DNA from: Streptomyces sp. TG1A-60
GTDB taxonomy: Bacteria; Actinomycetota; Actinomycetes; Streptomycetales; Streptomycetaceae
Reading direction: 5' to 3'
DNA length: 64,000 nt
Assembly (NCBI RefSeq): GCF_037201975.1
Contig: NZ_CP147520.1
Coordinates: 5,332,001 to 5,396,000, forward strand
The position numbers were made by a program, and so were the translations under genes. The notes under the pieces were generated by a model. That model was not told where the DNA came from, ran no database searches, and saw only the letters and a program-made list of their open reading frames with translations. Below, piece by piece: positions 1 through 64,000 of the stretch (positions are counted from its first letter, which is position 1; each line of letters begins with the position of its first letter).

Positions 1-924
1 CTCCCGTACGTCGTACGGCGTGCGGGAGTCGACCGGCACGGCGCCGTAGAGCGTGTACGGGTCCACCTTGGGCTCGACGGCCGGCTCGACCGACCAGGGG
101 AGCGGGCCCCGGGCGGGGAGGGTGGAGACGATGTTCCGCACGATGCGCAGGGCGTGGGCGTCGCTCTCGGCGAGGTGGTCGGTGACGCCGGAGATCCGGG
201 AGTGGACCTCGCCGCCGCCCAGTTCCTCGGCGGTGACGACCTCGCCGGTGGCGGCCTTCACCAGCGGGGGGCCGCCGAGGAAGATCGTCCCCTGGCCCCG
301 GACGATGACGGCCTCGTCGCTCATGGCCGGGACGTACGCCCCGCCGGCCGTGCACGAGCCGAGGACGGCCGCGATCTGGGGGATGCCGGCGCCCGACATC
401 CGCGCCTGGTTGTAGAAGATGCGGCCGAAGTGCTCGCGGTCGGGGAAGACCTCGTCCTGCAGGGGCAGGAAGGCGCCGCCGGAGTCGACGAGGTAGAGGC
501 ACGGAAGGCGGTTCTCCAGGGCCACCTCCTGGGCCCGCAGATGCTTCTTCACCGTCATCGGGTAGTACGTGCCGCCCTTGACGGTGGCGTCGTTGGCGAC
601 GACGACGCACTCCCGGCCGCCGACCCGGCCGATCCCGGCGATCACGCCCGCCGCCGGCGCCTGTCCCTCGTACATGCCGTCGGCGGCGAGAGGCGCCAGC
701 TCCAGGAAGGGGGAGCCGGGGTCGAGGAGGGCGTCCACCCTGTCGCGCGGCAGCAGCTTGCCGCGTGCGGTGTGCCGGGCGCGCGCCTTCTCGCCGCCGC
801 CGAGCCGGGCCGCGGCCAGCTTGGCGCGCAGCTCCTCGCCCAGCGCGCGGTGCGCGGCCTCGTTGGCCCGATACGCCTCGGCCGCGGGATCTGCCGCGGT
901 CGTCAGCTCCGGTGCCTGGTCCAT
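1..924 (-). CDS. accD1: Acyl-CoA carboxylase carboxyltransferase (beta) subunit, methylcrotonyl-CoA type, C-terminus cut by window edge
   Basis: Carboxyltransferase subunit of a biotin-dependent acyl-CoA carboxylase, most likely methylcrotonyl-CoA carboxylase of leucine breakdown in the cytoplasm. The visible 308 residues begin [10 protein letters not shown] (ATG at 924) and run off the left edge, so the C-terminal part of this roughly 530-residue family is missing. Family segments seen in order are [30 protein letters not shown] and [18 protein letters not shown], the last forming part of the acyl-CoA pocket in relatives. It is divergent from a TetR gene at 1020, and two palindromes lie in the 95-base gap, so repression by that TetR is likely. 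Propionyl/acetyl-CoA specificity cannot be excluded, but the sequence and the linked acyl-CoA dehydrogenase favour methylcrotonyl-CoA. Confidence 0.9.
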
Positions 925-952
925 CGTGCGGTCCCCTCACCCAGTGGTCACT

Positions 953-997
953 GTTAATGAGCGTTAACGCGTTTCCACCAGGTTAACGACCGCTAAC
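953..997. promoter_or_regulatory. Two palindromic TetR-type operators between accD1 and its divergent regulator
   Basis: Two 16-base inverted repeats lie 29 bases apart centre to centre. GTTAATGAGCGTTAAC (953-968) fits GTTAA-N6-TTAAC exactly, and GTTAACGACCGCTAAC (982-997) fits with one mismatch. They sit between the divergent starts at 924 and 1020. From memory, GTTAA-N6-TTAAC is the motif of AccR, a TetR repressor of acyl-CoA carboxylase and branched-chain catabolism genes in S. avermitilis. Autoregulation plus repression of the carboxylase operon is inferred. Confidence 0.75.
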
Positions 998-1019
998 CTC
1001 CCTGTCTAGAATCGGCTCC

Positions 1020-1652
1020 ATGGCCACCAGAACCGATGCGCCCACCCGCCGGGAGCAGATCCTGAAGGAAGCCGCCCGCCTCTTCGCCGAGCGCGGCTTC
1101 CACGGCGTCGGCGTCGACGAGATAGGCGCCGCCGTCGGCATCAGCGGGCCGGGGCTCTACCGGCATTTCGCCGGCAAGGACGCGATGCTCGCGGAGCTGC
1201 TGGTGGGGATCAGCGGACAGTTGCTCACGGGGGCGAAGCGGAGGGTGGTGGAGGCGGACGCCTCCGGGCGGGGTGCCGACGGGGGGCCTGCCGGGCGGGA
1301 CGCCGAGGCGGTCCTCGACTCGCTCATCGAGGGGCACATCGACTTCGCGCTCGACGACCGGCCACTGATCACCTTGCACGATCGCGAGCTGGACCGCCTC
1401 CGGGACAGTGATCGCAAGCTCGTGCGGCAGTTGCAGCGGCAGTACGTGGAGCTGTGGGTGGGGGCGCTTCGCGCGGTGTACCCGGGGCTGGCGGAGCCCG
1501 CGGCCCGGTCGGCCGTGCACTCGGTGTTCGGGCTGCTGAACTCGACGCCGCACCTGGGGCGGCCGGGGCCGTTGCCCGGACGGGCGGCCACGGCGGGGCT
1601 GCTGCACCGGATGGCCCGGGGGGCGTTCCAAGCGGCGGCCACGGGGGAGTGA
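1020..1652 (+). CDS. TetR-family transcriptional regulator (AccR-like)
   Basis: A 210-residue TetR-family DNA-binding protein. The N-terminal helix-turn-helix is clear: TRREQILKEAARLFAERGF, then GVGVDEIGAAVGISGPGLYRHFAGKDAML (residues about 9-60). The remainder is the variable ligand-binding dimerisation half. It starts with ATG at 1020, right after two palindromes that are its probable operators. Its place between acyl-CoA carboxylase and acyl-CoA dehydrogenase genes suggests that it senses an acyl-CoA or related intermediate and controls branched-chain amino acid or short acyl-CoA degradation. That role comes from context and from recall of AccR, not from the ligand domain, which I cannot assign. 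Confidence 0.9.
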   Translation: MATRTDAPTRREQILKEAARLFAERGFHGVGVDEIGAAVGISGPGLYRHFAGKDAMLAELLVGISGQLLTGAKRRVVEADASGRGADGGPAGRDAEAVLDSLIEGHIDFALDDRPLITLHDRELDRLRDSDRKLVRQLQRQYVELWVGALRAVYPGLAEPAARSAVHSVFGLLNSTPHLGRPGPLPGRAATAGLLHRMARGAFQAAATGE

Positions 1653-1708
1653 CGAGCGTTACGGAGGGATTGGTCTGGACGGGCTCGCCTACCCGCCGGT
1701 ACGGTTGT

Positions 1709-1726
1709 CTGAGCAAGCGCTTAGCC
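1709..1726. promoter_or_regulatory. AAGCGCTT-centred palindrome upstream of the acyl-CoA dehydrogenase
   Basis: The 8-base palindrome AAGCGCTT (1715-1722) sits in the context GAGCAAGCGCTTAGCC, about 105 bases before the dehydrogenase start. It partly fits the AnCAAGnnCTTGnT pattern known for TetR-type (KstR2-like) lipid-catabolism repressors. A regulatory role is inferred only from position and symmetry. Confidence 0.35.
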
Positions 1727-1824
1727 GTGTCGGGTGAAACCGCAACCAGCGATTGAGGACCCCGGACGGCGAGCGACCACATCCGCGAGAGCGGCGCCGG
1801 CTTAGGCGCAGAGAGGGGCCGGCG

Positions 1825-2982
1825 GTGCGCCGTACGGTGTTCAACGAGGATCACGAGGCGTTCCGGGAGACCCTGCGTGCCTTCATCGAGGCCGAGGTCG
1901 TGCCCGTGTACGACGAGTGGTTCGCCGCCGGCCAGGCGCCGCGCGACTTCTACTACAAGATCGCCGAGCTGGGCCTCTTCGGTATCAACGTGCCGGAGGA
2001 GTTCGGCGGCGCCGGCATCGACTCGTACAAGTTCGAGGCCGTGATGTACGAGGAGACGGCCCGCGCGGGCGTCCACTTCGGCGGCTCCGGTGTGCACGTG
2101 CTGCTCGGTCTGCCGTACATCAAGATGCTGGCCACGGACGAGCAGAAGAAGCGGTTCCTGCCCAAGTTCGTCTCCGGTGAGGAGATGTGGGCGCTGGCCA
2201 TGACCGAGCCGGGCACCGGGTCCGACCTCGCGGGCATGAAGACCACCGCCAAGCTCAGCGAGGACGGCACGCACTACGTCCTCAACGGCTCCAAGACCTT
2301 CATCACCGGTGGCGTCCACGCCGACCGCGTGATCGTGTGCGCCCGCACCGACGCGCCCACCGCCGAGGACCGCCGTCACGGCATCTCCCTCTTCGCCGTG
2401 GACACCAGGGCCGAGGGCTACTCGATCGGGCGCAAGCTCGACAAGCTGGGCCTGCGCACCTCCGACACCGCCGAGCTGGCCTTCGTCGACGTCAAGGTCC
2501 CGGTCGAGGACCTGCTCGGCGAGGAGAACAAGGGCTTCTACTACCTCGGCCACAACCTCGCCTCCGAGCGCTGGGGCATCGCCTTCGGCGCGTACGCCCA
2601 GGCCAAGGCGGCCGTCCGGTTCGCCAAGCAGTACGTCCAGGACCGCACCGTCTTCGGCAAGTCCGTCGCGTCCTTCCAGAACACCAAGTTCGAGCTGGCC
2701 GCCTGCCAGGCCGAGGTGGACGCGGCCGAGGCCGTCGCCGACCGCGCGCTCGAAGCCCTCGACGCCGGTGAGCTGACGCCGGCCGAGGCCGCCAGCGCCA
2801 AGCTGTTCTGCACCGAGGTCGCCCACCGCGTCATCGACCGCTGCCTCCAACTGCACGGCGGCTACGGCTTCATGAACGAGTACCCGATCGCCCGCCTGTA
2901 CGCGGACAACCGCGTCAACCGCATCTACGGCGGCACCAGCGAGATCATGAAGTCGATCATCGCCAAGGACATGGGTCTGTAG
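1825..2982 (+). CDS. Acyl-CoA dehydrogenase
   Basis: FAD-dependent acyl-CoA dehydrogenase of 385 residues that oxidises an acyl-CoA thioester to the 2,3-enoyl-CoA, passing electrons to electron-transfer flavoprotein. Family marks are ALAMTEPGTGSDLAGM (flavin/substrate strand region), LNGSKTFITGG, the LHGGYGFMNEYPIARLYAD helix and the C-terminal RIYGGTSEIMKSIIAK. I chose the GTG at 1825 (VRRTVFNEDHEAF), preceded by GAGAGGGG, over an earlier in-frame codon that would add a poorly conserved Arg-rich tail. It lies downstream of the TetR gene and beside the acyl-CoA carboxylase, which fits branched-chain or short acyl-CoA degradation. Exact chain specificity is unknown. Confidence 0.93.
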   Translation: MRRTVFNEDHEAFRETLRAFIEAEVVPVYDEWFAAGQAPRDFYYKIAELGLFGINVPEEFGGAGIDSYKFEAVMYEETARAGVHFGGSGVHVLLGLPYIKMLATDEQKKRFLPKFVSGEEMWALAMTEPGTGSDLAGMKTTAKLSEDGTHYVLNGSKTFITGGVHADRVIVCARTDAPTAEDRRHGISLFAVDTRAEGYSIGRKLDKLGLRTSDTAELAFVDVKVPVEDLLGEENKGFYYLGHNLASERWGIAFGAYAQAKAAVRFAKQYVQDRTVFGKSVASFQNTKFELAACQAEVDAAEAVADRALEALDAGELTPAEAASAKLFCTEVAHRVIDRCLQLHGGYGFMNEYPIARLYADNRVNRIYGGTSEIMKSIIAKDMGL

Positions 2983-3016
2983 GCCCGGGAAATCACCGTC
3001 CGGTACACCCGACCTC

Positions 3017-3895
3017 ATGAGCCAGGCACCACTTGAGGATCTCCTCGATCTGCTCGACCTGGAGCAGATCGAGGAGAACATCTTCCGCGGCCGGTCCCGG
3101 CCCGCCATCGTCCCGAGGGTCTTCGGCGGGCAGGTCGCGGCCCAGGCGCTCGTCGCCGCCGGGCGGACGGTCCCCGAGGACCGGCTGCCCCACTCCCTCC
3201 ACGCGTACTTCCTGCGCATCGGCGATCCCGGCGCCCCCATCGTGTACACCGTGGAGCGCATGAACGACGGCCGCTCCTTCACCGCGCGCCGCGTCGTCGC
3301 CGTCCAGCACGGCCAGCCGATCTTCGCCCTCTCCGCGTCCTTCCAGCGGTACGAGGACGGCCTCGACCACCAGGCCCCGATGCCCGCCGCGCCCGCCCCG
3401 GAGACCCTCCCCACCGCCGAGCAGCGGCTCCCGGCGTACGGCCTCGACCCGGCCGTGGTGGAGAAGATGCTGGAGGCCCGGGCCGCCGTCGACCTGCGCT
3501 ACGTCGACGACCCGCCCTACGGCCGCTACGGCGAGCCTCGCGAACCGCGCTCCCAGGTCTGGTTCCGCGCCAACGGCAAGCTCGACGACGACCCCCTTCT
3601 GCACGTCGTCCTCGCCACCTACGTCTCCGACATGACGCTCCTCGACTCCGTCCTGCTCGCGCACGGACGCGGCGGCTGGGCGGTCGGCGATGTCGTCGGG
3701 GCCTCCCTGGACCACGCCATGTGGTTCCACCGGCCCTTCCGCGCCGACGAATGGCTCCTGTACGACCAGGAGTCGCCGTCCGCGGCGGCCGGCCGGGGCC
3801 TCGGCCAGGGCCGGATCTACACGCAGGACGGCCGGCTCGCGATCTCCGTGATCCAGGAGGGCGTCGTCCGCGCACCGAGGCCGAAGACCCCCTGA
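3017..3895 (+). CDS. tesB: Acyl-CoA thioesterase II (TesB family)
   Basis: A 292-residue double-hotdog thioesterase that hydrolyses acyl-CoA to free acid and CoA. The length matches the TesB family, and family segments are present: EENIFRGRSRP near the N-terminus, VFGGQVAAQALVAAG, HSLHAYFLRIGDP, and the C-terminal half with DHAMWFHRPFRADEWLLYD followed by GRIYTQDGRLA. It starts 34 bases after the acyl-CoA dehydrogenase on the same strand, so the two are probably cotranscribed. Substrate length is not predictable. Confidence 0.92.
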   Translation: MSQAPLEDLLDLLDLEQIEENIFRGRSRPAIVPRVFGGQVAAQALVAAGRTVPEDRLPHSLHAYFLRIGDPGAPIVYTVERMNDGRSFTARRVVAVQHGQPIFALSASFQRYEDGLDHQAPMPAAPAPETLPTAEQRLPAYGLDPAVVEKMLEARAAVDLRYVDDPPYGRYGEPREPRSQVWFRANGKLDDDPLLHVVLATYVSDMTLLDSVLLAHGRGGWAVGDVVGASLDHAMWFHRPFRADEWLLYDQESPSAAAGRGLGQGRIYTQDGRLAISVIQEGVVRAPRPKTP

Positions 3896-4061
3896 CCCCG
3901 CGGCCCTGGTAGTGCTCCGTTAGGTGGTGCCGACCTGCGGCGATTCGACGACGCGGTGGAATGGACGACGTCCCGGCCACGGCGGTCTCCGCAGGTCGTG
4001 ACCGGGGGCCGGGCGCCGCCGAAGCCCGGCGCCACTCGGCGGGTCCGCACTCGACGGAGCC

Positions 4062-4859
4062 CTACCGGCTGTCCTTGAGCCCCGCCTGTTCCAGCAGGTA
4101 CGCGGTCATCGGGTCGTAGAAGCGCGGGCTGACCACGTGGTCGTCCAGGGGGACCGCGACCTGGAGGGTGCCCTCGGACTCGCCGAGGAAGAGGGCCGGG
4201 TCGTTGGAGTCCGCGTAGCCGACGGAGTCGACGCCGAGCTGGCCGGCGCAGCCCGCCCAGCCGTGGTCGGCGACGACCAGGTCGGGCAGCGGCCGGCCGG
4301 CGCCCTGAAGTCCCCGGAGGACGGCGCGCATCGGCTCGGGGGAGTGGGTGTGCCAGAGGGTGGCGCCGTGTTCGAGGACGGCGATGTCGGCGAACTGCAT
4401 GACGTACCCCTCCTCCGTCTGGAGGCCGTCCGGGATGACGACGATCTCGCAGCCGGCCGCGCGCAGCGCCCGAGCCGTCTCGTGGTGCACCTGGAGCAGG
4501 CCGCCGGGGTGGCCGGTGGCGAACAGGACCCGCTGACCGCCCTCGGCGGCCTTGCGCAGCCGGGCCGCCATACGCTCCAGCGCGTCGATCGTCAGGTCCG
4601 GGTCGATGGTGTCCTGGCCGTAGCGGTACCCCGGGTCGTCGTTCACGCCGACGCGCTCCGCCATCACGGCCAGCACGTCCTGCTCGTCGCTCCAGCGGTC
4701 CCCGAGCTCCAGGCCCAGCCAGTAGTGGCGGTTGCCGTTGGCCAGTTCGCGGTAGTGGGAGAGGTTGTTCTCGCGCGGCGTGGCGACATCGCCCGCGATA
4801 CGCGTCCGTACGAGGTGTTCGACGAGCTCGGCGCGGCTGGGGGTCCCGGGTATCGGCAT
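4062..4859 (-). CDS. Conserved phosphatase-like protein
   Basis: A 265-residue cytoplasmic protein starting MPIPGTPSRAELVEHLVRT. I recognise it as a family conserved in Streptomyces next to agmatinase and usually labelled phosphatase, but I see no classical phosphatase motif and the reaction is uncertain. Conserved-looking stretches are VLFATGHPGGLLQVHHE, EIVVIPDG, LVVADHGWAGCAG and VAVPLDDHVVSPRFYDPM. The many His and Asp residues would suit a metal-dependent hydrolase. It is divergent from agmatinase (start 5046), with a 186-base shared promoter region. It converges on the thioesterase gene, and I see only weak hairpins in that gap. Confidence 0.85.
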   Translation of the reverse strand: MPIPGTPSRAELVEHLVRTRIAGDVATPRENNLSHYRELANGNRHYWLGLELGDRWSDEQDVLAVMAERVGVNDDPGYRYGQDTIDPDLTIDALERMAARLRKAAEGGQRVLFATGHPGGLLQVHHETARALRAAGCEIVVIPDGLQTEEGYVMQFADIAVLEHGATLWHTHSPEPMRAVLRGLQGAGRPLPDLVVADHGWAGCAGQLGVDSVGYADSNDPALFLGESEGTLQVAVPLDDHVVSPRFYDPMTAYLLEQAGLKDSR

Positions 4860-5045
4860 ACGTCCATTGTGAGGCAGACGACTGCGGGAGTCGCGGGCGT
4901 CGGGACCGCTGCGACCTGCGTCACTCCGTGCGGCGTTCCGAGTCCGAGCCGGTCCCGACTCGCCAGTAGGATCACATCCAGTAGTACATATCGGAGCATA
5001 TCTATGCGTGCGCGACGAAGCGTATGCAGGAAGTAGGCAGTTCCC

Positions 5046-6047
5046 ATGAGCAGCAACGAGACGCCCCGCGGCCCGGTCGACTCGCCCCGAGGTCCGGTCG
5101 ACTCCTCCCGCGTCCCGCGGTACGCCGGGCCCGCGACGTACGCCCGGCTGCCCCGCCTCGACGAGGTGGGCCGCGCGGACGTCGCCGTCGTGGGCGTGCC
5201 GTTCGACTCGGGCGTCTCGTACCGGCCGGGCGCACGTTTCGGCGGCAACGCGATCCGTGAGGCGTCCCGGCTGCTGCGTCCCTACAACCCGGCGCAGGAC
5301 GCCTCCCCCTTCGCGCTCGCCCAGGTCGCGGACGCCGGCGACATCTCCGCCAACCCCTTCGACATCAACGAGGCGGTGGAGGCGGTGGAGGCGGCGGCGG
5401 ACGAGCTGCTGGGGACGGGTGCCCGGCTGATGACCCTCGGCGGCGACCACACCATCGCGCTGCCCCTGCTGCGCTCGGTGGCCAGGAAGCACGGCCCGGT
5501 CGCGCTGCTGCACTTCGACGCCCATCTCGACACCTGGGACACGTACTTCGGCGCCGAGTACACCCACGGCACCCCGTTCCGGCGGGCGGTGGAGGAGGGG
5601 ATCCTGGACACGGAGGCGCTGTCCCACGTGGGCACGCGCGGTCCGCTGTACGGCAGGCAGGACCTCACCGACGACGAGAAGATGGGCTTCGGGATCGTCA
5701 CGTCCGCCGACATCTACCGCCGGGGCGCGGACGAGGTGGCGGACCAGCTGCGCCAGCGCATCGGCGACCGCCCGCTGTACGTCTCCATCGACATCGACTG
5801 CCTCGACCCGGCCCACGCGCCGGGCACGGGGACGCCGGAGGCCGGCGGCATGACCTCCCGCGAGCTGCTGGAGATCCTGCGGGGCCTGGCCTCCTGCAAC
5901 CTGGTCTCCGCCGACGTCGTCGAGGTGGCGCCCGCGTACGATCACGCCGAGATCACCGCGGTGGCCGCCTCGCACACGGCGTACGAACTCACCACGATCA
6001 TGTCCCGCCAGATCGCGCGGGAGAAGCGGGAGAAGGCAGCGCAGTGA
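5046..6047 (+). CDS. speB: Agmatinase / ureohydrolase
   Basis: A 333-residue Mn-dependent ureohydrolase, most likely hydrolysing agmatine to putrescine and urea. The metal-binding set of the arginase fold is complete: [22 protein letters not shown] and [19 protein letters not shown] (residues about 130-270). The start at 5046 is preceded by AGGAAG at a slightly long spacing of 12 bases. Its stop overlaps the GTG of the next gene by four bases, so it is translationally coupled to a thiamine-diphosphate enzyme. Other guanidino substrates (guanidinobutyrate and similar) are possible. Confidence 0.92.
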
Positions 6048-7764
6048 CCCACGACCACGACCTGGTACTCCGCCCGACGGCCGCCCAGAGGGAGGCCGCG
6101 CTGAACCCTCCCCCGGGCCGCAACGGCGGAGACCTGGTCGTGGAGACGCTGGCCGGACTCGGCGCGACGACGGTGTTCGGGCTCCCCGGCCAGCACGCCC
6201 TCGGTCTGTTCGACGCGCTGCGCCGCTCGGACCTGCGGTATATCGGCCTGCGGGTCGAGAACAACGCGGGCTTCGCGGCGGACGCGTACGGCCGCGTCAC
6301 CGGCGAGGCGGCCCCGCTGCTGCTGTCGACGGGACCGGGCGCGCTGACGTCACTGGCGGCGCTGCAGGAGGCGGCGGCGGCCTCGGCGCCGGTGCTGGCG
6401 ATCAGCAGTCAGGTCCCGACGGCGGGCCTGGGCGGCGGCCGTCACGGTTACCTCCACGAACTCCCCGACCAGGCGGCCTCCTTCAGGGGCGTCGTCAAGT
6501 CCGTCCACACCGTCCGCGCGCAATCTCAGATCCCCTCCGCGATCGCCGCCGCGTGGCAGTCGGCGCTCACGGCTCCGCACGGCCCGGTGTGGGTGGAGAT
6601 CCCGCAGGACGTGCTGCTGGCGAAGACGCCTCTGCCGGTGGTGACGGGGGTGGACGCGACGCCGGAGGAGCTGGTGCCGCGTCCCGAACTGACCGCCGTG
6701 GCCGCCGGCCTGCTGTCCCGGGCGGCCCGTCCGGCGATCATCGCGGGCGGCGGGGTCGTACGGGCGGACGCCTCCGGCAAGCTGCGCCGACTGGCGGAAC
6801 GGCTGTCGGCGCCGGTCGTGACGACCTTCGGGGGAAGGGCGCGTTCCCCTGGACGCACCCGCTGTCGCTCCAGTCCTGGCTGGAGGACCGGCACACGACG
6901 GACTTCCTGGAGGACGCGGACGTCCTGCTGGTGGTGGGCTCAGGGCTCGGTGAACTCTCCTCCAACTACCACACGTTCAAGCCCCGGGGCCGAGTGATCC
7001 AGATCGAGGCGGACCTCGGGAAGCTGGAGTCCAACCACCCGGCGCTGGGCATCCACGCGGACGCGCGGCCGGCGTTGCAGGCGCTGCTGGAGACGATCGA
7101 GGAGCCACGGGAGGACGAGTCGGCGCCGGGGCGGGTCCGCGCGGTGCTCGACCGCGTCCGTGAACGCATCGACGCCCAGCAACTCACCCTGGAACAGGAC
7201 CTGTTGGCGTCCATTCGACGGGCCCTGCCACCCCGCGCCCCCTCCTTCTGGGACATGACGATCCTGGCGTACTGGGCCTGGTCGGCATTCGATCCGCGGG
7301 GCGCGAACACCATGCACTCCGCCCAGGGCTCCGGCGGCCTCGGCTACGCATTCCCGGCGGCCCTCGGCGCGGCGGCGGCCGACCCGACGCAGCCGGTGCT
7401 GGCCGTCTCGGGCGACGGCGGCGCGCTGTACTCGATCGCGGAACTGGCAACCGCCCGGCAGTACGACCTGAACGTCACCTGGCTCGTCGTCGACGACGGC
7501 GGCTACGGCATCCTGCGCGCGTACATGACCGACGCGTTCGGCGGGACGACCGGCACGGAGCTGACCCGCCCGGACTACGTGGCCCTCGCCGAGTCCTTCG
7601 GCGTCCCCGGCCTGCGCACGACCCCCGAGACCCTCGCGGAGGACCTCGCCAAGTGCCTTGCCGCGCCCGGCCCCTCGGTGGTCGTCCTGCCGGTGGTGCC
7701 GCGGATGTTCGCGCCGACGCACACGGAGAACCCGGCGCGCACGGAGAACCCGGCGGACCTGTAG
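6044..7764 (+). pseudogene. Thiamine-diphosphate enzyme (acetolactate synthase-like), frameshifted
   Basis: Relative of acetolactate synthase and benzoylformate decarboxylase, about 573 residues once repaired. The N-terminal domain has the activating Glu in YIGLRVENNAGFAADAYGR. The C-terminal domain has the diphosphate/Mg motif GDGGALYSIAELATARQYDL ending in DDGGYG. Translation starts at GTG 6044, overlapping the agmatinase stop. At 6830-6834 there are five Gs where six would keep frame: before it the protein reads VVTTFGG, and after it, one frame over, KGAFPWTHPLSLQSWLED. As written, the ribosome would terminate at 6997. All other conserved residues are intact, so this is either a sequencing error or a very recent mutation. 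The substrate is unknown; pairing with agmatinase suggests guanidino or amine catabolism. Confidence 0.88.
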
Positions 7765-7830
7765 AACCCGGCGCACCGGTAGAGCCGGTGGGCGGCGGCT
7801 GCCCGGCGTGGACGTGATCCGATCCGCGCC

Positions 7831-7860
7831 GGAGGCGGCGGTGGTGGTGCCGCCGCCTCC
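7831..7860. terminator. Bidirectional hairpin terminator
   Basis: Perfect 11-base arms GGAGGCGGCGG (7831-7841) and CCGCCGCCTCC (7850-7860) with an 8-base loop, placed between two converging genes (ending at 7764 and 7896). No T-tract follows, as is usual for Streptomyces terminators. Confidence 0.75.
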
Positions 7861-7895
7861 GGGACGGGCCTTACCTCCGCCCGCCGTGCTCCGGC

Positions 7896-9386
7896 TCAGC
7901 GCAGGGCCGCGCCGAACATCGCGTCCGTGTACGGGGCGGACACGTCCTTCGGGCCGAACGCGAGGGCCGACCCGGTGGTCAGGCCGGTGGCCGTGCCGCC
8001 GAGGATCCAGACGGCCCCGTTGTCGCTGTTCTCGGTGGGGGAGCCGGCGGCGAGGTCGGCGTGGCCGTCGCCGTCGAGGTCCAGGAGGGCTGTGGCGGCG
8101 CCGAACCTGTCGTCCTTCTCGGCGACTCCGGGGACCCCGGCGGTGTTCTGGTGGAAGACCCGCGTGCCGGTGCCCGTGATACCGGAGGCGGTGCCGGGGA
8201 CGAGGGCGACCGAGCCCGCGTCGGCGATGTCCTTGACATCCTCGTACGCGATGCCGAGGGCGAGGTCGGCGTATCCGTCGCCGGTGACGTCGGCGACGGA
8301 GACCGCCGAGCCGACCAGGTCGCCGGACTCCTGCGCGCCGGGGAAGCCGGGGAGGCCCTGGTCGAAGGTCTGCGTGTTCGCCCCGGACGGGCCGGTGGGG
8401 GAGCCGTAGGCCACCCGGACCTGGTCGGACCAGCCGTCCGCGCCCACGACCACGTCGTCGTAGCCGTCGCCGTTCACGTCGCCCACGCCCGTGCCCGCCG
8501 GATCGCGGCTCACGTCGTCGCCGGGCACCCAACCGCGGGTGAAGCCCGAACCGCCGCCCAGGAGAAGGCGGTTGCCCCAGGTGCCGTCGCCCGTGTAGTG
8601 CCACTGGACCAGGTCGTCCCGGCCGTCGCCGTTGACATCCCCGACCTGGCCGGAGACGACCGGGCCGGTGATGGAGGACGGGCCGTCCTCGCAGCCGCCG
8701 CCGCTCGCGCAGGAGGCGTCGTCCTCGTCCCAGCCCCACCACAGGGACTTGTCGAGGAGGTTGACTACGGCGGTGGGCTTGCCGGCACGGGATATCGGGC
8801 CCTTCCACAGGGCCGCCGGTGCGCCCTCGGGGTCGTCGCCGCCGACGGACCGGGCGGAGAAGAGCGCGAGGTCGGTCCTGCCGTCGCCGTCGAAGTCGCC
8901 CGCCTGCGGGGCCGCCCCGAACCCGGCGACGCTCGTACCGCCGGTCAGTCCGGCGGCCGACCCCCAGACGATCACGGAGCCCGCCGCACCGCCCGCGAGC
9001 ACCAGGTCGCCGTAACCGTCCCGGTCCAGGTCACCCTTGGCGAACGTCGAACCGAAGCGCTGGTTCGCGGTGGCGGAGCCGGGCACGCCGCTCGTCGAAC
9101 GGCTGAGGAGCTTCTTCTTCGTCGTGGAGATCCCGCTCTTCGACCCGTACATGACGGCCACATAGCCCGCCTTGGCCTTCCCGGACACCGTGGCGTTCGG
9201 GGCGGCTATGACCAGGTCGGCGTACCCGTCCCCGTTGAAGTCGTCCGCCACGCCCACGGACGGGGTGGCCGCCGAGGCGGGGCCGAGCGACCAGGCGGTC
9301 AGGCCCCCGGCCAGCAGCACCACCGCGGCCAGGGGTGCGCTCACTCGGGCTGTGCGGATACCGCGTCGTGCTCCTGCTCGTGACAT
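7896..9386 (-). CDS. Secreted FG-GAP/VCBS repeat protein (integrin alpha-like propeller)
   Basis: A 496-residue secreted protein. The ATG at 9386, preceded by GAAAGG, gives MSRAGARRGIRTARVSAPLA, a basic N-region followed by a hydrophobic signal ending near PASAA. The mature part is a beta-propeller of seven FG-GAP repeats with calcium-binding D-x-D/N-G-D loops: DDFNGDGYADLV, GDLDRDGYGDLV, GDFDGDGRTDLA, GDVNGDGRDDLV, GDVNGDGYDDVV, ADVTGDGYADLA and LDLDGDGHADLA. Such propellers bind extracellular ligands or serve as adhesins. No catalytic domain is visible. It converges on the thiamine-diphosphate gene. Confidence 0.9.
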   Translation of the reverse strand: MSRAGARRGIRTARVSAPLAAVVLLAGGLTAWSLGPASAATPSVGVADDFNGDGYADLVIAAPNATVSGKAKAGYVAVMYGSKSGISTTKKKLLSRSTSGVPGSATANQRFGSTFAKGDLDRDGYGDLVLAGGAAGSVIVWGSAAGLTGGTSVAGFGAAPQAGDFDGDGRTDLALFSARSVGGDDPEGAPAALWKGPISRAGKPTAVVNLLDKSLWWGWDEDDASCASGGGCEDGPSSITGPVVSGQVGDVNGDGRDDLVQWHYTGDGTWGNRLLLGGGSGFTRGWVPGDDVSRDPAGTGVGDVNGDGYDDVVVGADGWSDQVRVAYGSPTGPSGANTQTFDQGLPGFPGAQESGDLVGSAVSVADVTGDGYADLALGIAYEDVKDIADAGSVALVPGTASGITGTGTRVFHQNTAGVPGVAEKDDRFGAATALLDLDGDGHADLAAGSPTENSDNGAVWILGGTATGLTTGSALAFGPKDVSAPYTDAMFGAALR

Positions 9387-9521
9387 GCACGTGCCTTTCG
9401 GGTCGGTGGGGTCCGGCGGGCGGAAGTTCCGCGTCCGTGTAGTAGTCCGACTCGAAGGGGGCTCCACCAGTTGTACGTCCGCATGTCATGAATGAGTAAC
9501 CGACGGCACGCACACGGGGAG

Positions 9522-9545
9522 ACCCCCGGCCGCCGGGCCGGGGGT
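9522..9545. terminator. Hairpin terminator after the endonuclease gene
   Basis: Perfect 10-base arms ACCCCCGGCC (9522-9531) and GGCCGGGGGT (9536-9545) with a GCCG loop, 15 bases beyond the stop of the minus-strand endonuclease gene. Confidence 0.7.
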
Positions 9546-9559
9546 TCGCACACGGGTGC

Positions 9560-10363
9560 CTACCAGATCGCCTCGACCCACTCCGGGTGGTCGATGAACG
9601 GGTTCCGGTTGCCCTGGTACCTGTCGTAGATGATCTCGTTGCGGCGCTCCTCGAAGGAGTCCGGCGGGTCCTCGTCGTTCCAGGTCTTCAGGACGGAGAG
9701 GCGGCCGTGGAAGCGGGTGCTTCCGTTGTTGACGGAGTCGTTGGGCTCCAGGTCGGGCCGGCCGTCGTCGCCCTCGTACCGGACCGCCATGTAGAGGATC
9801 ATGCGGGCCACATCGCCCTTGACCGCGTCGCGGGGCTCGAAGGAGTTCGAGTCGGCGAGGCTGCCGCCGCTGTCCGTGAAGCTGCTGCCGCCGTTGTCGA
9901 AGTCCAGGTTGCCGCGCCGGGCGTTGACCCGTACGTCCTCGGCACGCACGTGGTGCAGGTCGGTGCCCGGACCGGCGGAGGTGCCGAAGCCGCCGTGGGA
10001 CTGGGCCCACACGTGCTCGCGGTTCCAGTCGCCGGTCGAGCCGCCGTTCAGGGACTTGCTGCGGGAGATGCCGCTGTACAGCAGCTTCACGTTGCCGCTG
10101 TTGTCCGGGTCCTGGTCGGTGACCTTCAGCGCGTTCCAGACCGCGGAGTACGAGATCGTCGTCTGGTCGCTGATGATCGTGTGCAGCGAGGACTTCAGGG
10201 CCGTGCCGGTCTTGCCGATCGCGTTCGCGTAGTACGTGTCGTCGTACGCGGTCGTCGTCGCCGAGGCGGGAGCGGCGGTGGCCGTCGGCAGGACGACACC
10301 GACGAGCACGGCCGACGTCGCGAGTGCGACCGTCTTCCAACTGCGTATCCGCGCAGCGGGCAT
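9560..10363 (-). CDS. Secreted endonuclease I family nuclease
   Basis: A 267-residue extracellular nuclease of the endonuclease I (EndA/Vvn, beta-beta-alpha metal) family. An N-terminal signal (MPAARIRSWKTVALATSAVL to PASA) precedes the domain. The core motif NREHVWAQSHGGFGT carries the catalytic His and Mg-binding residues, followed by DLHHVRAEDVRVNARRGN and the C-terminal NPFIDHPEWVEAIW, which are diagnostic. It probably degrades extracellular DNA and RNA for nutrient recycling. An imperfect inverted repeat (10443-10486) about 80-120 bases upstream of its start could be an operator. Confidence 0.93.
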   Translation of the reverse strand: MPAARIRSWKTVALATSAVLVGVVLPTATAAPASATTTAYDDTYYANAIGKTGTALKSSLHTIISDQTTISYSAVWNALKVTDQDPDNSGNVKLLYSGISRSKSLNGGSTGDWNREHVWAQSHGGFGTSAGPGTDLHHVRAEDVRVNARRGNLDFDNGGSSFTDSGGSLADSNSFEPRDAVKGDVARMILYMAVRYEGDDGRPDLEPNDSVNNGSTRFHGRLSVLKTWNDEDPPDSFEERRNEIIYDRYQGNRNPFIDHPEWVEAIW

Positions 10364-10940
10364 TGGGGTGTCCCTTCCCAGAGGGCCGCGCGGAACGGGG
10401 AGTTGCTGAGGGGAGCCTCGTTCTACGCGGGTTGACTATGTGGGTAACCGAGAGATTGGCATGGACGGGTCACTCGGTGTGTTACCGGGAAGGGGCGATT
10501 CGGTGACGTTATCGAAAACAGGGCAACCCTCGTGCCCCGACGGCCCCTCGGTGGCTCCATGTCGAGGGAAGACCCCGATTGACGTGGGGAATCAGGTGTG
10601 CTGCGCACATGCTGCGCTGGTCCGGTCCACCGAACGGTCGGAACCGAAGGCCGCCGCATCAGCGCGGCATCCGGAACCGCGGCCCGAATTCGTCTGAGCG
10701 GTTCCCGAGACGGCGAGCCCGGCGCGGGTCGCGTCCCGCCGGGTGGTGCAAGCGTCAAGGGCTTCACACTCCGGTCCCCGGCCCGCGACGATCTGTCCGG
10801 CGGACGCGGCCCCGCGAAGCGCCCCGGTGGAGCGGCGGAGGGGTCTCATCGGCGGCCGTATCCGACGCGAACTGCGCATGCCGGTCCGCTGATCGTCCAC
10901 ACCATCCGGCGGGACGCCGTCCCGGCGCGTCGGACAGGAC
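10364..10940. other. Gene-free stretch with an imperfect inverted repeat
   Basis: I find no convincing coding pattern on either strand. Codon third-position bias is absent in all open frames. The only structure is GGTAACCGAG (10443-10452) facing CTCGGTGTGTTACC (10473-10486), which may be an operator for the endonuclease gene starting at 10363. The promoter of that gene should lie here. Confidence 0.5.
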
Positions 10941-11306
10941 TCAGTCCTTCAGGCGCTCCCGCAGTTCGTCGACATCGGCCAGGAACCACGTCTGCTGCCC
11001 GCGGTTGCACTCCCGGACGAAGTCGCGCAGGGACGAACTGGCAGTGGTGTGGCGGGACATGTCACCGACGACGGCGAGGCCGACGCGGTACTGGACGAAC
11101 TTCTGGATGATGTCGCCGGCGACGCGGGTCCGCAGCCGGAAGAACGACTCGTCGAAGCGCTCGACGGGGACGACGACCCATGTGGCGCCCTGGTACCCGG
11201 CGTTGCCGATGAGATCCAGAGCGTCGCTCTCACGGGCGATCGTCTCCCCGTCGGGGGCGCACAGGAGAACGGGCACGTCGTGGATCGTCTGCAGGGTGGT
11301 CGTCAT
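10941..11306 (-). CDS. DUF4180-like small protein
   Basis: A 121-residue cytoplasmic protein starting MTTTLQTIHDVPVLLCAPDG (ATG at 11306). It resembles the DUF4180 family: an alternating alpha/beta pattern with GETIARESDALDLIGNAGYQ, VVVPVERFDESFFRLRTRVA, GDIIQKFVQYRVGLAVVGDM and a C-terminal FVRECNRGQQTWFLADVDEL. Members are small cytoplasmic proteins of unknown function, often near regulators. It stands alone here, so context adds nothing. Length and start are well supported; the function is not known. Confidence 0.82.
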   Translation of the reverse strand: MTTTLQTIHDVPVLLCAPDGETIARESDALDLIGNAGYQGATWVVVPVERFDESFFRLRTRVAGDIIQKFVQYRVGLAVVGDMSRHTTASSSLRDFVRECNRGQQTWFLADVDELRERLKD

Positions 11307-11371
11307 GGGGGTCGAGGCTACGTTCCGACCGGGCGCGCGGTCGACGCGATTTCGAGGCGGCGGGGACCGGT

Positions 11372-11500
11372 TCACGCTTCCCGTTCGGGACGCGGCCCCA
11401 GCAAGGCGATGAACGAGGCCCAGCTGGCCCGTGAGAGGGCAGGGCGGGGCCGTGGGGGTTCCTTGGAGTCACGGACGGGGCCGGCCAACTCCTCGACCAC
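11372..11500 (-). pseudogene. Remnant of a DUF397-domain gene (C-terminal end)
   Basis: The minus strand encodes VVEELAGPVRDSKEPPRPRP followed by ALSRASWASFIALL and a stop at 11372. This matches the C-terminal half of DUF397 proteins, whose hallmark is VRDSKdP followed by F..aaWaaF. The N-terminal half, with its Trp-x-x-Ser and Cys-Val-Glu motifs, is missing from all three frames upstream, and no good start or ribosome site is present. DUF397 genes normally sit beside XRE-family regulators; none is here. I read it as a decayed remnant. Confidence 0.5.
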
Positions 11501-11683
11501 GCGGTCGACATACTCGCCGACCGCCGGGCGACCGCCCCACGACTCCGTTTCCTGCCGGCCCGGATGGTTGGGCTGTTCGTCCGAGAAGGGAACGCGCGTA
11601 CAACTTTCGGCCGTCCTTGCGAGTCGACTGGTGTGGACGCGCCGCCGGCGTGCTCCTGTCGTTCCAGGGGATGGGAAGGTTTC

Positions 11684-12649
11684 ATGACTCACCGGATAGC
11701 CCGGGTGGCTCGGGCGTCCAGACGGGCTCGCGTGCTCGCCGCGGGGGTCGGGGCGGGGCTGGTCGTCTCGTCGGTGGCGGTGGCGTTCGCGCCGGCCGCC
11801 GGGGCCGCGGGAGCGCAGGTCAGTTGTACGTCGAAGCGGGCGGGGCTGGCCGAGAAGCTGCAGGCGGACATCACGGCGGCGCTCGCGAAGCGGAAGGGGA
11901 CCGTGGCGGTCGGGCTGCACGACCGGGTCACCGGCACGACGTGCACCCTGCGCGGCGGCACCGCCTTCGACTCCGCCAGCGTCGTGAAGGTGACCGTGCT
12001 CGCGGCGCTGTTGCACGACGCGAAGAAGAAGGGGCGGTATCTCACCGACCGGGAGGCCAAACTGGCCAACGCCATGATCACCAAGTCGGACAACGCCTCC
12101 ACCAGCACACTGTGGAAGCAGCTCGGCCTGACGAAGGTCAAGGCGTTTCTCACGGCCGCCAAGATGACCCAGACCCAGCCAGGAGCGAACAACTACTGGG
12201 GGCTCACCCGGATCACCGTCCGGGACGAGCAGCGCCTGCTCGCGCTGCTCACCGCCAAGAACAGCGTCCTGAGCGACAACTCCCGCGCCTACATCCTCAA
12301 GCTGATGAACAAGGTCGTCACCTCGCAGCGCTGGGGGACCCCGGCCGGAGCGCCGTCGACCGTGAAGGCGCACGTCAAGAACGGGTGGCTGTCCCGGGCC
12401 ACGCACGGCTGGCGGGTGCACAGCGTCGGCACGTTCAAGGGCGGCGGACGGGATTACACGATCACCGTCCTCACCCACGGCAACCCCGACATGAAGTACG
12501 GCGTCAACACCATCCAGGGTGTCGCCAAGGTCATCCACAAGGACCTCGTGCCCGTCACGGCGTCCTCGAGCACGCAGCGGTACGTGCCCACCGACCGGCC
12601 CGCGGAAGCGACCGTGCCGGTGCCGACGACCATCACGACCGGCGGCTGA
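11684..12649 (+). CDS. Secreted serine hydrolase, class A beta-lactamase-like
   Basis: A 321-residue exported protein of the penicillin-binding/beta-lactamase superfamily. The ATG at 11684 follows GGGAAGG and gives an Arg-rich signal (MTHRIARVARASRRARVLAA) with cleavage near AGAAGA. Active-site motifs are SVVK (S99-K102) and SDN (135-137). The third motif appears as KNGW in place of KTG, so it may not be a genuine beta-lactamase. In Streptomyces such proteins are often cell-wall-associated serine hydrolases of unknown substrate. It ends in a Pro/Thr-rich tail and has no operon partner. Confidence 0.85.
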   Translation: MTHRIARVARASRRARVLAAGVGAGLVVSSVAVAFAPAAGAAGAQVSCTSKRAGLAEKLQADITAALAKRKGTVAVGLHDRVTGTTCTLRGGTAFDSASVVKVTVLAALLHDAKKKGRYLTDREAKLANAMITKSDNASTSTLWKQLGLTKVKAFLTAAKMTQTQPGANNYWGLTRITVRDEQRLLALLTAKNSVLSDNSRAYILKLMNKVVTSQRWGTPAGAPSTVKAHVKNGWLSRATHGWRVHSVGTFKGGGRDYTITVLTHGNPDMKYGVNTIQGVAKVIHKDLVPVTASSSTQRYVPTDRPAEATVPVPTTITTGG

Positions 12650-12722
12650 TATCGGGGACGTTCACGGCGAGGTCATCTCCGAGCACCGGTGTCGTCCTGC
12701 CATGACGCCACGCCCCAAGGCG

Positions 12723-13068
12723 GGCCGGGTCCGCTTCCGGATCTCCTGCGCGTGCTTGTACGGCGTCATCCGCCGCTCCGAGTACGACTTCACGCACGAC
12801 GCGTCCACGACGCCGAGCTTGCCCGGCCGGGCAGTCCACGACCTCCCACGGTGCCGCCGGCGGATCACCTCCGAGGAACGTGTCGGCGTAGCGGACAGCG
12901 CGGATCCGCACCGTCATCCCGGGCGGTGCCCGTCGGACCGCCGCAGCGCGATCAGGCCGCGGTCGCCGTCCACGAGGAAGAAGCGCTCCAGCCCGGGGCG
13001 CGCGCGGGCACCTCACCGAAGGCCCTGTGGGCAGCGGCCTGCTCATCGGTCAGGAATTCCACCGGCAC
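12723..13068 (-). pseudogene. Decayed fragment of a Tn3-family transposase (N-terminal DUF4158 region)
   Basis: Three consecutive minus-strand segments in different frames line up with the N-terminal domain of Tn3-family transposases. They are VPVEFLTDEQAAAHRAFGEV (from 13068), then LERFFLVDGDRGLIALRR, then VRYADTFLGGDPPAAPWEVV and LGVVDASCVKSYSERRMTPY ending HAQEIRKR. Family members read VPVEFLTDEQ, LERFFFLD.D, VRYLGTFL and CVKRYTERR.TAYEHAWEIR in the same order. At least two frameshifts, and the absence of the remaining 800 or so residues, show a dead remnant. It abuts the 3' end of the large minus-strand operon and may mark an old insertion boundary. Confidence 0.75.
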
Positions 13069-13152
13069 ACCCGGACCAGTCCCCGCCGAGGGTGCGCCAC
13101 GGGTGGCGGCACCTCGGGGCGGGCTCCGGCCCGGGGCCGTCGCCGACCGGTC

Positions 13153-13899
13153 CTACACCATGCGGACGTGGCTGGTGAGCCGGCCTTCCTCGTAGAGATG
13201 GAACGTCAGACCGACAGGGCCGCCGTGGGTCTTCCAGGAGGCGCCCGGGCCTTGTTCCCAGGGCATCAGGGCCGTCGAGGCGATGCTGGGCGCACACAGC
13301 AGCGGGCGCCCAGCGAAGGACGTCGTGGCCGCCGTGTGGGCGTGGCCGCAGAGCACGGCGGCCACGTGTGTGTGGCGTCGGAGCACCTCCGCCAGGGCGT
13401 CCGGTCCGCGCAGTCCGATGCGGTCGATGTACGGCAGGCCGAGCGGCGCGGGCGGATGGTGGAAGGCGACGAAGGCCGGCCGGTCGGGGGCGGCGGCGAG
13501 GGCGTCGTCCAGCCAGTCCAGTGTCACCGGTTCCAGCAGGCCCTCGGACCGGCCGGGTACCGAGGAGTCGCACATCAGCACCCGGACCCCGGCGACGTCC
13601 CGGACCTCGTTGACCGGCGCCGTACCACCGCCGCCGAGGAGCACCTCGCGGTACTGCGCACGGGCGTCGTGGTTGCCCGGGCACAGGAGCACCTCGTGGC
13701 GCTCGTACAGCGGGGCGAGGAGCTCGACGGCCTGGCGGTACTCCGCCACGGTGCCCCGGTCGGCGACGTCTCCGGTGACCAGCACGGCGTCCACCGTGCC
13801 GGGCAGTCCGGTCAGATGGGACACGGCCCGGCGCGTGCGCTCGGCGCTCTCCTCGGTGCCGTCCAGGTGCAGATCGCTGAGGTGGGCCAGTACCGTCAC
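13153..13899 (-). CDS. Calcineurin-like metallophosphoesterase
   Basis: A 248-residue cytoplasmic phosphoesterase, similar in layout to CpdA-type cyclic nucleotide phosphodiesterases. All dimetal motifs are present: HLSDLHLDG (D-x-H), VLVTGDVADRG (GD), LLCPGNHDARAQ (GNHD), FVAFHHPPAP and CGHAHTA (GH-x-H). The GTG at 13899 overlaps the stop of the EamA transporter gene (GTGA), so it is the last, coupled gene of the 13-gene operon. In that context it could remove a phosphate or open a phosphodiester in the pathway product, but a general housekeeping role cannot be excluded. Confidence 0.9.
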   Translation of the reverse strand: MTVLAHLSDLHLDGTEESAERTRRAVSHLTGLPGTVDAVLVTGDVADRGTVAEYRQAVELLAPLYERHEVLLCPGNHDARAQYREVLLGGGGTAPVNEVRDVAGVRVLMCDSSVPGRSEGLLEPVTLDWLDDALAAAPDRPAFVAFHHPPAPLGLPYIDRIGLRGPDALAEVLRRHTHVAAVLCGHAHTAATTSFAGRPLLCAPSIASTALMPWEQGPGASWKTHGGPVGLTFHLYEEGRLTSHVRMV

Positions 13900-14873
13900 G
13901 CCTTCGCCTCCGCCTGGGGCGCCTTGTCCTGTCCGGGCTCCCCGACGTCCCGCCTGCCCGCCCGCCAGCGGGCCCAGGTGCCCAGGCACATGGCCAGGGA
14001 GATCGCGAGGACGCCGTAGAAGGTGTCCTGCGACTGGTGCAGCCGCGGGTCGACGTACTGGATCACGTAGGTGATGACCAGGTTCGTCCCGAACAGCATG
14101 GAGACCGTGATCGGCTCGGTCCGTACGATGCCCTGCTGGAGCAGGTACAGCGAGATGATCACGCCGACGAGGCTGATGGCGAGGATCGCGCCGACGTTGC
14201 CCGGGGAGTACGGGCCGAAGCTGCCGCGCACCACGAGGATGACGAAGGTCGTGACGATCAGGGCCACGAACCTGGAGGCCATCATCTGCCGCACCGACAT
14301 CCCCGCGTCGCCGAGCCGCTTCGTGTAGTAGGTCACTCCCGACAGCGAGATGGTGGTCAGCACGCACATCACGATGCCGAAGACCAGCTGCCGGGTCGGC
14401 ACATCCCCGATGGCCGACTCCCCATTGGAGGCCGTGACCAGCAAGTACGCCATGGCGACGATCATCGCTCCGGCCGCGACCAGTTCGAGCGGGAGTGCCT
14501 TCGTGCCGGGCCGGAGCTTGAAGCCGAGTGCGATGGTGACGGCCGGGCCCAGGCCGATGATCATCGAGTTGGCCATGGCCGGTTCGAAGACGGTGAACGC
14601 GTACAGCACCGCGATCCAGCAGACCGCGGTGGAGACGTTGAGCATCACCACGTCGGCGAGGCAGCGTTTCACCACGACCCTCAGCCCGCGCTTGTCGCGC
14701 AGGGTGAAGAAGTAGAAGGCCTGGGCCACCACGAAGGAGTGGAAGGCGATGAACTCCGGTGAGAGATCCTGGACCAGGGCGCCCTCGAACACCGACTTGG
14801 TCGAGTTGATGAGGCAGTAGCCCAGCACCAGCAGGGGACCGGCGGCCAGCGCGAGGCGGCGGCTAGACGACAT
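13896..14873 (-). CDS. EamA/DMT-superfamily membrane transporter
   Basis: A 325-residue integral membrane protein with about ten predicted transmembrane helices in two repeats of five, the layout of drug/metabolite exporters. Examples are the first helix (LALAAGPLLVLGYCLI), AVCWIAVLYAFTVFEPAMAN, SMIIGLGPAVTIALGF, FVALIVTTFVILVV and GVLAISLAMCLGTWARW. The C-terminal tail is cytosolic and charged. Its start overlaps the upstream ATP-grasp gene by 11 bases, and its stop overlaps the phosphoesterase start. As an operon member it is the best candidate for exporting the pathway product. Confidence 0.9.
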   Translation of the reverse strand: MSSSRRLALAAGPLLVLGYCLINSTKSVFEGALVQDLSPEFIAFHSFVVAQAFYFFTLRDKRGLRVVVKRCLADVVMLNVSTAVCWIAVLYAFTVFEPAMANSMIIGLGPAVTIALGFKLRPGTKALPLELVAAGAMIVAMAYLLVTASNGESAIGDVPTRQLVFGIVMCVLTTISLSGVTYYTKRLGDAGMSVRQMMASRFVALIVTTFVILVVRGSFGPYSPGNVGAILAISLVGVIISLYLLQQGIVRTEPITVSMLFGTNLVITYVIQYVDPRLHQSQDTFYGVLAISLAMCLGTWARWRAGRRDVGEPGQDKAPQAEAKA

Positions 14874-16122
14874 CGTAGAACCCCTCGCCGTCCAGGTAAC
14901 GGGCCGTCATGTAGTCGTGTGTGACAACGCCCTCCACCTCGTGCAGGAGGTGCACGAGCATCGGGTACGTGAGGTCGTTGACCGTCCGCGAGATCTCCTC
15001 GCCAGGCCGCACCTTCAACAGGACGTCGTGGAAGCTCTCCAGCGCGCGCAGGTCCGCCATCTTCGGCAGACCGACGAGCTTGCCCGCCTCGGGGGCGATC
15101 ATGTTGACGCAGACCGCGTGCCGGGAGACCTCGTACTCGGTGTGCCTGCGTGCCTCGAAGGCCTCCGGGTCCGTGTACGCCAGCACCGTCCACTCCAGCT
15201 GGCTCTCGCCGATCGCCGCCCGGGTCAGCAGGGGGAGCATGGCGCCGCACACCCGGGCGCCGGTCTCGACCAGCCGGGGGCCCTGCGGGGTCAGTTTCAG
15301 CTCGGTGTGGGCCGGTCCGTTGCGGATGCCGAGCGCGTCCAGCACCGAGAACGCGTACTCCGTCAGCAGGTCCTGCTCCGGCCCCCGGCGAACCATCAGT
15401 GCCGACCCGCCGAGCAGGTCGCGTACGCCGTTTACCCCCAGATGCTGGGTCTTCCACACGTCGCACACGTAGTGCTCGCCGTCCAGGCTCACCGTGTTGA
15501 CGTAGTACTCGGCGCCCACGAGGTACTCCTGGGCGACCACGGCGTCGTTGCGCAGCCCGAGCGCGCTATCCGCGCCGACGAGCGCTTCGAAGGCGGCCCG
15601 TACCTCACCGGCCGTGCCGCAGAATGACACTCCGTCGTTGAGCGCGCTGCGGACCGGCTTGAGGACCACGGTGCGGTCGTCCTCGCCGTACCAGTCCAGC
15701 AGCGTTGCCAGATCGGTGGCCAGGATCTGGTCGGCGGCGGGCACCCCGGCGGCCTTGACGGTCTCCATCATGCGGAACTTGTCCCGCCGGGCGGTGCTCA
15801 GCGCGGTGCCGTTGGTCCGCAGCCCCAGCGCCTCGCTGAGCGCGTCGGCCAGCTCGACACCGATCTCCGCCCCGGGCAGCAGTGCGACCGGGGCGTACGG
15901 GGCGACGGCGGCCAGCGTCCGAGCCGTGTCGCCGCGGTGCACCACGGTGGCGAGGAAGTCGCCCGGCCGGAACGACGAGCCGAAGACGTCTGGCGGCTGC
16001 TCCAGGCTCTGCACGTGCAGGCAGTCGTAACCGGCGTCGTGGAAGAGGGGTGCGAGGTGGCTGGCGGTGGAGTAGGCGTCGACTATCGCGACGACCGGCC
16101 GGTGGCTCTGAGGGGTACTCAC
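14863..16122 (-). CDS. ATP-grasp carboxylate-amine ligase-like protein
   Basis: A 419-residue ATP-grasp enzyme of the type that activates a carboxylate as acyl phosphate and joins it to an amine. The start GTG (16122; VSTPQSHRPVVAIVDAYST) is preceded by AAAGGAA. Recognisable are the N-terminal Rossmann-like domain (VVAIVDAYSTASHLAPLF), the ATP-binding core with DRTVVLKPVRSALNDGVSFC, VVAQEYLVGAEYYVNTVS, and the late Mg-binding region GPAHTELKLTPQGPRLVETG followed by ARVCGAM. It resembles ligases in natural-product clusters that append amino acids (BacD/carnosine-synthase-like). It sits in the large operon, so it likely couples an amino acid or similar unit to the pathway intermediate. The substrate is unknown. 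Confidence 0.9.
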   Translation of the reverse strand: MSTPQSHRPVVAIVDAYSTASHLAPLFHDAGYDCLHVQSLEQPPDVFGSSFRPGDFLATVVHRGDTARTLAAVAPYAPVALLPGAEIGVELADALSEALGLRTNGTALSTARRDKFRMMETVKAAGVPAADQILATDLATLLDWYGEDDRTVVLKPVRSALNDGVSFCGTAGEVRAAFEALVGADSALGLRNDAVVAQEYLVGAEYYVNTVSLDGEHYVCDVWKTQHLGVNGVRDLLGGSALMVRRGPEQDLLTEYAFSVLDALGIRNGPAHTELKLTPQGPRLVETGARVCGAMLPLLTRAAIGESQLEWTVLAYTDPEAFEARRHTEYEVSRHAVCVNMIAPEAGKLVGLPKMADLRALESFHDVLLKVRPGEEISRTVNDLTYPMLVHLLHEVEGVVTHDYMTARYLDGEGFYDVV

Positions 16123-16210
16123 GCTGGGGGTTCCTTTACCTGTGGGGCGGGGGTGGAGCGGAGGGGTGACGGTGACACGGACGGCGGCGGCTCTGCGGCT
16201 ACGGGGCTGG

Positions 16211-17560
16211 TCAGCCCGCCCTGGCGTCCACAGGTGACTTCGCGTCACCCCTGTCCGGTGCCTGCGGTACGAATGCGCTGTCCGCGTCGAACGTCCCCCG
16301 GGAAACGGCCCGTTCCAGCCACCACCCGGCGATCTGCGAGGTGATGACCGCGGTGAGCACCAGGGTCGTGAAGAGCGACGCGTCGACGATCCCCGCGTCG
16401 AACGACACCGTGGCCAGCACGATGCCCGGGCCGCCCCGTGCGTTCAGCGCGACCGCGAGATCGAGCGACTCGCTCTTCGGCCGGTCCGAGAGCCGGGCCC
16501 CGGCGTACGCGCTCGTGGCCTTCGCCAGGCAGGCCACCAGGATGAATCCGGCGGTGAACCACAGGTCGAAGGAGTGCACCAGATCCAGCTTGAGGCCGAC
16601 CGTCGCGAAATAGACGGGGATGAAGAACCCCGCGGCGAAACCGCGCAGCTGGCTCATGGAGCCGCCCTGCGCGCTCTCGCCGGTCATGCCGGACAGCAGC
16701 CCCACGACGAACGCGCCGAACATGGGAGCGACGCCCAGGAACACACAGCTCGCGGACACTGCCAGGAGCACAGCCATGCGTACGGCCACCGTGCCCGGCG
16801 GACGCTCGGCCGCGCCGGCCGTACCGCCCGCTCGGCGCCGCAGCGCCATGGCCACCAGCGTCATCAGCCCGAAGAAGGCCACCGAGGCCACCGAGTGGTA
16901 GACGGCGGAGGCGTTGGCCGACGTGACGCCCAGGGTGTGGGCAAGTCCGAAGCCGCCCTCCTCGCCGCCCGCGACCATGCCGAGCGCCACGGAGAGGACC
17001 ACGTTCAGGATCACGTCCTCGACCACCGCGACCGACAGCACCACCCGGGCGAACCGGGTCCTGATGATGCGCAGGTCGAGCATGATCCGAGAGATCACCG
17101 GGATGCTGGTCACGGCGATCGCGCAGGCCAGGACCAGGGTGAGCGCGGAGACGTTGCCGGCCGGTCCGAGGAGGCTCTCGGTGCCGACGGCTCTGACGGC
17201 CAGCAGGCCGATCCCGAAGGGCACGGCCATACCGGTCAGGGCGATCATCGCGACGGACCGGCCGTCCTGCCGGGAGAAGACCCTGCGCATCTCCGCCCCC
17301 GCCGTGAACATCAGCAGGAGCATCCCGAGCTGGTAGACCAGCATGGTTCCGGAAGCCACCGGCCCCTCGTCGGGGAACAGCCAGGACTCGGCCCGGGGGA
17401 GCACCTGACCCAGCACCGTCGGCCCCAGCAGCAGCCCGCCGAGGATCTCACCGATCACGGGCGGCTGCCGGAACCGGGCGAAGAGCCTGCCCATGCCGTG
17501 CGCCGCGAACAGCAGGAGGGCGAGTGCCGCGAGGACACGGAAGAGTTCAGTCTGGGACAC
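16211..17560 (-). CDS. Cation/proton antiporter (CPA2/KefB-like)
   Basis: A 449-residue membrane protein of the CPA2 monovalent cation:proton antiporter family with 12-13 predicted helices. Typical marks are RQPPVIGEILGGLLLGPTVL near the N-terminus, GMLLLMFTAGAEMRRVF, CAIAVTSIPVISRIMLDL, the buried acidic pair in VLSVAVVEDVILNVVL and ALNARGGPGIVLATVSFD. It lacks the C-terminal TrkA-N/RCK domain of potassium-regulated members. The GTG start at 17560 overlaps the preceding gene by 14 bases. Antiporters appear in antibiotic clusters as proton-coupled efflux or pH-homeostasis components; here the substrate is unknown. Confidence 0.9.
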   Translation of the reverse strand: MSQTELFRVLAALALLLFAAHGMGRLFARFRQPPVIGEILGGLLLGPTVLGQVLPRAESWLFPDEGPVASGTMLVYQLGMLLLMFTAGAEMRRVFSRQDGRSVAMIALTGMAVPFGIGLLAVRAVGTESLLGPAGNVSALTLVLACAIAVTSIPVISRIMLDLRIIRTRFARVVLSVAVVEDVILNVVLSVALGMVAGGEEGGFGLAHTLGVTSANASAVYHSVASVAFFGLMTLVAMALRRRAGGTAGAAERPPGTVAVRMAVLLAVSASCVFLGVAPMFGAFVVGLLSGMTGESAQGGSMSQLRGFAAGFFIPVYFATVGLKLDLVHSFDLWFTAGFILVACLAKATSAYAGARLSDRPKSESLDLAVALNARGGPGIVLATVSFDAGIVDASLFTTLVLTAVITSQIAGWWLERAVSRGTFDADSAFVPQAPDRGDAKSPVDARAG

Positions 17561-18074
17561 GGGCGTCCAGGCTGAACCGGGAGGCCACGGCGGAGGTGGA
17601 GCCCGTGTACTTGCCGTCGTAGCCGGCCGGCTCGCCCTGCATCGACCAGAACGCCAGCTTCCCGACCACCATCCCGGGATAGACCCGCACCGGGTGCGCG
17701 ACCTTCATCTCCAGCGTCCACGGAAAGACCGCTCCGCTGTGCCCGAGCGGGGCCGAGAACTGGATCCAGATGCCGAGGGTCGAGGCGGACCGGCAGGCGT
17801 ACAGGGTGGCCGCGTAGTGCGGGCTGCCCATCGCCTCCATGGTGCCGCCGAGGTAGAAGCGGCCCGGCTCGAGGACCATTCCCCCGGGACCCATCTTCAG
17901 GTGCTCGGCCTTCGGCGGCTCGAAGCAGTCGATCGCGTCCTGCTCGTACCGGAGGATGTCGTCGGCGAGCCGGAAGCCGTAGCTGTTCGGCTCCAGGCGC
18001 TCCGGGTCGAAGTCGTCGATGTGGATGCGCCCGGCGCGTACCTCGGACAGGATCTCGGGTCCGCTCAGAATCAC
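17547..18074 (-). CDS. dCTP deaminase-like protein, stand-alone paralog
   Basis: A 175-residue member of the dCTP deaminase/dUTPase trimer superfamily, starting MILSGPEILSEVRAGRIHID, with LEPNSYGFRL, GRFYLGGTME and the C-terminal GKYTGSTSAVASR. Compared by eye with classical dCTP deaminases, E122 (in PWTLEM) fills the catalytic Glu position. The usual RSSxxR motif, however, reads CRSAST at 94-99, so the phosphate-binding Arg residues at 94 and 99 are lost. The fusion protein at 25631-28141 shows the reverse pattern. ATG overlaps the upstream kinase stop (ATGA), and its 3' end overlaps the antiporter start. Function is inferred as deamination or binding of a cytidine-type nucleotide. Confidence 0.88.
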   Translation of the reverse strand: MILSGPEILSEVRAGRIHIDDFDPERLEPNSYGFRLADDILRYEQDAIDCFEPPKAEHLKMGPGGMVLEPGRFYLGGTMEAMGSPHYAATLYACRSASTLGIWIQFSAPLGHSGAVFPWTLEMKVAHPVRVYPGMVVGKLAFWSMQGEPAGYDGKYTGSTSAVASRFSLDARVPD

Positions 18075-18631
18075 AGCCAGCTCCCCAGCAGCGCGTGGAC
18101 GGCCGACCGGTACGCCATCAGGTCCGCCCCGTTGTCGATCACGGCGTCCGGGGTGACCAGGCCGATCTCCCGGGTCGAGCGGTCGGCGCGGGACGGGTCC
18201 CCCCGGTCCTCCAGCCGCCGCAGGCGCACCTCTTCGTCGCAGGTGACGCGCAGGACGCGGAAGCCCTGCCCGCGCAGGGCCGGGGCGTCCACGTGCGGGT
18301 CGCGCAGGTCGTCGTTGACGACCAGGTCGGCGTCGGTGCCCGCCAGACGGGCGGTGAAGTCCGCGGCAAGCGAGTCGGGGCGGATGCGCCGCATCGCGTC
18401 GGCGAGCGCCTCCATGAGGACCTGGTCCTGCGCGCCGTCGTGGAGCTGCGCGCCGGCCTTCCGGTACACCTGCTCCTGGAGGTCGTACAACGGCTTGGCG
18501 AGCTTGATCCGGGCGTGGGTCAGGCCCTTGTCCCGGGCGTACTCCTCCATGAGGGAGGCACAGGTGGACTTGCCCGCACCCGCCAGGCCTATGACGGATA
18601 TCCGCAGCGGGGATCGTCGGCCGGCCGTCAT
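18071..18631 (-). CDS. P-loop nucleotide kinase, deoxynucleoside-monophosphate-kinase-like
   Basis: A 186-residue P-loop kinase. Walker A is VIGLAGAGKSTCASLM (about residues 11-26), followed by ARIKLAKPLYDLQEQVYRKA, which resembles the substrate region of phage-type deoxynucleoside-monophosphate kinases and dephospho-CoA kinases. LVVNDDLRDPHVDAP and VLRVTCDEEVRLRRLEDRGD supply the Walker-B-like strand and LID Arg residues. Start ATG (18631) overlaps the stop of the upstream HprK-like gene, and its own stop overlaps the next start. Within the operon it probably phosphorylates a nucleotide or nucleoside-phosphate intermediate; the exact substrate is unclear. Confidence 0.85.
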   Translation of the reverse strand: MTAGRRSPLRISVIGLAGAGKSTCASLMEEYARDKGLTHARIKLAKPLYDLQEQVYRKAGAQLHDGAQDQVLMEALADAMRRIRPDSLAADFTARLAGTDADLVVNDDLRDPHVDAPALRGQGFRVLRVTCDEEVRLRRLEDRGDPSRADRSTREIGLVTPDAVIDNGADLMAYRSAVHALLGSWL

Positions 18632-19701
18632 CGTGCGTTCTCCTTGCCGGTGGTCCGGGCCAGGACGGCGTCCGGATCGACGTCGAGAGTGCCCCGCAGC
18701 CGCACCATGTCCACGCTGCCGAGGACCGTGCGCAGTTCGGCCAGGCCCCGGTAGAACGCCGTGTAGTCGGGGACCAGGTAGGTCTGCCAGGTGAAGAACG
18801 TGGTGTCGACCTGGCGGTCCACGATCTTGTTCAGGTGCGCCCAGCGCTCGTTGCCGTCCGTCAGGTGCCGCACGGTCAGCGGCTCCCCGGGTACGACCTC
18901 GGGCAGCAGCAGCGCGGCCAGCCGCTTGGGCTCTGCCGTGAACTCCGCGCCGAGCCACGACTCGAAGACCTCGGGGTCCATCAGGATTTTGTGGCCGGGC
19001 TCGTACGTGTCGATCAGGGCGTCCACACCGTCGCGGACCATCTTCTCCAGACGCGCGTCGGCCCGGATCGTGCCCACCCCCACGTACGGGTAGTCGCGCC
19101 AGGGGTGGACGAGGATCTCGCCGTCCTCGATCGTGCAGAACAGCTTGTCCCCGGTGAAGTACTTCCAGCCCGGCCGGCGCAGCGCCGACAGCAGGGTGGT
19201 GGTCTTGCCCGCGCCCTTGGGACCGGCGATGATCACGGCCTCGCCGTCCCGGTGCAGGCCGGAGGCGTGCAGCACCACCGTGCCGAGGTCCTCCTCGTGC
19301 CGGATGACGAGATCGCGCACGAAGTCGAGGATCTGCACCGTGGACCGCTCGGTGATCCGGACCAGGAAGGTGCTGTCCTTCGCCGCGTCGGCCGGGGCGT
19401 CGAGCAGCGTGTCCCGGTTGACGTACCGCCGGCGGCCGTCGGTGTCGACGAGGTGCGCGTCGAAGTTGAACTCGGCGGCGTTGCTGCGCCGGATGACCGA
19501 CTGCGGCAGCTCCCACACCTCGGGCGCGACGTCCGTGTCCGGGTCGTAGGAGTGTACGACGACCGAGAAGGTGACCTCGCCGGCCGGGGCCGGGGCCATC
19601 AGGTGCCGGAAGAAACGGCGGACGGGTTCGAACACGCCCTCCGCGTCATCGGCCACGTCGAACCGCACGGTGGTGTGCAGGAAGTTCAGGTAGACAGTCA
19701 T
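18628..19701 (-). CDS. HprK-like P-loop protein
   Basis: A 357-residue protein with a central Walker A, VIIAGPKGAGKTTTLLSA (about 157-174), in the arrangement HASGLHRDGEAVIIAG before it and TGDKLFCTIEDGEILVHPWR after it. This matches HPr kinase/phosphorylase-like proteins of natural-product and RiPP clusters rather than true HprK, because the organism-wide HPr context and the capping motif are not evident. The N-terminal 130 residues (MTVYLNFLHTTVRFDVADDA) form a separate domain also seen in those relatives. It probably phosphorylates a small molecule or protein in the pathway. Its ATG is 17 bases after the SRPBCC stop. Confidence 0.8.
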   Translation of the reverse strand: MTVYLNFLHTTVRFDVADDAEGVFEPVRRFFRHLMAPAPAGEVTFSVVVHSYDPDTDVAPEVWELPQSVIRRSNAAEFNFDAHLVDTDGRRRYVNRDTLLDAPADAAKDSTFLVRITERSTVQILDFVRDLVIRHEEDLGTVVLHASGLHRDGEAVIIAGPKGAGKTTTLLSALRRPGWKYFTGDKLFCTIEDGEILVHPWRDYPYVGVGTIRADARLEKMVRDGVDALIDTYEPGHKILMDPEVFESWLGAEFTAEPKRLAALLLPEVVPGEPLTVRHLTDGNERWAHLNKIVDRQVDTTFFTWQTYLVPDYTAFYRGLAELRTVLGSVDMVRLRGTLDVDPDAVLARTTGKENAR

Positions 19702-19718
19702 GCTCAGGCGCTCTCCAT

Positions 19719-20159
19719 CTACGCGGCGCAGGCCGTGAGGGCCCGCAGCAGCTCGTCGGCGTGGGCTTGGAAGGACTGGGACCAGATGGGGTCGAGCAAC
19801 GGCGCGAGGCCGTCCACGCCCAGTTCGTAGGCGAGGACGAACGAGACCCGGGTACCGGCGCCGGCCGTGGTCAGGGACCACTCGCCCGACAGCCTTTCCA
19901 GGTCACCCGCCGTCTGCTCGAAGCACAGCCGCAGCCCCGGCCCGGCTGCCTCCCGCTGCCTCCAGGTCACCTCGCTGCCGTTGAGCAGAACGGTCCACTC
20001 GTGGATGCGGAAAGTCCTGTCCGGGTCGGACACCGGTCGGACGGCCACCACGTGCCGGGCCCGGGACGCGACGAGCGCACTGTCCTTGACCCGCGCCCAC
20101 ACCTCCTCCGGGGTACGCCCCTCAATCAGCGTGTCTGCCTGAATCTCAGGCACGGGCAC
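19719..20159 (-). CDS. SRPBCC (START-like) domain protein
   Basis: A 146-residue single-domain protein of the SRPBCC/polyketide-cyclase superfamily. It starts at GTG 20159 (VPVEIQ-like N-terminus) and has ADTLIEGRTPEEVWARVKDS, RTFRIHEWTVLLNGSEVTWR, LERLSGEWSLTTAGAGTRVS and the amphipathic C-terminal helix ending DELLRALTACAA. These proteins have a hydrophobic ligand cavity and act as cyclases, aromatases or carriers. In this operon it could bind a lipophilic or aromatic moiety. No catalytic residues can be assigned. Confidence 0.83.
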   Translation of the reverse strand: MPVPEIQADTLIEGRTPEEVWARVKDSALVASRARHVVAVRPVSDPDRTFRIHEWTVLLNGSEVTWRQREAAGPGLRLCFEQTAGDLERLSGEWSLTTAGAGTRVSFVLAYELGVDGLAPLLDPIWSQSFQAHADELLRALTACAA

Positions 20160-20183
20160 CTCACTTCCGTGTCGCGGACGCTT

Positions 20184-20798
20184 TCAGGCGGCCTTCATGA
20201 GCGGGGCCAGGAACCCGATGTCGAGTCCGGCCGTCCGGGCGAGCTCCGCCCAGATCCGCAGGGTCCGCAGCATGTCCCGCTGCCCCTCGGCGACCAGCCG
20301 GTCGGGCAGCTCACCGGGGAAGCCGTCCAGCAGCCGCTCCCACAGCACGTAGATCTCCTCCACCGCGCAGCCGCCGCCACCGAACTCCTCGTGCAGGCCG
20401 AAGACGCCGGCCAGCTCGGGGCCGGTCGCGTCGACCACCTCGCGCATCCCGTACTCGAGCGCGAGCGCCAGGCAGTGCGCGTCGTCCACCGCGACCCGCC
20501 CCGCCAGACGCTGGTCGATGTCGAGCAGCTGCTCCAGGAAGCGCAGCTTCGCCGCCTGCTGCATCTGCGGCTGCTCGGTGCCCCCTTCGAGGTCCTCGAC
20601 GTACGCCCGCCCTTCCGCCAGCATCAGCCAGGCGGCCTGCACCCAGACCTCGACGGCCTGCGGGCCCGCCATGACATGCCCGGCCCGTACCGAAGGAAAG
20701 GCTGTGAGCTCCCGGGCGCCGCGCGATGTACGCGGCGCCCGGCCGTGGTCCTCGGTCATGTCCGACCAGCCCCTGTCTGTCGTGGTGTGTGCTGTCAT
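20184..20798 (-). CDS. Operon protein of unknown function
   Basis: A 204-residue, mainly alpha-helical cytoplasmic protein that I do not recognise. The start ATG at 20798 overlaps the stop of the upstream gene (ATGA), which supports coupling. The first 35 residues are polar and probably disordered. Helical segments follow (AVEVWVQAAWLMLAEGRAYV, QQAAKLRFLEQLLDIDQRLA, VDDAHCLALALEYGMREVV, DMLRTLRIWAELARTAGLD). A short GGGG loop (EEFGGGGCAVEEIY) is the only striking feature. No signal peptide or membrane helix is evident. Being inside the operon, it presumably supports the pathway, perhaps as a partner of the fusion upstream. Confidence 0.8.
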   Translation of the reverse strand: MTAHTTTDRGWSDMTEDHGRAPRTSRGARELTAFPSVRAGHVMAGPQAVEVWVQAAWLMLAEGRAYVEDLEGGTEQPQMQQAAKLRFLEQLLDIDQRLAGRVAVDDAHCLALALEYGMREVVDATGPELAGVFGLHEEFGGGGCAVEEIYVLWERLLDGFPGELPDRLVAEGQRDMLRTLRIWAELARTAGLDIGFLAPLMKAA

Positions 20799-23602
20799 CG
20801 CCCGGCATCCCGGCCCTGGTAGCCGATCCGCAGCCGGGCCACGCCCGCCCGCAGCGCACGCAGCAGGGAGGCGGCGGCCGGCGCGTCGAGCGCGGACAGC
20901 TCGTCCAGGCCGACCGGGCCACGGGTGAACGGCAGATCCGATTCGGTGCCGACCCCGGGCAGCACGACACCGCTGTCCGCCCCCAGCACAGCCGCCGCAC
21001 CGGGCAGGAAGGCGCGCACCCGGCCGGTGATCTCGACTTCCACCGTGACGGCCCGGGCGGTGCCGGTGGCCCGTACCGCCTCCAGGGCCAGCTCCGCGTA
21101 CGGTGCCGCCACCGGCTCACCGGCCAGGGCCGGGCCGAGCAAGGTGTGCACGTCCTTGCGGAGCCTTTCCAGGCCGACGGCCACCGTCCGGAGGCTCTCG
21201 TCGTGCCATCCGCCCTCAGTCATCAGCCGCGTCCAGCGCAGTACGTACCACTTGCGGGTGGTGTACACGTCGCCGTGGTGCGAGAGCAGGCCGTCCATCA
21301 GGTGCAGCAGCACGTTGTACGCGTAGCCCACACGCCCCCGTGTCTCGCCCGCGGTCTCGGCCAGCGTGGTGTGCACGACCTGCTCGATGGCGGTGTGCAG
21401 GGCGGCCCGGCTCCAGACCCGGCTGAGGGAGGGCAGCCACCCCAGGTACGGCGCGGAGCCGTCCATCGTGATGCCGTTGACGATGCGCTCGGTCTGCTTG
21501 CGGCGTGGTTCGCGCTGCTTGTCCCACGCGCGGAAGCCCGCCACGGTCCGCTCCGCCGGGAGGTCGGCGAGCCGGTCCAGTTCGTCGAGATTCGAGGCGA
21601 GTTCGGCCTCGCTGAAGGACACGACCTCCAGGTGGTGACCGTTCTCGAAGATCTTGGTGGATATCCGGGGGCCGTCGATCGCGGCCTCCTGGATCCGGAT
21701 GAAGTCCAGGTCGCTGGTCGGGTTGGCCAGTCCGTGCACGGGGGAACTGGTCAGCAGCAGCAGACCCGCGCCGACGCGTTCGCGCATCAGCTCCGACAGC
21801 CACACGGGGTCCAGGTCCCGGCTCCCCAGGAAGGCCGTCACCTGCGCGTGGCGGCGAGCTGTCAGCTTGTCGGGGGAAAGGCCATGGGGAAAGCCGGACG
21901 GCATATCCATCATCTTTTCGTCGGTCGGTTCGAGAGGGCCGTTGCGGTACAGGGCCGCGGGGCCCGGGCCCAGGCCCAGCTGGCCGAGAACCAGGGCGGC
22001 CGGCAGGGTGTTGTCGACAGAACCCGCCGCGGTGCCGGATCCGATACCGGGGCCGACCGCCGCGTGGACCGCGTGGAGCCTGCTGTCCCCGGTGTTGACC
22101 ACATGGGCCCCGGTCTTGGCGACCCGCCGCACCGTCGGGCCCTCCCCGAGCAGCTGGGCGCTCGGCTGGTAGTCGTCGGCCAGGGCGACATAAGCCACCC
22201 CCGCGTCCGCCTGCGCACCGGCGAGTGGCTCCCCGTCGCGGTCGAGGAAGCCGGCCACCACGGGGCGGCCCGTCTCGGGGTCGGTGATCGAGGACAGGAC
22301 GGCCCGCGCGCGCGACATGACCTGGCGGACCCGCACGGGATCGTCGGCCGCGCCCTCGGCGACCCACAGGGAGCCGTTGTTCGCCGGGTGGTAGAAGACC
22401 TGGGAACCGGCCGGGTCCAGGGCCCCGTCGGCATCGCGCGCCGCCAGGCCCGCGCGCACCAACTGGTCGTTCAGATACACCAGATGGGTGCTGCCGACCA
22501 TGCCGTGGTCGGCGCCGAGCACCACGGTGTCCTCCGCGCCGGCCCGGTCCAGGACCCGCCCGAGAATCGCGTCCGACCAGGTGTAGCAGCGCCGGATGTA
22601 CGACCACACCCGCGCGGACATGTCCGGGCGGTAGGCCGCGCTCCGCTCGTCGCACCAGCCCAGGAACTCATGGCCCACGTCGTCGGTCATCGGCAGGTAG
22701 ACGACCACCAGATCGGCGTCGTGCGTCTCCAGGACCGCGTCGGTCGCGGCGCCGAAGGACCGGGCCACGCACTCCACGGAGGAGAGGAAGACCTCCTCGG
22801 CCGAGCCGTCCCCGCCTTCGGCCAGCCGGGGACCGAACGCCGCCCGGCGGTAGAGCGGACCCACCCCTTCGCCCGCGAAAGGCGGGCACTGCGCCAAGCG
22901 GTGCAGCATCTTCGGGTTACGCCCTGCGGTACGCGCCCGCCAGACCCCCGTGTGCACCAGCATCAGCCGCTCGGCCACCCGGACACAACGCATCCACGTG
23001 CCGTGGTACCGGTCCAGGCCGAAGGGCTGCCACCCGCCGTCCGGAGAGAGCAGCAGGTGCTCGCCGGCATCGACCCGCACCCGCTCCGATCCGTCCGGGC
23101 TCCGCTCGACGGCGGCATCCACGCGGTACGCGCCGATGTCCCAGTGCTGTAATCCGGCACCCGGTTCCAGCATGTGCAGTGCGTGCCGGGTCCGCCGGCC
23201 GCTGTACGCCTCCACCGCGCCGTCGACGTGCGGTCCGACGCGGCCGTCGGCTCCGAAGACCCAGGGAACGTGGACCAGCGCGCTGGTCAGGTCGTTCTCG
23301 GACATCGCCTCCCACACCGGCGGAGTGGCCGGGAATCCCGGCGCGAAGCCGCTGACCTGGCTGGCGACCCCCTGCCCCGCACCCGGCACGGTGAATCCGG
23401 TGACCTGGTGTTCGGCCGGCCAGGTTCCGGTGAACAAGGTCGCGAGGGAGGGCGGCGTCTGGCAGTTGGGGCGCGCGGGGCGTGCCGCGCCGAAGACACC
23501 GCGCTCCCGGATGCGTGTGACGGCGGGCAGCGCGCCCTCACGTTCCAGTCGGTCCACGACCCAGTGCGCCCCGGCGTCCCAGACCACCCAGTACACGGTC
23601 AC
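20795..23602 (-). CDS. Alkaline-phosphatase-superfamily phosphodiesterase fused to a nucleotidyltransferase-like domain
   Basis: A 935-residue two-part protein. The N-terminal 550 residues belong to the alkaline phosphatase superfamily (nucleotide pyrophosphatase/phosphodiesterase type): WVVWDAGAHW with a metal Asp near residue 9, nucleophile region NCQTPPSLATLFTG (T49), MTDDVGHEF (D307/D308/H311) and GADHGMVG (D365/H366). From about 600 a second module carries SSPVHGLANPTSDLDFIRI (D631, D633), the G...SDxD signature of polymerase-beta-type nucleotidyltransferases, then a helical C-terminus. It starts at GTG 23602, overlapping the HAD gene stop. Codon 151 is a TTA, so translation should depend on the bldA tRNA. 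I know of no described protein with this domain pair; the substrate is unknown. Confidence 0.85.
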   Translation of the reverse strand: MTVYWVVWDAGAHWVVDRLEREGALPAVTRIRERGVFGAARPARPNCQTPPSLATLFTGTWPAEHQVTGFTVPGAGQGVASQVSGFAPGFPATPPVWEAMSENDLTSALVHVPWVFGADGRVGPHVDGAVEAYSGRRTRHALHMLEPGAGLQHWDIGAYRVDAAVERSPDGSERVRVDAGEHLLLSPDGGWQPFGLDRYHGTWMRCVRVAERLMLVHTGVWRARTAGRNPKMLHRLAQCPPFAGEGVGPLYRRAAFGPRLAEGGDGSAEEVFLSSVECVARSFGAATDAVLETHDADLVVVYLPMTDDVGHEFLGWCDERSAAYRPDMSARVWSYIRRCYTWSDAILGRVLDRAGAEDTVVLGADHGMVGSTHLVYLNDQLVRAGLAARDADGALDPAGSQVFYHPANNGSLWVAEGAADDPVRVRQVMSRARAVLSSITDPETGRPVVAGFLDRDGEPLAGAQADAGVAYVALADDYQPSAQLLGEGPTVRRVAKTGAHVVNTGDSRLHAVHAAVGPGIGSGTAAGSVDNTLPAALVLGQLGLGPGPAALYRNGPLEPTDEKMMDMPSGFPHGLSPDKLTARRHAQVTAFLGSRDLDPVWLSELMRERVGAGLLLLTSSPVHGLANPTSDLDFIRIQEAAIDGPRISTKIFENGHHLEVVSFSEAELASNLDELDRLADLPAERTVAGFRAWDKQREPRRKQTERIVNGITMDGSAPYLGWLPSLSRVWSRAALHTAIEQVVHTTLAETAGETRGRVGYAYNVLLHLMDGLLSHHGDVYTTRKWYVLRWTRLMTEGGWHDESLRTVAVGLERLRKDVHTLLGPALAGEPVAAPYAELALEAVRATGTARAVTVEVEITGRVRAFLPGAAAVLGADSGVVLPGVGTESDLPFTRGPVGLDELSALDAPAAASLLRALRAGVARLRIGYQGRDAGR

Positions 23603-24381
23603 GCGACGCCCCACTCCCGGACGAGCCGCGGCAGTCCCGCCACGGAGTCCAGCTCGTGGGTGGCCTGCCCGGTCAGACCTTCCGCCCGCTGGTCCTCGTA
23701 CTTGCCCGTCCGCACCTGGACGGTCGGGCACCCGGCGGCGCGGCCGCCCGTGATGTCCGTCGTGGCGTCGTCACCGACGACCACGCACGCGGCGGCCGGC
23801 ACACCGAGGGACGCGGCCGCGAGTTCGAAGAAGTCGGTGGCCGGCTTCCCCAGCACCCTCGCCTCCGTTCCGGAGGCGTACGTGACCGCCGCGACCACCG
23901 CGCCGGTGTCCAGGTGGTCCCCGTCGGGCCGCTTGAAGTAGCGGCCCGTCTGCAGGGCGAGCAGCTGTGCCCCGTCCCGTACGGCCCTGAACGCCCCGTC
24001 GAGCGAGGCGTAGTCCAGGGTGTCCCGGCAGTCGCCGATCAGCACATGGCTGTACGGGGGTTCGCCGGTCAGGGTCGGCAGCACCTCGCGCAGTTCACGC
24101 GAGACCAGCGGGTAGGTGCGGGCGCCCGCGGCGGTCAGCAGCCGTGCGGCCGCCACCACCGGTGTGAACAGTTCCTCCGCCGCCACCGTGAGCCCGTACC
24201 CGGCCAGTTCCGCCTGGATCCGCTCGGCGGGCTTGGAGTCGGTGTTGGTCAGGAAGCGCAGTCCCACCCCAAGCTCACGCAGGGCGTCCACCGCCTCCGC
24301 CGCGCCGTCGACCACGGCGCCCCGGGCGTACAGGGTTCCCTCCAGGTCGAGCAGGACCGCTCGCACCGCAGCGTCCGTCAT
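23599..24381 (-). CDS. HAD-superfamily phosphatase (subfamily IIA, NagD-like)
   Basis: A 260-residue haloacid dehalogenase-fold hydrolase of the IIA (NagD/phosphoglycolate phosphatase-like) type. Motif I is VLLDLEGTLYARG, where the second Asp of DxD is replaced by Glu (DLE), as happens in LHPP-like members. Motif II is FLTNTDSKP, the C2 cap lies between, and motif III/IV is LGKPATDFFELAAASL and VVVGDDATTDITGGRAAGC. Start ATG at 24381 shares one base with the upstream stop (TGATG). In the operon it probably dephosphorylates a late intermediate. Confidence 0.9.
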   Translation of the reverse strand: MTDAAVRAVLLDLEGTLYARGAVVDGAAEAVDALRELGVGLRFLTNTDSKPAERIQAELAGYGLTVAAEELFTPVVAAARLLTAAGARTYPLVSRELREVLPTLTGEPPYSHVLIGDCRDTLDYASLDGAFRAVRDGAQLLALQTGRYFKRPDGDHLDTGAVVAAVTYASGTEARVLGKPATDFFELAAASLGVPAAACVVVGDDATTDITGGRAAGCPTVQVRTGKYEDQRAEGLTGQATHELDSVAGLPRLVREWGVA

Positions 24382-25634
24382 CAGCCGACCTCTCGCGCCA
24401 GCTCGGGGCGGGCCGCGACGGCGTCCTTGAGGAAGGTGCGCTTGGAGTAGAAACCGCGCTGGTCGTTGAGGCCGCGCGCCCGCAGGAACGCCTCCAGCCA
24501 GACAGCGATCTCGTCCATCTCGGCCAGCACCGCGGCCGGGTCGGGCTCGACGGTGACCCGACTGCGCAGGTACTCCAGCTCGCACTGGTTGAGCGTCACC
24601 TCGCGGGCCTCGACCAGGCTGCAGTGGTCGAAGAAGACACCGTAGACGTGCCCGGTGCGCACCGACTCGAAGTTGACGTCGTAGCGGACCCGGCGGAAGG
24701 ACGGCAGGCGGACGGCCTCGACCTTCAGCTCCTGGAGGATGTGGCGCTCGAAGCCGCCGTCGTCTGCCAGGTCGAGCCCGTACGTGTGGCTCTCCCTGCG
24801 GTCGAAGGTGTCCTCGGCATACCACTTCCGCTTGAGCAGGTGCTTGCCGTCGGTGGTGGGGATGAAGGAGGCGTAGCCGAGTTCCGCCTCGGTGGGGCCG
24901 GTGACCTCGAAGAGGTGGTTGAGGTAGTCCCAGGCCTGGAACTCGTCACGGTATTCCATGATGTAGTCCGGGAGTTCGGCGTTCAGCAGGCTCTGGTACA
25001 GCTCGACCGTCAGCGTCCAGACGTCCACCGGCGCAGTCAGCGTGTACTTGTACTCGAGTTCCTTCCCGCTGAAGCACTTGCGGTAGTAACGCTGGTGGTT
25101 GTTGAGGAAGAGGAAGCTCTCCGCGTGCAGCCGGACCGCGTCCGGCAGCCACCCCAGCGCCTCGACGCCGGCCGTGGCCACGGCCGTCGGTGTGACGCGG
25201 ATGAAGCAGGCGTCCTCGTCCAGGAAGCGGATCTGGCTGTGCACATGGGCCCGGTCACCGTCCGCGGTGACGTAGAACAGCGGCACGACCGGCCCGGCGG
25301 GCAGACCGGTGACCTCGGTCACCGCCTCGCGCAGGGCGTGGCCCACCAGCATGCCGGGGAAGAGCTCGTCGCCGCGTGCCTTCGCCGTGTGGTGACGGGT
25401 CCCGTCGACGGTACGGACCGACAGCTCCAGTGGCCCGAGACGGTCCCAGCGCAGGACGACCGTGTTGCTCGGGAAGTGCTGTTCCACCGGGGCGCCGAGT
25501 TCCACGAGGACCACGGGGTCGGTGCCCGCGAGCGGGGCCGTGCCGTTGAGGAGGTGCAGCCCGCCCAGGACCAGCCAGGACCGCCGCACGGCCGGAGCGG
25601 TCGCGCACGCGGTGGGTGTGGTGGTGTCGCTCAC
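24381..25634 (-). CDS. CYTH-like (triphosphate tunnel) protein of unknown function
   Basis: A 417-residue protein that is not in a family I can name with certainty. Residues 192-196 read ELEYK, the ExExK signature that opens CYTH/triphosphate tunnel enzymes. It is preceded by an N-terminal region of about 185 residues (LVLGGLHLLNGTAPLAGTDP onward) and followed by basic strands such as KHLLKRKWYAEDTFDRRE, RLPSFRRVRYDVNFES and CELEYLRSRVTVEPDP, spaced as in the tunnel barrel. CYTH enzymes hydrolyse or bind triphosphates. GTG 25634 overlaps the upstream stop (GTGA), and its own stop overlaps the HAD start. The CYTH call is an inference from motif spacing. Confidence 0.75.
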   Translation of the reverse strand: MSDTTTPTACATAPAVRRSWLVLGGLHLLNGTAPLAGTDPVVLVELGAPVEQHFPSNTVVLRWDRLGPLELSVRTVDGTRHHTAKARGDELFPGMLVGHALREAVTEVTGLPAGPVVPLFYVTADGDRAHVHSQIRFLDEDACFIRVTPTAVATAGVEALGWLPDAVRLHAESFLFLNNHQRYYRKCFSGKELEYKYTLTAPVDVWTLTVELYQSLLNAELPDYIMEYRDEFQAWDYLNHLFEVTGPTEAELGYASFIPTTDGKHLLKRKWYAEDTFDRRESHTYGLDLADDGGFERHILQELKVEAVRLPSFRRVRYDVNFESVRTGHVYGVFFDHCSLVEAREVTLNQCELEYLRSRVTVEPDPAAVLAEMDEIAVWLEAFLRARGLNDQRGFYSKRTFLKDAVAARPELAREVG

Positions 25635-28141
25635 GGCCGTTCTCCCTTGTGGCTGGTCGTCGCGACAGCGCCGTCGCTGATCACCGCCTCGGCCCCTGAG
25701 ATCCCGGCGGCGGTCACTGCGGGGATCCCGGCCTCGCGCAGCAGGATCGCCAGGTGCCCCAGCGCGGAGCCCTGGTCGAAGACGAATCCGGCGACGTGGT
25801 CGAGGAGGACGGAGAGCACCGCGTACGGCCGCGCGGCGCTGATCACGGGCTTCTCGTCGTACGACGTGACCAGATCGAGGATCCGGGCGAGGCCTTCGTG
25901 CTCGGTGACGTCCTGGGACTTGTCGATGCTCACGGCCGGGCCGATGGAGAGGCGGCGCAGGGTCGCGTCGTCGTCCAGGCGCAGGAGCGGCCCCCGGGCC
26001 GTGCCGGGTGAGATGCAGACCTCTCCCAGCGCGACCGAGACGGTGTCGTCGCCGCCGAGCACCGAGTAGTCGACGAAGTACAGCGTGCCGCGGTCGAAGA
26101 CCCATTCGAGGGTCACCGGCCCGTGCCTGGCGTGCATGACCGCCGTGAAGCGGGCCAGTTCGTCGAGGTGAGGGCGCAGAACTTCCCCGCCGGCGGGGCA
26201 GGTCACGTTCGCCGTGTCGTCGAATCCCGCCGCCACGTCCGTGACGATGACGGCCTCACCGCCCGCGGTGCCGCGGTTCAGGGCCATCAAGCCCTCGTCG
26301 GTGTACTCGACGATGAGTCCGCTCTCGCCCGCCTCGCGGGAGATCACGCCGAGCTCGCCGCGTATGAAGTCGCGCACGATCACCGTGTGCAGGCTCGTGC
26401 CGTCCGCGCTCGCTCCGGTGGTGACGGCGAGCTGGCGCGGCACCTCCTCCTTGGGCACCACGATCTGGCGCAGGGTGTCGCCGAAGTCCAGTACGCACTC
26501 GTCGGTGCCGCCCGAGAGCGTGCCGCGCAGGGCGGATCCGCCGTCGGCGCCGTGCAGGCCCAGGCCGTTGAAGCGGATGACCCACCCCGCCCCGGTGGAC
26601 ACTCCGTGTTCGTGGGCCAGCCGGTGCGCGGGTCCGCGCTTGGCGGCGTAGCCGCTGTGGACGGCGGCCACCGCACCGAGGCCGAAGCCGGCGGGGAGCT
26701 CGTCGACGTACAGCCGGTGCGCCTCGACGACCGGTTCGACGGAGCCGTGGGACTCGCGGGACGCGGTGAGCGGGCGTACCTGGACGAGGTGGACGCCGTC
26801 GGCGTCGGCCGCCCACTCGATGTCCACGTCCTGCTCGCGGCTCTCGCGCAGGCGCCGGGCCAGGCCCACGACGTCAAGGAGGACCTCGTGTTCGGCTGCA
26901 CCGCGCTGGGCCGGTCCTTCGGCCAGCTCGGCCGAGTCGGTGCGTCGCGGCACGGCGACACCGGCGACGAGCTCGTCGGCGAGACCCTCGACGTACTCGA
27001 CGGACACCCGGTCGCCGTCGCCGTCGAGGCCGGTGAACGCGACGCCGGCGAAGGACGGGTGGACGAGCTTCTGCACGATCACGGCAAGGCGGGGGGCCGG
27101 GGAGAAGTGGCCGGCCCGGATGCGGGCGGCGACGGCCGGGGCCTCGTAGTACGAGCGCCAGCACTGCTCGACGGCCTCGATCACGGCGTCGACGCCGCTG
27201 ACACCTAGGACGGACTGGTGGATCCCGGCGAGACTGGAGCCCTCGGTGTCCTCGTCCAGACCCGAGGACCGCACGGCCAGTTCGGTCTCCGTGTCCGCGG
27301 AGCGCGGGAACATCTCGTGCACCCGGGCGGCCAGCAGCTTCCGGACCTGCGCGGGAACACGGATCTCGGCGCCGATCTTCTGGATCTTGGCCACGGAGTC
27401 GGTGAAGAAGGCGCCGACAGTGGCCTTCAGGTCCCCGAAGGCGTCGGCGAGTGCGGCGTTCTGCTCGGCGGTGAGCGCGTCGGTGAACTCGCCGGCGGGC
27501 ACGCAGAAGGCGGGCGGCACACGGAAGTCGTGGCTGGAGGCGGCGAGCTGGGAGAACTTGGGGCCCACCTCGCTCGCGTCGAAGCTCGCACCGAGCCCGG
27601 GGAAGCGCTGGCGGGCGAACTGCTTGTCGAAGTCGATGTGGATGTCGCTGGAACGGGGGCCGACGGACCCCTGGTACTTGCCGTCGTAGAGGACGATCTC
27701 GCCCTGCGGGCGCCACCACATCATCTGGCCGATGTTGATTCCGGGATACACCCGGACCCGGTTCATGGTGTAGAGCTGCAGTGTCCACTGGCCGGTGTAA
27801 CCGATGTCCCCCAGACTGGCGGACAGGTTGATGAAGATACCGAGCCGGGCGACCGAGGAGCGCGCCGCGAAGGTGGGCGCGTAGTGCTCGCTGCCCAGCA
27901 CCTCGATGGTGTGGGCGAGATAGAGCCGGCCCGGTTCCAGGACATAACCGTCGTCCGGGATCTCGATCTCTTCGAAGTCGTTCGTACGCCGGGCATCCAG
28001 CGGCATGCCCTGGTAGGTCCGCAGGGTCTTGCCGAGACGGAAGTTGTAGCTGTTGGGGTTGACCTGCTCCGGCGTGAACGGCTCGATGGTGATACGGCCA
28101 TTCGTCCGTTCTCGCTCGATTTCGGCACCGGTCAGAATCAT
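25631..28141 (-). CDS. Fusion of dCTP deaminase-like domain and PEP-synthase-like phosphotransferase
   Basis: An 836-residue two-module protein and the first gene of the operon. Residues 1-180 are a dCTP deaminase-like domain (NSYNFRLGKTLRTYQGMPL, ARSSVARLG at 93-101, YDGKYQGSVGPRSS) that keeps both Arg residues of RSSxxR but has Gln122 (WTLQL) where the catalytic Glu should be. From about 200 it resembles the ATP-binding part of PEP synthase/rifampin phosphotransferase: VRSSGLDEDTEGSSLAG (290-306) and DVDIEWAADADGVHLVQVRP. The C-terminus is the swivelling phosphohistidine domain with GSALGHLAILLREAGIPAV, His796 being the carrier. It probably moves a phosphate from ATP to an unknown acceptor, with the deaminase module binding a nucleotide. 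Confidence 0.88.
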   Translation of the reverse strand: MILTGAEIERERTNGRITIEPFTPEQVNPNSYNFRLGKTLRTYQGMPLDARRTNDFEEIEIPDDGYVLEPGRLYLAHTIEVLGSEHYAPTFAARSSVARLGIFINLSASLGDIGYTGQWTLQLYTMNRVRVYPGINIGQMMWWRPQGEIVLYDGKYQGSVGPRSSDIHIDFDKQFARQRFPGLGASFDASEVGPKFSQLAASSHDFRVPPAFCVPAGEFTDALTAEQNAALADAFGDLKATVGAFFTDSVAKIQKIGAEIRVPAQVRKLLAARVHEMFPRSADTETELAVRSSGLDEDTEGSSLAGIHQSVLGVSGVDAVIEAVEQCWRSYYEAPAVAARIRAGHFSPAPRLAVIVQKLVHPSFAGVAFTGLDGDGDRVSVEYVEGLADELVAGVAVPRRTDSAELAEGPAQRGAAEHEVLLDVVGLARRLRESREQDVDIEWAADADGVHLVQVRPLTASRESHGSVEPVVEAHRLYVDELPAGFGLGAVAAVHSGYAAKRGPAHRLAHEHGVSTGAGWVIRFNGLGLHGADGGSALRGTLSGGTDECVLDFGDTLRQIVVPKEEVPRQLAVTTGASADGTSLHTVIVRDFIRGELGVISREAGESGLIVEYTDEGLMALNRGTAGGEAVIVTDVAAGFDDTANVTCPAGGEVLRPHLDELARFTAVMHARHGPVTLEWVFDRGTLYFVDYSVLGGDDTVSVALGEVCISPGTARGPLLRLDDDATLRRLSIGPAVSIDKSQDVTEHEGLARILDLVTSYDEKPVISAARPYAVLSVLLDHVAGFVFDQGSALGHLAILLREAGIPAVTAAGISGAEAVISDGAVATTSHKGERP

Positions 28142-28505
28142 GGGACGTCCCGTTCGCTCGTTCTCGACAGAAGGTGTGAAGAGCCTCGGATGGCCGACGC
28201 GAAGACCGGCCGAAGGAGCGTCAGCCCCAGTCGGTGCCGAAGGCGCCGCCCGCGCTCGTGTCCGCGCCGCCGCAGGTCCCGATCACTCGGCCAAGGCCCG
28301 GCCGACGAGAACCGTTTCACGTAAAACGTTCATGAATCCGCCTTGCCTGTGTGTTGAATCTGGTTCATCTGCCTACCGCGGACACTCCTTGCGGGAATGG
28401 GCGGCGGGATGAATCACCATGCCAGATCTTGCAGACGTATGAGCGGGCAGAATGGATCAGCAAGCTGCATGGCAGCTTGCTGCCACGCCACGTAGAGGGG
28501 GAAAG
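28142..28505. promoter_or_regulatory. Divergent control region of the 13-gene operon and its LuxR-type regulator
   Basis: This 364-base gap holds the promoters of the operon (leftward) and regulator (rightward). It has lower GC than the surroundings between about 28310 and 28500. Visible elements are a perfect 9-base inverted repeat (28460-28480), three copies of TGAATC (28333-28338, 28355-28360, 28410-28415) and an imperfect repeat around CGTTTCACGTAAAACG (28311-28329). I cannot place -10/-35 boxes with confidence. Confidence 0.6.
28460..28480. repeat. Perfect 9-base inverted repeat before the regulator gene
   Basis: GCAAGCTGC (28460-28468) and GCAGCTTGC (28472-28480) flank ATG. The repeat ends 25 bases before the regulator start codon, so it could be an operator for autoregulation or a hairpin in the 5' leader of the mRNA. 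Confidence 0.75.
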
Positions 28506-29570
28506 ATGGAAAATGTCGCCAATACGGACAAAGGTAGAGCACCGCAGGAAATCCTCCAGTCCGTGTATGAATATGCTCTGCAATGCGCCTCGGGGGATGC
28601 GTTATCGGCCAATTCCGTCAGTGTGAATACCGGCCTGCCCCTCGCAGACGTCAGTGACGCGGTGAGAGAACTCCAGGCCCTCGGACTGCTGCGCGGTGGT
28701 CCTGGCGACGAACTGCGGGCGGTGGCGCCCGAGGCAGCCGTGGCCTCCGTCGTCGGGCCCCTCGACCGCGACATCCGGACCCGCCGAGCGCTCGCGGAAC
28801 AGGCGCGGGCGTCGATCATGGGCTTCCTGCCCGTCTTTCAGTCGAGCCGGTCCTCCCGGGAGAGGGAGAGCGAGTTCGAGGTCCTGGAGGAGCCCACCCA
28901 GGTGCGCGCGGTCGTCGCCGACCTGGCGGCGCGGTCGCGCACCGAGATACTCACGGCCCAGCCGGGCGGCGGCCGAGCCGAGGGCAGCCTCAAGGAGGCG
29001 GCGCCCAGGGACCGCGACGCCCTCGGCCGGGGCATCCGCCTGCGTGTCCTCTGCCAGCACACGGCCCGGTTCAGCCCGGGGACATCCTCCTACATCGACC
29101 ACATGACGGAACTGGGCGCCCAGGTGCGGACCTTGGACGACCACTTCAGCCGTCTCCTGGTCTTCGACGCGGAGACGGCGATCATCTCCCTGCCCGCCAA
29201 CCCGCTGGGCGCGGTGGTGGTCCGCGAACCGCACGTCGTCGCTTTCATCGTGGAGACGTATGAGCGGCTGTGGCTGACGGCGGACCCCTGCGCGGTGGCC
29301 CCCGGTGCGCGGGCCGAGGTCGCGGGCGACGTCCGTCAGGCCATCGTCCGTCTGCTCGTCGAAGGGCTGACGGACGCCTCCATCGCCACGCGTCTGGGCA
29401 TGTCCGTGCGCACCTGCCGCCGCCACATCGCGGACATGATGGAGGAGTTGGGCGCCCAGAGCCGCTTCCAGGCCGGTTACCTGCTGGCGTCGCCGGCCCA
29501 GCGGGACCGACGGTTCGCACGCGTAGGGGCGTCGGCATGCCTCCGCGAACGTCCGGGCAGGACCGGGTGA
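28506..29570 (+). CDS. LuxR-type transcriptional regulator with N-terminal TrmB-like helix-turn-helix; TTA codon
   Basis: A 354-residue regulator. The C-terminal LuxR helix-turn-helix is clear: AIVRLLVEGLTDASIATRLG then MSVRTCRRHIADMMEELGAQ (about 288-330). The N-terminus (APQEILQSVYEYALQCASGD, then TGLPLADVSDAVRELQALGL) looks like a TrmB/winged-helix module, and the middle resembles the effector half of TrmB-like proteins. ATG 28506 is preceded by GAGGGGG. Codon 33 (28602-28604) is TTA, so expression should need the bldA leucyl tRNA, a common trait of pathway-specific regulators of Streptomyces secondary metabolism. It is divergent from the 13-gene operon and is its obvious candidate activator. 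Confidence 0.9.
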   Translation: MENVANTDKGRAPQEILQSVYEYALQCASGDALSANSVSVNTGLPLADVSDAVRELQALGLLRGGPGDELRAVAPEAAVASVVGPLDRDIRTRRALAEQARASIMGFLPVFQSSRSSRERESEFEVLEEPTQVRAVVADLAARSRTEILTAQPGGGRAEGSLKEAAPRDRDALGRGIRLRVLCQHTARFSPGTSSYIDHMTELGAQVRTLDDHFSRLLVFDAETAIISLPANPLGAVVVREPHVVAFIVETYERLWLTADPCAVAPGARAEVAGDVRQAIVRLLVEGLTDASIATRLGMSVRTCRRHIADMMEELGAQSRFQAGYLLASPAQRDRRFARVGASACLRERPGRTG

Positions 29571-29662
29571 CCGAGAACATCAACCGGCGGGCCGCGGACC
29601 GTACGCCGTCCGCGGCGACGACGAGGCCCGCCTCCACGCGAGCGGGAACGACAGGGAGAGGC

Positions 29663-30829
29663 ATGACGAGCGATCACCGGACCGGCGAGGGCGAGCGGAG
29701 CGTGCACGGACACGTGCACGCTGGATTCGAAGGCGTGCGCGAGGCCTTCGCACAGGTGGTGCGGGAACAGCCGCAGCCCACCGGGCAGCAGCTGGCGGTG
29801 TACCGGAAGGGGGTCCGCCTGGTGGACCTCTGGGCCGGCCCAGAGGTGGACGGGGACACCCTGACCGGCGTGTTCTCGGTGAGCAAGGGGGCCGCACACC
29901 TCGTTGTGGCGATGCTCGTCCAGGACGGCGTACTCGACCTGGACCGTGCGGTGTGCGCGGACTGGCCGGAGTTCGGCCAGTCCGGCAAGGATCGGATCAC
30001 TCTGCGGCAACTGCTCGCCCACCAGGCGGGTGTGGTCGGTGTCGACGAGGTCTTCACGATCGAAGAGCTGGCCGACGACCGCCTGATGGCCGAACGCCTC
30101 GCCGCGCAGGCTCCCTACTGGACACCCGGTACGGCCTTCGGCTACCACGGGCTCGTCATCGCCGCCCTCACGGGAGAGGTCGTACGCAGGGTCACCGGCC
30201 GGAGCCTGCAGGACTGGTGGGAGCACCGTGTCCGCCGTCCGTACGACGTCGACTTCTACCTGGGGTTGCCCGAGGAACTGGAGCCCCGCTACCTGCCCGT
30301 ACAGCCCGCTGTCCCCGAGCCGGGGGAGAGTGCGCAGAGCCCACAAGAAGTGGGGAGGCTGCTGGAGATAGCCTTCAGTACCACGTACATGCCGGACCTG
30401 TCCGTCTTCCCGAACTTCCGGCGCACCAGGTCCCTCGGCCAGGGGTCGGCGGGCGGAGTGGCCTCCGCCCGCGGCGTGGCGGGCGCCTACGCGGCGGTCA
30501 TCGGAGGGCTGGACGGCAGGCCGGCGCTGCTCACCTCGGACACGATGGAGACGTTCAGCCGGATCCATTCCGAGGGCATCGACGTGGTGGGTGGCGTTGA
30601 GAGCCGCTTCGCCCTGGGATTCCAGGTCCTCGACGACCGCTACAAGGCACTGGGGCCGGACGCCTTCGGCCACGGGGGCGCGGCCGGCGCCATGGCGTTC
30701 GCCAGCCCGCGCCACGGCCTCGCCTACGCGTACGTTCGGAACCGGTTCGCGCTCGGGGACAGTGCGGACAGGGAGAACACGCTGCTGATCGAAGAGGTGA
30801 TGAGGTCGGCGGCCCGCGGCAAAGGGTAG
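29663..30829 (+). CDS. Serine hydrolase of the beta-lactamase/EstB esterase family
   Basis: A 388-residue probably cytoplasmic enzyme of the beta-lactamase-related esterase family (EstB/LovD-like). ATG 29663 follows AGGGAGAGG. The nucleophile motif is FSVSKGAAHL (S72-V-S-K75). The second motif region is GTAFGYHGLVIAALTGEV (Tyr as in YxG/YxN), and the C-terminal motif is FGHGGAAGAMAF in place of KTG. No signal peptide is visible. Family members are esterases or acyltransferases. It lies 92 bases after the LuxR-type regulator on the same strand and could be cotranscribed with it, so a role in tailoring or releasing the pathway product is possible but unproven. Confidence 0.9.
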   Translation: MTSDHRTGEGERSVHGHVHAGFEGVREAFAQVVREQPQPTGQQLAVYRKGVRLVDLWAGPEVDGDTLTGVFSVSKGAAHLVVAMLVQDGVLDLDRAVCADWPEFGQSGKDRITLRQLLAHQAGVVGVDEVFTIEELADDRLMAERLAAQAPYWTPGTAFGYHGLVIAALTGEVVRRVTGRSLQDWWEHRVRRPYDVDFYLGLPEELEPRYLPVQPAVPEPGESAQSPQEVGRLLEIAFSTTYMPDLSVFPNFRRTRSLGQGSAGGVASARGVAGAYAAVIGGLDGRPALLTSDTMETFSRIHSEGIDVVGGVESRFALGFQVLDDRYKALGPDAFGHGGAAGAMAFASPRHGLAYAYVRNRFALGDSADRENTLLIEEVMRSAARGKG

Positions 30830-31235
30830 GGATGCCCGAAGACCACGCCGGTGGGACGGCCCGGCCGCTCCCTGAAGGCGTCTGGCGCGTCCGGGTTACC
30901 AACGAGTCAATATCATCGGTCTTGGCCGAGTCCCTGTGAGGGGTGCGGTGGTGGTCCGCACACGGGGGCGAGGCATGCATACAGAAGGCACCGGACCAGA
31001 AGCGATGTCCGAAGCAGGACATCCGCGTTTCCGGATTCTCGGACCGCATTCACGCAGGGCCGTGTCTTCGCGGGGCGCGGGGAACCGTGCGACCCGCCCC
31101 CACCGGACCCGCACCCGCTCCGCAACCCCTCTCCCGAGCCCCGCCGCGCGGCGCCCGAGCCGCGCGGCGGGATGAAATCCGCTGCTCCCCGCGTTGGTGC
31201 CTTCCGGAAGACCATGACGACGAGGAGGGCACCGC
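30830..31235. promoter_or_regulatory. Structured leader upstream of the ABC exporter
   Basis: This 406-base gap has no convincing gene. It contains two perfect stem-loops: GATGTCC (31004-31010) with GGACATC (31017-31023), loop of six, and CCCGCCGCGCGGC (31140-31152) with GCCGCGCGGCGGG (31159-31171), loop of six. The second could end transcription of the preceding gene, but it sits only 65 bases before the exporter start, an arrangement that also fits attenuation. No T-tract follows it. Confidence 0.5.
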
Positions 31236-34200
31236 GTGGCCGCGCGACAGGGGGAGGAAGCCATGGGGGAGCCGGTGGAGAAACCCGCGGGTGACAAGGC
31301 CGGCGCCGGGTGGGCGCGGCGGCTGGCCGGATACGCCCGGCGGTACCCCAGGGACGTGGTCCTCGCCCTCGGCTCCTCCCTCGGCGGTATGGCCGTGATG
31401 GCGCTGGTGCCGCTGATCACGAAGGTGATCATCGATGACGTGATCGGGGACAACACCCGGGACATGGCACCCTGGGCGGCTGCTCTGATCGGCGCGGCGC
31501 TGCTGGTGTACGTGTTCACCTACATCCGCCGCTACTACGGCGGCCGGCTCGCCCTCGACGTCCAGCACGATCTGCGTACGGAGATGTACGGGACGATCAC
31601 CCGGCTCGACGGCCGTCGGCAGGACGAGCTGTCCACGGGGCAGGTCGTCGGCCGGGCGACCAGCGACCTGCAGCTGATCCAGGGCCTGCTCTTCATGCTG
31701 CCGATGACCATCGGCAACATCCTGCTGTTCGTGATCTCGCTCGGGGTCATGGCGTGGCTGTCACTGCCCCTCACCCTGGTCGCGGTCGCGGTCGCCCCCG
31801 CCCTGTGGTGGATCGCCCAGCGCAGCCGCACCAAGCTGCACCCGGCCACCTGGTACGCCCAGGCGCAGGCCGCCGCCGTCGCGGGCGTGGTCGACGGGGC
31901 CGTCAGCGGCGTGCGCGTGGTGAAGGGGTTCGGGCAGGAGGAGCAGGAGACCGGGAAACTGCGCGCAGTGGGGCGGCGGCTCTTCGCGGGGCGGCTGCGC
32001 ACGATCCGCTTCAACTCCCGGTACACCCCCGCCCTGCAGGCCGTCCCCGCCCTCGGCCAGGTCGCGATGCTGGCGCTCGGCGGCTGGCTGGCCGTGCGCG
32101 GGCACATCACGCTGGGCACGTTCGTCGCCTTCTCCACGTACCTCGCCCAACTGGTCGGCCCGGTGCGGATGCTCGCCCTGGTCCTGACCGTCGGGCAGCA
32201 GGCCCGTGCCGGCACCGAGCGCGTCCTGGAGCTGATCGACACCGAGCCGACGCTCGCCGACGGGACGAAGACGCTCCCGGCCGACGCGCCCGCGACGGTG
32301 GAGTTCGACGACGTGTCGTTCGGGTACGAAGGCGCCTCCGGCAGGACCCGCCCCGTCCTCGACGGGCTGAGCTTCGAGATCCGGCCCGGCGAGACCCTCG
32401 CCGTGGTCGGCTCCTCCGGCTCCGGCAAGTCGACCGTCTCCCTTCTCCTGCCGCGCTTCTACGACGTGAGCCGGGGCGCCGTCCTCATCGGCGGCCACGA
32501 CGTCCGCGAGCTGACCTTCGACTCCCTGCGTGCCGCGATCGGCCTGGTCCCGGAGGACTCGTTCCTCTTCTCCGACACGGTCCGCGACAACATCGCCTAC
32601 GGCCGCCCGGACGCCACCGACGAGCAGATCGAGACCGCCGCCCGTGCCGCCCAGGCCCACCGCTTCATCGCCGAGCTGCCCGAGGGCTACGACACCAAGG
32701 TCGGCGAACACGGCCTGACCCTCTCCGGCGGCCAGCGCCAGCGCGTCGCCCTGGCCCGCGCGATCCTCACCGACCCCCGCCTGCTCGTCCTCGACGACGC
32801 GACCTCGGCGGTGGACGCCCGCGTGGAGCACGAGATCCACGAGGCGCTCCAGCAGGTCATGGCCGGCCGTACCACCCTCCTCATCGCCCACCGCCGCTCC
32901 ACCCTCGGCCTCGCCGACCGCATCGCCGTCCTCGACGAGGGGCGCCTCGCGGACATCGGCACCCACGAGGAACTGGAACGGCGCTCCGCCCTCTACCGCC
33001 GGCTCCTCACCGACCCGGACGAGCTGGGCGGCGTCTCGCCCGGCCACACCCCGCCGACGAGCCCGGCCCAGGCCGACGACACCCCCGTTCGCGACTCGAT
33101 ACGGGACGAGCTGGACGCCGAGTTCGACGCCGAGCGGGGTATCACGCCCCATCTGTGGACCGGTGACCGGGAGCCCCGGGACACCGCCTTCGACGGCACC
33201 CCCGCCACGCCCGAACTCCTCGCCCGGGTCGAGGCGTTGCCCCCGGCGGACGACACCCCGGGTATCGACGAGGCCCACGCGGTCGCCCCCGAGGACTCGT
33301 ACGGCCTGAAGCGTCTGCTGCGCGGCTTCGGGCTGCCGCTGCTGCTCAGCCTGGCCCTGGTCGCCGTGGACGCGGGCACGGGTCTGCTGCTGCCCGTGCT
33401 GATCCGGCACGGCATCGACCAGGGCGTCTCGCAGGCGGCCCTGGGCGCGGTCTGGGCCGCGTCCCTGCTGGGGCTGCTCGCGGTCCTCGCCCAGTGGGCC
33501 GCGCAGATCGGCGAGATGCGGATGACGGGCCGTACCGGCGAACGCGTCCTCTACTCCCTCCGCCTGAAGATCTTCGCCCAGCTCCAGCGCCTCGGACTCG
33601 ACTACTACGAGCGGGAGTTGACCGGCCGGATCATGACCCGGATGACGACCGACGTGGACGCCCTGTCGACGTTCCTGCAGACCGGCCTGGTCACGGCCTT
33701 CGTCTCCGTCGTCACCTTCTTCGGCATCATGGTCGCCCTGCTCGTGATCGACGTGCAGCTCGCCCTCGTCGTCTTCGCGACGCTCCCGCCGCTGATCGTC
33801 GGCACGGTCTTCTTCCGCCGGGCCAGCGTGAAGGCGTACGAGCTGGCCCGTGAGCGGGTGTCCGTGGTGAACGCGGACCTCCAGGAGTCGGTGGCCGGGC
33901 TGCGGATCGTGCAGGCGTTCCGCCGCGAGCGCGACGGCGTCGCGCGGTTCACGGCCGGCAGCGACAGCTACCGTCAGGCGCGCGTCCGCGGCCAGTGGCT
34001 GATCTCGGTCTACTTCCCGTTCGTGCAGTTCCTGTCCTCGGCGGCGGCGGCGGCGGTCCTGATCGTGGGCGCCCGCCGCATCGACGCGGGCACCCTGACG
34101 ACCGGCGTCCTGGTCGCCTACCTCCTCTACATCGACCTCTTCTTCGCGCCCGTCCAGCAGCTCTCCCAGGTCTTCGACGGCTACCAGCAGGCCACCGTCT

Positions 34201-35033
34201 CCCTGGGCCGCATCCAGGAGCTCCTGCGGGAGCCCACCTCCACGAAGTCCGCCGACGAACCCCGTCAGGTGCGGTCCCTGCGCGGCGACATCACCTTCGA
34301 GCACGTGGACTTCGCGTACGGCTCCTCCGGCGACGCCGAAGCGGCCCTGAGCGGGATCGACCTGACCATCCCGGCCGGGCAGACCGTCGCCTTCGTCGGC
34401 GAGACGGGCGCCGGCAAGTCGACCCTCGTCAAGCTCGTCGCCCGCTTCTACGATCCCACCGGCGGCCGGGTCATGGTCGACGGCGCCGACCTGCGGGACC
34501 TGGACATGACGTCGTACCGCCACCGCCTGGGCGTCGTCCCGCAGGAGGCGTACCTCTTCCAGGGCACGGTCCGCGACGCCATCGCCTACGGCCGTCCCGA
34601 GGCCACCGATGCCGAGGTGGAGGCCGCCGCCCGTGCCGTCGGCGCCCACGACATGATCGCCACCCTCGACGGCGGTTACCTCCACGAGGTCGCCGAACGC
34701 GGGCGGAACCTCTCCGCCGGCCAGCGCCAGCTGATCGCCCTGGCGCGGGCGGAGCTGGTGAACCCCGACATCCTGCTCCTCGACGAGGCGACCGCCGCCC
34801 TGGACCTGGCCACGGAGGCCCAGGTCAACCAGGCCACCGACCGCCTCGCCGGGCGCCGTACGACCCTCGTCGTCGCCCACCGCCTGACCACCGCCGCCCG
34901 CGCGGACCGCGTGGTCGTGATGGCGGACGGCCGGGTCGCGGAGGACGGCACCCACGACGAACTGCTCGCCCGGGGCGGGCGGTACGCGCGGCTGTGGCGG
35001 ACGTTCGTGGGGGAGCCGGTCCTGAGGCCGTAG
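31236..35033 (+). CDS. Multidrug-type ABC exporter, two half-transporters fused
   Basis: A 1265-residue membrane protein with the order TMD-NBD-TMD-NBD. The first half has six helices, then Walker A GSSGSGKST, signature LSGGQRQRVALARAIL and LLVLDDATSAVD (ABC exporter Walker B, about 390-520). A charged linker of about 70 residues follows, then a second TMD and NBD with GETGAGKST, LSAGQRQLIALARAEL and ILLLDEATAALD. The signature LSAGQ differs from LSGGQ, as is common in heterodimeric exporters. GTG 31236 has AGGAGG at a seven-base spacing. An alternative ATG at 31263, with its own GGAGG, would remove nine residues. It probably exports drugs or lipids. Confidence 0.93.
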   Translation: MAARQGEEAMGEPVEKPAGDKAGAGWARRLAGYARRYPRDVVLALGSSLGGMAVMALVPLITKVIIDDVIGDNTRDMAPWAAALIGAALLVYVFTYIRRYYGGRLALDVQHDLRTEMYGTITRLDGRRQDELSTGQVVGRATSDLQLIQGLLFMLPMTIGNILLFVISLGVMAWLSLPLTLVAVAVAPALWWIAQRSRTKLHPATWYAQAQAAAVAGVVDGAVSGVRVVKGFGQEEQETGKLRAVGRRLFAGRLRTIRFNSRYTPALQAVPALGQVAMLALGGWLAVRGHITLGTFVAFSTYLAQLVGPVRMLALVLTVGQQARAGTERVLELIDTEPTLADGTKTLPADAPATVEFDDVSFGYEGASGRTRPVLDGLSFEIRPGETLAVVGSSGSGKSTVSLLLPRFYDVSRGAVLIGGHDVRELTFDSLRAAIGLVPEDSFLFSDTVRDNIAYGRPDATDEQIETAARAAQAHRFIAELPEGYDTKVGEHGLTLSGGQRQRVALARAILTDPRLLVLDDATSAVDARVEHEIHEALQQVMAGRTTLLIAHRRSTLGLADRIAVLDEGRLADIGTHEELERRSALYRRLLTDPDELGGVSPGHTPPTSPAQADDTPVRDSIRDELDAEFDAERGITPHLWTGDREPRDTAFDGTPATPELLARVEALPPADDTPGIDEAHAVAPEDSYGLKRLLRGFGLPLLLSLALVAVDAGTGLLLPVLIRHGIDQGVSQAALGAVWAASLLGLLAVLAQWAAQIGEMRMTGRTGERVLYSLRLKIFAQLQRLGLDYYERELTGRIMTRMTTDVDALSTFLQTGLVTAFVSVVTFFGIMVALLVIDVQLALVVFATLPPLIVGTVFFRRASVKAYELARERVSVVNADLQESVAGLRIVQAFRRERDGVARFTAGSDSYRQARVRGQWLISVYFPFVQFLSSAAAAAVLIVGARRIDAGTLTTGVLVAYLLYIDLFFAPVQQLSQVFDGYQQATVSLGRIQELLREPTSTKSADEPRQVRSLRGDITFEHVDFAYGSSGDAEAALSGIDLTIPAGQTVAFVGETGAGKSTLVKLVARFYDPTGGRVMVDGADLRDLDMTSYRHRLGVVPQEAYLFQGTVRDAIAYGRPEATDAEVEAAARAVGAHDMIATLDGGYLHEVAERGRNLSAGQRQLIALARAELVNPDILLLDEATAALDLATEAQVNQATDRLAGRRTTLVVAHRLTTAARADRVVVMADGRVAEDGTHDELLARGGRYARLWRTFVGEPVLRP

Positions 35034-35247
35034 GTCTGGGATCCGTGACTTCGCCAGCGATGAAGGCGGCCGGGCAGCGGTGGATCGGCGAAGCCGCGAT
35101 CGCCTGGACAGCGACCACGTACCGTCGCGATCTCCGTCGGGCCTCTTCCGGTTTTCGGAGTCGGCGAGGAACGCGAGCTCTCTGACGGGCCTTCGCCTCG
35201 GATCGGTCGGCTGGACAGGGCGTGTCGGGGTTGGGTTCCCGGCCGGC

Positions 35248-36177
<930 letters not shown>

Positions 36178-36191
36178 GCCGTGGAGCTCCG

Positions 36192-36941
36192 TCATACGCA
36201 TGCGTCGAGAAGCATCCACGCGGCCACGGTCAGCAGTACGGCGGCGAAGACGCGTTGGAGGAGCGGTCCGGAGACCTTTGCGGCCAGGCGCTTGCCGTCC
36301 CAGGCACCGAGGACCGCCGCGCCGGTGAATGGTCCGATGAGTGCCCAGTCCAGGCCGGCCGCGCCGCCGGAGCGGGTCATCAGGGACGCGAGCGAGTTGG
36401 CGGTGATGACCAGCAGGCTGGTACCTGTCGCGGCCTGCATCTCGAAGGCCAGGACGGTGACCAGGGCCGGGACGGCGAGGAATCCTCCGCCGACGCCGAG
36501 CAGCCCGGTCAAGGCCCCCAGCCCCGCGCCGATACCGGCGGCCTTCACCGGCCGCACCCGTTGTCCGGTGGTGGTCGACGGTGGGGTGGGGCGGAGCATT
36601 CTCGCGGCGGCGAGGGCGGCTATGACGGCGAACGCGGCGGTCAGGACGGGCTGCGGCAGTCGGGTGGCGGCGGCTCCGGCCAGGGCTGCGGGGATGAGGC
36701 CGGCGGCGGCGAACGCGGTGCCGGCTTTCCAGCGGACGTGTCCGGCGCGGGCGTGGGCGTAGAGGGCTGTGGCGGAGGTGGCGGTGACGATGATGAGGCC
36801 GGCTGTGGTGGCCGCGGCCGGGGAGAAGCCGAGCAGGTAGATCAGGGCGGGGACGGCCAGGACGCTGCCGCCTCCGCCCAGTGCGCCGAGCGCGAGCCCG
36901 ACCACGGCCCCGGCTGTCAGGGCCAGGATCAGAGCACTCAC
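36192..36941 (-). CDS. Sulfite exporter TauE/SafE family protein
   Basis: A 249-residue membrane protein with about eight helices of the TauE/SafE family, which exports sulfite or organosulfonates. The duplicated family motif appears twice: ALGGGGSVLAVPALIYLLGF near the N-terminus and GLLGVGGGFLAVPALVTVLA in the second half. GTG 36941 overlaps the stop of the rhodanese gene (GTGA), giving translational coupling. In the persulfide cluster it probably removes sulfite made by the CstB-like persulfide dioxygenase. Confidence 0.9.
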   Translation of the reverse strand: MSALILALTAGAVVGLALGALGGGGSVLAVPALIYLLGFSPAAATTAGLIIVTATSATALYAHARAGHVRWKAGTAFAAAGLIPAALAGAAATRLPQPVLTAAFAVIAALAAARMLRPTPPSTTTGQRVRPVKAAGIGAGLGALTGLLGVGGGFLAVPALVTVLAFEMQAATGTSLLVITANSLASLMTRSGGAAGLDWALIGPFTGAAVLGAWDGKRLAAKVSGPLLQRVFAAVLLTVAAWMLLDACV

Positions 36942-37297
36942 GCTATCGAGCCGCCCTTGCCGCGCTCGTCGACGACCGGCAGGCCCTCCTTCGCCCAGGC
37001 GGTCATGCCGCCCTCGACGTCTTTCGCGTCGATGCCGCGTTCGGCGAGGAGCTGTGCGGCCTGCTGAGAGCGGTGCCCGGAGCGGCAGATCGCCACCACC
37101 GGTTTCCCGGCCGCCTCGGGCGGCAGAGCAGCGCCTTTGAGCAGGTGTGAGAGCGGCAGGTGCAGTGCGGTGGGTGCGTGTCCGGCCCTCCACTCGGGGT
37201 CTTCGCGTACGTCCAGCAGGGCGGTCTGCCCGTCGCTTGCGCGCTCGTGGGCCTGACCGGGGCTCAGGCGGGTCCGGTTGCGTCGGAAGAGGGACAC
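36938..37297 (-). CDS. Single-domain rhodanese
   Basis: A 119-residue cytoplasmic rhodanese: TALLDVREDPEWRAGHAPTA, then active-site loop VAICRSGHRSQQAA with the catalytic Cys, and DVEGGMTAWAKEGLPV. I chose GTG 37297 (VSLFRRNRTRLSPG) because an upstream TTG start would overlap the CstB-like gene by 11 bases and add a poor N-terminus. It likely accepts sulfane sulfur from low-molecular-weight persulfides. Its stop overlaps the TauE start, so the two are coupled, and it follows the CstB-like gene closely in one transcript. Confidence 0.87.
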   Translation of the reverse strand: MSLFRRNRTRLSPGQAHERASDGQTALLDVREDPEWRAGHAPTALHLPLSHLLKGAALPPEAAGKPVVAICRSGHRSQQAAQLLAERGIDAKDVEGGMTAWAKEGLPVVDERGKGGSIA

Positions 37298-37325
37298 CGG
37301 TGTCTCTTTCTGCACGGGGACACGA

Positions 37326-38687
37326 TCAGCGGACAAGGGTGAGGCCGGCGCTGTGAGCGGCGTCGAAGCCGTCGTCGACGGCGACGACGTCCCGCCCGGC
37401 CGCGCTCAGGAGGGAGGCGGCGATAGCGGCGCGCATCCCGCCGGCGCAGTGGACCCATACCGTCCCCGCCGGGACTTCTCCGGCACGCTCGTGCACCTCG
37501 TGGACGGGGATGTGCACCGAACCTTCGATGTGGCCCCGGGCGCGCTCGGAGGCGCGGCGCACGTCGAGCACCACCATCTCTCCACCAGCGTCCCGGGCCT
37601 TCTTCAGAGCGTCGAAGTCCGCGCGGGGGAAGGAGCGCATGCTGCCGCCCTCGCTCAACCACGCGGCGGGATCGCCGGTGGCGGCGGCAGCGGGCCTGTC
37701 GATGCCGACCCGCACCAGCTCCCGCTGCGCGTGGGCCAGTTGTCGCGGGCTGTCGGCGAGCAGGGTGAGGGGCTTGCCCCAGGGAATCAGCCACGCCAGG
37801 TAGGTGGCGAGTTTCCCCTCTGCCTCGAAGTTGAACGTGCCCGCGACGTGCCCTTGGGAGAACGCGGTACGGCTGCGCAGATCCACCACCCACTCACCGG
37901 CCGCCAGCCGCTCGGCGATCTCCCGCCCGCAGACCGTCTTCGGCGGGGTCAGGTCGACCGCTGCGGGGCCGGCGGCATTGAGCGGGCCCATGTGCGCGTA
38001 ATAGGCGGGCACGTCATCGAGTCCGGCGAGCATTCCGGCGATGAAGGCGTCGACGTCCTTCGTCAGCGCGTCGTTGGTCTTGCGCTCCTGGCCGATGGTG
38101 CTGGCATCGCCCTCGGACCGGGAGGACGAGCAGAAGCTGCCGAAACCGTGAGTGGGCAGCACCCGCACCGCATCGTCCAGCTCGGACGCCAGGCGGTGGG
38201 CGGAGGCGTGCTGGGCACGGGCCAGCTGCTCGGTCAGTCGCGGCTCGACCAGGTCCGGGCGCCCCACGCCGCCGATCAGCAGCGACCCGCCGGTGAACGC
38301 CGCCACCTCCCGACCGCTCTCCGCCAGGACATAGGAGGTGTGGTGGGGCGTGTGGCCGGGGGTGGCCAGCGCACGCAGCGTCAGCCCGGGCTCCACCGTG
38401 ACGCTGTCGCCGTCGGCGACCGGGACACGGTCGAAGCAGACCCGCGCCGCGGCCGGCACCAGGTACCGGGCCCCGGTCAGCCTCGCCAGCTCCAGGCCGC
38501 CGCTGACGTAGTCGTTGTGCACATGTGTCTCGGCCACGTACGCGATCCGCACACCGCGCCCGGCCGCTGCCGCGACCACCCGCTCCACATCGCGGGGAGG
38601 GTCGATCACGACGGCCGCCTCCCGGCCTCCCGCCAGGTAGCTGCGGTTGCCCAGGCCCTCGGTCTCCAGCACGTCCACGAAGAACAC
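37326..38687 (-). CDS. cstB: CstB-like persulfide dioxygenase-rhodanese fusion
   Basis: A 453-residue three-domain protein. The N-terminal metallo-beta-lactamase fold (THVHNDYVSGGLELARLTG, TPGHTPHHTSYVL, LPTHGFGSFC) is that of persulfide dioxygenases. It is followed by a rhodanese domain whose active loop reads LLADSPRQLAH, without Cys, and a second rhodanese with the intact loop VHCAGGMRAAIA. This MBL, pseudo-rhodanese, rhodanese order and length match CstB, which converts persulfides to sulfite/thiosulfate with a non-heme iron. GTG 38687 follows AAGGAG. Two CstR-type operators lie within 75 bases upstream. Confidence 0.9.
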   Translation of the reverse strand: MFFVDVLETEGLGNRSYLAGGREAAVVIDPPRDVERVVAAAAGRGVRIAYVAETHVHNDYVSGGLELARLTGARYLVPAAARVCFDRVPVADGDSVTVEPGLTLRALATPGHTPHHTSYVLAESGREVAAFTGGSLLIGGVGRPDLVEPRLTEQLARAQHASAHRLASELDDAVRVLPTHGFGSFCSSSRSEGDASTIGQERKTNDALTKDVDAFIAGMLAGLDDVPAYYAHMGPLNAAGPAAVDLTPPKTVCGREIAERLAAGEWVVDLRSRTAFSQGHVAGTFNFEAEGKLATYLAWLIPWGKPLTLLADSPRQLAHAQRELVRVGIDRPAAAATGDPAAWLSEGGSMRSFPRADFDALKKARDAGGEMVVLDVRRASERARGHIEGSVHIPVHEVHERAGEVPAGTVWVHCAGGMRAAIAASLLSAAGRDVVAVDDGFDAAHSAGLTLVR

Positions 38688-38712
38688 AGACGGACTCCTT
38701 CCCTAAACAATT

Positions 38713-38761
38713 TACCCGGGGGGTATTCTGGTTCCACCGTAGCAGATACCCCCTAGGGTAT
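38713..38761. promoter_or_regulatory. Two CstR-type operators before the cstB-like operon
   Basis: TACCCGGGGGGTA (38713-38725) and ATACCCCCTAGGGTAT (38746-38761) share the TACCC...GGGTA symmetry of the perfect site at 35866. They lie in the promoter region of the leftward cstB-like operon (start 38687). Confidence 0.75.
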
Positions 38762-38960
38762 TTTTGCGGGCGTGAGGGCCTCCCGGCACCGTGACCGCTC
38801 ATCCCGCCAGGCCTCTGACGTTTCCGTGGGGGCCAATGCGCACGAAATCGCGGAACTGCGATAAGGGGGGTCTCTTCGGGTTGCCGCCCCGGGGCGCGCA
38901 ACCGTTCGGCGGGGTTGTGCGTCCGTACACCAGTACGCATGTGGGGCGAGAGGGGCAACA

Positions 38961-39359
38961 GTGAGCGGGCGTGGAGCGCGCCGGCCGATGGCGCTCGGCC
39001 TGGTCGTGCTGACGGCGGCCGGGCTGCTGACGCTGGCCGGGCCGGCGGGGAGCGCGGAGGCCGCCGCCTCTTCGTGTGCCGGGCGCAAGGTGCGGACCCT
39101 GGCCTTCACCGGTGGGGCCGTGCACGTCCACCGGAGCGGGCGCCGGGTCTGCGCCGTGACCGTGCGGGGCAAGGGGGGCAAGAAGGGCCGCACATGGATG
39201 ATGGTCAGCCTGCGGGCCCGCGGCGGCGCGGCGGTGCGGCACCAGGGGTCGGCCCGGCGGCAGACCCTCCCCGTGACGGTGCACGCCGGCCGCCGGCCCG
39301 TGCTGATCAAGGCGGCGATCGGCTCGATGCACTACACGTCGAGGTGGATCCGCGTCTGA
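38961..39359 (+). CDS. Small secreted protein of unknown function
   Basis: A 132-residue exported protein that I do not recognise. GTG 38961 follows GAGAGGGG and gives the signal sequence MSGRGARRPMALGLVVLTAA with cleavage near SAEAA. The mature part is about 95 residues, very basic, with two Cys (CAGRK and VCAVTV) and a beta-rich pattern (VRTLAFTGGAVHVHRSGRRV, TWMMVSLRARGGAAVRHQ) ending TSRWIRV. The Cys pair may form a disulfide. It lies alone between the persulfide cluster and a peptidase gene. Confidence 0.8.
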   Translation: MSGRGARRPMALGLVVLTAAGLLTLAGPAGSAEAAASSCAGRKVRTLAFTGGAVHVHRSGRRVCAVTVRGKGGKKGRTWMMVSLRARGGAAVRHQGSARRQTLPVTVHAGRRPVLIKAAIGSMHYTSRWIRV

Positions 39360-39507
39360 GCGCCGGTCCCGGTGCCCGCCGCACAGGGTTTTCCCTATCT
39401 CCGTCATCTCCGCCCGGAAGCAGTCCAGTTGGCCCCTTTCCTCCCTGGTGCCCCGGCGATCACTCCGATAGCTTCCGGCGCACAGCCGCTGCATAGGGGA
39501 GAGACGC

Positions 39508-40938
39508 ATGCGCAAAGCACTCAGATGGGTGCTGTCGCTCGTGGTGCTCATAGGCACGTTGAGCACGGCGGGGGCGGCCACCGCCGCGGAGCCGGACACC
39601 GCTGACATCAAGGACCGACTGCTCGCGATACCGGGTGTGAGCCTGACCGAGGAGAAGCTTTACCCGGGGTACCGCTTCTTCGTCCTCGACTTCACCCAGC
39701 CGGTGGACCACCGGAACCCGGCCAAGGGCACGTTCCAGCAGCGGGTCACCGTGCTGCACAAGGACACCAGCCGCCCGACCGTCTTCTACACCGGCGGCTA
39801 CCACGTCTCCACGAACCCCGGCCGCCGCGAGCCCACGCAGATCGTGGACGGCAACCAGGTGTCGATGGAGTACCGCTACTTCACCCCCTCCCGTCCCGCC
39901 CCGGCCGACTGGTCCAAGCTGGACATCTGGCAGGCGGCCAGTGACCAGCACCGCATCTTCAGGGCGCTGAAGAAGATCTACGGCAAGAAGTGGATCTCGA
40001 CCGGCGGGTCGAAGGGCGGCATGACCGCCACCTACTACGAGCGCTTCTACCCCAAGGACATGGACGGCGTCGTCGCCTACGTCGCCCCGAACGACGTGGT
40101 GAACAGGGAGGACTCGGCGTACGACCGGTTCTTCGCGACGGTCGGCACCAAGGAGTGCCGCGACCGGCTGAACGCCGTGCAGCGCGAGGCGCTGGTGCGC
40201 CGTGAGTCGCTGGAGAAGAGGTACGCGGGGGTCGCCGCCGCCGAGGGCTTCACCTTCGACACGATCGGCAGCCTCGACAAGGCGTACGAGGCCACCGTGC
40301 TCGACTACGTGTGGGGCTTCTGGCAGTACAGCCGGCTCGCCGACTGCGACAGCGACGTCATCCCGAAGGACGCCCGGAACGCCACGGACGACGAGATCTG
40401 GACGTCCGTCGACACGATCTCCGGCTTCTCCTTCTACGCCGACCAGGGCCTGGAGCCGTACACGCCGTACTTCTACCAGGCCGGTACGCAACTGGGCGCG
40501 CCCACGATCCGGTTCCCGCACATCGAGAGGAAGTACATCCGCTACGGCTACCAGCCGCCCCGGAACTTCGTCCCGCGCGACATCGGCATGAGGTTCCAGC
40601 CGCACGCGATGCGGGACGTCGACACCTGGGTCCGCGCCAACGCCAAGCAGATGCTCTTCGTGTACGGCGAGAACGACCCGTGGGGCGCCGAACCCTTCCG
40701 CCTGGGCAAGAAGGCCCGCGACTCGTACGTCTTCACCGCCCCCGGCGCCAACCACGGTGCCAATGTCGCCGGCCTCGTCGAGTCGCAGAAGGACCTGGCC
40801 ACGGCCCGGATCCTCAAGTGGGCGGGCGTCGCCCCGGCCACCGTCCAGGAGGACCCCGGCAAGGCGAAGCCGCTGGCGAAGTTCGACTCCAAGCTCGACC
40901 GGCGTGACATCGAGCGGGAGATGACGCTCAGGCCGTAA
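39508..40938 (+). CDS. Secreted tripeptidyl aminopeptidase, peptidase family S37
   Basis: A 476-residue exported serine peptidase of family S37. The signal sequence (MRKALRWVLSLVVLIGTLST) ends near ATAAEP. The alpha/beta-hydrolase nucleophile elbow is WISTGGSKGGMTATY with the catalytic Ser in GSKGG. Asp (in ENDPWG) and His (in PGANHGANV) complete the triad. S37 members from Streptomyces release tripeptides or prolyl peptides outside the cell during mycelial protein turnover. It stands alone and ends in a very strong hairpin terminator. Confidence 0.92.
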   Translation: MRKALRWVLSLVVLIGTLSTAGAATAAEPDTADIKDRLLAIPGVSLTEEKLYPGYRFFVLDFTQPVDHRNPAKGTFQQRVTVLHKDTSRPTVFYTGGYHVSTNPGRREPTQIVDGNQVSMEYRYFTPSRPAPADWSKLDIWQAASDQHRIFRALKKIYGKKWISTGGSKGGMTATYYERFYPKDMDGVVAYVAPNDVVNREDSAYDRFFATVGTKECRDRLNAVQREALVRRESLEKRYAGVAAAEGFTFDTIGSLDKAYEATVLDYVWGFWQYSRLADCDSDVIPKDARNATDDEIWTSVDTISGFSFYADQGLEPYTPYFYQAGTQLGAPTIRFPHIERKYIRYGYQPPRNFVPRDIGMRFQPHAMRDVDTWVRANAKQMLFVYGENDPWGAEPFRLGKKARDSYVFTAPGANHGANVAGLVESQKDLATARILKWAGVAPATVQEDPGKAKPLAKFDSKLDRRDIEREMTLRP

Positions 40939-40961
40939 CGCGTCCGAGCCGTAGGCGAGTC

Positions 40962-40997
40962 GAGCCCGGGTGCCGCCGTCCGGCGGCACCCGGGCTC
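40962..40997. terminator. Strong bidirectional terminator
   Basis: Perfect 16-base arms GAGCCCGGGTGCCGCC (40962-40977) and GGCGGCACCCGGGCTC (40982-40997) with a four-base loop, midway between the converging peptidase and lipoprotein genes. Confidence 0.9.
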
Positions 40998-41013
40998 AGA
41001 CGCTCCGGGACCC

Positions 41014-41667
41014 TCACACCGGCACGGCGCATCCCACCGGGCGGCCCCCGCCCAACTGCACATACAGGTCCGTGGCGGCCGGGCACCGCGCCTTCGTGTC
41101 GACGGCCGCCGTCACCTCGTACTCCGGGTCGTGCCTGCCTTCGCCGTCGCAGGCGGTCTCGCGGACCTCGCCCCGCCCGGCACCGTAGAGGCAGTCGCCG
41201 ACGATGGTGCGGGGGCCGCCTCCGCCGCCGGGGTCGCCCGGGTGCGGCGGCTGGAGCTTGCGCATGCAGGCGTAGCCCTGGGGCGCCGAGCCGTCGCCGC
41301 CCTCGTCCGCGCCGGAGGAGGGCCGGGGCTCGCTGATGTGGAGGACGAAGTCGGTGGTCGGCGGGCACAGCGGCCCCAGAGCCACCCGGCCCCCGTGCCG
41401 CGCCACGACCCGGGCGGCGGCGCGCTCACTTGCGCAGGGCACCTCGGTGAAACTGGTCGTCCCGAACGAGCTGCACTCGTCGACCCCGAGGAACGCCGTC
41501 CCGTACCCGGACGGCCGCGTCGGCGCGGTCGCGGACGTCCGCTCGCCGGGATCCCCACCCACCCCGCCCGACCAGGCCTGACACCCTGAGAGCGCGGTTG
41601 CGGCCAGCGCGACGGCAGCCGCGAGCACCCCCGTACGCCCCCTGCCGACGCGCCGCACTCCTCGCAT
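41014..41667 (-). CDS. Putative lipoprotein of unknown function
   Basis: A 217-residue protein with a lipoprotein signal: MRGVRRVGRGRTGVLAAAVA followed by lipobox ALSGC. The ATG at 41667 is chosen because GGGGG sits at a good distance; a GTG 18 bases earlier is possible. The rest is Cys-rich (about nine further Cys, in pairs such as DECSSFG, EVPCASE, GPLCPPT, YACMRK, GDCLYG, ETACDG, ARCPAA, GCAVPV), implying several disulfides and two similar halves. I do not recognise the family. It is probably anchored on the outer face of the membrane. Confidence 0.82.
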   Translation of the reverse strand: MRGVRRVGRGRTGVLAAAVALAATALSGCQAWSGGVGGDPGERTSATAPTRPSGYGTAFLGVDECSSFGTTSFTEVPCASERAAARVVARHGGRVALGPLCPPTTDFVLHISEPRPSSGADEGGDGSAPQGYACMRKLQPPHPGDPGGGGGPRTIVGDCLYGAGRGEVRETACDGEGRHDPEYEVTAAVDTKARCPAATDLYVQLGGGRPVGCAVPV

Positions 41668-41848
41668 GGCATACCCCCGATGCACCCCGCCCAGCGTGGC
41701 CCGGTGGCGGGGGCCACGCCAGGCGTACCGTGTGCTTTGCGCCCGTTGGGGGTGGTGCGTGAGGTGGGGGGCGTAGCCGCCGTACGTCAGGCCCCGTACG
41801 CCGGGCGCGGGGTGCCGGACGTCGGTGCGTCCGGATGTTCCCGTGTCC

Positions 41849-41908
41849 GTCCGTCAGTACGCCAACGCTCGCGTCAGTACGTCGACCCGTCCGTCAGTAC
41901 CTCAACCC
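41849..41908. repeat. Three tandem 20-base repeats at the end of the GH3 gene
   Basis: CGTCAGTAC recurs at 41852-41860, 41872-41880 and 41892-41900, a period of exactly 20 bases, with partly conserved flanks (CGTC before, ACC after). The third copy covers the stop codon of the GH3 gene. Confidence 0.7.
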
Positions 41909-43687
41909 GTGCCCGACCGGGTACAGCACCCGCGCCGGGTCGTCGGCCCGTTGCACCGGCACCGGCAGTTTCCCGCGGGGTGCCACCCGTCCGGCCAGCA
42001 CCCGCGCCGCCGCCCGCACCTCGACGTCGGTCCACGAGTACGACGCCAAACAGCCCTTGACCTCCGGCAGTTGAGCCACGTCGTACGGGTTGCGGACCGC
42101 GACCGCCACCACCGGGACCCCGGTGGAGAGGAGTCGGGCGACAAGGGTTCTCTGCGTACTGGCCGCCGTCACGTTGTACGTCGCCACGACCACCGCGTCC
42201 TGGCCGCGCGCCGCCGCCACGGCCTGGTCGATGACGGCCGGCGTGGGGGCCGTACCGGTCGACAGGCGGGCCGTGGTGAAGCCGAGGGAGGTGAGTTCGG
42301 CCGCGAGGACGGCCGTCGGCGGTCCCGTGGTGCCCGACGGGGACGCCGGATCGGCGCCGACCACCAGCACGTTCCGGTGCGTACCACGGGACAGCGGCAG
42401 CAGCGGCCCCTCGTTGACCAGCAGGGTCGTGGTCCGCTCGGCGATTCGGTCGGCGGCGTCGCGATGGCGCCGGACCCCCACCACCCGGTCGACGCCCGCG
42501 TCACTGACGTACGGGTGCTCGAACAGCCCGAGCTTCGCCTTGAGCCGCAGGATCCGCAGGACCGACTCGTCGAGCCGGGCCTCGGTCAGCTCACCGGCGC
42601 GGACGGCGTCCAGGACGGCGTGCCACGCCACGTCGATCGACGGCGGGTTGAGGAGCTGGTCGACGCCCGCCTTCAGCGCCAGTACCGGCACCTGCTCGTC
42701 GCCGTACTTCTCCCGCACGCCCCGCATGGCGAGCGAGTCGGTGACGACGACCCCGTCGTAGCCCATTTCCTCGCGCAGCATGCCGGTGAGGATCGGGCGG
42801 GAGAGGGTGGCCGGGTCGCCGGAGGGGTCCAGGGCGGGGACCATGATGTGCGCGGTCATGATCGAGTCGATCCCGGCGTGGATCGCGGCCCGGAACGGCG
42901 GCGCGTCGAGGGCCGTCCACTGCTCCCGGGTGTGGTCGATGACCGGGAAGCCGTGGTGACTGTCGACGGCCGTGTCCCCGTGCCCCGGGAAGTGCTTGGC
43001 GGTCGCCGCCACCCCGGCCCCCTGATAGCCCTTCACCTGCGCGGCGACCAGCCCCGCGACCGCCTTCGGGTCGGCGCCGAAGGACCGTACGCCGATGACC
43101 GGGTTGGCCGGGTCGACGTTCACGTCGGCGACCGGCGCGTAGTCCTGCCGGATGCCGATCGCCCGCAGTTCGGCGCCGCCGATGCGGCCGGCCTCGCGGG
43201 CGTCGGCGCGTGAGGCGCCCGCGCCGAGGGCCATCGCGCCCGGCAGCAGTGTCGCGGGCTCGCCGACCCGGGCCACGATCCCGTGCTCCTGGTCGGTGGA
43301 GACCAGGACGGGCAGTCCGCGCGGGAGACCGAGGGAGGCGCGCTGGATCCCGTTCGACAGACCGGCGATCTGGTGCGGGTCCCGGGTGTTGTGCGCCCAC
43401 GAGAAGTAGATGATCCCGCCGACCCGGTACTTCGCCAGCAGCTCGGCGGCCGTCCGGACGCCGAGCTCCTGGAGGTTGGCATCGATGTCGGCCTGGTCGG
43501 GTGCGGTCGCCGAGTGTCCGTAGACCCGCATCACGAAGAGCTGGCCGACCTTCTCTTCGAGCGTCATACGGGAGAGGAGCGCCCGGAGTCTCTCGTCGTC
43601 GGGGTCGCCGGCCCGTGCGTCGGTGCCGAGGGCGAGGGTCGCGGTGACGCCTGCTGCGGCGGCGAGAACGGTACGTCGGGAAGGCAC
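41894..43687 (-). CDS. Glycoside hydrolase family 3, beta-N-acetylhexosaminidase (NagZ-type), Tat-exported
   Basis: A 597-residue glycosidase. GTG 43687 follows AAGGAG and gives VPSRRTVLAAAAGVTATLAL, a twin-arginine signal (SRRTVL). The GH3 core shows MTLEEKVGQLFVMRVYGHS, RVGGIIYFSWAHNT, the NagZ-type signature KHFPGHGDTAVDSHHGFPVI, and the nucleophile region VVVTDSLAMRGV (catalytic Asp). A C-terminal alpha/beta sandwich follows. It probably removes terminal N-acetylglucosamine from cell-wall or chitin fragments outside the cell. It is monocistronic; its 3' end carries the 20-base tandem repeats. Confidence 0.92.
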   Translation of the reverse strand: MPSRRTVLAAAAGVTATLALGTDARAGDPDDERLRALLSRMTLEEKVGQLFVMRVYGHSATAPDQADIDANLQELGVRTAAELLAKYRVGGIIYFSWAHNTRDPHQIAGLSNGIQRASLGLPRGLPVLVSTDQEHGIVARVGEPATLLPGAMALGAGASRADAREAGRIGGAELRAIGIRQDYAPVADVNVDPANPVIGVRSFGADPKAVAGLVAAQVKGYQGAGVAATAKHFPGHGDTAVDSHHGFPVIDHTREQWTALDAPPFRAAIHAGIDSIMTAHIMVPALDPSGDPATLSRPILTGMLREEMGYDGVVVTDSLAMRGVREKYGDEQVPVLALKAGVDQLLNPPSIDVAWHAVLDAVRAGELTEARLDESVLRILRLKAKLGLFEHPYVSDAGVDRVVGVRRHRDAADRIAERTTTLLVNEGPLLPLSRGTHRNVLVVGADPASPSGTTGPPTAVLAAELTSLGFTTARLSTGTAPTPAVIDQAVAAARGQDAVVVATYNVTAASTQRTLVARLLSTGVPVVAVAVRNPYDVAQLPEVKGCLASYSWTDVEVRAAARVLAGRVAPRGKLPVPVQRADDPARVLYPVGHGLRY

Positions 43688-43834
43688 GTGCGCTCCTTGT
43701 GGGGGGGATCCGCTGAAGGAAACTTCCGAGGCGTCACGAAGCGTCCGGGGAAGTTTTCTTCCGGTCAGGGGAGTGCACAGTAACGCCGGGGCACAGGGAA
43801 ACGGCACCCGGCCCACCGGGTCGGCCCTGAGGGG

Positions 43835-43873
43835 CCGTCACCGGCGCTGTCGGAGGGGGCGCGCCGGTGACGG
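43835..43873. terminator. Hairpin, probable terminator
   Basis: Perfect 13-base arms with a 13-base loop in the gap between the GH3 gene (start 43687) and the MHYT gene (end 44278). It would end leftward transcripts coming from 44-45 kb. Confidence 0.6.
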
Positions 43874-43954
43874 CGTGCTGCCGGCCGCAGGCGGCGGAGA
43901 GGGGTGGTCAGCGATCGCAGCCAGCCGCGAGGCCGACGTCCGCGCTGCGGAGAC

Positions 43955-44170
43955 TCACCCGGCAGCATGCCGGTTGGACGGGGCGGGGCGGGTTCGGGTT
44001 CCCGGGGATCGGTTAACCTTCGGGAAGTCGGTGCGGGTGGGTGTGCCGGTGCGCGGGAGAGCTCGGGTGGTGTGTGGTTGCCCGCGCGCACACGGCGGAG
44101 CCGCACATCGATACGGCCCCGCGCCCGAGAAGCGGGGGCCGATCACGACCACCTCGGTGTTCTCAGCCAT
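43955..44170 (-). CDS. Possible small or truncated gene with a very strong ribosome site
   Basis: An ATG at 44170 is preceded by GGAGGAGAGACC, one of the best ribosome sites in the window. The first 19 codons (MAENTEVVVIGPRFSGAGP) have strong G/C third-position bias and resemble the start of an FAD- or NAD-binding protein (VVVIGxxFSG). After codon 19 the bias disappears and the remaining 52 residues look random (YRCAAPPCARGQPHTTRALP and on). I suspect a real gene start whose body has been deleted, but a genuine 71-residue protein or leader peptide is possible. Confidence 0.3.
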   Translation of the reverse strand: MAENTEVVVIGPRFSGAGPYRCAAPPCARGQPHTTRALPRTGTPTRTDFPKVNRSPGTRTRPAPSNRHAAG

Positions 44171-44277
44171 GGTCTCTCCTCCGCTTCAAGGGGGTTCGAC
44201 CTCAAGACACCGCCGGATCGACCGTTGTGACAGGCGCGCGTGGATTTCTCGGCGCGGTGGCGCGCACGCCGGCGGAC

Positions 44278-45192
44278 TCACCACCGCTGGATGCGGTGTC
44301 CGGTGCTCTGCGGCTGCCGGTGGGCCCGGCGGGCCGCCGGTGCGAAGAGGGAGTCGGCGGAGTCGTCCGGGTGCTGCGGCGGTACGTCGGGGCGGTCGGC
44401 GCGCCAAGGCTGTCGTGGGCCCTCGCGCCGCCGGACAGCCGACCGGTCCCAGTCCCCCTCGCCCAGCACCAGCATCGGGTCGAACATCACGACCACCCCC
44501 GCCAGCAGCAGGAAGATGACCGGCCCGATGAGCATCGGCAGGAGCATGGACATGGGTGACTCGCCGGTGAACGTGCCGCCGGTCGTGCCGTGGAGGTGCA
44601 CCCCCACCGCGGCCATCCCGGTGTAGTGCATCCCGGACACGGCGACCCCCATGACCAGGCTGGCCCCCAGGCTGGTCAGGAAGCCCCGGATCGACACGGC
44701 CGCCCACAGCGCGGCGGTCGCGGCGACGATGGCGATGCCGACGGAGAGGGCGACGACGGCCATGTCGTACCGGATGTAGCCGTTCAACTGGATGGCGGCC
44801 ATGCCCAGGTAGTGCATGGCGGCCACGCCGAGCCCGGTGACGCACCCCGCCGAGCACAGCGTTGCCGTGCTGACGCCGCGGTAACCCACCGCGAAGACCC
44901 CGACGGCGACGACGGCGACGGCCACGACCAGGCTGAGTACCGTCAGCCCCACGTCGTAGTGGATCCGGCTCTCCTTCACCCGGAAGCCGATCATCGCGAT
45001 GAAGTGCATCGTCCAGATGCCGCAGCCGATGGAGCACGCCCCCATGGCGAGCCAGCCGGGCTTCCAGGACCGCTCGTTGTAGACCGACCTGACGACGCAG
45101 CGCAGTCCTAACGCCGCGCCGAGGCAGGCCATGATGTAGGCGGCCACCGGAGTGACCGCGCCGTAGCTGAAACCGTCGACTGTGCCTTGCAT
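44278..45192 (-). CDS. MHYT-domain integral membrane sensor
   Basis: A 304-residue membrane protein with seven predicted helices of the MHYT sensor family. The repeated motif occurs three times: WTMHFIAMIGF, AAMHYLGMAAIQLN and SGMHYTGMAAVGVH; family work suggests copper binding and sensing of oxygen, CO or NO. Unlike many bacterial MHYT proteins it has no GGDEF, EAL or kinase domain. It ends in a charged, Pro-rich cytoplasmic tail of about 60 residues (DWDRSAVRRREGPRQPWRAD and on). Start ATG 45192. It stands alone. Confidence 0.9.
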   Translation of the reverse strand: MQGTVDGFSYGAVTPVAAYIMACLGAALGLRCVVRSVYNERSWKPGWLAMGACSIGCGIWTMHFIAMIGFRVKESRIHYDVGLTVLSLVVAVAVVAVGVFAVGYRGVSTATLCSAGCVTGLGVAAMHYLGMAAIQLNGYIRYDMAVVALSVGIAIVAATAALWAAVSIRGFLTSLGASLVMGVAVSGMHYTGMAAVGVHLHGTTGGTFTGESPMSMLLPMLIGPVIFLLLAGVVVMFDPMLVLGEGDWDRSAVRRREGPRQPWRADRPDVPPQHPDDSADSLFAPAARRAHRQPQSTGHRIQRW

Positions 45193-45366
45193 ATGCCAGA
45201 TCCCCCGGTACACGGCGAGTTGAGTGTGGCGGGTCGCGGGTGGCAAGTCTGGTGCAAGGCAGGGCGAAGCGCTCCGTTTTTCAAAGGTTACTGTCGGTAC
45301 TTGCTCAACGGCCGATCGGCTTTGGGTGACTCGGTGCTGATTCGCGGTCAAATCCCGCCCGGACGG

Positions 45367-45396
45367 GGCCTGAGCTTGATGCTTCAAGCTCAGGCC
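45367..45396. terminator. Hairpin terminator after the sugar isomerase gene
   Basis: Perfect 13-base arms GGCCTGAGCTTGA (45367-45379) and TCAAGCTCAGGCC (45384-45396) with a TGCT loop, six bases beyond the stop of the leftward isomerase gene. Confidence 0.85.
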
Positions 45397-45402
45397 ACAC
45401 CT

Positions 45403-46209
45403 TTACGCCGCGTCGTTGAGCAGCCGTCCGAGGTGTGCCCGCCCCGCCGCGAGCAGTTCCGGCAACGGCGCGGCCCCCTCGTACCACCGCTTCTCGTACT
45501 CCCAGCAGAGCCAGCCGTCCCACTCCTTGCGGGTGAGGAGGTCGACGCACTCGCCGAGCGGGAGGACGCCCGCGCCGAGCGGGAGGGGGTTCGTGTCGTC
45601 GGGGGAGGCGATGTCCTTGACCTGGACGTAGCCGAGGAAGGGGGAGAGGGCGGCGTAGGAGTCGGCGGGCTGTTCGCCGCCGAGCCAGGTGTGCATCACG
45701 TCCCAGAGCGAGCCGACGCTGCCGTGGCCGACGGGGCCGAGCACACGGATCGCGTCGGCGCCCGTGCGGTGCGAGTCATGGGTCTCCAGCAGGATCCGTA
45801 CGCCCCGGTCGGCGGCGTCCTTCGCCGCCGTGCCGAGCCGCCGTGCCGCGACGACGTCGGCCTCGTCCGCGCTCTGCCCGCCGGCGAGGTCGGCGCCGGG
45901 GAAGACGCGGACGAAGGGCGCCCCCAGGTCCCGCGCCAGGTCCAGCAGCCGGCGGATCTCCTCCAGTACGGGCCCGTCCTCGCCCGGCGCCGCGACCCGC
46001 GCGTAGCCCGCGACCCCCAGGATCTCCACACCCGCCGCCTTGAACTCGGCGACCGCCTCGGCCCGCGCCCCGGCCCCGATCCCCGGGTGCACCGGTTCCT
46101 CGGGATGGGCGCGCAACTCGACGCCGTGATAACCGTGTGTGGCGGCGAGACGGACGACGTCAGCGAGGGGGAGACCGGGAACACCGAGAGTGGAGAACGC
46201 GAGTTTCAT
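45403..46209 (-). CDS. Sugar phosphate isomerase/epimerase family protein (TIM barrel)
   Basis: A 268-residue AP-endonuclease-2-like TIM barrel of the sugar isomerase/epimerase family. Metal and substrate residues appear in the usual places: GYHGVELRAHP, ILLETHDSHRTGADA (Glu), GSLWDVMHTW (Asp/His), GYVQVKDIASPDD (Lys/Asp) and GWLCWEYEKRWYEG (Glu). The start ATG at 46209 gives MKLAFSTLGVPGLPLADVVR. The substrate is not predictable; xylose or inositol type is common. It is followed by its own terminator. Confidence 0.9.
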   Translation of the reverse strand: MKLAFSTLGVPGLPLADVVRLAATHGYHGVELRAHPEEPVHPGIGAGARAEAVAEFKAAGVEILGVAGYARVAAPGEDGPVLEEIRRLLDLARDLGAPFVRVFPGADLAGGQSADEADVVAARRLGTAAKDAADRGVRILLETHDSHRTGADAIRVLGPVGHGSVGSLWDVMHTWLGGEQPADSYAALSPFLGYVQVKDIASPDDTNPLPLGAGVLPLGECVDLLTRKEWDGWLCWEYEKRWYEGAAPLPELLAAGRAHLGRLLNDAA

Positions 46210-46352
46210 GCCTTCGGACCCTACTCGCCACCCCGCGATGTGCCACCCCACCGGGGTGCGGCGGTGCGGGTCGGCTGTCGGACCGGGACTCCGGGGTGCG
46301 TTCGCCGGCCACGGCCCCGACGAGCCGGTCACCGATGAGCGGCCCCCGCGCG

Positions 46353-47879
46353 TCAGATGTCGCGCCGCTTCAACGGCTTCGTCGCCGGTCCCTGGACGAT
46401 GGTGCCGTCCGGGTCGAAGCGGGAGCCGTGGCAGGGGCATTCCCAGGTGCGTTCGGCGCGGTTGAAGCCGACCAGGCAGCCCATGTGGGTGCAGCGGGCG
46501 GAGACGGCGTGGAGGGAGCCGGCCTCGTCCCGGTGCACCGCGCAGTGGTGGCCGCGGACCCGGACGACCGCACCGTCCCCGGGGGCGATGGCGTCGACGG
46601 AGGTGGCCGAGGACGGCGCGAGCCGGTCGCCCACGAAGTGGCGGGCGACCTGGGCCTGGTGCTTGAGGAAGCTCGGCGCCTCGCGCACCGCGCTCAGCAC
46701 GCGGCGCGGGTCGTACAGGTCGCTCCACGGCGCCTTGTGCCCGGTGATCTGGTCGGCGAGCAGCCGTCCGGCCATGATGCCGCCGCTCATGCCCCAGCCG
46801 CCGAACCCGGTCGCCACCCAGGTGTGCCGGCTGCCCGCGTGGAAGGGGCCGACGAGCGGTACGGAGTCGGTGGAGTCGTTGTCCTGCGTCGCCCAGCGGT
46901 GAGTGAAGTCGAGCTGCCCGAAGCGCTCGACGGCCCACTCCGCGAGCAGCCCGAACCGTTCGTCGACGTGGCCCGTGCCGGGTGTGAAGTGCTCCCCGGT
47001 GACGATCAGCAGCCGCCGCCCGTCCTGGTACGGGGCGGTCCGCACGGAGCGGGTGCGCTGCTCCTGGGTGATGTACATGCCGTGCGGGTCGGCGTCGGCC
47101 GGGATCGGCGCGGTGAGCACGAGTTCGCGGCGCGGGGAGAGCCGGGTGAAGAGCAGCGCCCGGTCGAAGACGGGGTAGTGCGTGGCGACCACGACGTCCC
47201 CGGCGGTCACCGTGTACCCCGCCTCGGTCGTCAGCCTGCACGGCGTACCCTCCTTGAGCCGCACCACCCGCGTCCGCTCATGGACCAGCGCGCCCTGCCG
47301 CACCAGCTCGTCGACGAGGGCCAGCAGGTACCTGCGGGGATGGAACTGCGCCTGCTCCTCGACCCGCACCGCCCCCGCGACCGGGAACGGCAGCCCCGTC
47401 TCCGTCACGAACTCGGCGGGCAGCCCGGCCTCCCGCGCCGCCTCCGCCTCGGCCCTCAGCTCCTCGACGCGTCCCTCGTCCTCGGCGTACGTGTAGGCCG
47501 CCGCGTCCTCCCAGTCGCACGCGATCCCCAGCTCCTCCACCAGCGCGGCGGCGTGCCGGACCGCCTCCGTCTGCGACCGCGCGTACAGCGCCGCCGCCTC
47601 GGCGCCCCGGGTGCGCCGCAGCCGGTCGTAGACCAGCGTGTGCAACGCGGTCACCTTGGCCGTCGTGTGCCCCGTGACCCCGGCGGCGACCCGGTCCGCC
47701 TCCAGCAACGCCACGCGCCGCCCCCGCCGCGCTAGCTCCCACGCGGCACTGATCCCCGCGATCCCCGCCCCGATCACCGCCACGTCGACGGCCAGGTCCC
47801 CGTCCAGCGCCGGGTGCACGCCCTCCTGGGGCGCGTTCGCGATCCAGTACGACTTCTGCTCGGGCTGCTTGTGCTGCAT
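46353..47879 (-). CDS. FAD-dependent oxidoreductase with C-terminal Rieske domain
   Basis: A 508-residue two-domain protein. The N-terminal FAD/DAO-type oxidoreductase has the dinucleotide motif VAVIGAGIAGISAAWELARR (residues about 33-52), the CxGHTTAKVTALHT-like region and GTGFGGWGMSGGIMAG near the end of the flavin domain. The C-terminal Rieske 2Fe-2S domain has CTHMGC and CPCHGSRFD, the two Cys-His pairs. The combination is known in Streptomyces and bacilli (YhfW-like). It probably feeds electrons to or from the neighbouring redox genes (CDGSH, heme-oxygenase-like). ATG 47879. The substrate is unknown. Confidence 0.93.
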   Translation of the reverse strand: MQHKQPEQKSYWIANAPQEGVHPALDGDLAVDVAVIGAGIAGISAAWELARRGRRVALLEADRVAAGVTGHTTAKVTALHTLVYDRLRRTRGAEAAALYARSQTEAVRHAAALVEELGIACDWEDAAAYTYAEDEGRVEELRAEAEAAREAGLPAEFVTETGLPFPVAGAVRVEEQAQFHPRRYLLALVDELVRQGALVHERTRVVRLKEGTPCRLTTEAGYTVTAGDVVVATHYPVFDRALLFTRLSPRRELVLTAPIPADADPHGMYITQEQRTRSVRTAPYQDGRRLLIVTGEHFTPGTGHVDERFGLLAEWAVERFGQLDFTHRWATQDNDSTDSVPLVGPFHAGSRHTWVATGFGGWGMSGGIMAGRLLADQITGHKAPWSDLYDPRRVLSAVREAPSFLKHQAQVARHFVGDRLAPSSATSVDAIAPGDGAVVRVRGHHCAVHRDEAGSLHAVSARCTHMGCLVGFNRAERTWECPCHGSRFDPDGTIVQGPATKPLKRRDI

Positions 47880-47892
47880 GGCTCGGGTCCCT

Positions 47893-48147
47893 TCAGGCGG
47901 GCGGTGGGGAGCGGCGCGGGTCGTCCGTGTCGGAGCGGCGGCGGGTGTCGGCGGCGGCCCGTCGCCGGTGGCTGGTGTCGCACCACGGGTAGATGCCGCT
48001 GCGACGACAGGTGCACAGGGCCACGCAGAAGCGGTCCGACGACACGGTCGAACCGTCCTCCGACGTGACCTCGACCGGGCCCTCGACCAGCAGCGGACCA
48101 GGGCGTTGGACGGTGACGCGGCGGCGTTCAGCGGGGACGTTCGGCAC
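47893..48147 (-). CDS. CDGSH iron-sulfur domain protein (variant motif)
   Basis: An 84-residue protein with a CDGSH-type 2Fe-2S site: CVALCTCRRSGIYPWCDTSH, where the canonical CDGSH is CDTSH. GTG 48147 overlaps the methyltransferase stop by 20 bases; no later in-frame start is available before the conserved part. The basic C-terminus (RRRAAADTRRRSDTDD) is unusual. It lies 13 bases before the FAD-Rieske gene, so it probably works with it in electron transfer. Confidence 0.85.
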   Translation of the reverse strand: MPNVPAERRRVTVQRPGPLLVEGPVEVTSEDGSTVSSDRFCVALCTCRRSGIYPWCDTSHRRRAAADTRRRSDTDDPRRSPPPA

Positions 48148-48868
48148 GGATGACCACCAGCTCTTCCTTCTCGTCGCCGTCGCCTCCGTGTGCGTCTCCC
48201 AGTAGCCCGCGCTCACGCAGCCATGCGCTCCGCGACCGCAGAACGGGCCCGAAGGCGACCCTGCGATGGTCCACCACCTCGGCCCGCAGCCCCGCCGCCC
48301 GCAACTGCGCCAGCGTCCGCTCCGCGTCGCTGAAGGCCGACTGGACCAGCAGCAGCACCCCGCCGGGCCGCAGCAGGGACGGCGAGTCCCGGCAGATCCG
48401 GTCCAGCACGAGCCGGCCGTCCCGCCCGCCGTCCCAGGCCCGTGCGTCACCCCGCACGGGTGTGACCCCCTCGGAGCCCGCACCTCTGCCGGGACCCCGC
48501 CCCGGACCCGGTCCACGCTCCGGCTCCGGCTCCGGTCCCGGCACGTACGGCGGATTGGAGAGGATGAGGTCGAAGGACCGCCCGGACACCGGACCCAGCA
48601 GGTTTCCCTGGACGACCGTCATCGGCAGCCCCGCGAGAACGGCGTTGACCTTGGCGTTGAGGACGGCCCGCCAGGAGATGTCGACGGCCGTGACCCGCGC
48701 ACCCCGCCGCGCCGCGACCAGCGCGACGGCTCCCGTCCCCGTGCCGACGTCGAGCACCCGCGCCCGCGGGGCGAGGGGCTCGTGCTTCAGGGCGTGGACC
48801 AGGAGATCGGTGTCGTCCTGCGGGGCGTAGACGCCGGGCAGGGAGACGGGCAGCGAGAGCGGAATCAC
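48128..48868 (-). CDS. Class I SAM-dependent methyltransferase (HemK/PrmC-like)
   Basis: A 246-residue methyltransferase. SAM-binding motif I is VLDVGTGTGAVALVAARRGA, acidic motif II TAVDISWRAVLNAKVNAV, and the catalytic NPPY in LILSNPPYVPG marks N-methylation of an amide or base, as in PrmC. A low-complexity insert, PEPEPERGPGPGRGPGRG, follows NPPY and is absent from typical relatives. The target is unknown, possibly a protein glutamine. It belongs to the redox gene set and overlaps the CDGSH gene. Confidence 0.9.
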   Translation of the reverse strand: MIPLSLPVSLPGVYAPQDDTDLLVHALKHEPLAPRARVLDVGTGTGAVALVAARRGARVTAVDISWRAVLNAKVNAVLAGLPMTVVQGNLLGPVSGRSFDLILSNPPYVPGPEPEPERGPGPGRGPGRGAGSEGVTPVRGDARAWDGGRDGRLVLDRICRDSPSLLRPGGVLLLVQSAFSDAERTLAQLRAAGLRAEVVDHRRVAFGPVLRSRSAWLRERGLLGDAHGGDGDEKEELVVIRAERPR

Positions 48869-48951
48869 GGGGGATTGGCCTCCAGGTCAGTGGTCGGCGG
48901 TGGTCGGTCGGTGGCTGGTGGTCGGCGGACGTGGCGTCAGGTCCGCGGTCG

Positions 48952-49947
48952 TCAGACGGGGGTGCGCAGCGACGACCGGCCCGCCCGCCACGCGCCGAGG
49001 AGCCGGTCGGCGAGGGCGTCCTCCAGGTGGTTGGTGGCGTCCACGCCGAAGGCCACGTCGCTGTCCAACTGCGGCTCCTCCTCCAGCAGACCGGCGACGA
49101 CGTCCCGCCGGACGATCTGCTCGTGTACGGCGTCGGCCTCCACGTGCTCGTCGTAGAAGTGCTCGGCCGCGGCCCCGGCCCCGGTCCGCCGCATCGCGCG
49201 GGCGAGGCGCCGGGAGCCGGGGGAGGAGGTGATCTCGACCGTCGCGAAGTGGCCCACCAGGGCGCCGCGCAGGGCGCGGTGCAGGCCAAGGAGGGACATC
49301 AGGTTCACCAGGGCGAGTGCCTCGGCACCGGCGGCGTCCACGTAGCGGCCGTACGCCGGGTCGAGCCGCAGGTCGGTCATGAGGTCGGCGAAGAGGCGCG
49401 CGTGCACCCGCTCCGCCCGGCCGCCGCCGAACTCGTCGAACTCCACCGCGGCCATCCCCGCCTTCGCCCGCCCCCACAACCGGGGCAGCACCCACGCGTG
49501 CGGGTCGGCCTCCTTCAGGTGGTACAGCGAGCGCTGCGCCGCGTACTCACGCACCTGCCACAGCTCGCCCTCGTCCTGCAGGAAGCCACCGACCCCGCCC
49601 CCGTCCTCGCCGGCCGGTTCCACGAGCAACTCGTCCAGCGCCTCCTGGGCGCTCACATGCCGCGTGGCCCGGTCGCGCAGCGCTTCGAGGAACGGCCACT
49701 CCAGGGCCGCCCGGCACCGCAGCAGCTCCGGGTCCCATTCCAGGTCGGCGTCGACGCCGTCGAAACCCCGGTAGTGCAGTTCGTAGCAGACGTAGAGGGC
49801 CAGCTGGAGATCGTCTCCGAAAGGGTCGGCCCCGGCGATCTCCCGGCTGCCCGGCGGCGGCCCCTGCCTCCGCAGACACTCCAGGACGGCAGCCGAGACC
49901 CGGCCCCTGCTCTCCGGCAACGCCGGCCCTCTCACCCGGGTCTCCAT
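48952..49947 (-). CDS. Iron-containing redox enzyme, heme-oxygenase-like fold
   Basis: A 331-residue helical protein of the heme-oxygenase-like diiron family. Helices with metal-ligand His and Glu are visible: FDGVDADLEWDPELLRCRAA, ERVHARLFADLMTDLRLD, LGLHRALRGALVGHFATVE and HFYDEHVEADAVHEQIVR. Start ATG 49947 (METRVRGPALPESRGRVS). Family members include diiron oxygenases of natural-product pathways and uncharacterised housekeeping proteins. The neighbouring CDGSH and FAD-Rieske proteins could be its electron donors. Substrate unknown. Confidence 0.87.
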   Translation of the reverse strand: METRVRGPALPESRGRVSAAVLECLRRQGPPPGSREIAGADPFGDDLQLALYVCYELHYRGFDGVDADLEWDPELLRCRAALEWPFLEALRDRATRHVSAQEALDELLVEPAGEDGGGVGGFLQDEGELWQVREYAAQRSLYHLKEADPHAWVLPRLWGRAKAGMAAVEFDEFGGGRAERVHARLFADLMTDLRLDPAYGRYVDAAGAEALALVNLMSLLGLHRALRGALVGHFATVEITSSPGSRRLARAMRRTGAGAAAEHFYDEHVEADAVHEQIVRRDVVAGLLEEEPQLDSDVAFGVDATNHLEDALADRLLGAWRAGRSSLRTPV

Positions 49948-50081
49948 GCCGCACCGGGTACCCGTGATGCGCGGGTACTCACCTGTGCTCCTGACCGCGG
50001 GGCCCACGGCGAGGAGGGCTCCCACGCTCACGGGAGCCCCCCTCGACCGGCGCCGTACTCGGGTACGCCCACGGGCGGTAC

Positions 50082-50291
50082 TCAGCTACGGTCGCGCTTC
50101 GCCGAACGCTGCGTGTGCTGAACGCGTTCCTGCGCCTTGCCCTTCAGCTTCTTGGCCTCGCCGCGCGCCCGCTGCAGCTTGCCCTCGCCCTGCTTCTCAC
50201 GGTCGCCGGTGACCTTCCCGGTCATCTCCTTGGCCTTACCCGTGATCTTGTCCATGTGGCCCTTGCCCTTGTCCTTGTCCTTGGCAGCCAT
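50082..50291 (-). CDS. CsbD-family small stress protein
   Basis: A 69-residue highly charged protein starting MAAKDKDKGKGHMDKITGKA. The CsbD core KITGKAKEMTGKVTGDREKQ then GEGKLQRARGEAKKLKGKAQ is clear. AAGGAGGAACC precedes the ATG at 50291. CsbD proteins are small, abundant general-stress proteins of unknown mechanism, often controlled by SigB-type factors. No clear sigma-factor box could be placed upstream. Confidence 0.92.
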   Translation of the reverse strand: MAAKDKDKGKGHMDKITGKAKEMTGKVTGDREKQGEGKLQRARGEAKKLKGKAQERVQHTQRSAKRDRS

Positions 50292-50505
50292 GGTTCCTCC
50301 TTGGTGGTGGGGTTGAGGCGATGGCTCTCCCGCCCAACGTAAGGCGGTCCGACAGTGCTCGCGCGCCGAACCATCACCCTGCGTGACACACCCCGATCGT
50401 GGGGGCTCAGCCACCTCCCAGAGACGGGGCCGAAGGGGCAGCACTCCTGGAGAACGGGACGCGGAGGGGATGGGGACGGGAGGCAGGGGCGGCTGGGGGG
50501 CGAGA

Positions 50506-51561
50506 TCAACTCCCCGCGGCAGACTCCCGAGGTGCCCCGGAAGACCCCCGCACCATCAACTCCCCCCGAACCGTGGCGATCCCCCCCGGCGGCGGCTCCT
50601 CCCGCCCCATCGCGATCCGCCCGGCCCGAGCCCCCGCCTCCGACAACGGCAACCGCACGGTCGTCAGCGCGGGAACCGCGTCGATGCTGAACGGCAGATC
50701 ATCGAAACCGGCCACGGAGACATCGTCCGGAATCCGCAGGCCGGAATCCCGCAGCGCCGCACAAGCCCCCAGCGCCACCGTGTCGTTCGCCGCGACCACA
50801 GCCGTCAGCGCAGGGTCCCGCCGCAGCAGCTCCAGCGTCGCCTCGTACCCGGACAGCCGGTCGTAGCGCCCGTACACGGTCCGCCTCGGATCGTCCTCGA
50901 TCCCGGCCGCGGCCAGCGCCGCCCGGTGCCCCTCCAGCCGATGCCGAGTGGTCGTCCGCTCCTGCGGCCCGGCGATGTACCCCAGCCGCCGGTGCCCCAG
51001 TCCGATCAGGTGCTCGGTGAGCCGCTGCCCGCCGCCCCGGTTGTCGAAGGTGATCGCGATGGCCTCCGGAGTGGGCGGCCGTCCGCACAGCACCACCCGC
51101 GTCCCGGCCTCCGCCAGCCTGCGCAGCTTGTTGCCGACGGCGGCCAGATGGACCGGATCCTCGACGGCCCCACCGGTGAGCACGACCGCCGCGGCGCGCT
51201 GCCGCTGCAACAGAGTGAGATAGGTCAGCTCACGCTCCGGGGAGCCGCCCGTGTTGCACACCACGCCCAGCCGCTCTCCGCCCGCCCGCCCGCCCGGCCC
51301 GCCGATCTCGGACTGGATGGCCGCGGCCATGATCCCGAAGAAGGGGTCGGCGATGTCGTTCACGAGGATGCCGACCAGGTCGGAGGTGGCGGCGGCGAGC
51401 GCGCTCGCGGGACCGTTGAGGACGTAGTCCAGCTCGTCGACGGCCTTCAGTACCCGCGCACGCGTGGACGCGGCCACCGGATAGTTGCCGTTGAGCACCC
51501 GGGAGACGGTCGCGGGCGACACCCGCGCACGGGCCGCCACGTCCGCCAGGGTCACAGTCAT
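50506..51561 (-). CDS. LacI-family transcriptional regulator
   Basis: A 351-residue LacI-family repressor. The N-terminal helix-turn-helix and hinge are MTVTLADVAARARVSPATVS then RVLNGNYPVAASTRARVLKA. The effector domain has ILVNDIADPFFGIMAAAIQ, LIGLGHRRLGYIAGPQE, VVAANDTVALGACAALRDS and DVSVAGFDDLPFSIDAVPAL. It is divergent from the sugar operon at 51807, and the 245-base gap contains a symmetrical AAGCGCTT element at 51705-51712, the usual core of LacI-family operators. It probably represses that operon until a sugar or sugar-derivative effector binds. Confidence 0.93.
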   Translation of the reverse strand: MTVTLADVAARARVSPATVSRVLNGNYPVAASTRARVLKAVDELDYVLNGPASALAAATSDLVGILVNDIADPFFGIMAAAIQSEIGGPGGRAGGERLGVVCNTGGSPERELTYLTLLQRQRAAAVVLTGGAVEDPVHLAAVGNKLRRLAEAGTRVVLCGRPPTPEAIAITFDNRGGGQRLTEHLIGLGHRRLGYIAGPQERTTTRHRLEGHRAALAAAGIEDDPRRTVYGRYDRLSGYEATLELLRRDPALTAVVAANDTVALGACAALRDSGLRIPDDVSVAGFDDLPFSIDAVPALTTVRLPLSEAGARAGRIAMGREEPPPGGIATVRGELMVRGSSGAPRESAAGS

Positions 51562-51699
51562 CGTTCCTCGTCCTCCGGTGCGCGTCTCGTTCGGGCTGTC
51601 GGGGAACCATACGGCCGCGATCACCGTTCGCCCCCTCGAACAACTCGACCCCCTCACGGTCTTGTCCCGACCGCTGCACAGAGGCTAGCTTCTCCTCAG

Positions 51700-51717
51700 A
51701 TAGAAAGCGCTTGCTGT
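51700..51717. promoter_or_regulatory. LacI-type operator candidate
   Basis: The palindrome AAGCGCTT (51705-51712) in the context GAAAGCGCTTGC lies between the divergent LacI and oxidoreductase genes, about 100 bases before the operon start. It has the CG-centred symmetry typical of LacI-family operators. Confidence 0.6.
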
Positions 51718-51806
51718 CACGCTCACCTCTCCCATGAGTTCTCCGGGCGTACGCGGCGCCGGACGCGTACGCACCTAAAACGAACGCATGAACGAAGGGA
51801 CCGGCT

Positions 51807-52958
51807 GTGACACGCAGAACCGTACGGATCGCCATGAACGGTGTGACCGGACGCATGGGCTACCGCCAGCACCTCGTCCGCTCCATCCTCGCCCTCCGCG
51901 AGCAGGGCGGCCTCGACCTCGGCGACGGCACCGTGCTGTGGCCCGAGCCGATCCTCGTCGGCCGCCGCGAGCACGTCCTCAGGGCGCTCGCCGAGCGGCA
52001 CGGCCTGGAGCACTGGGCGACGGACGTGGACGAGGTCCTCGCCGACGAGTCCGTGCAGATCTACTTCGACGCCCAGGTCACCTCGGCCCGCGAGGAGGCG
52101 ATCAAGAAGGCGATCGCCGCCGGCAAGCACATCTACACGGAGAAGCCGACCGCCACCGGCCTCGACGGCGCCCTGGAACTGGCCCGCCTCGCCAATGCCG
52201 CCGGCGTCAAGCACGGCGTCGTCCAGGACAAGCTCTTCCTCCCGGGCCTGCTCAAGCTCAAGCGCCTCATCGACGGAGGCTTCTTCGGCCGCATCCTCTC
52301 CGTCCGGGGCGAGTTCGGCTACTGGGTCTTCGAGGGCGACTGGCAGGAGGCCCAGCGCCCCTCCTGGAACTACCGCGCCGAGGACGGCGGCGGCATCGTC
52401 GTCGACATGTTCCCGCACTGGGAGTACGTCCTGCACGAGCTGTTCGGCCGGGTGAAGTCCGTCCAGGCCCTCACCGCCACCCACATCCCGCAGCGCTGGG
52501 ACGAGCAGGACAAGCCGTACGACGCCACGGCCGACGACGCCGCGTACGGCGTCTTCGAGCTCGACGGCGGCGCGATCGCCCAGATCAACTCCTCCTGGGC
52601 CGTCCGCGTCAACCGCGACGAACTGGTGGAGTTCCAGGTCGACGGCACGGAGGGTTCGGCGGTGGCAGGCCTCCGAAACTGCCGTGCCCAGCACCGCTCC
52701 GCCACCCCCAAGCCGGTCTGGAACCCCGACATCCCCGCCACCTACTCCTTCCGCGACCAGTGGCAGGAGGTGCCCGACAACGCCGAGTTCGACAACGGCT
52801 TCAAGGCCCAGTGGGAGCTGTTCCTCAAGCACGTCTACGCCGACGCGCCCTACCACTGGGACCTGCTGGCCGGCGCCCGCGGCGTCCAGCTCGCCGAACT
52901 GGGGCTGAAGTCCTCCGCCGAGGGCGTCCGTCTCGACGTACCGGAGATCCAGCTGTGA
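51807..52958 (+). CDS. Gfo/Idh/MocA-family oxidoreductase
   Basis: A 383-residue NAD(P)-dependent sugar or inositol dehydrogenase-like enzyme. The N-terminal Rossmann fold starts RTVRIAMNGVTGRMGYRQHL, with ADESVQIYFDAQVTSAREEA and the conserved EKP in HIYTEKPTATGLDGALELAR. The C-terminal sheet domain carries the substrate His/Asp residues (VVDMFPHWEYVLHELFG). GTG 51807 follows GAAGGGA. Its stop overlaps the next gene (GTGA). It is the first gene of a three-gene catabolic operon under the LacI regulator; the sugar is unknown. Confidence 0.93.
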   Translation: MTRRTVRIAMNGVTGRMGYRQHLVRSILALREQGGLDLGDGTVLWPEPILVGRREHVLRALAERHGLEHWATDVDEVLADESVQIYFDAQVTSAREEAIKKAIAAGKHIYTEKPTATGLDGALELARLANAAGVKHGVVQDKLFLPGLLKLKRLIDGGFFGRILSVRGEFGYWVFEGDWQEAQRPSWNYRAEDGGGIVVDMFPHWEYVLHELFGRVKSVQALTATHIPQRWDEQDKPYDATADDAAYGVFELDGGAIAQINSSWAVRVNRDELVEFQVDGTEGSAVAGLRNCRAQHRSATPKPVWNPDIPATYSFRDQWQEVPDNAEFDNGFKAQWELFLKHVYADAPYHWDLLAGARGVQLAELGLKSSAEGVRLDVPEIQL

Positions 52959-54109
52959 CGATCCGACTGCCGGGCGCGGACGGGCTGTTGAGGCCCTACA
53001 CCCCCCGCACCGAACCGCTCGCCCTCTCCACGGGCGCCCCCTTCACCTCCCGTACGGTCTTCTCGGCGGCGCACGTCGTCGCCGACCCCTTCGCGGACGT
53101 GTCCCCCGACTCGCCCGCCGCCGTCGACTGGGACGCCACCCTCGCCTTCCGCCGCCACCTCTGGTCGCACGGTCTGGGTGTCGCCGAGGCGATGGACACC
53201 GCCCAGCGCGGCATGGGCCTCGACTGGGCGGGCGCGGCGGAGCTGATCCGCCGCAGCGCGGCGGAGGCCCACAGCGTCGGCGGCAGGATCGCCTGCGGCG
53301 TCGGCACCGACCAGCTCACGGGCCCGGCCTCCCCGGCGGAGATCCGCAAGGCGTACGAGGAGCAGCTGGCCGTCGTCGAGGAGTCGGGCGCCCGGGCGAT
53401 CCTGATGGCCTCGCGCGCGCTGGCAGCCGCCGCGCGGGGCCCCGAGGACTACCTGGAGATCTACGGCCACCTGCTCCGCCAGGCCGCCGAGCCGGTCGTC
53501 CTGCACTGGCTGGGCCCCATGTTCGACCCGGCGCTGGAGGGCTACTGGGGCTCGTCGGACCTCGACGCGGCCACCGACACCTTCCTCGCCGTCATCGCCG
53601 CCCACCCCGACAAGGTCGACGGCATCAAGGTCTCCCTGCTGGACGCCCAGCGCGAGATCGACATCCGCCGCCGCCTCCCGCAGGGCGTCCGCTGCTACAC
53701 GGGCGACGACTTCAACTACCCCGAGCTGATCGCGGGCGACGAGCAGGGCTTCAGCCATGCGCTGCTCGGCATCTTCGACCCGCTCGGCCCCCTGGCGGCG
53801 GAGGCGGTCCGGGTCCTGGACACGGGCGACGTGAAGGGCTTCCGGGAGCTTCTGGACCCGACCGTCGAGCTGTCGAGGCACCTCTTCCAGACCCCCACGC
53901 GCTTCTACAAGACGGGCGTGGTGTTCCTGGCGTGGCTGGCCGGCCACCAGTCGCACTTCACGATGGTCGGCGGCCTCCAGTCGGCCCGCTCGCTCCCGCA
54001 CTTCGCGCGCGCCTACGAACTCGCCGACGGCCTGGGCCTGTTCCCGGACCCGGCGCTGGCGGAGGCCCGCATGAAGAACCTGCTCTCGCTGTACGGAGTG
54101 TCCCAGTGA
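52955..54109 (+). CDS. DUF993 family protein (dihydrodipicolinate-synthase-like TIM barrel)
   Basis: A 384-residue protein of the DUF993 family, distantly related to class I aldolases of the dihydrodipicolinate synthase group. Recognisable are TSRTVFSAAHVVADPFADVS, DWDATLAFRRHLWSHGLGVA, EAMDTAQRGMGLDW, PVVLHWLGPMFDPALEGYWG, VDGIKVSLLDAQREIDIRRR (the Lys of IKVS fits the Schiff-base position) and CYTGDDFNYPELIAGDEQ. Start GTG overlaps the oxidoreductase stop, and its stop overlaps the next start. It probably cleaves or forms a C-C bond in the same sugar pathway. Confidence 0.9.
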   Translation: MTIRLPGADGLLRPYTPRTEPLALSTGAPFTSRTVFSAAHVVADPFADVSPDSPAAVDWDATLAFRRHLWSHGLGVAEAMDTAQRGMGLDWAGAAELIRRSAAEAHSVGGRIACGVGTDQLTGPASPAEIRKAYEEQLAVVEESGARAILMASRALAAAARGPEDYLEIYGHLLRQAAEPVVLHWLGPMFDPALEGYWGSSDLDAATDTFLAVIAAHPDKVDGIKVSLLDAQREIDIRRRLPQGVRCYTGDDFNYPELIAGDEQGFSHALLGIFDPLGPLAAEAVRVLDTGDVKGFRELLDPTVELSRHLFQTPTRFYKTGVVFLAWLAGHQSHFTMVGGLQSARSLPHFARAYELADGLGLFPDPALAEARMKNLLSLYGVSQ

Positions 54110-54936
54110 CCGGTCTTGAGCGTTTCAGCATCAACCAGATGACGGTCAAGCAGCTGACGATGCCCGAACTGGTCGCCGGCTGCGTGGAGTCGGGCATCCC
54201 GGGTGTGGGCCTGTGGCGCGAGCCGGTGGCCGGGTTCGGCCTGGAGGCCACGGCCAAGCTGGTCCGCGACGCGGGCCTGGCGGTCACCACCCTCTGCCGG
54301 GGCGGCTTCTTCACGGCCGTCGACCCGACGGAGCGGGCGGCGGCCCTGGCCGACAACCGCCGGGCCATCGACGAGGCGGCGACCCTGGGCACGGACACGC
54401 TGGTGCTGGTCTCCGGCGGCCTCCCGACCGGTTCGAAGGACCTGCGCGGCGCCCGGGAGCGCATCGCGGACGCCCTGTCGGAACTGGGCCCGTACGCGGC
54501 GTCGAACGGTGTCCGCCTGGCGATCGAACCCCTCCACCCCATGTTCGCCTCGGACCGCTGCGTGGTGTCGACGCTGTCCCAGGCCCTGGACATCGCGGAA
54601 CGCTTCCCGGCCGAGCAGGTGGGCGTGACGGTCGACACCTACCACATCTGGTGGGACGACACGGCCCCGGCGGCCATCGCCCGCGCGGGCGCGTCGGGCC
54701 GCATCCACACCTTCCAACTCGCCGACTGGATCACGCCGTTGCCCCAGGGTGTCCTGACCGGCCGCGGCCAGATCGGCGACGGCGCGATCGACATGAGGGA
54801 GTGGAAGGGGTACGTCGAGGCCGCCGGCTACACCGGCCCCATCGAGGTCGAACTCTTCAACGACGACCTGTGGGCCCGCGACGGCCGGGAACTGCTGGCC
54901 GAGACGGCACGGCGGTTCGTGGAGCACGCGGCGTAG
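54106..54936 (+). CDS. Sugar phosphate isomerase/epimerase family protein
   Basis: A 276-residue TIM-barrel isomerase/epimerase, third gene of the operon. Metal residues appear as LAIEPLHPMFASDRC (Glu), VGVTVDTYHIWWDD (Asp/His), HTFQLADWITPLPQ and GPIEVELFNDDLWARDG (Glu). GTG 54106 overlaps the DUF993 stop (GTGA). With the Gfo/Idh/MocA oxidoreductase and DUF993 aldolase-like protein it makes a compact catabolic route for a sugar or polyol. It is followed immediately by a 17-base-stem terminator. Confidence 0.92.
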   Translation: MTGLERFSINQMTVKQLTMPELVAGCVESGIPGVGLWREPVAGFGLEATAKLVRDAGLAVTTLCRGGFFTAVDPTERAAALADNRRAIDEAATLGTDTLVLVSGGLPTGSKDLRGARERIADALSELGPYAASNGVRLAIEPLHPMFASDRCVVSTLSQALDIAERFPAEQVGVTVDTYHIWWDDTAPAAIARAGASGRIHTFQLADWITPLPQGVLTGRGQIGDGAIDMREWKGYVEAAGYTGPIEVELFNDDLWARDGRELLAETARRFVEHAA

Positions 54937-55396
54937 CGCTCCGGTGGCGAGCCGGGAGGGTGTGATGCCCGGCTCGCCACCGGACCGAGACCAGAACGAT
55001 CTGCGGCCCGTTCCGGTGTGTGGCCGGGCCTCACAGGCAGGAAGCGTGGCTGCCACGATCGCCGCGAGGACCAGGAGGAGGACCGCGACGTGCCTGGCCT
55101 TCACCCTTTCCACGGACCGGCCTGCTCATCGGACGACCCGGGCGTTGGGCTTGTTGACGCCGGTCGCCGTACCGGTGCGGTGACCTCCAAGCGCGCGGGT
55201 CCGACCCACACGGTGACTGAGTCGTCGACTGTCGCGTCTTGATCCCGGCCTCCGGAGGCCCCGGGGAAGCCGGCCGAGCTGAACAAGCGGACTGGCCGCC
55301 GCCTCCGCACACGGGCTGATGACGTACCCGTCGGACCTCGAAAAGCCAACAGACCGGACCATCGGACCACTTGTGGGCGCCGCTACGGTGACCCGC
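54937..55396. other. 460-base gap after the sugar operon
   Basis: Apart from the terminator at 54940-54984 I see no gene or clear regulatory element. Open frames lack third-position bias on both strands. The promoter of the gene at 55397 should lie near its right end. Confidence 0.5.
54940..54984 (+). terminator. Terminator of the sugar operon
   Basis: Perfect 17-base arms TCCGGTGGCGAGCCGGG (54940-54956) and CCCGGCTCGCCACCGGA (54968-54984) with an 11-base loop, four bases after the isomerase stop. Confidence 0.92.
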
Positions 55397-56450
55397 ATGA
55401 CCGACAACAGCTTCTGGACCCTCCCGCCCGACCGCATGGTGCGCGGCTCCATGGGCCACTGCAACATCACCGTTCTCCTCCCGCCGTTCGACGTGGACGC
55501 GCGCACGCTTCCCGCCGACGCCCCCGTCCGGGCCGCGGAGTTCGCCGCGTCGTTCGGAACCGTCGACGAGGTTCTGGAAGAGATCGGGCCCCGGTCCGTC
55601 CTCGACGTGCCCTACCCGAACACGCGGACCGCCCTCGACGTCGTCCTAGCCGCAGCCTGGGGGGCATGTCCTCGGCTTCAGTGACCCGGCGCTGGCCGAC
55701 AACGGCAACGACGCCCCGCTCCTGTCCGAGGCCCGCACGCTTCGCGAGCGCTATCCGGACGCCCGCATCGTCGGCCGCGTCCACTTCCACGGCGGGGCCT
55801 CCCACACCGAGGACATCGTCTGGCTGCCCGACGGGGCCATGTTCCACGCATCCGGCTGGCCCGGGGACGAACCGTTCGAGGTGACCGGCGATCCGGGCGT
55901 CATCGCCTCCGCCCTCGGCATCAGCGCCGAGAAGCTGGAGGACCTCGGCCTGGACGAGGAGGACCCGGCCGACATCGAGTGGGCCGACTTCGCCGCCCTG
56001 GCCCTGGGCAAGGCCGACCCCTGGGGGTGGCAGCAGATCCAGACCACGGCCTTCCGCGTACGGCACACCGAGTTCGCCACGTCCACGATGGAAGTGCGGT
56101 CCGACGACGCCTCTTACCGGGACACCGACACGCTCTACCTGGGGGGCGGCAAGGTGACCGCCTCCGACGGTGACGACCCCAACCCCAACCCGACTCCCAC
56201 CCCGACACCGACGCCGACGCCCACGGAGACGGACAAGCCCGATCCGACCCCGACCGGCAAGCCCACCGACGGTGCGGACAAGCCGGACCCGGGCGACACC
56301 GGAGACAGGCCGACGCCCCCGGGCGGCGACCTCGCCGACACCGGATCCGACACTCCTGTCGGCCTGATCGCCGCCGTTTCCGCAGCCCTGGCCGCCACGG
56401 GCGGTGCCCTGGTGTGGTGGATGCGACGCCGTAGGACCACGGCCGGCTAG
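55397..56450 (+). pseudogene. Chimeric gene: DUF6333-like N-terminal part and LAxTG surface-anchor tail, frameshifted
   Basis: About 350 residues once repaired. The N-terminal 230 residues (MTDNSFWTLPPDRMVRGSMG onward, later WADFAALALGKADPWGWQQI and QTTAFRVRHTEFATSTME) look like a cytoplasmic DUF6333-type Streptomyces protein with no signal peptide. The rest is a cell-wall anchor: DTDTLYLGGGK, a (PT)n linker, the sortase motif LADTG (codons 56331-56345), a hydrophobic helix and RRRR. At 55659-55664 six Gs stand where five keep frame (TALDVVLAAAWG, then HVLGFSDPALADNG in the shifted frame). Without a signal peptide the anchor cannot be used, so the gene is odd even if repaired. Confidence 0.75.
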
Positions 56451-56469
56451 CCACCCGACCGTACGGCAC

Positions 56470-56503
56470 GACGCCCCCGCCGGATGCCTCCGGCGGGGGC
56501 GTC
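56470..56503. terminator. Strong bidirectional terminator
   Basis: Perfect 15-base arms GACGCCCCCGCCGGA (56470-56484) and TCCGGCGGGGGCGTC (56489-56503) with a four-base loop between converging genes. Confidence 0.9.
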
Positions 56504-56559
56504 GCTGTGGGGAGGCGGCCCTTCGGGGGAGTGGGGAGGGGGCGGTCAAGCGGCGACGG

Positions 56560-57679
<1,120 letters not shown>

Positions 57680-57687
<8 letters not shown>

Positions 57688-59452
57688 GGTGCTTTCCCTT
57701 CATGAGCAGTCCCGCGAGTGCGACGAAGACCGCGGTGATGCCGATCTGGAGGGTGGCCAGCGCGGCGACGGATCCGGCCCTGCCCTGCGTCCAGAGACTG
57801 AGCATGGTGGTGCCGAGGATGTTGTTGTCGGCCGAGCTGAGGAAGACGGCCGGGGAGTACTCCTTGAGCATGATCACGAAGGTGAGTACCAGGGCTCCGG
57901 CGAACGCCGGGGTGATCAGGGCCCGCAGGACCCGGAAGAAGGTCATCAGCCAGTCGGCGCCGGACACCCGGGCCGCGTTGTCCAGCTCACCGCCGATCTG
58001 CATGATCGCCGGTGCGACCGAGCCGAACGCGCTGGGCAGGGCCCGCATGCCGAAGGCGATGATGACGGCGAAGATCGTGCCCTGGAGCACCGAGCCCATC
58101 CCGAACGGGGCGAGCGCGAAGGCCCAGAAGAAGCCGATGCCGATGATGATGCCGGGGAGCGACTGGGGGATGAGGGCCAGGTATTCCACCGCCCGGCCCC
58201 AGCGGAACGTGGAGCGGCGGGCCACCATCACCGCGAACACGGCGAGGACGCTGACGACCACCGAGCCGACCCCGGCCACGATGAGGCTGTTCCACAGCGA
58301 CTGCACGTAGTTGTCCGAGTCGAAGACGATCTCGTAGTTCTTCGTCGTGACCGTCCTGAACGGCGACTGGAGCGGGGTGAAGACGAGGGTGAAGGACCGC
58401 ATCACCAGGCCCGCGATCGGGATCAGCGCGCCGACGATCACATAGAGCCAGATGCACGCGATGCTCACCCACTTCAGCCAGCCCAGGTCGAGCTTGCGGG
58501 GGCGGGTCACCTTGCCGCGTACGGAGACGAAGCGGGCGGCGTCCTTCAGCAGCTTCGCCTGTACGGCGACCAGGCTGAGGGTGACCACGAGAATGACCGT
58601 GGAGGCGGCGCCCAGCATCGTGTAGTCGGGGTCCACCGACTGAAGTCCGTTGTGGTAGAGGAAGGTCGAGAAGACGTCGATGCGGACGGGCTGGCCGTAC
58701 AGCAGCGGCACGCTCAGCGTCTCGATCGAGACCGAGAAGACGAGGATCGCGCTGTAGACGATCGGCGGACGCAGCAGCGGCACGATCACCTGGCCGAGGA
58801 TGCGGAGCGGTCCCGCGCCGCAGACCTGGGCGGCCGATTCGAGCGACGCGTCCGACTGCCTGAGCGCGTTGGCGCAGAAGACGTACGCGATCGGGGCGAG
58901 CGCCACGGCCTCCGTGAGCGCCATGCCGGGGATCGAGTACAGGTTCCACGGCACGGAGCCGAAGATCTGCTGGACCTTGACGCTGACGAACCCGGCCGGG
59001 CCGTACATGATGATCCAGCCGAAGCCCAGGATCAGTGAGGAGATGAAGAACGGCCACTGCATCGCCAGCGCGATCAGCCGGCCGCCCGGCAGCTTCGTCC
59101 GGACCACCACGATCGCCATGGGGATGGCGATGGCGAGGCTCAGGACCGTCGTCAGTGAGGCGAACAACAGGGTGTTCAGGGCGACTTCACCGAAACCGGC
59201 CTCGGTGAACAGGTTGGTGTAGCCGCTGAGGGTGAAGGCGCCGCCCGCCTCGTAGAGCGGGCGGTTGCGGATGCTCTGGTAGAGGGTCGGGACGATCGGG
59301 GCCAGCACCAGGACGGCCAGGAACGCCAGGACCGCGTACTGGACGACCGTGTCCCGTCCGATGCCGAGGGGGCGGAGGTAGCGCGGCGGCTCGAACGTTT
59401 CCGTGGGTGACTCGCCTGCCGGTGTACGGGGCGGCTGGGTGAGGGTTGACAT
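57680..59452 (-). CDS. Fused ABC importer permease (FbpB-like)
   Basis: A 590-residue membrane protein with two binding-protein-dependent permease domains in one chain and about 12 helices, as in FbpB iron(III) permeases. EAA-loop-like segments appear in each half: QSDASLESAAQVCGAGPLRI in the first and GGELDNAARVSGADWLMTFF in the second, each after a hydrophobic bundle. Start ATG 59452 (MSTLTQPPRTPAGESPTETF). It is cotranscribed with the substrate-binding lipoprotein upstream and the ATPase downstream. Iron(III) is most likely, but other small ions or amines are possible. Confidence 0.93.
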
Positions 59453-59485
59453 CTGCTCTGACTCCGATCGTCCCTGGGAGGCTGC

Positions 59486-60685
59486 CTACTTGCGGAGTCC
59501 GTCGAAGCGCTCCAGCCAGGCGGCGGCGTCCTCCTTGGTGACCGGCTCGTACTTCACGTGGATGATGTTGTCCTCGCCGACCGCGTCGACGACCTCCTGG
59601 TAGGTGTGCAGGCCCTCGCCCTCGACGCCCTCGCGGTACGAGGCCAGACCGCCCTCGGCGATCGCGCGCTGGCCCTCCTCCGAGAGGGTGAAGTCCAGGA
59701 AGAGCTTCGACGTCGCCGGGTGCGGCGCCTCGGCGGCGATACCGAGGCCGCGCGGCAGGACGACCGTGCCGTCCTCCGGGAAGACGATCTTCACCAGGCC
59801 CGCGCTGTCCTCGACCACCGGGTAGGCGGGTGAGGCGCTGATCAGGAAGCCGGCCGAGTACTCACCGGAGACGATCTTCTCCAGCTGGGTGCCGGAGGAG
59901 GTCTCCGGGCGGGTCAGCGGGAGGATCTTCTTCAGGTCGTCCCACGCCTCCGGGTTGCCCTCGGTCAGCGCACGCGTGATCGTGAAGCCGAACGAGCCCT
60001 CCGGGTCGCGGACCGTCACCTTGTTCTTGTACTTGTCCTCGTCCGACGTCACGGTCTCCGCGAAGTCCGACAGACTGGTCGGCGGCGTCTCCATCAGCGC
60101 CGTGTTGTAGGCGATCGTCATCGGGTCCTGCGACATCGAGTACACGCTCGGCAGCAGTTCCGCGCTCTCGCCCAGCTCCGACAGCTCCGGCGACTCGTAC
60201 TCCAGGACCGTGTTCTTCCGGGCCGAGAAGTCCGCCCACGCGGTCGCCGCGCTGGAGATCAGCACGTCCGCCGGGGAGGACCCGGCCGCGTTCTCGGAGA
60301 GGGTCTTCTGGAACAGCTCGTCGCTGTCCAGCTCGTTGACGGAGACGGTCTTGATGAAGTCGTACTTCTTCTTGAAGTCCCGGACGATCGGCGCCATGTT
60401 CTCGTCGCCGAGGTTGGAGTAGACGGTGAGTTTGCCGCCCTCCTTCTTCGCCTCCTCGATCAGGTCCGTGTACTCCGCCGGGTAGTAGTCGGGCACCTGG
60501 CCGGCGGAGATCTTGTTCTCCGCCACCTTCGGCGCCTCCTCGCCACCGCCGCATGCGGCCAGGGTGCCGAGCGCGAGGGTCACCGCGAGGGCCGCCGTCA
60601 AGGGGCGCCGGGCGGGGCGCCGCCGGGCGGGCGCCGTGCTGGTGACGGCGGGGTGTCCGGTGCCGTTGTGGCTGGATCTGGCCAT
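59486..60685 (-). CDS. Extracellular substrate-binding lipoprotein, iron(III)-type
   Basis: A 399-residue solute-binding protein, first gene of the importer operon. The signal ends in the lipobox LAACGG. The mature protein starts with VPDYYPAEYTDLIEEAKKEG then GKLTVYSNLGDENMAPIVRD, the pattern of ferric-binding (FbpA/AfuA class) proteins; RLGIA-type and SEEGQRAIAEGGLASYREG segments also fit. Start ATG 60685 (MARSSHNGTGHPAVTSTAPA) gives a long N-region; a later start is possible. It probably binds ferric iron or a small ferric complex outside the membrane. Confidence 0.9.
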   Translation of the reverse strand: MARSSHNGTGHPAVTSTAPARRRPARRPLTAALAVTLALGTLAACGGGEEAPKVAENKISAGQVPDYYPAEYTDLIEEAKKEGGKLTVYSNLGDENMAPIVRDFKKKYDFIKTVSVNELDSDELFQKTLSENAAGSSPADVLISSAATAWADFSARKNTVLEYESPELSELGESAELLPSVYSMSQDPMTIAYNTALMETPPTSLSDFAETVTSDEDKYKNKVTVRDPEGSFGFTITRALTEGNPEAWDDLKKILPLTRPETSSGTQLEKIVSGEYSAGFLISASPAYPVVEDSAGLVKIVFPEDGTVVLPRGLGIAAEAPHPATSKLFLDFTLSEEGQRAIAEGGLASYREGVEGEGLHTYQEVVDAVGEDNIIHVKYEPVTKEDAAAWLERFDGLRK

Positions 60686-61202
60686 GGTTCTCCTCCTGGC
60701 GCGTGCCTTCTGGCAGCTGTTGCCGGGAGGTTAGGGGCCCAGTTCAGGCCAGTAAATCCTTCACCCGTCAGAGCTCGTACTGCTCGTATTGGTCGTTGTG
60801 TTCGTGACGCGAGTCACTCTTGGTGAGCAGGGCTGGACGGCCGCGAACGACCGAAAGACCGTGGGGCCGTGCCCGCGCGACCGCCGTCGTAGGATCGACG
60901 GGCCTGAAGGGTTCCTCGACCCGAACGGACGGGCCTCGACTTCCCTACGGCAAGGCGAGGGAGGTTGCCCGCGTCGCCTGGAACCGCCCCCTCGCCGACG
61001 TGCTGGTCGCGATGTTCCACCAGGCCGAACAGCCGGCGGCCGAGGCCCTGTTCGCGGGCGAGGACGAAGTGCTCGCCCTCCTTCGCGCCCCCGAACCGCG
61101 CGCCGGGTTCCTGGACCAGGGAGGACCGAACCGTGGCCGGAACGGCGGTCGTGCTGGAAGCGGCACCGCATGGCGGCAGGATGCCGGGAGGACGCAGCCG
61201 CA
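60686..61202. other. 517-base gap with one coding-like stretch
   Basis: The importer operon promoter should lie near 60690-60800. Between about 60955 and 61130 the plus strand reads VARVAWNRPLADVLVAMFHQ then AEQPAAEALFAGEDEVLALL with strong G/C third-position bias, typical of real coding DNA, but no start, ribosome site or clear continuation was found. I take it to be a gene fragment of unknown origin. Confidence 0.4.
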
Positions 61203-62594
61203 TCACGTCGCCGACCTCAGATGCGCCGTCAGCTCCTGCAACCGCCCCCACCCCCCGGCGTCCGTACCGTCCCCGAGCGGGTAGTGCAGCGCCGGGCGGG
61301 CCGTCGGCCCCAGGTGCACCGCCCGGACCTCGACCGGTGGGCGCCGCGCGTGGTCGAGGCCGATGGTGTGCACGTCGTCCGGGCCGAGCGTGAAGGCCGC
61401 CGGCAGGGGCGGTCCCTCCAGACGGGGCGCGGTCGTCAGGTCGGCGCGCGCGACCCGCACGGAGGTCAGCATGGTCATCAGCCCGTGCTCCCTGACCAGG
61501 GTCCCGGCCAGCGGCTCGACCCGGTCCAGCGGCAGCTCCTCACCGGCCGCGTACCCGACGGTCAGGACCACGTCCTCCTCCACACCCTTCGCCGTACGCG
61601 TCACCCGGACCGTCGCCATGGCGGGCCGGTCGGGGGTGCCGACCACGATCAGCTGTGACGGCTCGGGCGCCCGCTCGCGGGCCAGGTCGGTCAACTGTCT
61701 TGGCGACCAAGGCAGGTTGACCGGTTCGGCCGTGCCCCAGCCCGCCGGCGCCGTACCCGTCAGCGCCTCCCAGGCCGCCTCCAGCGCGCCGCCCAGCAGC
61801 AGCCGCTCGTCCGGCTTGCGCACGGTACGGAGGGCGACGATCAGCTGCCGGCCCGGCGCCTCGTCCACCGGGCGTGTGAAGGCGCCGGCCACGGTCGCTG
61901 TCCCGTCCTGCGCGAGCGCGGGCGAGAACACCCCGTCCCGCCAGCGCAGCACCGCCCCCGACAGCCCGTCGTAGTACCCGCACTCCGGGTCCTGGACGAC
62001 CCACCGGTTGGGGACGCGGGCGAGGGTCGTACGGGCCGCGGGGGTCAGCCGTACGTGGGGCGGTGTGACGATCTGGAGGGCCCGCCGGGACGCCACGGCC
62101 GTGCGCATGATCTCCGCGAGCCAGGTGGTCAGGGCCACCACCGGGCGGTCGACGAGGACGACGGCCGCGTGGTCCGTCACCACGTCCACGGCGGGCTGCC
62201 CGGACCCCGCCGACGGTACGGCGGACACGTCCACCACCTTCGTGCTCGCCGCCCCGGGAGGCCAGGTGGAGCCGCCCAGCAGGGCGTTGAGCCGCCCGCA
62301 CACCACGCCGGCCAGCTGCTCCGCCTCCGGCACCGCCGTGGACGCCCGCGCCTCCGTCCACCAGAACGGGGCTTTGACGCTCAGCCCGAGCAGCCGCTCC
62401 GCCTCCCCGGGCACCTGTACCAGCACCGGCGACTCCACGGACACCAGCGGACGCCCGCCGGGCCCGTGCAGCTGGACGACCGCTCCGTCGGCCGCCGCCG
62501 ACAGGTCCAGATCGGCGCCACCGGCGTACAGGCTCGCCATGAGCGCCCACACGTGGGGCATCTTCGGGGTGAGGGCGATGACGTCCTTGGTCAC
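61203..62594 (-). CDS. DUF6177 family protein, type VII secretion neighbour
   Basis: A 463-residue cytoplasmic protein starting at GTG 62594 (VTKDVIALTPKMPHVWALMA), overlapping the EccC stop (GTGA). I recognise it as the DUF6177 type conserved beside eccC in Streptomyces type VII secretion clusters. The first half has VVCGRLNALLGGSTWPPGAA and VVDVSAVPSAGSGQPAVDVV; the centre has NRWVVQDPECGYYDGLSGAV, and the C-terminus VEVRAVHLGPTARPALHYPL, then GDGTDAGGWGRLQELTAHL. No ATPase motif or membrane helix is seen. It is translationally coupled to EccC and probably acts in ESX substrate handling, but its role is unknown. Confidence 0.8.
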   Translation of the reverse strand: MTKDVIALTPKMPHVWALMASLYAGGADLDLSAAADGAVVQLHGPGGRPLVSVESPVLVQVPGEAERLLGLSVKAPFWWTEARASTAVPEAEQLAGVVCGRLNALLGGSTWPPGAASTKVVDVSAVPSAGSGQPAVDVVTDHAAVVLVDRPVVALTTWLAEIMRTAVASRRALQIVTPPHVRLTPAARTTLARVPNRWVVQDPECGYYDGLSGAVLRWRDGVFSPALAQDGTATVAGAFTRPVDEAPGRQLIVALRTVRKPDERLLLGGALEAAWEALTGTAPAGWGTAEPVNLPWSPRQLTDLARERAPEPSQLIVVGTPDRPAMATVRVTRTAKGVEEDVVLTVGYAAGEELPLDRVEPLAGTLVREHGLMTMLTSVRVARADLTTAPRLEGPPLPAAFTLGPDDVHTIGLDHARRPPVEVRAVHLGPTARPALHYPLGDGTDAGGWGRLQELTAHLRSAT

Positions 62595-64000
62595 GGCGAG
62601 AGTCCTTGGGGGTTTCCGTCGTCCGCCACGGCGGTCTGGACGAGTCGGTGGGCCCGGCCCCGGCGCACCAGCGTGCCGCGCCCCGTCGGCTGCGCCGAGG
62701 CGTACAGGCCGGGGAGGAGCTGGCCCTCACCGCGCTCACCGGTCATCAGCAGCGCGGCCGTGCCCGTCTCGCGGAGGGTCTGGAGCAGCGGCTCGTACAT
62801 CGCCCGGGAGGCACCCGCCACCCGGCGCGTGATCACGAAGTGCAGGCCGATGTCCTGCGCCGACGACACGTACGGCAGGAACGGTGCCAGCGGCTGCTGC
62901 CCCGCGGTGGTGAGGATGTCGTAGTCGTCGACCAGGATCACGATCCGGGGGCCCTGGAACGCGGGCTCGTCGGTCGGCGCGTCCGGGTCGGCGGTCTCCG
63001 GCATCCGCTTCTCCAGCTCGCTCGCGATGCCCGTCGACAGCGCCGCCGCGAGCTTCGCGTTGTGCGCGTACCCGCCCCGGTACGGTTCCGGGATCACGCC
63101 CCGCAGTCCGCGCCGCGGGTCGAAGACCCCGAAGACCAGCTCCTCGTCCGAGTACCGCTCCACGAGCTGCGCCGCGACCAGCTTGAGCAGGTTCGTCTTG
63201 CCGCACTCGTTGTCGCCCAGGACCAGCAGATGCTGGTCCGAGCCGAACAGGTCCAGGAGGGCGGGGGCCAGGGCGTCCTGGTCCACGCCGATCGGGACCC
63301 GGTGCGGCTCGGCGACCGGTGACGGCAGTCGGCCGGACGGCAGCCGGGTCGGCAACACCCGTACGGGCGCGGCGAGTTCACCGTGCCAGGTGGAGCGGAT
63401 CGTACGGGCCGCGTCCTCCAGCGCCGGACCGAGGTCGCCCGTCGACGGCCGCCCGTCGAGGCGGGGGAGGGCGGCCTGCGCGAATAGCTTGCCGTCGGTC
63501 AGGACCCGTCCCGGGGTGTCGGGCGACAGCGTCTGGGAGAGCTTGCGGTCCACGCTGGAATCGCTCGGGTCGTTGAGCCGCAGCTCCACCCGCGTCCCGA
63601 ACATCGACTGCGTCGCGATGCGCACGTCGTTCCAGCGCAGCATGCCACCGACGACATGGATGCCGTAGCCGCCACCGCGCTTGAGCAGGTCCACGACCGT
63701 GTCGTCCAGCTCGGCGAACTCGTCGCGCAGCGCGCCGAACCCGTCGATGAGCAGGACGATGTCGGTGGATCCCAGTTCACGCAGCCTGCCCTGCGCGCGA
63801 AGCCGCCGCAGCTGGTCGACGGAGTCGATCCCGTGCTCGCGGAACAGCTCCTCCCGCTCGGTCAGCATCGTCCGCACCTCGGCGACCGTCCGCGCCGCCC
63901 GCTCCCGGTCGGCCCGCCCGGCGATCCCGCCGACGTGCGGCAGCCCGGAGAGGGCGGACAGGCCGCCACCGACCAGGTCCAGTCCGTAGAGGGCGACCTC
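62591..64000 (-). CDS. eccC: Type VII secretion FtsK/SpoIIIE ATPase EccC, N-terminus beyond window edge
   Basis: The C-terminal 469 residues of an EccC-type FtsK/SpoIIIE ATPase; the gene continues past base 64000. The visible part begins in an ATPase domain (EVALYGLDLVGGGLSALSGL, DIVLLIDGFGALRDEFAEL) and ends with a further domain containing Walker A LVLGDNECGKTNLLKLVAAQ and Walker B RIVILVDDYDILTTAGQQ. RTMLTEREELFREHGIDSVD is the inter-domain helix of the family. EccC recognises and translocates WxG100 proteins. Several ATPase domains in tandem are expected; the missing half should hold two membrane helices. Confidence 0.9.
   Translation of the reverse strand, partial: EVALYGLDLVGGGLSALSGLPHVGGIAGRADRERAARTVAEVRTMLTEREELFREHGIDSVDQLRRLRAQGRLRELGSTDIVLLIDGFGALRDEFAELDDTVVDLLKRGGGYGIHVVGGMLRWNDVRIATQSMFGTRVELRLNDPSDSSVDRKLSQTLSPDTPGRVLTDGKLFAQAALPRLDGRPSTGDLGPALEDAARTIRSTWHGELAAPVRVLPTRLPSGRLPSPVAEPHRVPIGVDQDALAPALLDLFGSDQHLLVLGDNECGKTNLLKLVAAQLVERYSDEELVFGVFDPRRGLRGVIPEPYRGGYAHNAKLAAALSTGIASELEKRMPETADPDAPTDEPAFQGPRIVILVDDYDILTTAGQQPLAPFLPYVSSAQDIGLHFVITRRVAGASRAMYEPLLQTLRETGTAALLMTGERGEGQLLPGLYASAQPTGRGTLVRRGRAHRLVQTAVADDGNPQGLSP

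Follow-up and report, generated by a model that had tools for sequence, protein, structure and literature searches.

What a Streptomyces operon built largely from nucleotide- and phosphate-handling genes might produce is the question raised by a 64,000-nucleotide stretch of the genome of Streptomyces sp. TG1A-60 (contig NZ_CP147520.1, positions 5,332,001 to 5,396,000), referred to here as the window. The initial annotation, made from the sequence, described its operon as an undescribed candidate pathway for a phosphorylated or nucleotide-derived molecule. The follow-up analysis presented below indicates that the operon is real, conserved, rare, and biosynthetic. Its product is probably a small P–N antimetabolite of the phaseolotoxin/sulphostin class, made by a nonribosomal pathway and most likely an amino acid or short peptide that bears a phosphosulfamate or another phosphoric-amide warhead.

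Operon organization and domain assignments

The operon comprises 13 minus-strand genes between positions 13153 and 28141 of the window (Table 1), and the source genome consists of a single contig of 7.83 Mb. As had been proposed, most junctions are overlapping (9 of 12), and the remaining three are gaps of 24 nt (g5/g6), 17 nt (g6/g7), and 88 nt (g10/g11). Domain scans of the 13 genes agree with most of the gene names given initially and add two assignments, the DUF6001 domain in g4 and the identification of g5 as DUF6031. The divergently transcribed LuxR-type gene is a probable pathway regulator, and the adjoining beta-lactamase-family hydrolase possibly belongs to the cluster.

Table 1. Features of the operon and its flank (positions within the window)
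Feature	Position	Strand	Description
g1	25631..28141	-	836 aa; Dcd domain 1-143, PPDK_N ATP-binding domain 191-399, His swivel domain 779-813 (H796)
g2	24381..25634	-	417 aa; C-terminal CYTH / triphosphate tunnel metalloenzyme domain
g3	23599..24381	-	260 aa; HAD-IIA family hydrolase
g4	20795..23602	-	935 aa; type I phosphodiesterase/nucleotide pyrophosphatase domain + DUF6001 (nucleotidyltransferase-like motif)
g5	20184..20798	-	204 aa; DUF6031; all-helical in predicted model
g6	19719..20159	-	146 aa; SRPBCC (polyketide cyclase/dehydrase) protein
g7	18628..19701	-	357 aa; P-loop protein, weakly resembles HprK-related kinases
g8	18071..18631	-	186 aa; P-loop nucleotide-kinase-like protein
g9	17547..18074	-	175 aa; Dcd-like; Glu retained, SSxAR motif replaced by RSASTLG
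g10	16211..17560	-	449 aa; sodium/hydrogen exchanger family antiporter
g11	14863..16122	-	419 aa; ATP-grasp ligase
g12	13896..14873	-	325 aa; EamA-family transporter
g13	13153..13899	-	248 aa; calcineurin-like phosphoesterase
Divergent regulator	28452..29570	+	LuxR-type HTH
Beta-lactamase-family serine hydrolase	29663..30829	+	neighbour of operon

The phosphotransferase part of g1 pairs ATP-binding and His swivel domains, which is the layout of the rifamycin phosphotransferases. Its NCBIfam matches, which are partial and far below the cut-offs, are to rifamycin phosphotransferases, PEP synthases, and prodigiosin ligases. These two domains are common to that superfamily, whereas g1 differs from it in its N-terminal Dcd domain and in the PEP/pyruvate-binding C-terminal domain, which was not found in the Pfam scan; besides Dcd, only PPDK_N and PEP-utilizers were matched, and the region between PPDK_N and the swivel domain has no Pfam match. 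The swivel His is retained across the 15 loci compared. In g2, both the tunnel fold and the ExExK motif characteristic of CYTH / triphosphate tunnel metalloenzymes are present. The HprK-related kinase scores of g7, 36 and 29 bits, lie below the NCBIfam cut-offs of 200. For g11, the NCBIfam model PRK07206 is matched above its cut-off and dapdiamide synthase DdaF below.

Distribution and locus types

The operon is rare. In the order sample, 8 of 391 genomes encode DUF6031; it was found in 7 of 392 genomes of the genus sample (the two overlap, and both include the source genome), and, among the 396 genomes of the phylum sample, in the source genome only. Protein searches with g2 and g5 returned Micromonospora, Kitasatospora, Nocardia, and other actinobacteria among the best 120 matches. 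The comparison set consists of 15 loci in 14 Streptomyces genomes, located via g4 or g5. Locus L021, which lies on the same contig as that of strain AP-93 (G939), was left out of the counts; L019 and L020 correspond to the same contigs as G162 and G180, and the Embleya locus (L036) stands outside the 15.

Genes g1, g2, and g4–g9 are present in all 15 loci, and g3 in 13, being missing from G212 and G786b. For the phosphodiesterase part of g4, gene calls give 14 of 15, and the remaining copy, in L018, was missed by the gene caller and recovered by tblastn. The expectation of one conserved operon is borne out. The scattered, independent distribution that would have spoken against it was not seen for this core. 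Beyond the core, g10 occurs in 10 of the 15 loci, g12 in 9, an orthologue of g11 (at least 65% identity) in 11, and g13 beside other cluster genes in 9, with a partial copy in S. meridianus. The regulator has homologues, with 35-85% identity, in 10 of the 15 loci compared, and the hydrolase has them in six of the nine window-type loci, plus a fragment in S. meridianus.

Several types of locus can be distinguished. The window type comprises nine: the window, S. caeruleatus, S. meridianus, JHA26, SirexAA-E, AP-93, G386, G1007, and G991. The halogenase type consists of G329 and G266, and the genes scanned in G329 include a tryptophan halogenase, a flavin reductase, further ATP-grasp ligases, and a sub-threshold WelO5-like protein. 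The desaturase types pair G194 with G786a and G212 with G786b; two of these clusters lie in one genome, G786. In these four loci a fatty-acid desaturase and a class III aminotransferase are present in addition, as is an ornithine carbamoyltransferase in G194 and G786a; g5, g6, and DUF6001 are placed behind g9 rather than before it, and g6 is only 31-35% identical. Homologues of g2 (about 46-50% identical) also occur on plasmids, and the two inspected are both without the core.

The Dcd pair

In dCTP deaminases the catalytic set consists of an SSxxR motif and a Glu, and in the Dcd of E. coli the Glu contributed by one subunit acts together with the Ser and Arg of the adjacent one. In all 15 loci, this set is complete in neither chain alone: the Dcd domain of g1 retains RSSVAR and has Gln in place of the catalytic Glu (TLQ), and g9 retains TLE and has RS[AVT]STLG in place of the SSxAR motif. 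Given the arrangement in the E. coli enzyme, a single g1–g9 interface would hold a complete site. Both proteins share the fold family of dCTP deaminases (PF22769) and pass the broader Pfam DCD cut-off, whereas their NCBIfam dCTP deaminase scores (80.2 bits for g1 and 51.7 for g9) fall below the cut-off of 92.8, and the split of the catalytic residues between two proteins is unlike dCTP deaminases.

The same split is found in the divergent Embleya locus. Eleven further records with two Dcds were found besides Embleya, of which seven pairs were aligned (H34, H39, H41, and H52 were left out). All seven are tandem and plasmid-borne, from Streptomyces (three), Rhizobium (two), Nocardiopsis, and Nonomuraea, and in each of them one partner shows an E-to-Q or E-to-M change. 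Six of them keep the full SSxGR motif on the partner that bears the Glu and can dispense with a composite site, which weakens the composite site as a general rule. Two single Dcds retain both the Glu and the Ser/Arg motif. Proteins resembling g8 (36-41% identical) adjoin the Embleya pair and three of the seven plasmid pairs, these three being all that were compared. The combination of a Dcd pair with a g8-like kinase also occurs in other clusters in which no PEP-synthase-like gene is annotated in view, and this speaks against the P–N explanation.

Proposed relationship to phaseolotoxin and sulphostin

The initial description of the gene content as undescribed is not supported in that form; the content matches the published gene list of the phaseolotoxin (Pht, argK-tox) cluster of Pseudomonas syringae and P. 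savastanoi pathovars (PMC3927611, PMC4530439, PMC5453526). That list combines a pair of deoxycytidine triphosphate deaminases (phtJ and phtK) and a pyruvate phosphate dikinase (phtL) with two desaturases, a HAD gene (phtP), an L-amino acid ligase, and an aminotransferase and a carbamoyltransferase for ornithine (PMC3927611). The products of phtQ and phtU are given as ATP-grasp ligases, phtL as needed for phaseolotoxin with an assumed role in forming the N–P bond, and the making of this bond as poorly understood as of 2015 (PMC4530439). Modelling has given PhtA as a sulfotransferase-like protein with a P-loop and, with low confidence, PhtB as CYTH-like (PMC5453526). The target of phaseolotoxin is described as ornithine carbamoyltransferase. 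No prior description of the operon itself was found in the literature searched, most subscription journals lying outside that search.

By this list, the Dcd pair and the PPDK/PEP-synthase-like, HAD, CYTH-like, P-loop, and ATP-grasp genes are common to Pht and the window, and the desaturase, aminotransferase, and ornithine carbamoyltransferase are shared with the sister locus G194, matched in G786a. In G194 the order Dcd–desaturase–DUF6001–DUF6031–aminotransferase also parallels phtJ/K–desI–phtH–phtG–phtF read backwards, phtG being hypothetical and phtH annotated as a desaturase. The window operon differs from the published list in the fusion of the Dcd and PPDK-like parts in g1 and, as far as the Pht genes carry names, in its additional DUF6001/DUF6031, SRPBCC, and phosphodiesterase genes. 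Domain scans of its 13 genes found no resistant ornithine carbamoyltransferase and no desaturase, class III (ornithine) aminotransferase, or amidinotransferase. Because these Pht features are missing, the locus is not filed as a phaseolotoxin cluster.

The proposed link draws on gene content and partly on gene order, with Pht taken from published descriptions. No named Pseudomonas protein appears among the best 120 of 130 matches in the g5 search or the best 120 of 579 in the desaturase search. It has been suggested that the Pht genes came from Gram-positive bacteria (PMC11278893), and a Streptomyces operon family with such gene content would point to a possible source of the Pht island.

Sulphostin, a DPP4 inhibitor from Streptomyces sp. 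MK251-43F3, is also a phosphosulfamate. According to a 2019 review, natural phosphosulfamates are limited to the phaseolotoxins and sulphostin, and a 2021 review states that nothing is known of sulphostin biosynthesis. Sulphostin resembles the present case in its Streptomyces host and in the chemical class proposed here.

Target-like gene copies in sister clusters

Several sister clusters contain copies of housekeeping enzymes. The carbamoyltransferases found at the same place in G194 and G786a are 90.5% identical to each other and carry SCRTR instead of STRTR. Their identity to six housekeeping enzymes of other Streptomyces is 41-46%. The G194 genome has only two carbamoyltransferase-family genes, one being the cluster copy. 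The other is taken, from its match pattern, for an aspartate carbamoyltransferase, and the cluster copy may thus be the sole ornithine carbamoyltransferase of this strain.

G212 and G786b share three urease-subunit-like genes upstream of the core. One encodes a large subunit (PF00449 in both), and the two small genes beside it are taken to be urease small subunits. The large subunits of the two clusters are 93% identical to each other and 77-79% identical to four other copies, and a second urease is present elsewhere in both genomes. Phosphorodiamidates are urease inhibitors.

Two of the 12 genomes checked, those of AP-93 and S. caeruleatus, have a second CTP synthase gene, which in each of them lies within the cluster. 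G1007 has a main copy and two extra fragments, and the other nine genomes have one copy. Remnants occur at the same cluster place in JHA26 and S. meridianus, and neither a cluster copy nor a remnant was found in the window locus and four other window-type loci. The housekeeping gene was compared for seven of nine genomes, since those of the window genome and G1007 were not recovered by the gene caller. In AP-93 the cluster copy and the housekeeping gene share 98% identity, which fits a supply of CTP as well as resistance.

The cluster carbamoyltransferase, urease, and CTP synthase are possible self-resistance copies, and these enzymes may be the targets of the sister-operon products. The operon family would in this way point to three enzyme targets.

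Proposed pathway and alternative explanations

The gene content supports the earlier proposal of a small, probably phosphorylated molecule with genes for ATP-grasp ligation and export. In the proposed route, ATP would charge the swivel His of g1, and the phosphoryl group would then pass to an amine. The Dcd pair, together with g8, g7, g2, and g4/g5, would handle a nucleotide-bound or triphosphate-activated intermediate, to be released by the g4 phosphodiesterase, the g3 phosphatase, and perhaps g13. The ATP-grasp ligase g11 would add an amino acid, and g10 and g12 would export the product. A nucleotide carrier or a nucleotide product is possible.

The domain scans of the 13 genes detected neither a sulfotransferase nor an APS-kinase family, which leaves the sulfur step unexplained and makes a plain phosphoric amide possible. 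A narrower form of the favoured explanation would accordingly have the same core make a plain phosphoramidate/amino-acid antimetabolite rather than a phosphosulfamate. This is considered improbable. Against it, one of the P-loop proteins g7 and g8 could be responsible for a concealed sulfur step, in the manner proposed for PhtA from its sulfotransferase-like model (PMC5453526).

Another explanation is a nucleotide-derived antibiotic. A modified pyrimidine nucleotide would be assembled by the Dcd pair, g8, the phosphodiesterase, and the nucleotidyltransferase-like protein and then joined to an amino acid by g11, and the sister CTP synthase would either provide substrate or be mimicked by the product. 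It would suit the CTP synthase inside two window-type clusters and its remnants in two more, as well as the Dcd pairs with a Glu-less partner, three of them beside a g8-like kinase, in plasmid loci that also encode methyltransferases, glycosyltransferases, or a uridylyltransferase. However, the urease and carbamoyltransferase copies of sister clusters do not suit a cytidine product, and phaseolotoxin offers a match for the desaturase, aminotransferase, and PEP-synthase-like genes. This explanation is unlikely, though less so than the plain phosphoramidate. An operon for nucleotide-pool maintenance, stress, or defence, rather than biosynthesis, might also employ Dcd-like, phosphatase, and kinase-like proteins acting on nucleotide pools. 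It is very improbable in view of the rarity of the operon (8/391 genomes), the transporters and ATP-grasp ligases, the exchange of tailoring genes, among them the G329 tryptophan halogenase, and a further full-length Dcd elsewhere in the source genome, outside the window. Of the original formulation, a phosphorylated product stays probable, whereas the match to the Pht gene list makes a P–N (phosphosulfamate-type) amino-acid antimetabolite the likelier class over a nucleotide-derived one.

Wider implications

A broader proposal, put forward tentatively and with somewhat less than even confidence, is that the operons represent a modular actinomycete P–N warhead cassette. One core would be combined with varied amino-acid scaffolds that hit ornithine carbamoyltransferase, urease, or CTP synthase, with protective copies in the clusters, and the sulphostin pathway would be included. 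The heteromeric Dcd composite site (Glu from g9, Ser/Arg from g1) and its kinase would then form a new nucleotide-processing module that is also used in other pathways. With an operon family of this content, phosphosulfamate and N–P chemistry could be tested by removing genes in soil bacteria. Homologues of phtL, agnD1 and agnD2, are also reported in the agrocin 84 phosphoramidate pathway (PMC4530439).

Genes flanking the operon and its sister clusters

The genes adjoining the operon on its left (endonuclease I family, DUF4180 and a second beta-lactamase-family gene) seem, judging from the sequence comparison, to lie outside the cluster, because the retrieved stretches of the 14 other loci contain no homologues of them. 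On the other side, the beta-lactamase-family serine hydrolase has homologues in six of the nine window-type loci. Since sulphostin inhibits a serine peptidase, a protective or processing role for this hydrolase is conceivable by analogy. The halogenase-type sister cluster is neighboured by a polyketide synthase.

In SirexAA-E, which carries a window-type locus, a proteomic study lists SACTE_2198, a "dCTP deaminase", as 2.19-fold up on xylose (PMC12772271). Its tag number places this gene probably close to the locus, and a Dcd of the SirexAA-E cluster may therefore be expressed.

Features of the operon's surroundings and of related loci
Locus	Coordinates	Content
Window, adjoining operon	9560-12649	Endonuclease I family, DUF4180, second beta-lactamase-family gene
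Window	29663-30829	Beta-lactamase-family serine hydrolase
SirexAA-E (L017)	NC_015953.1 2439781-2462584	Sister locus
Halogenase-type sister cluster	L030 881-11944; L031 8736-17887	Tryptophan halogenase, further ATP-grasp ligases
Streptomyces plasmid L083	17983-19194	g2 homologue, 50% identical
Streptomyces plasmid L086	18013-19179	g2 homologue, 45.5% identical
Embleya sp. NBC_00888 plasmid (L036)	3501-4798; 15001-17281	Divergent Dcd-PPDK gene, g8-like kinase, g9-like Dcd

Related genes on plasmids

Homologues of the CYTH protein g2 on two Streptomyces plasmids each adjoin a divergent NUDIX gene, and no core genes were found around either of them. On the Embleya plasmid, part of the reading frames is apparently broken. 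Tandem Dcd pairs occur at seven plasmid loci (L084, L085, L087-L091), in small clusters with methyltransferase, glycosyltransferase or NUDIX genes. When aligned, all seven pairs include a member whose catalytic Glu has been lost, and three of the pairs, for which the kinase was compared, are adjoined by a P-loop kinase resembling g8.
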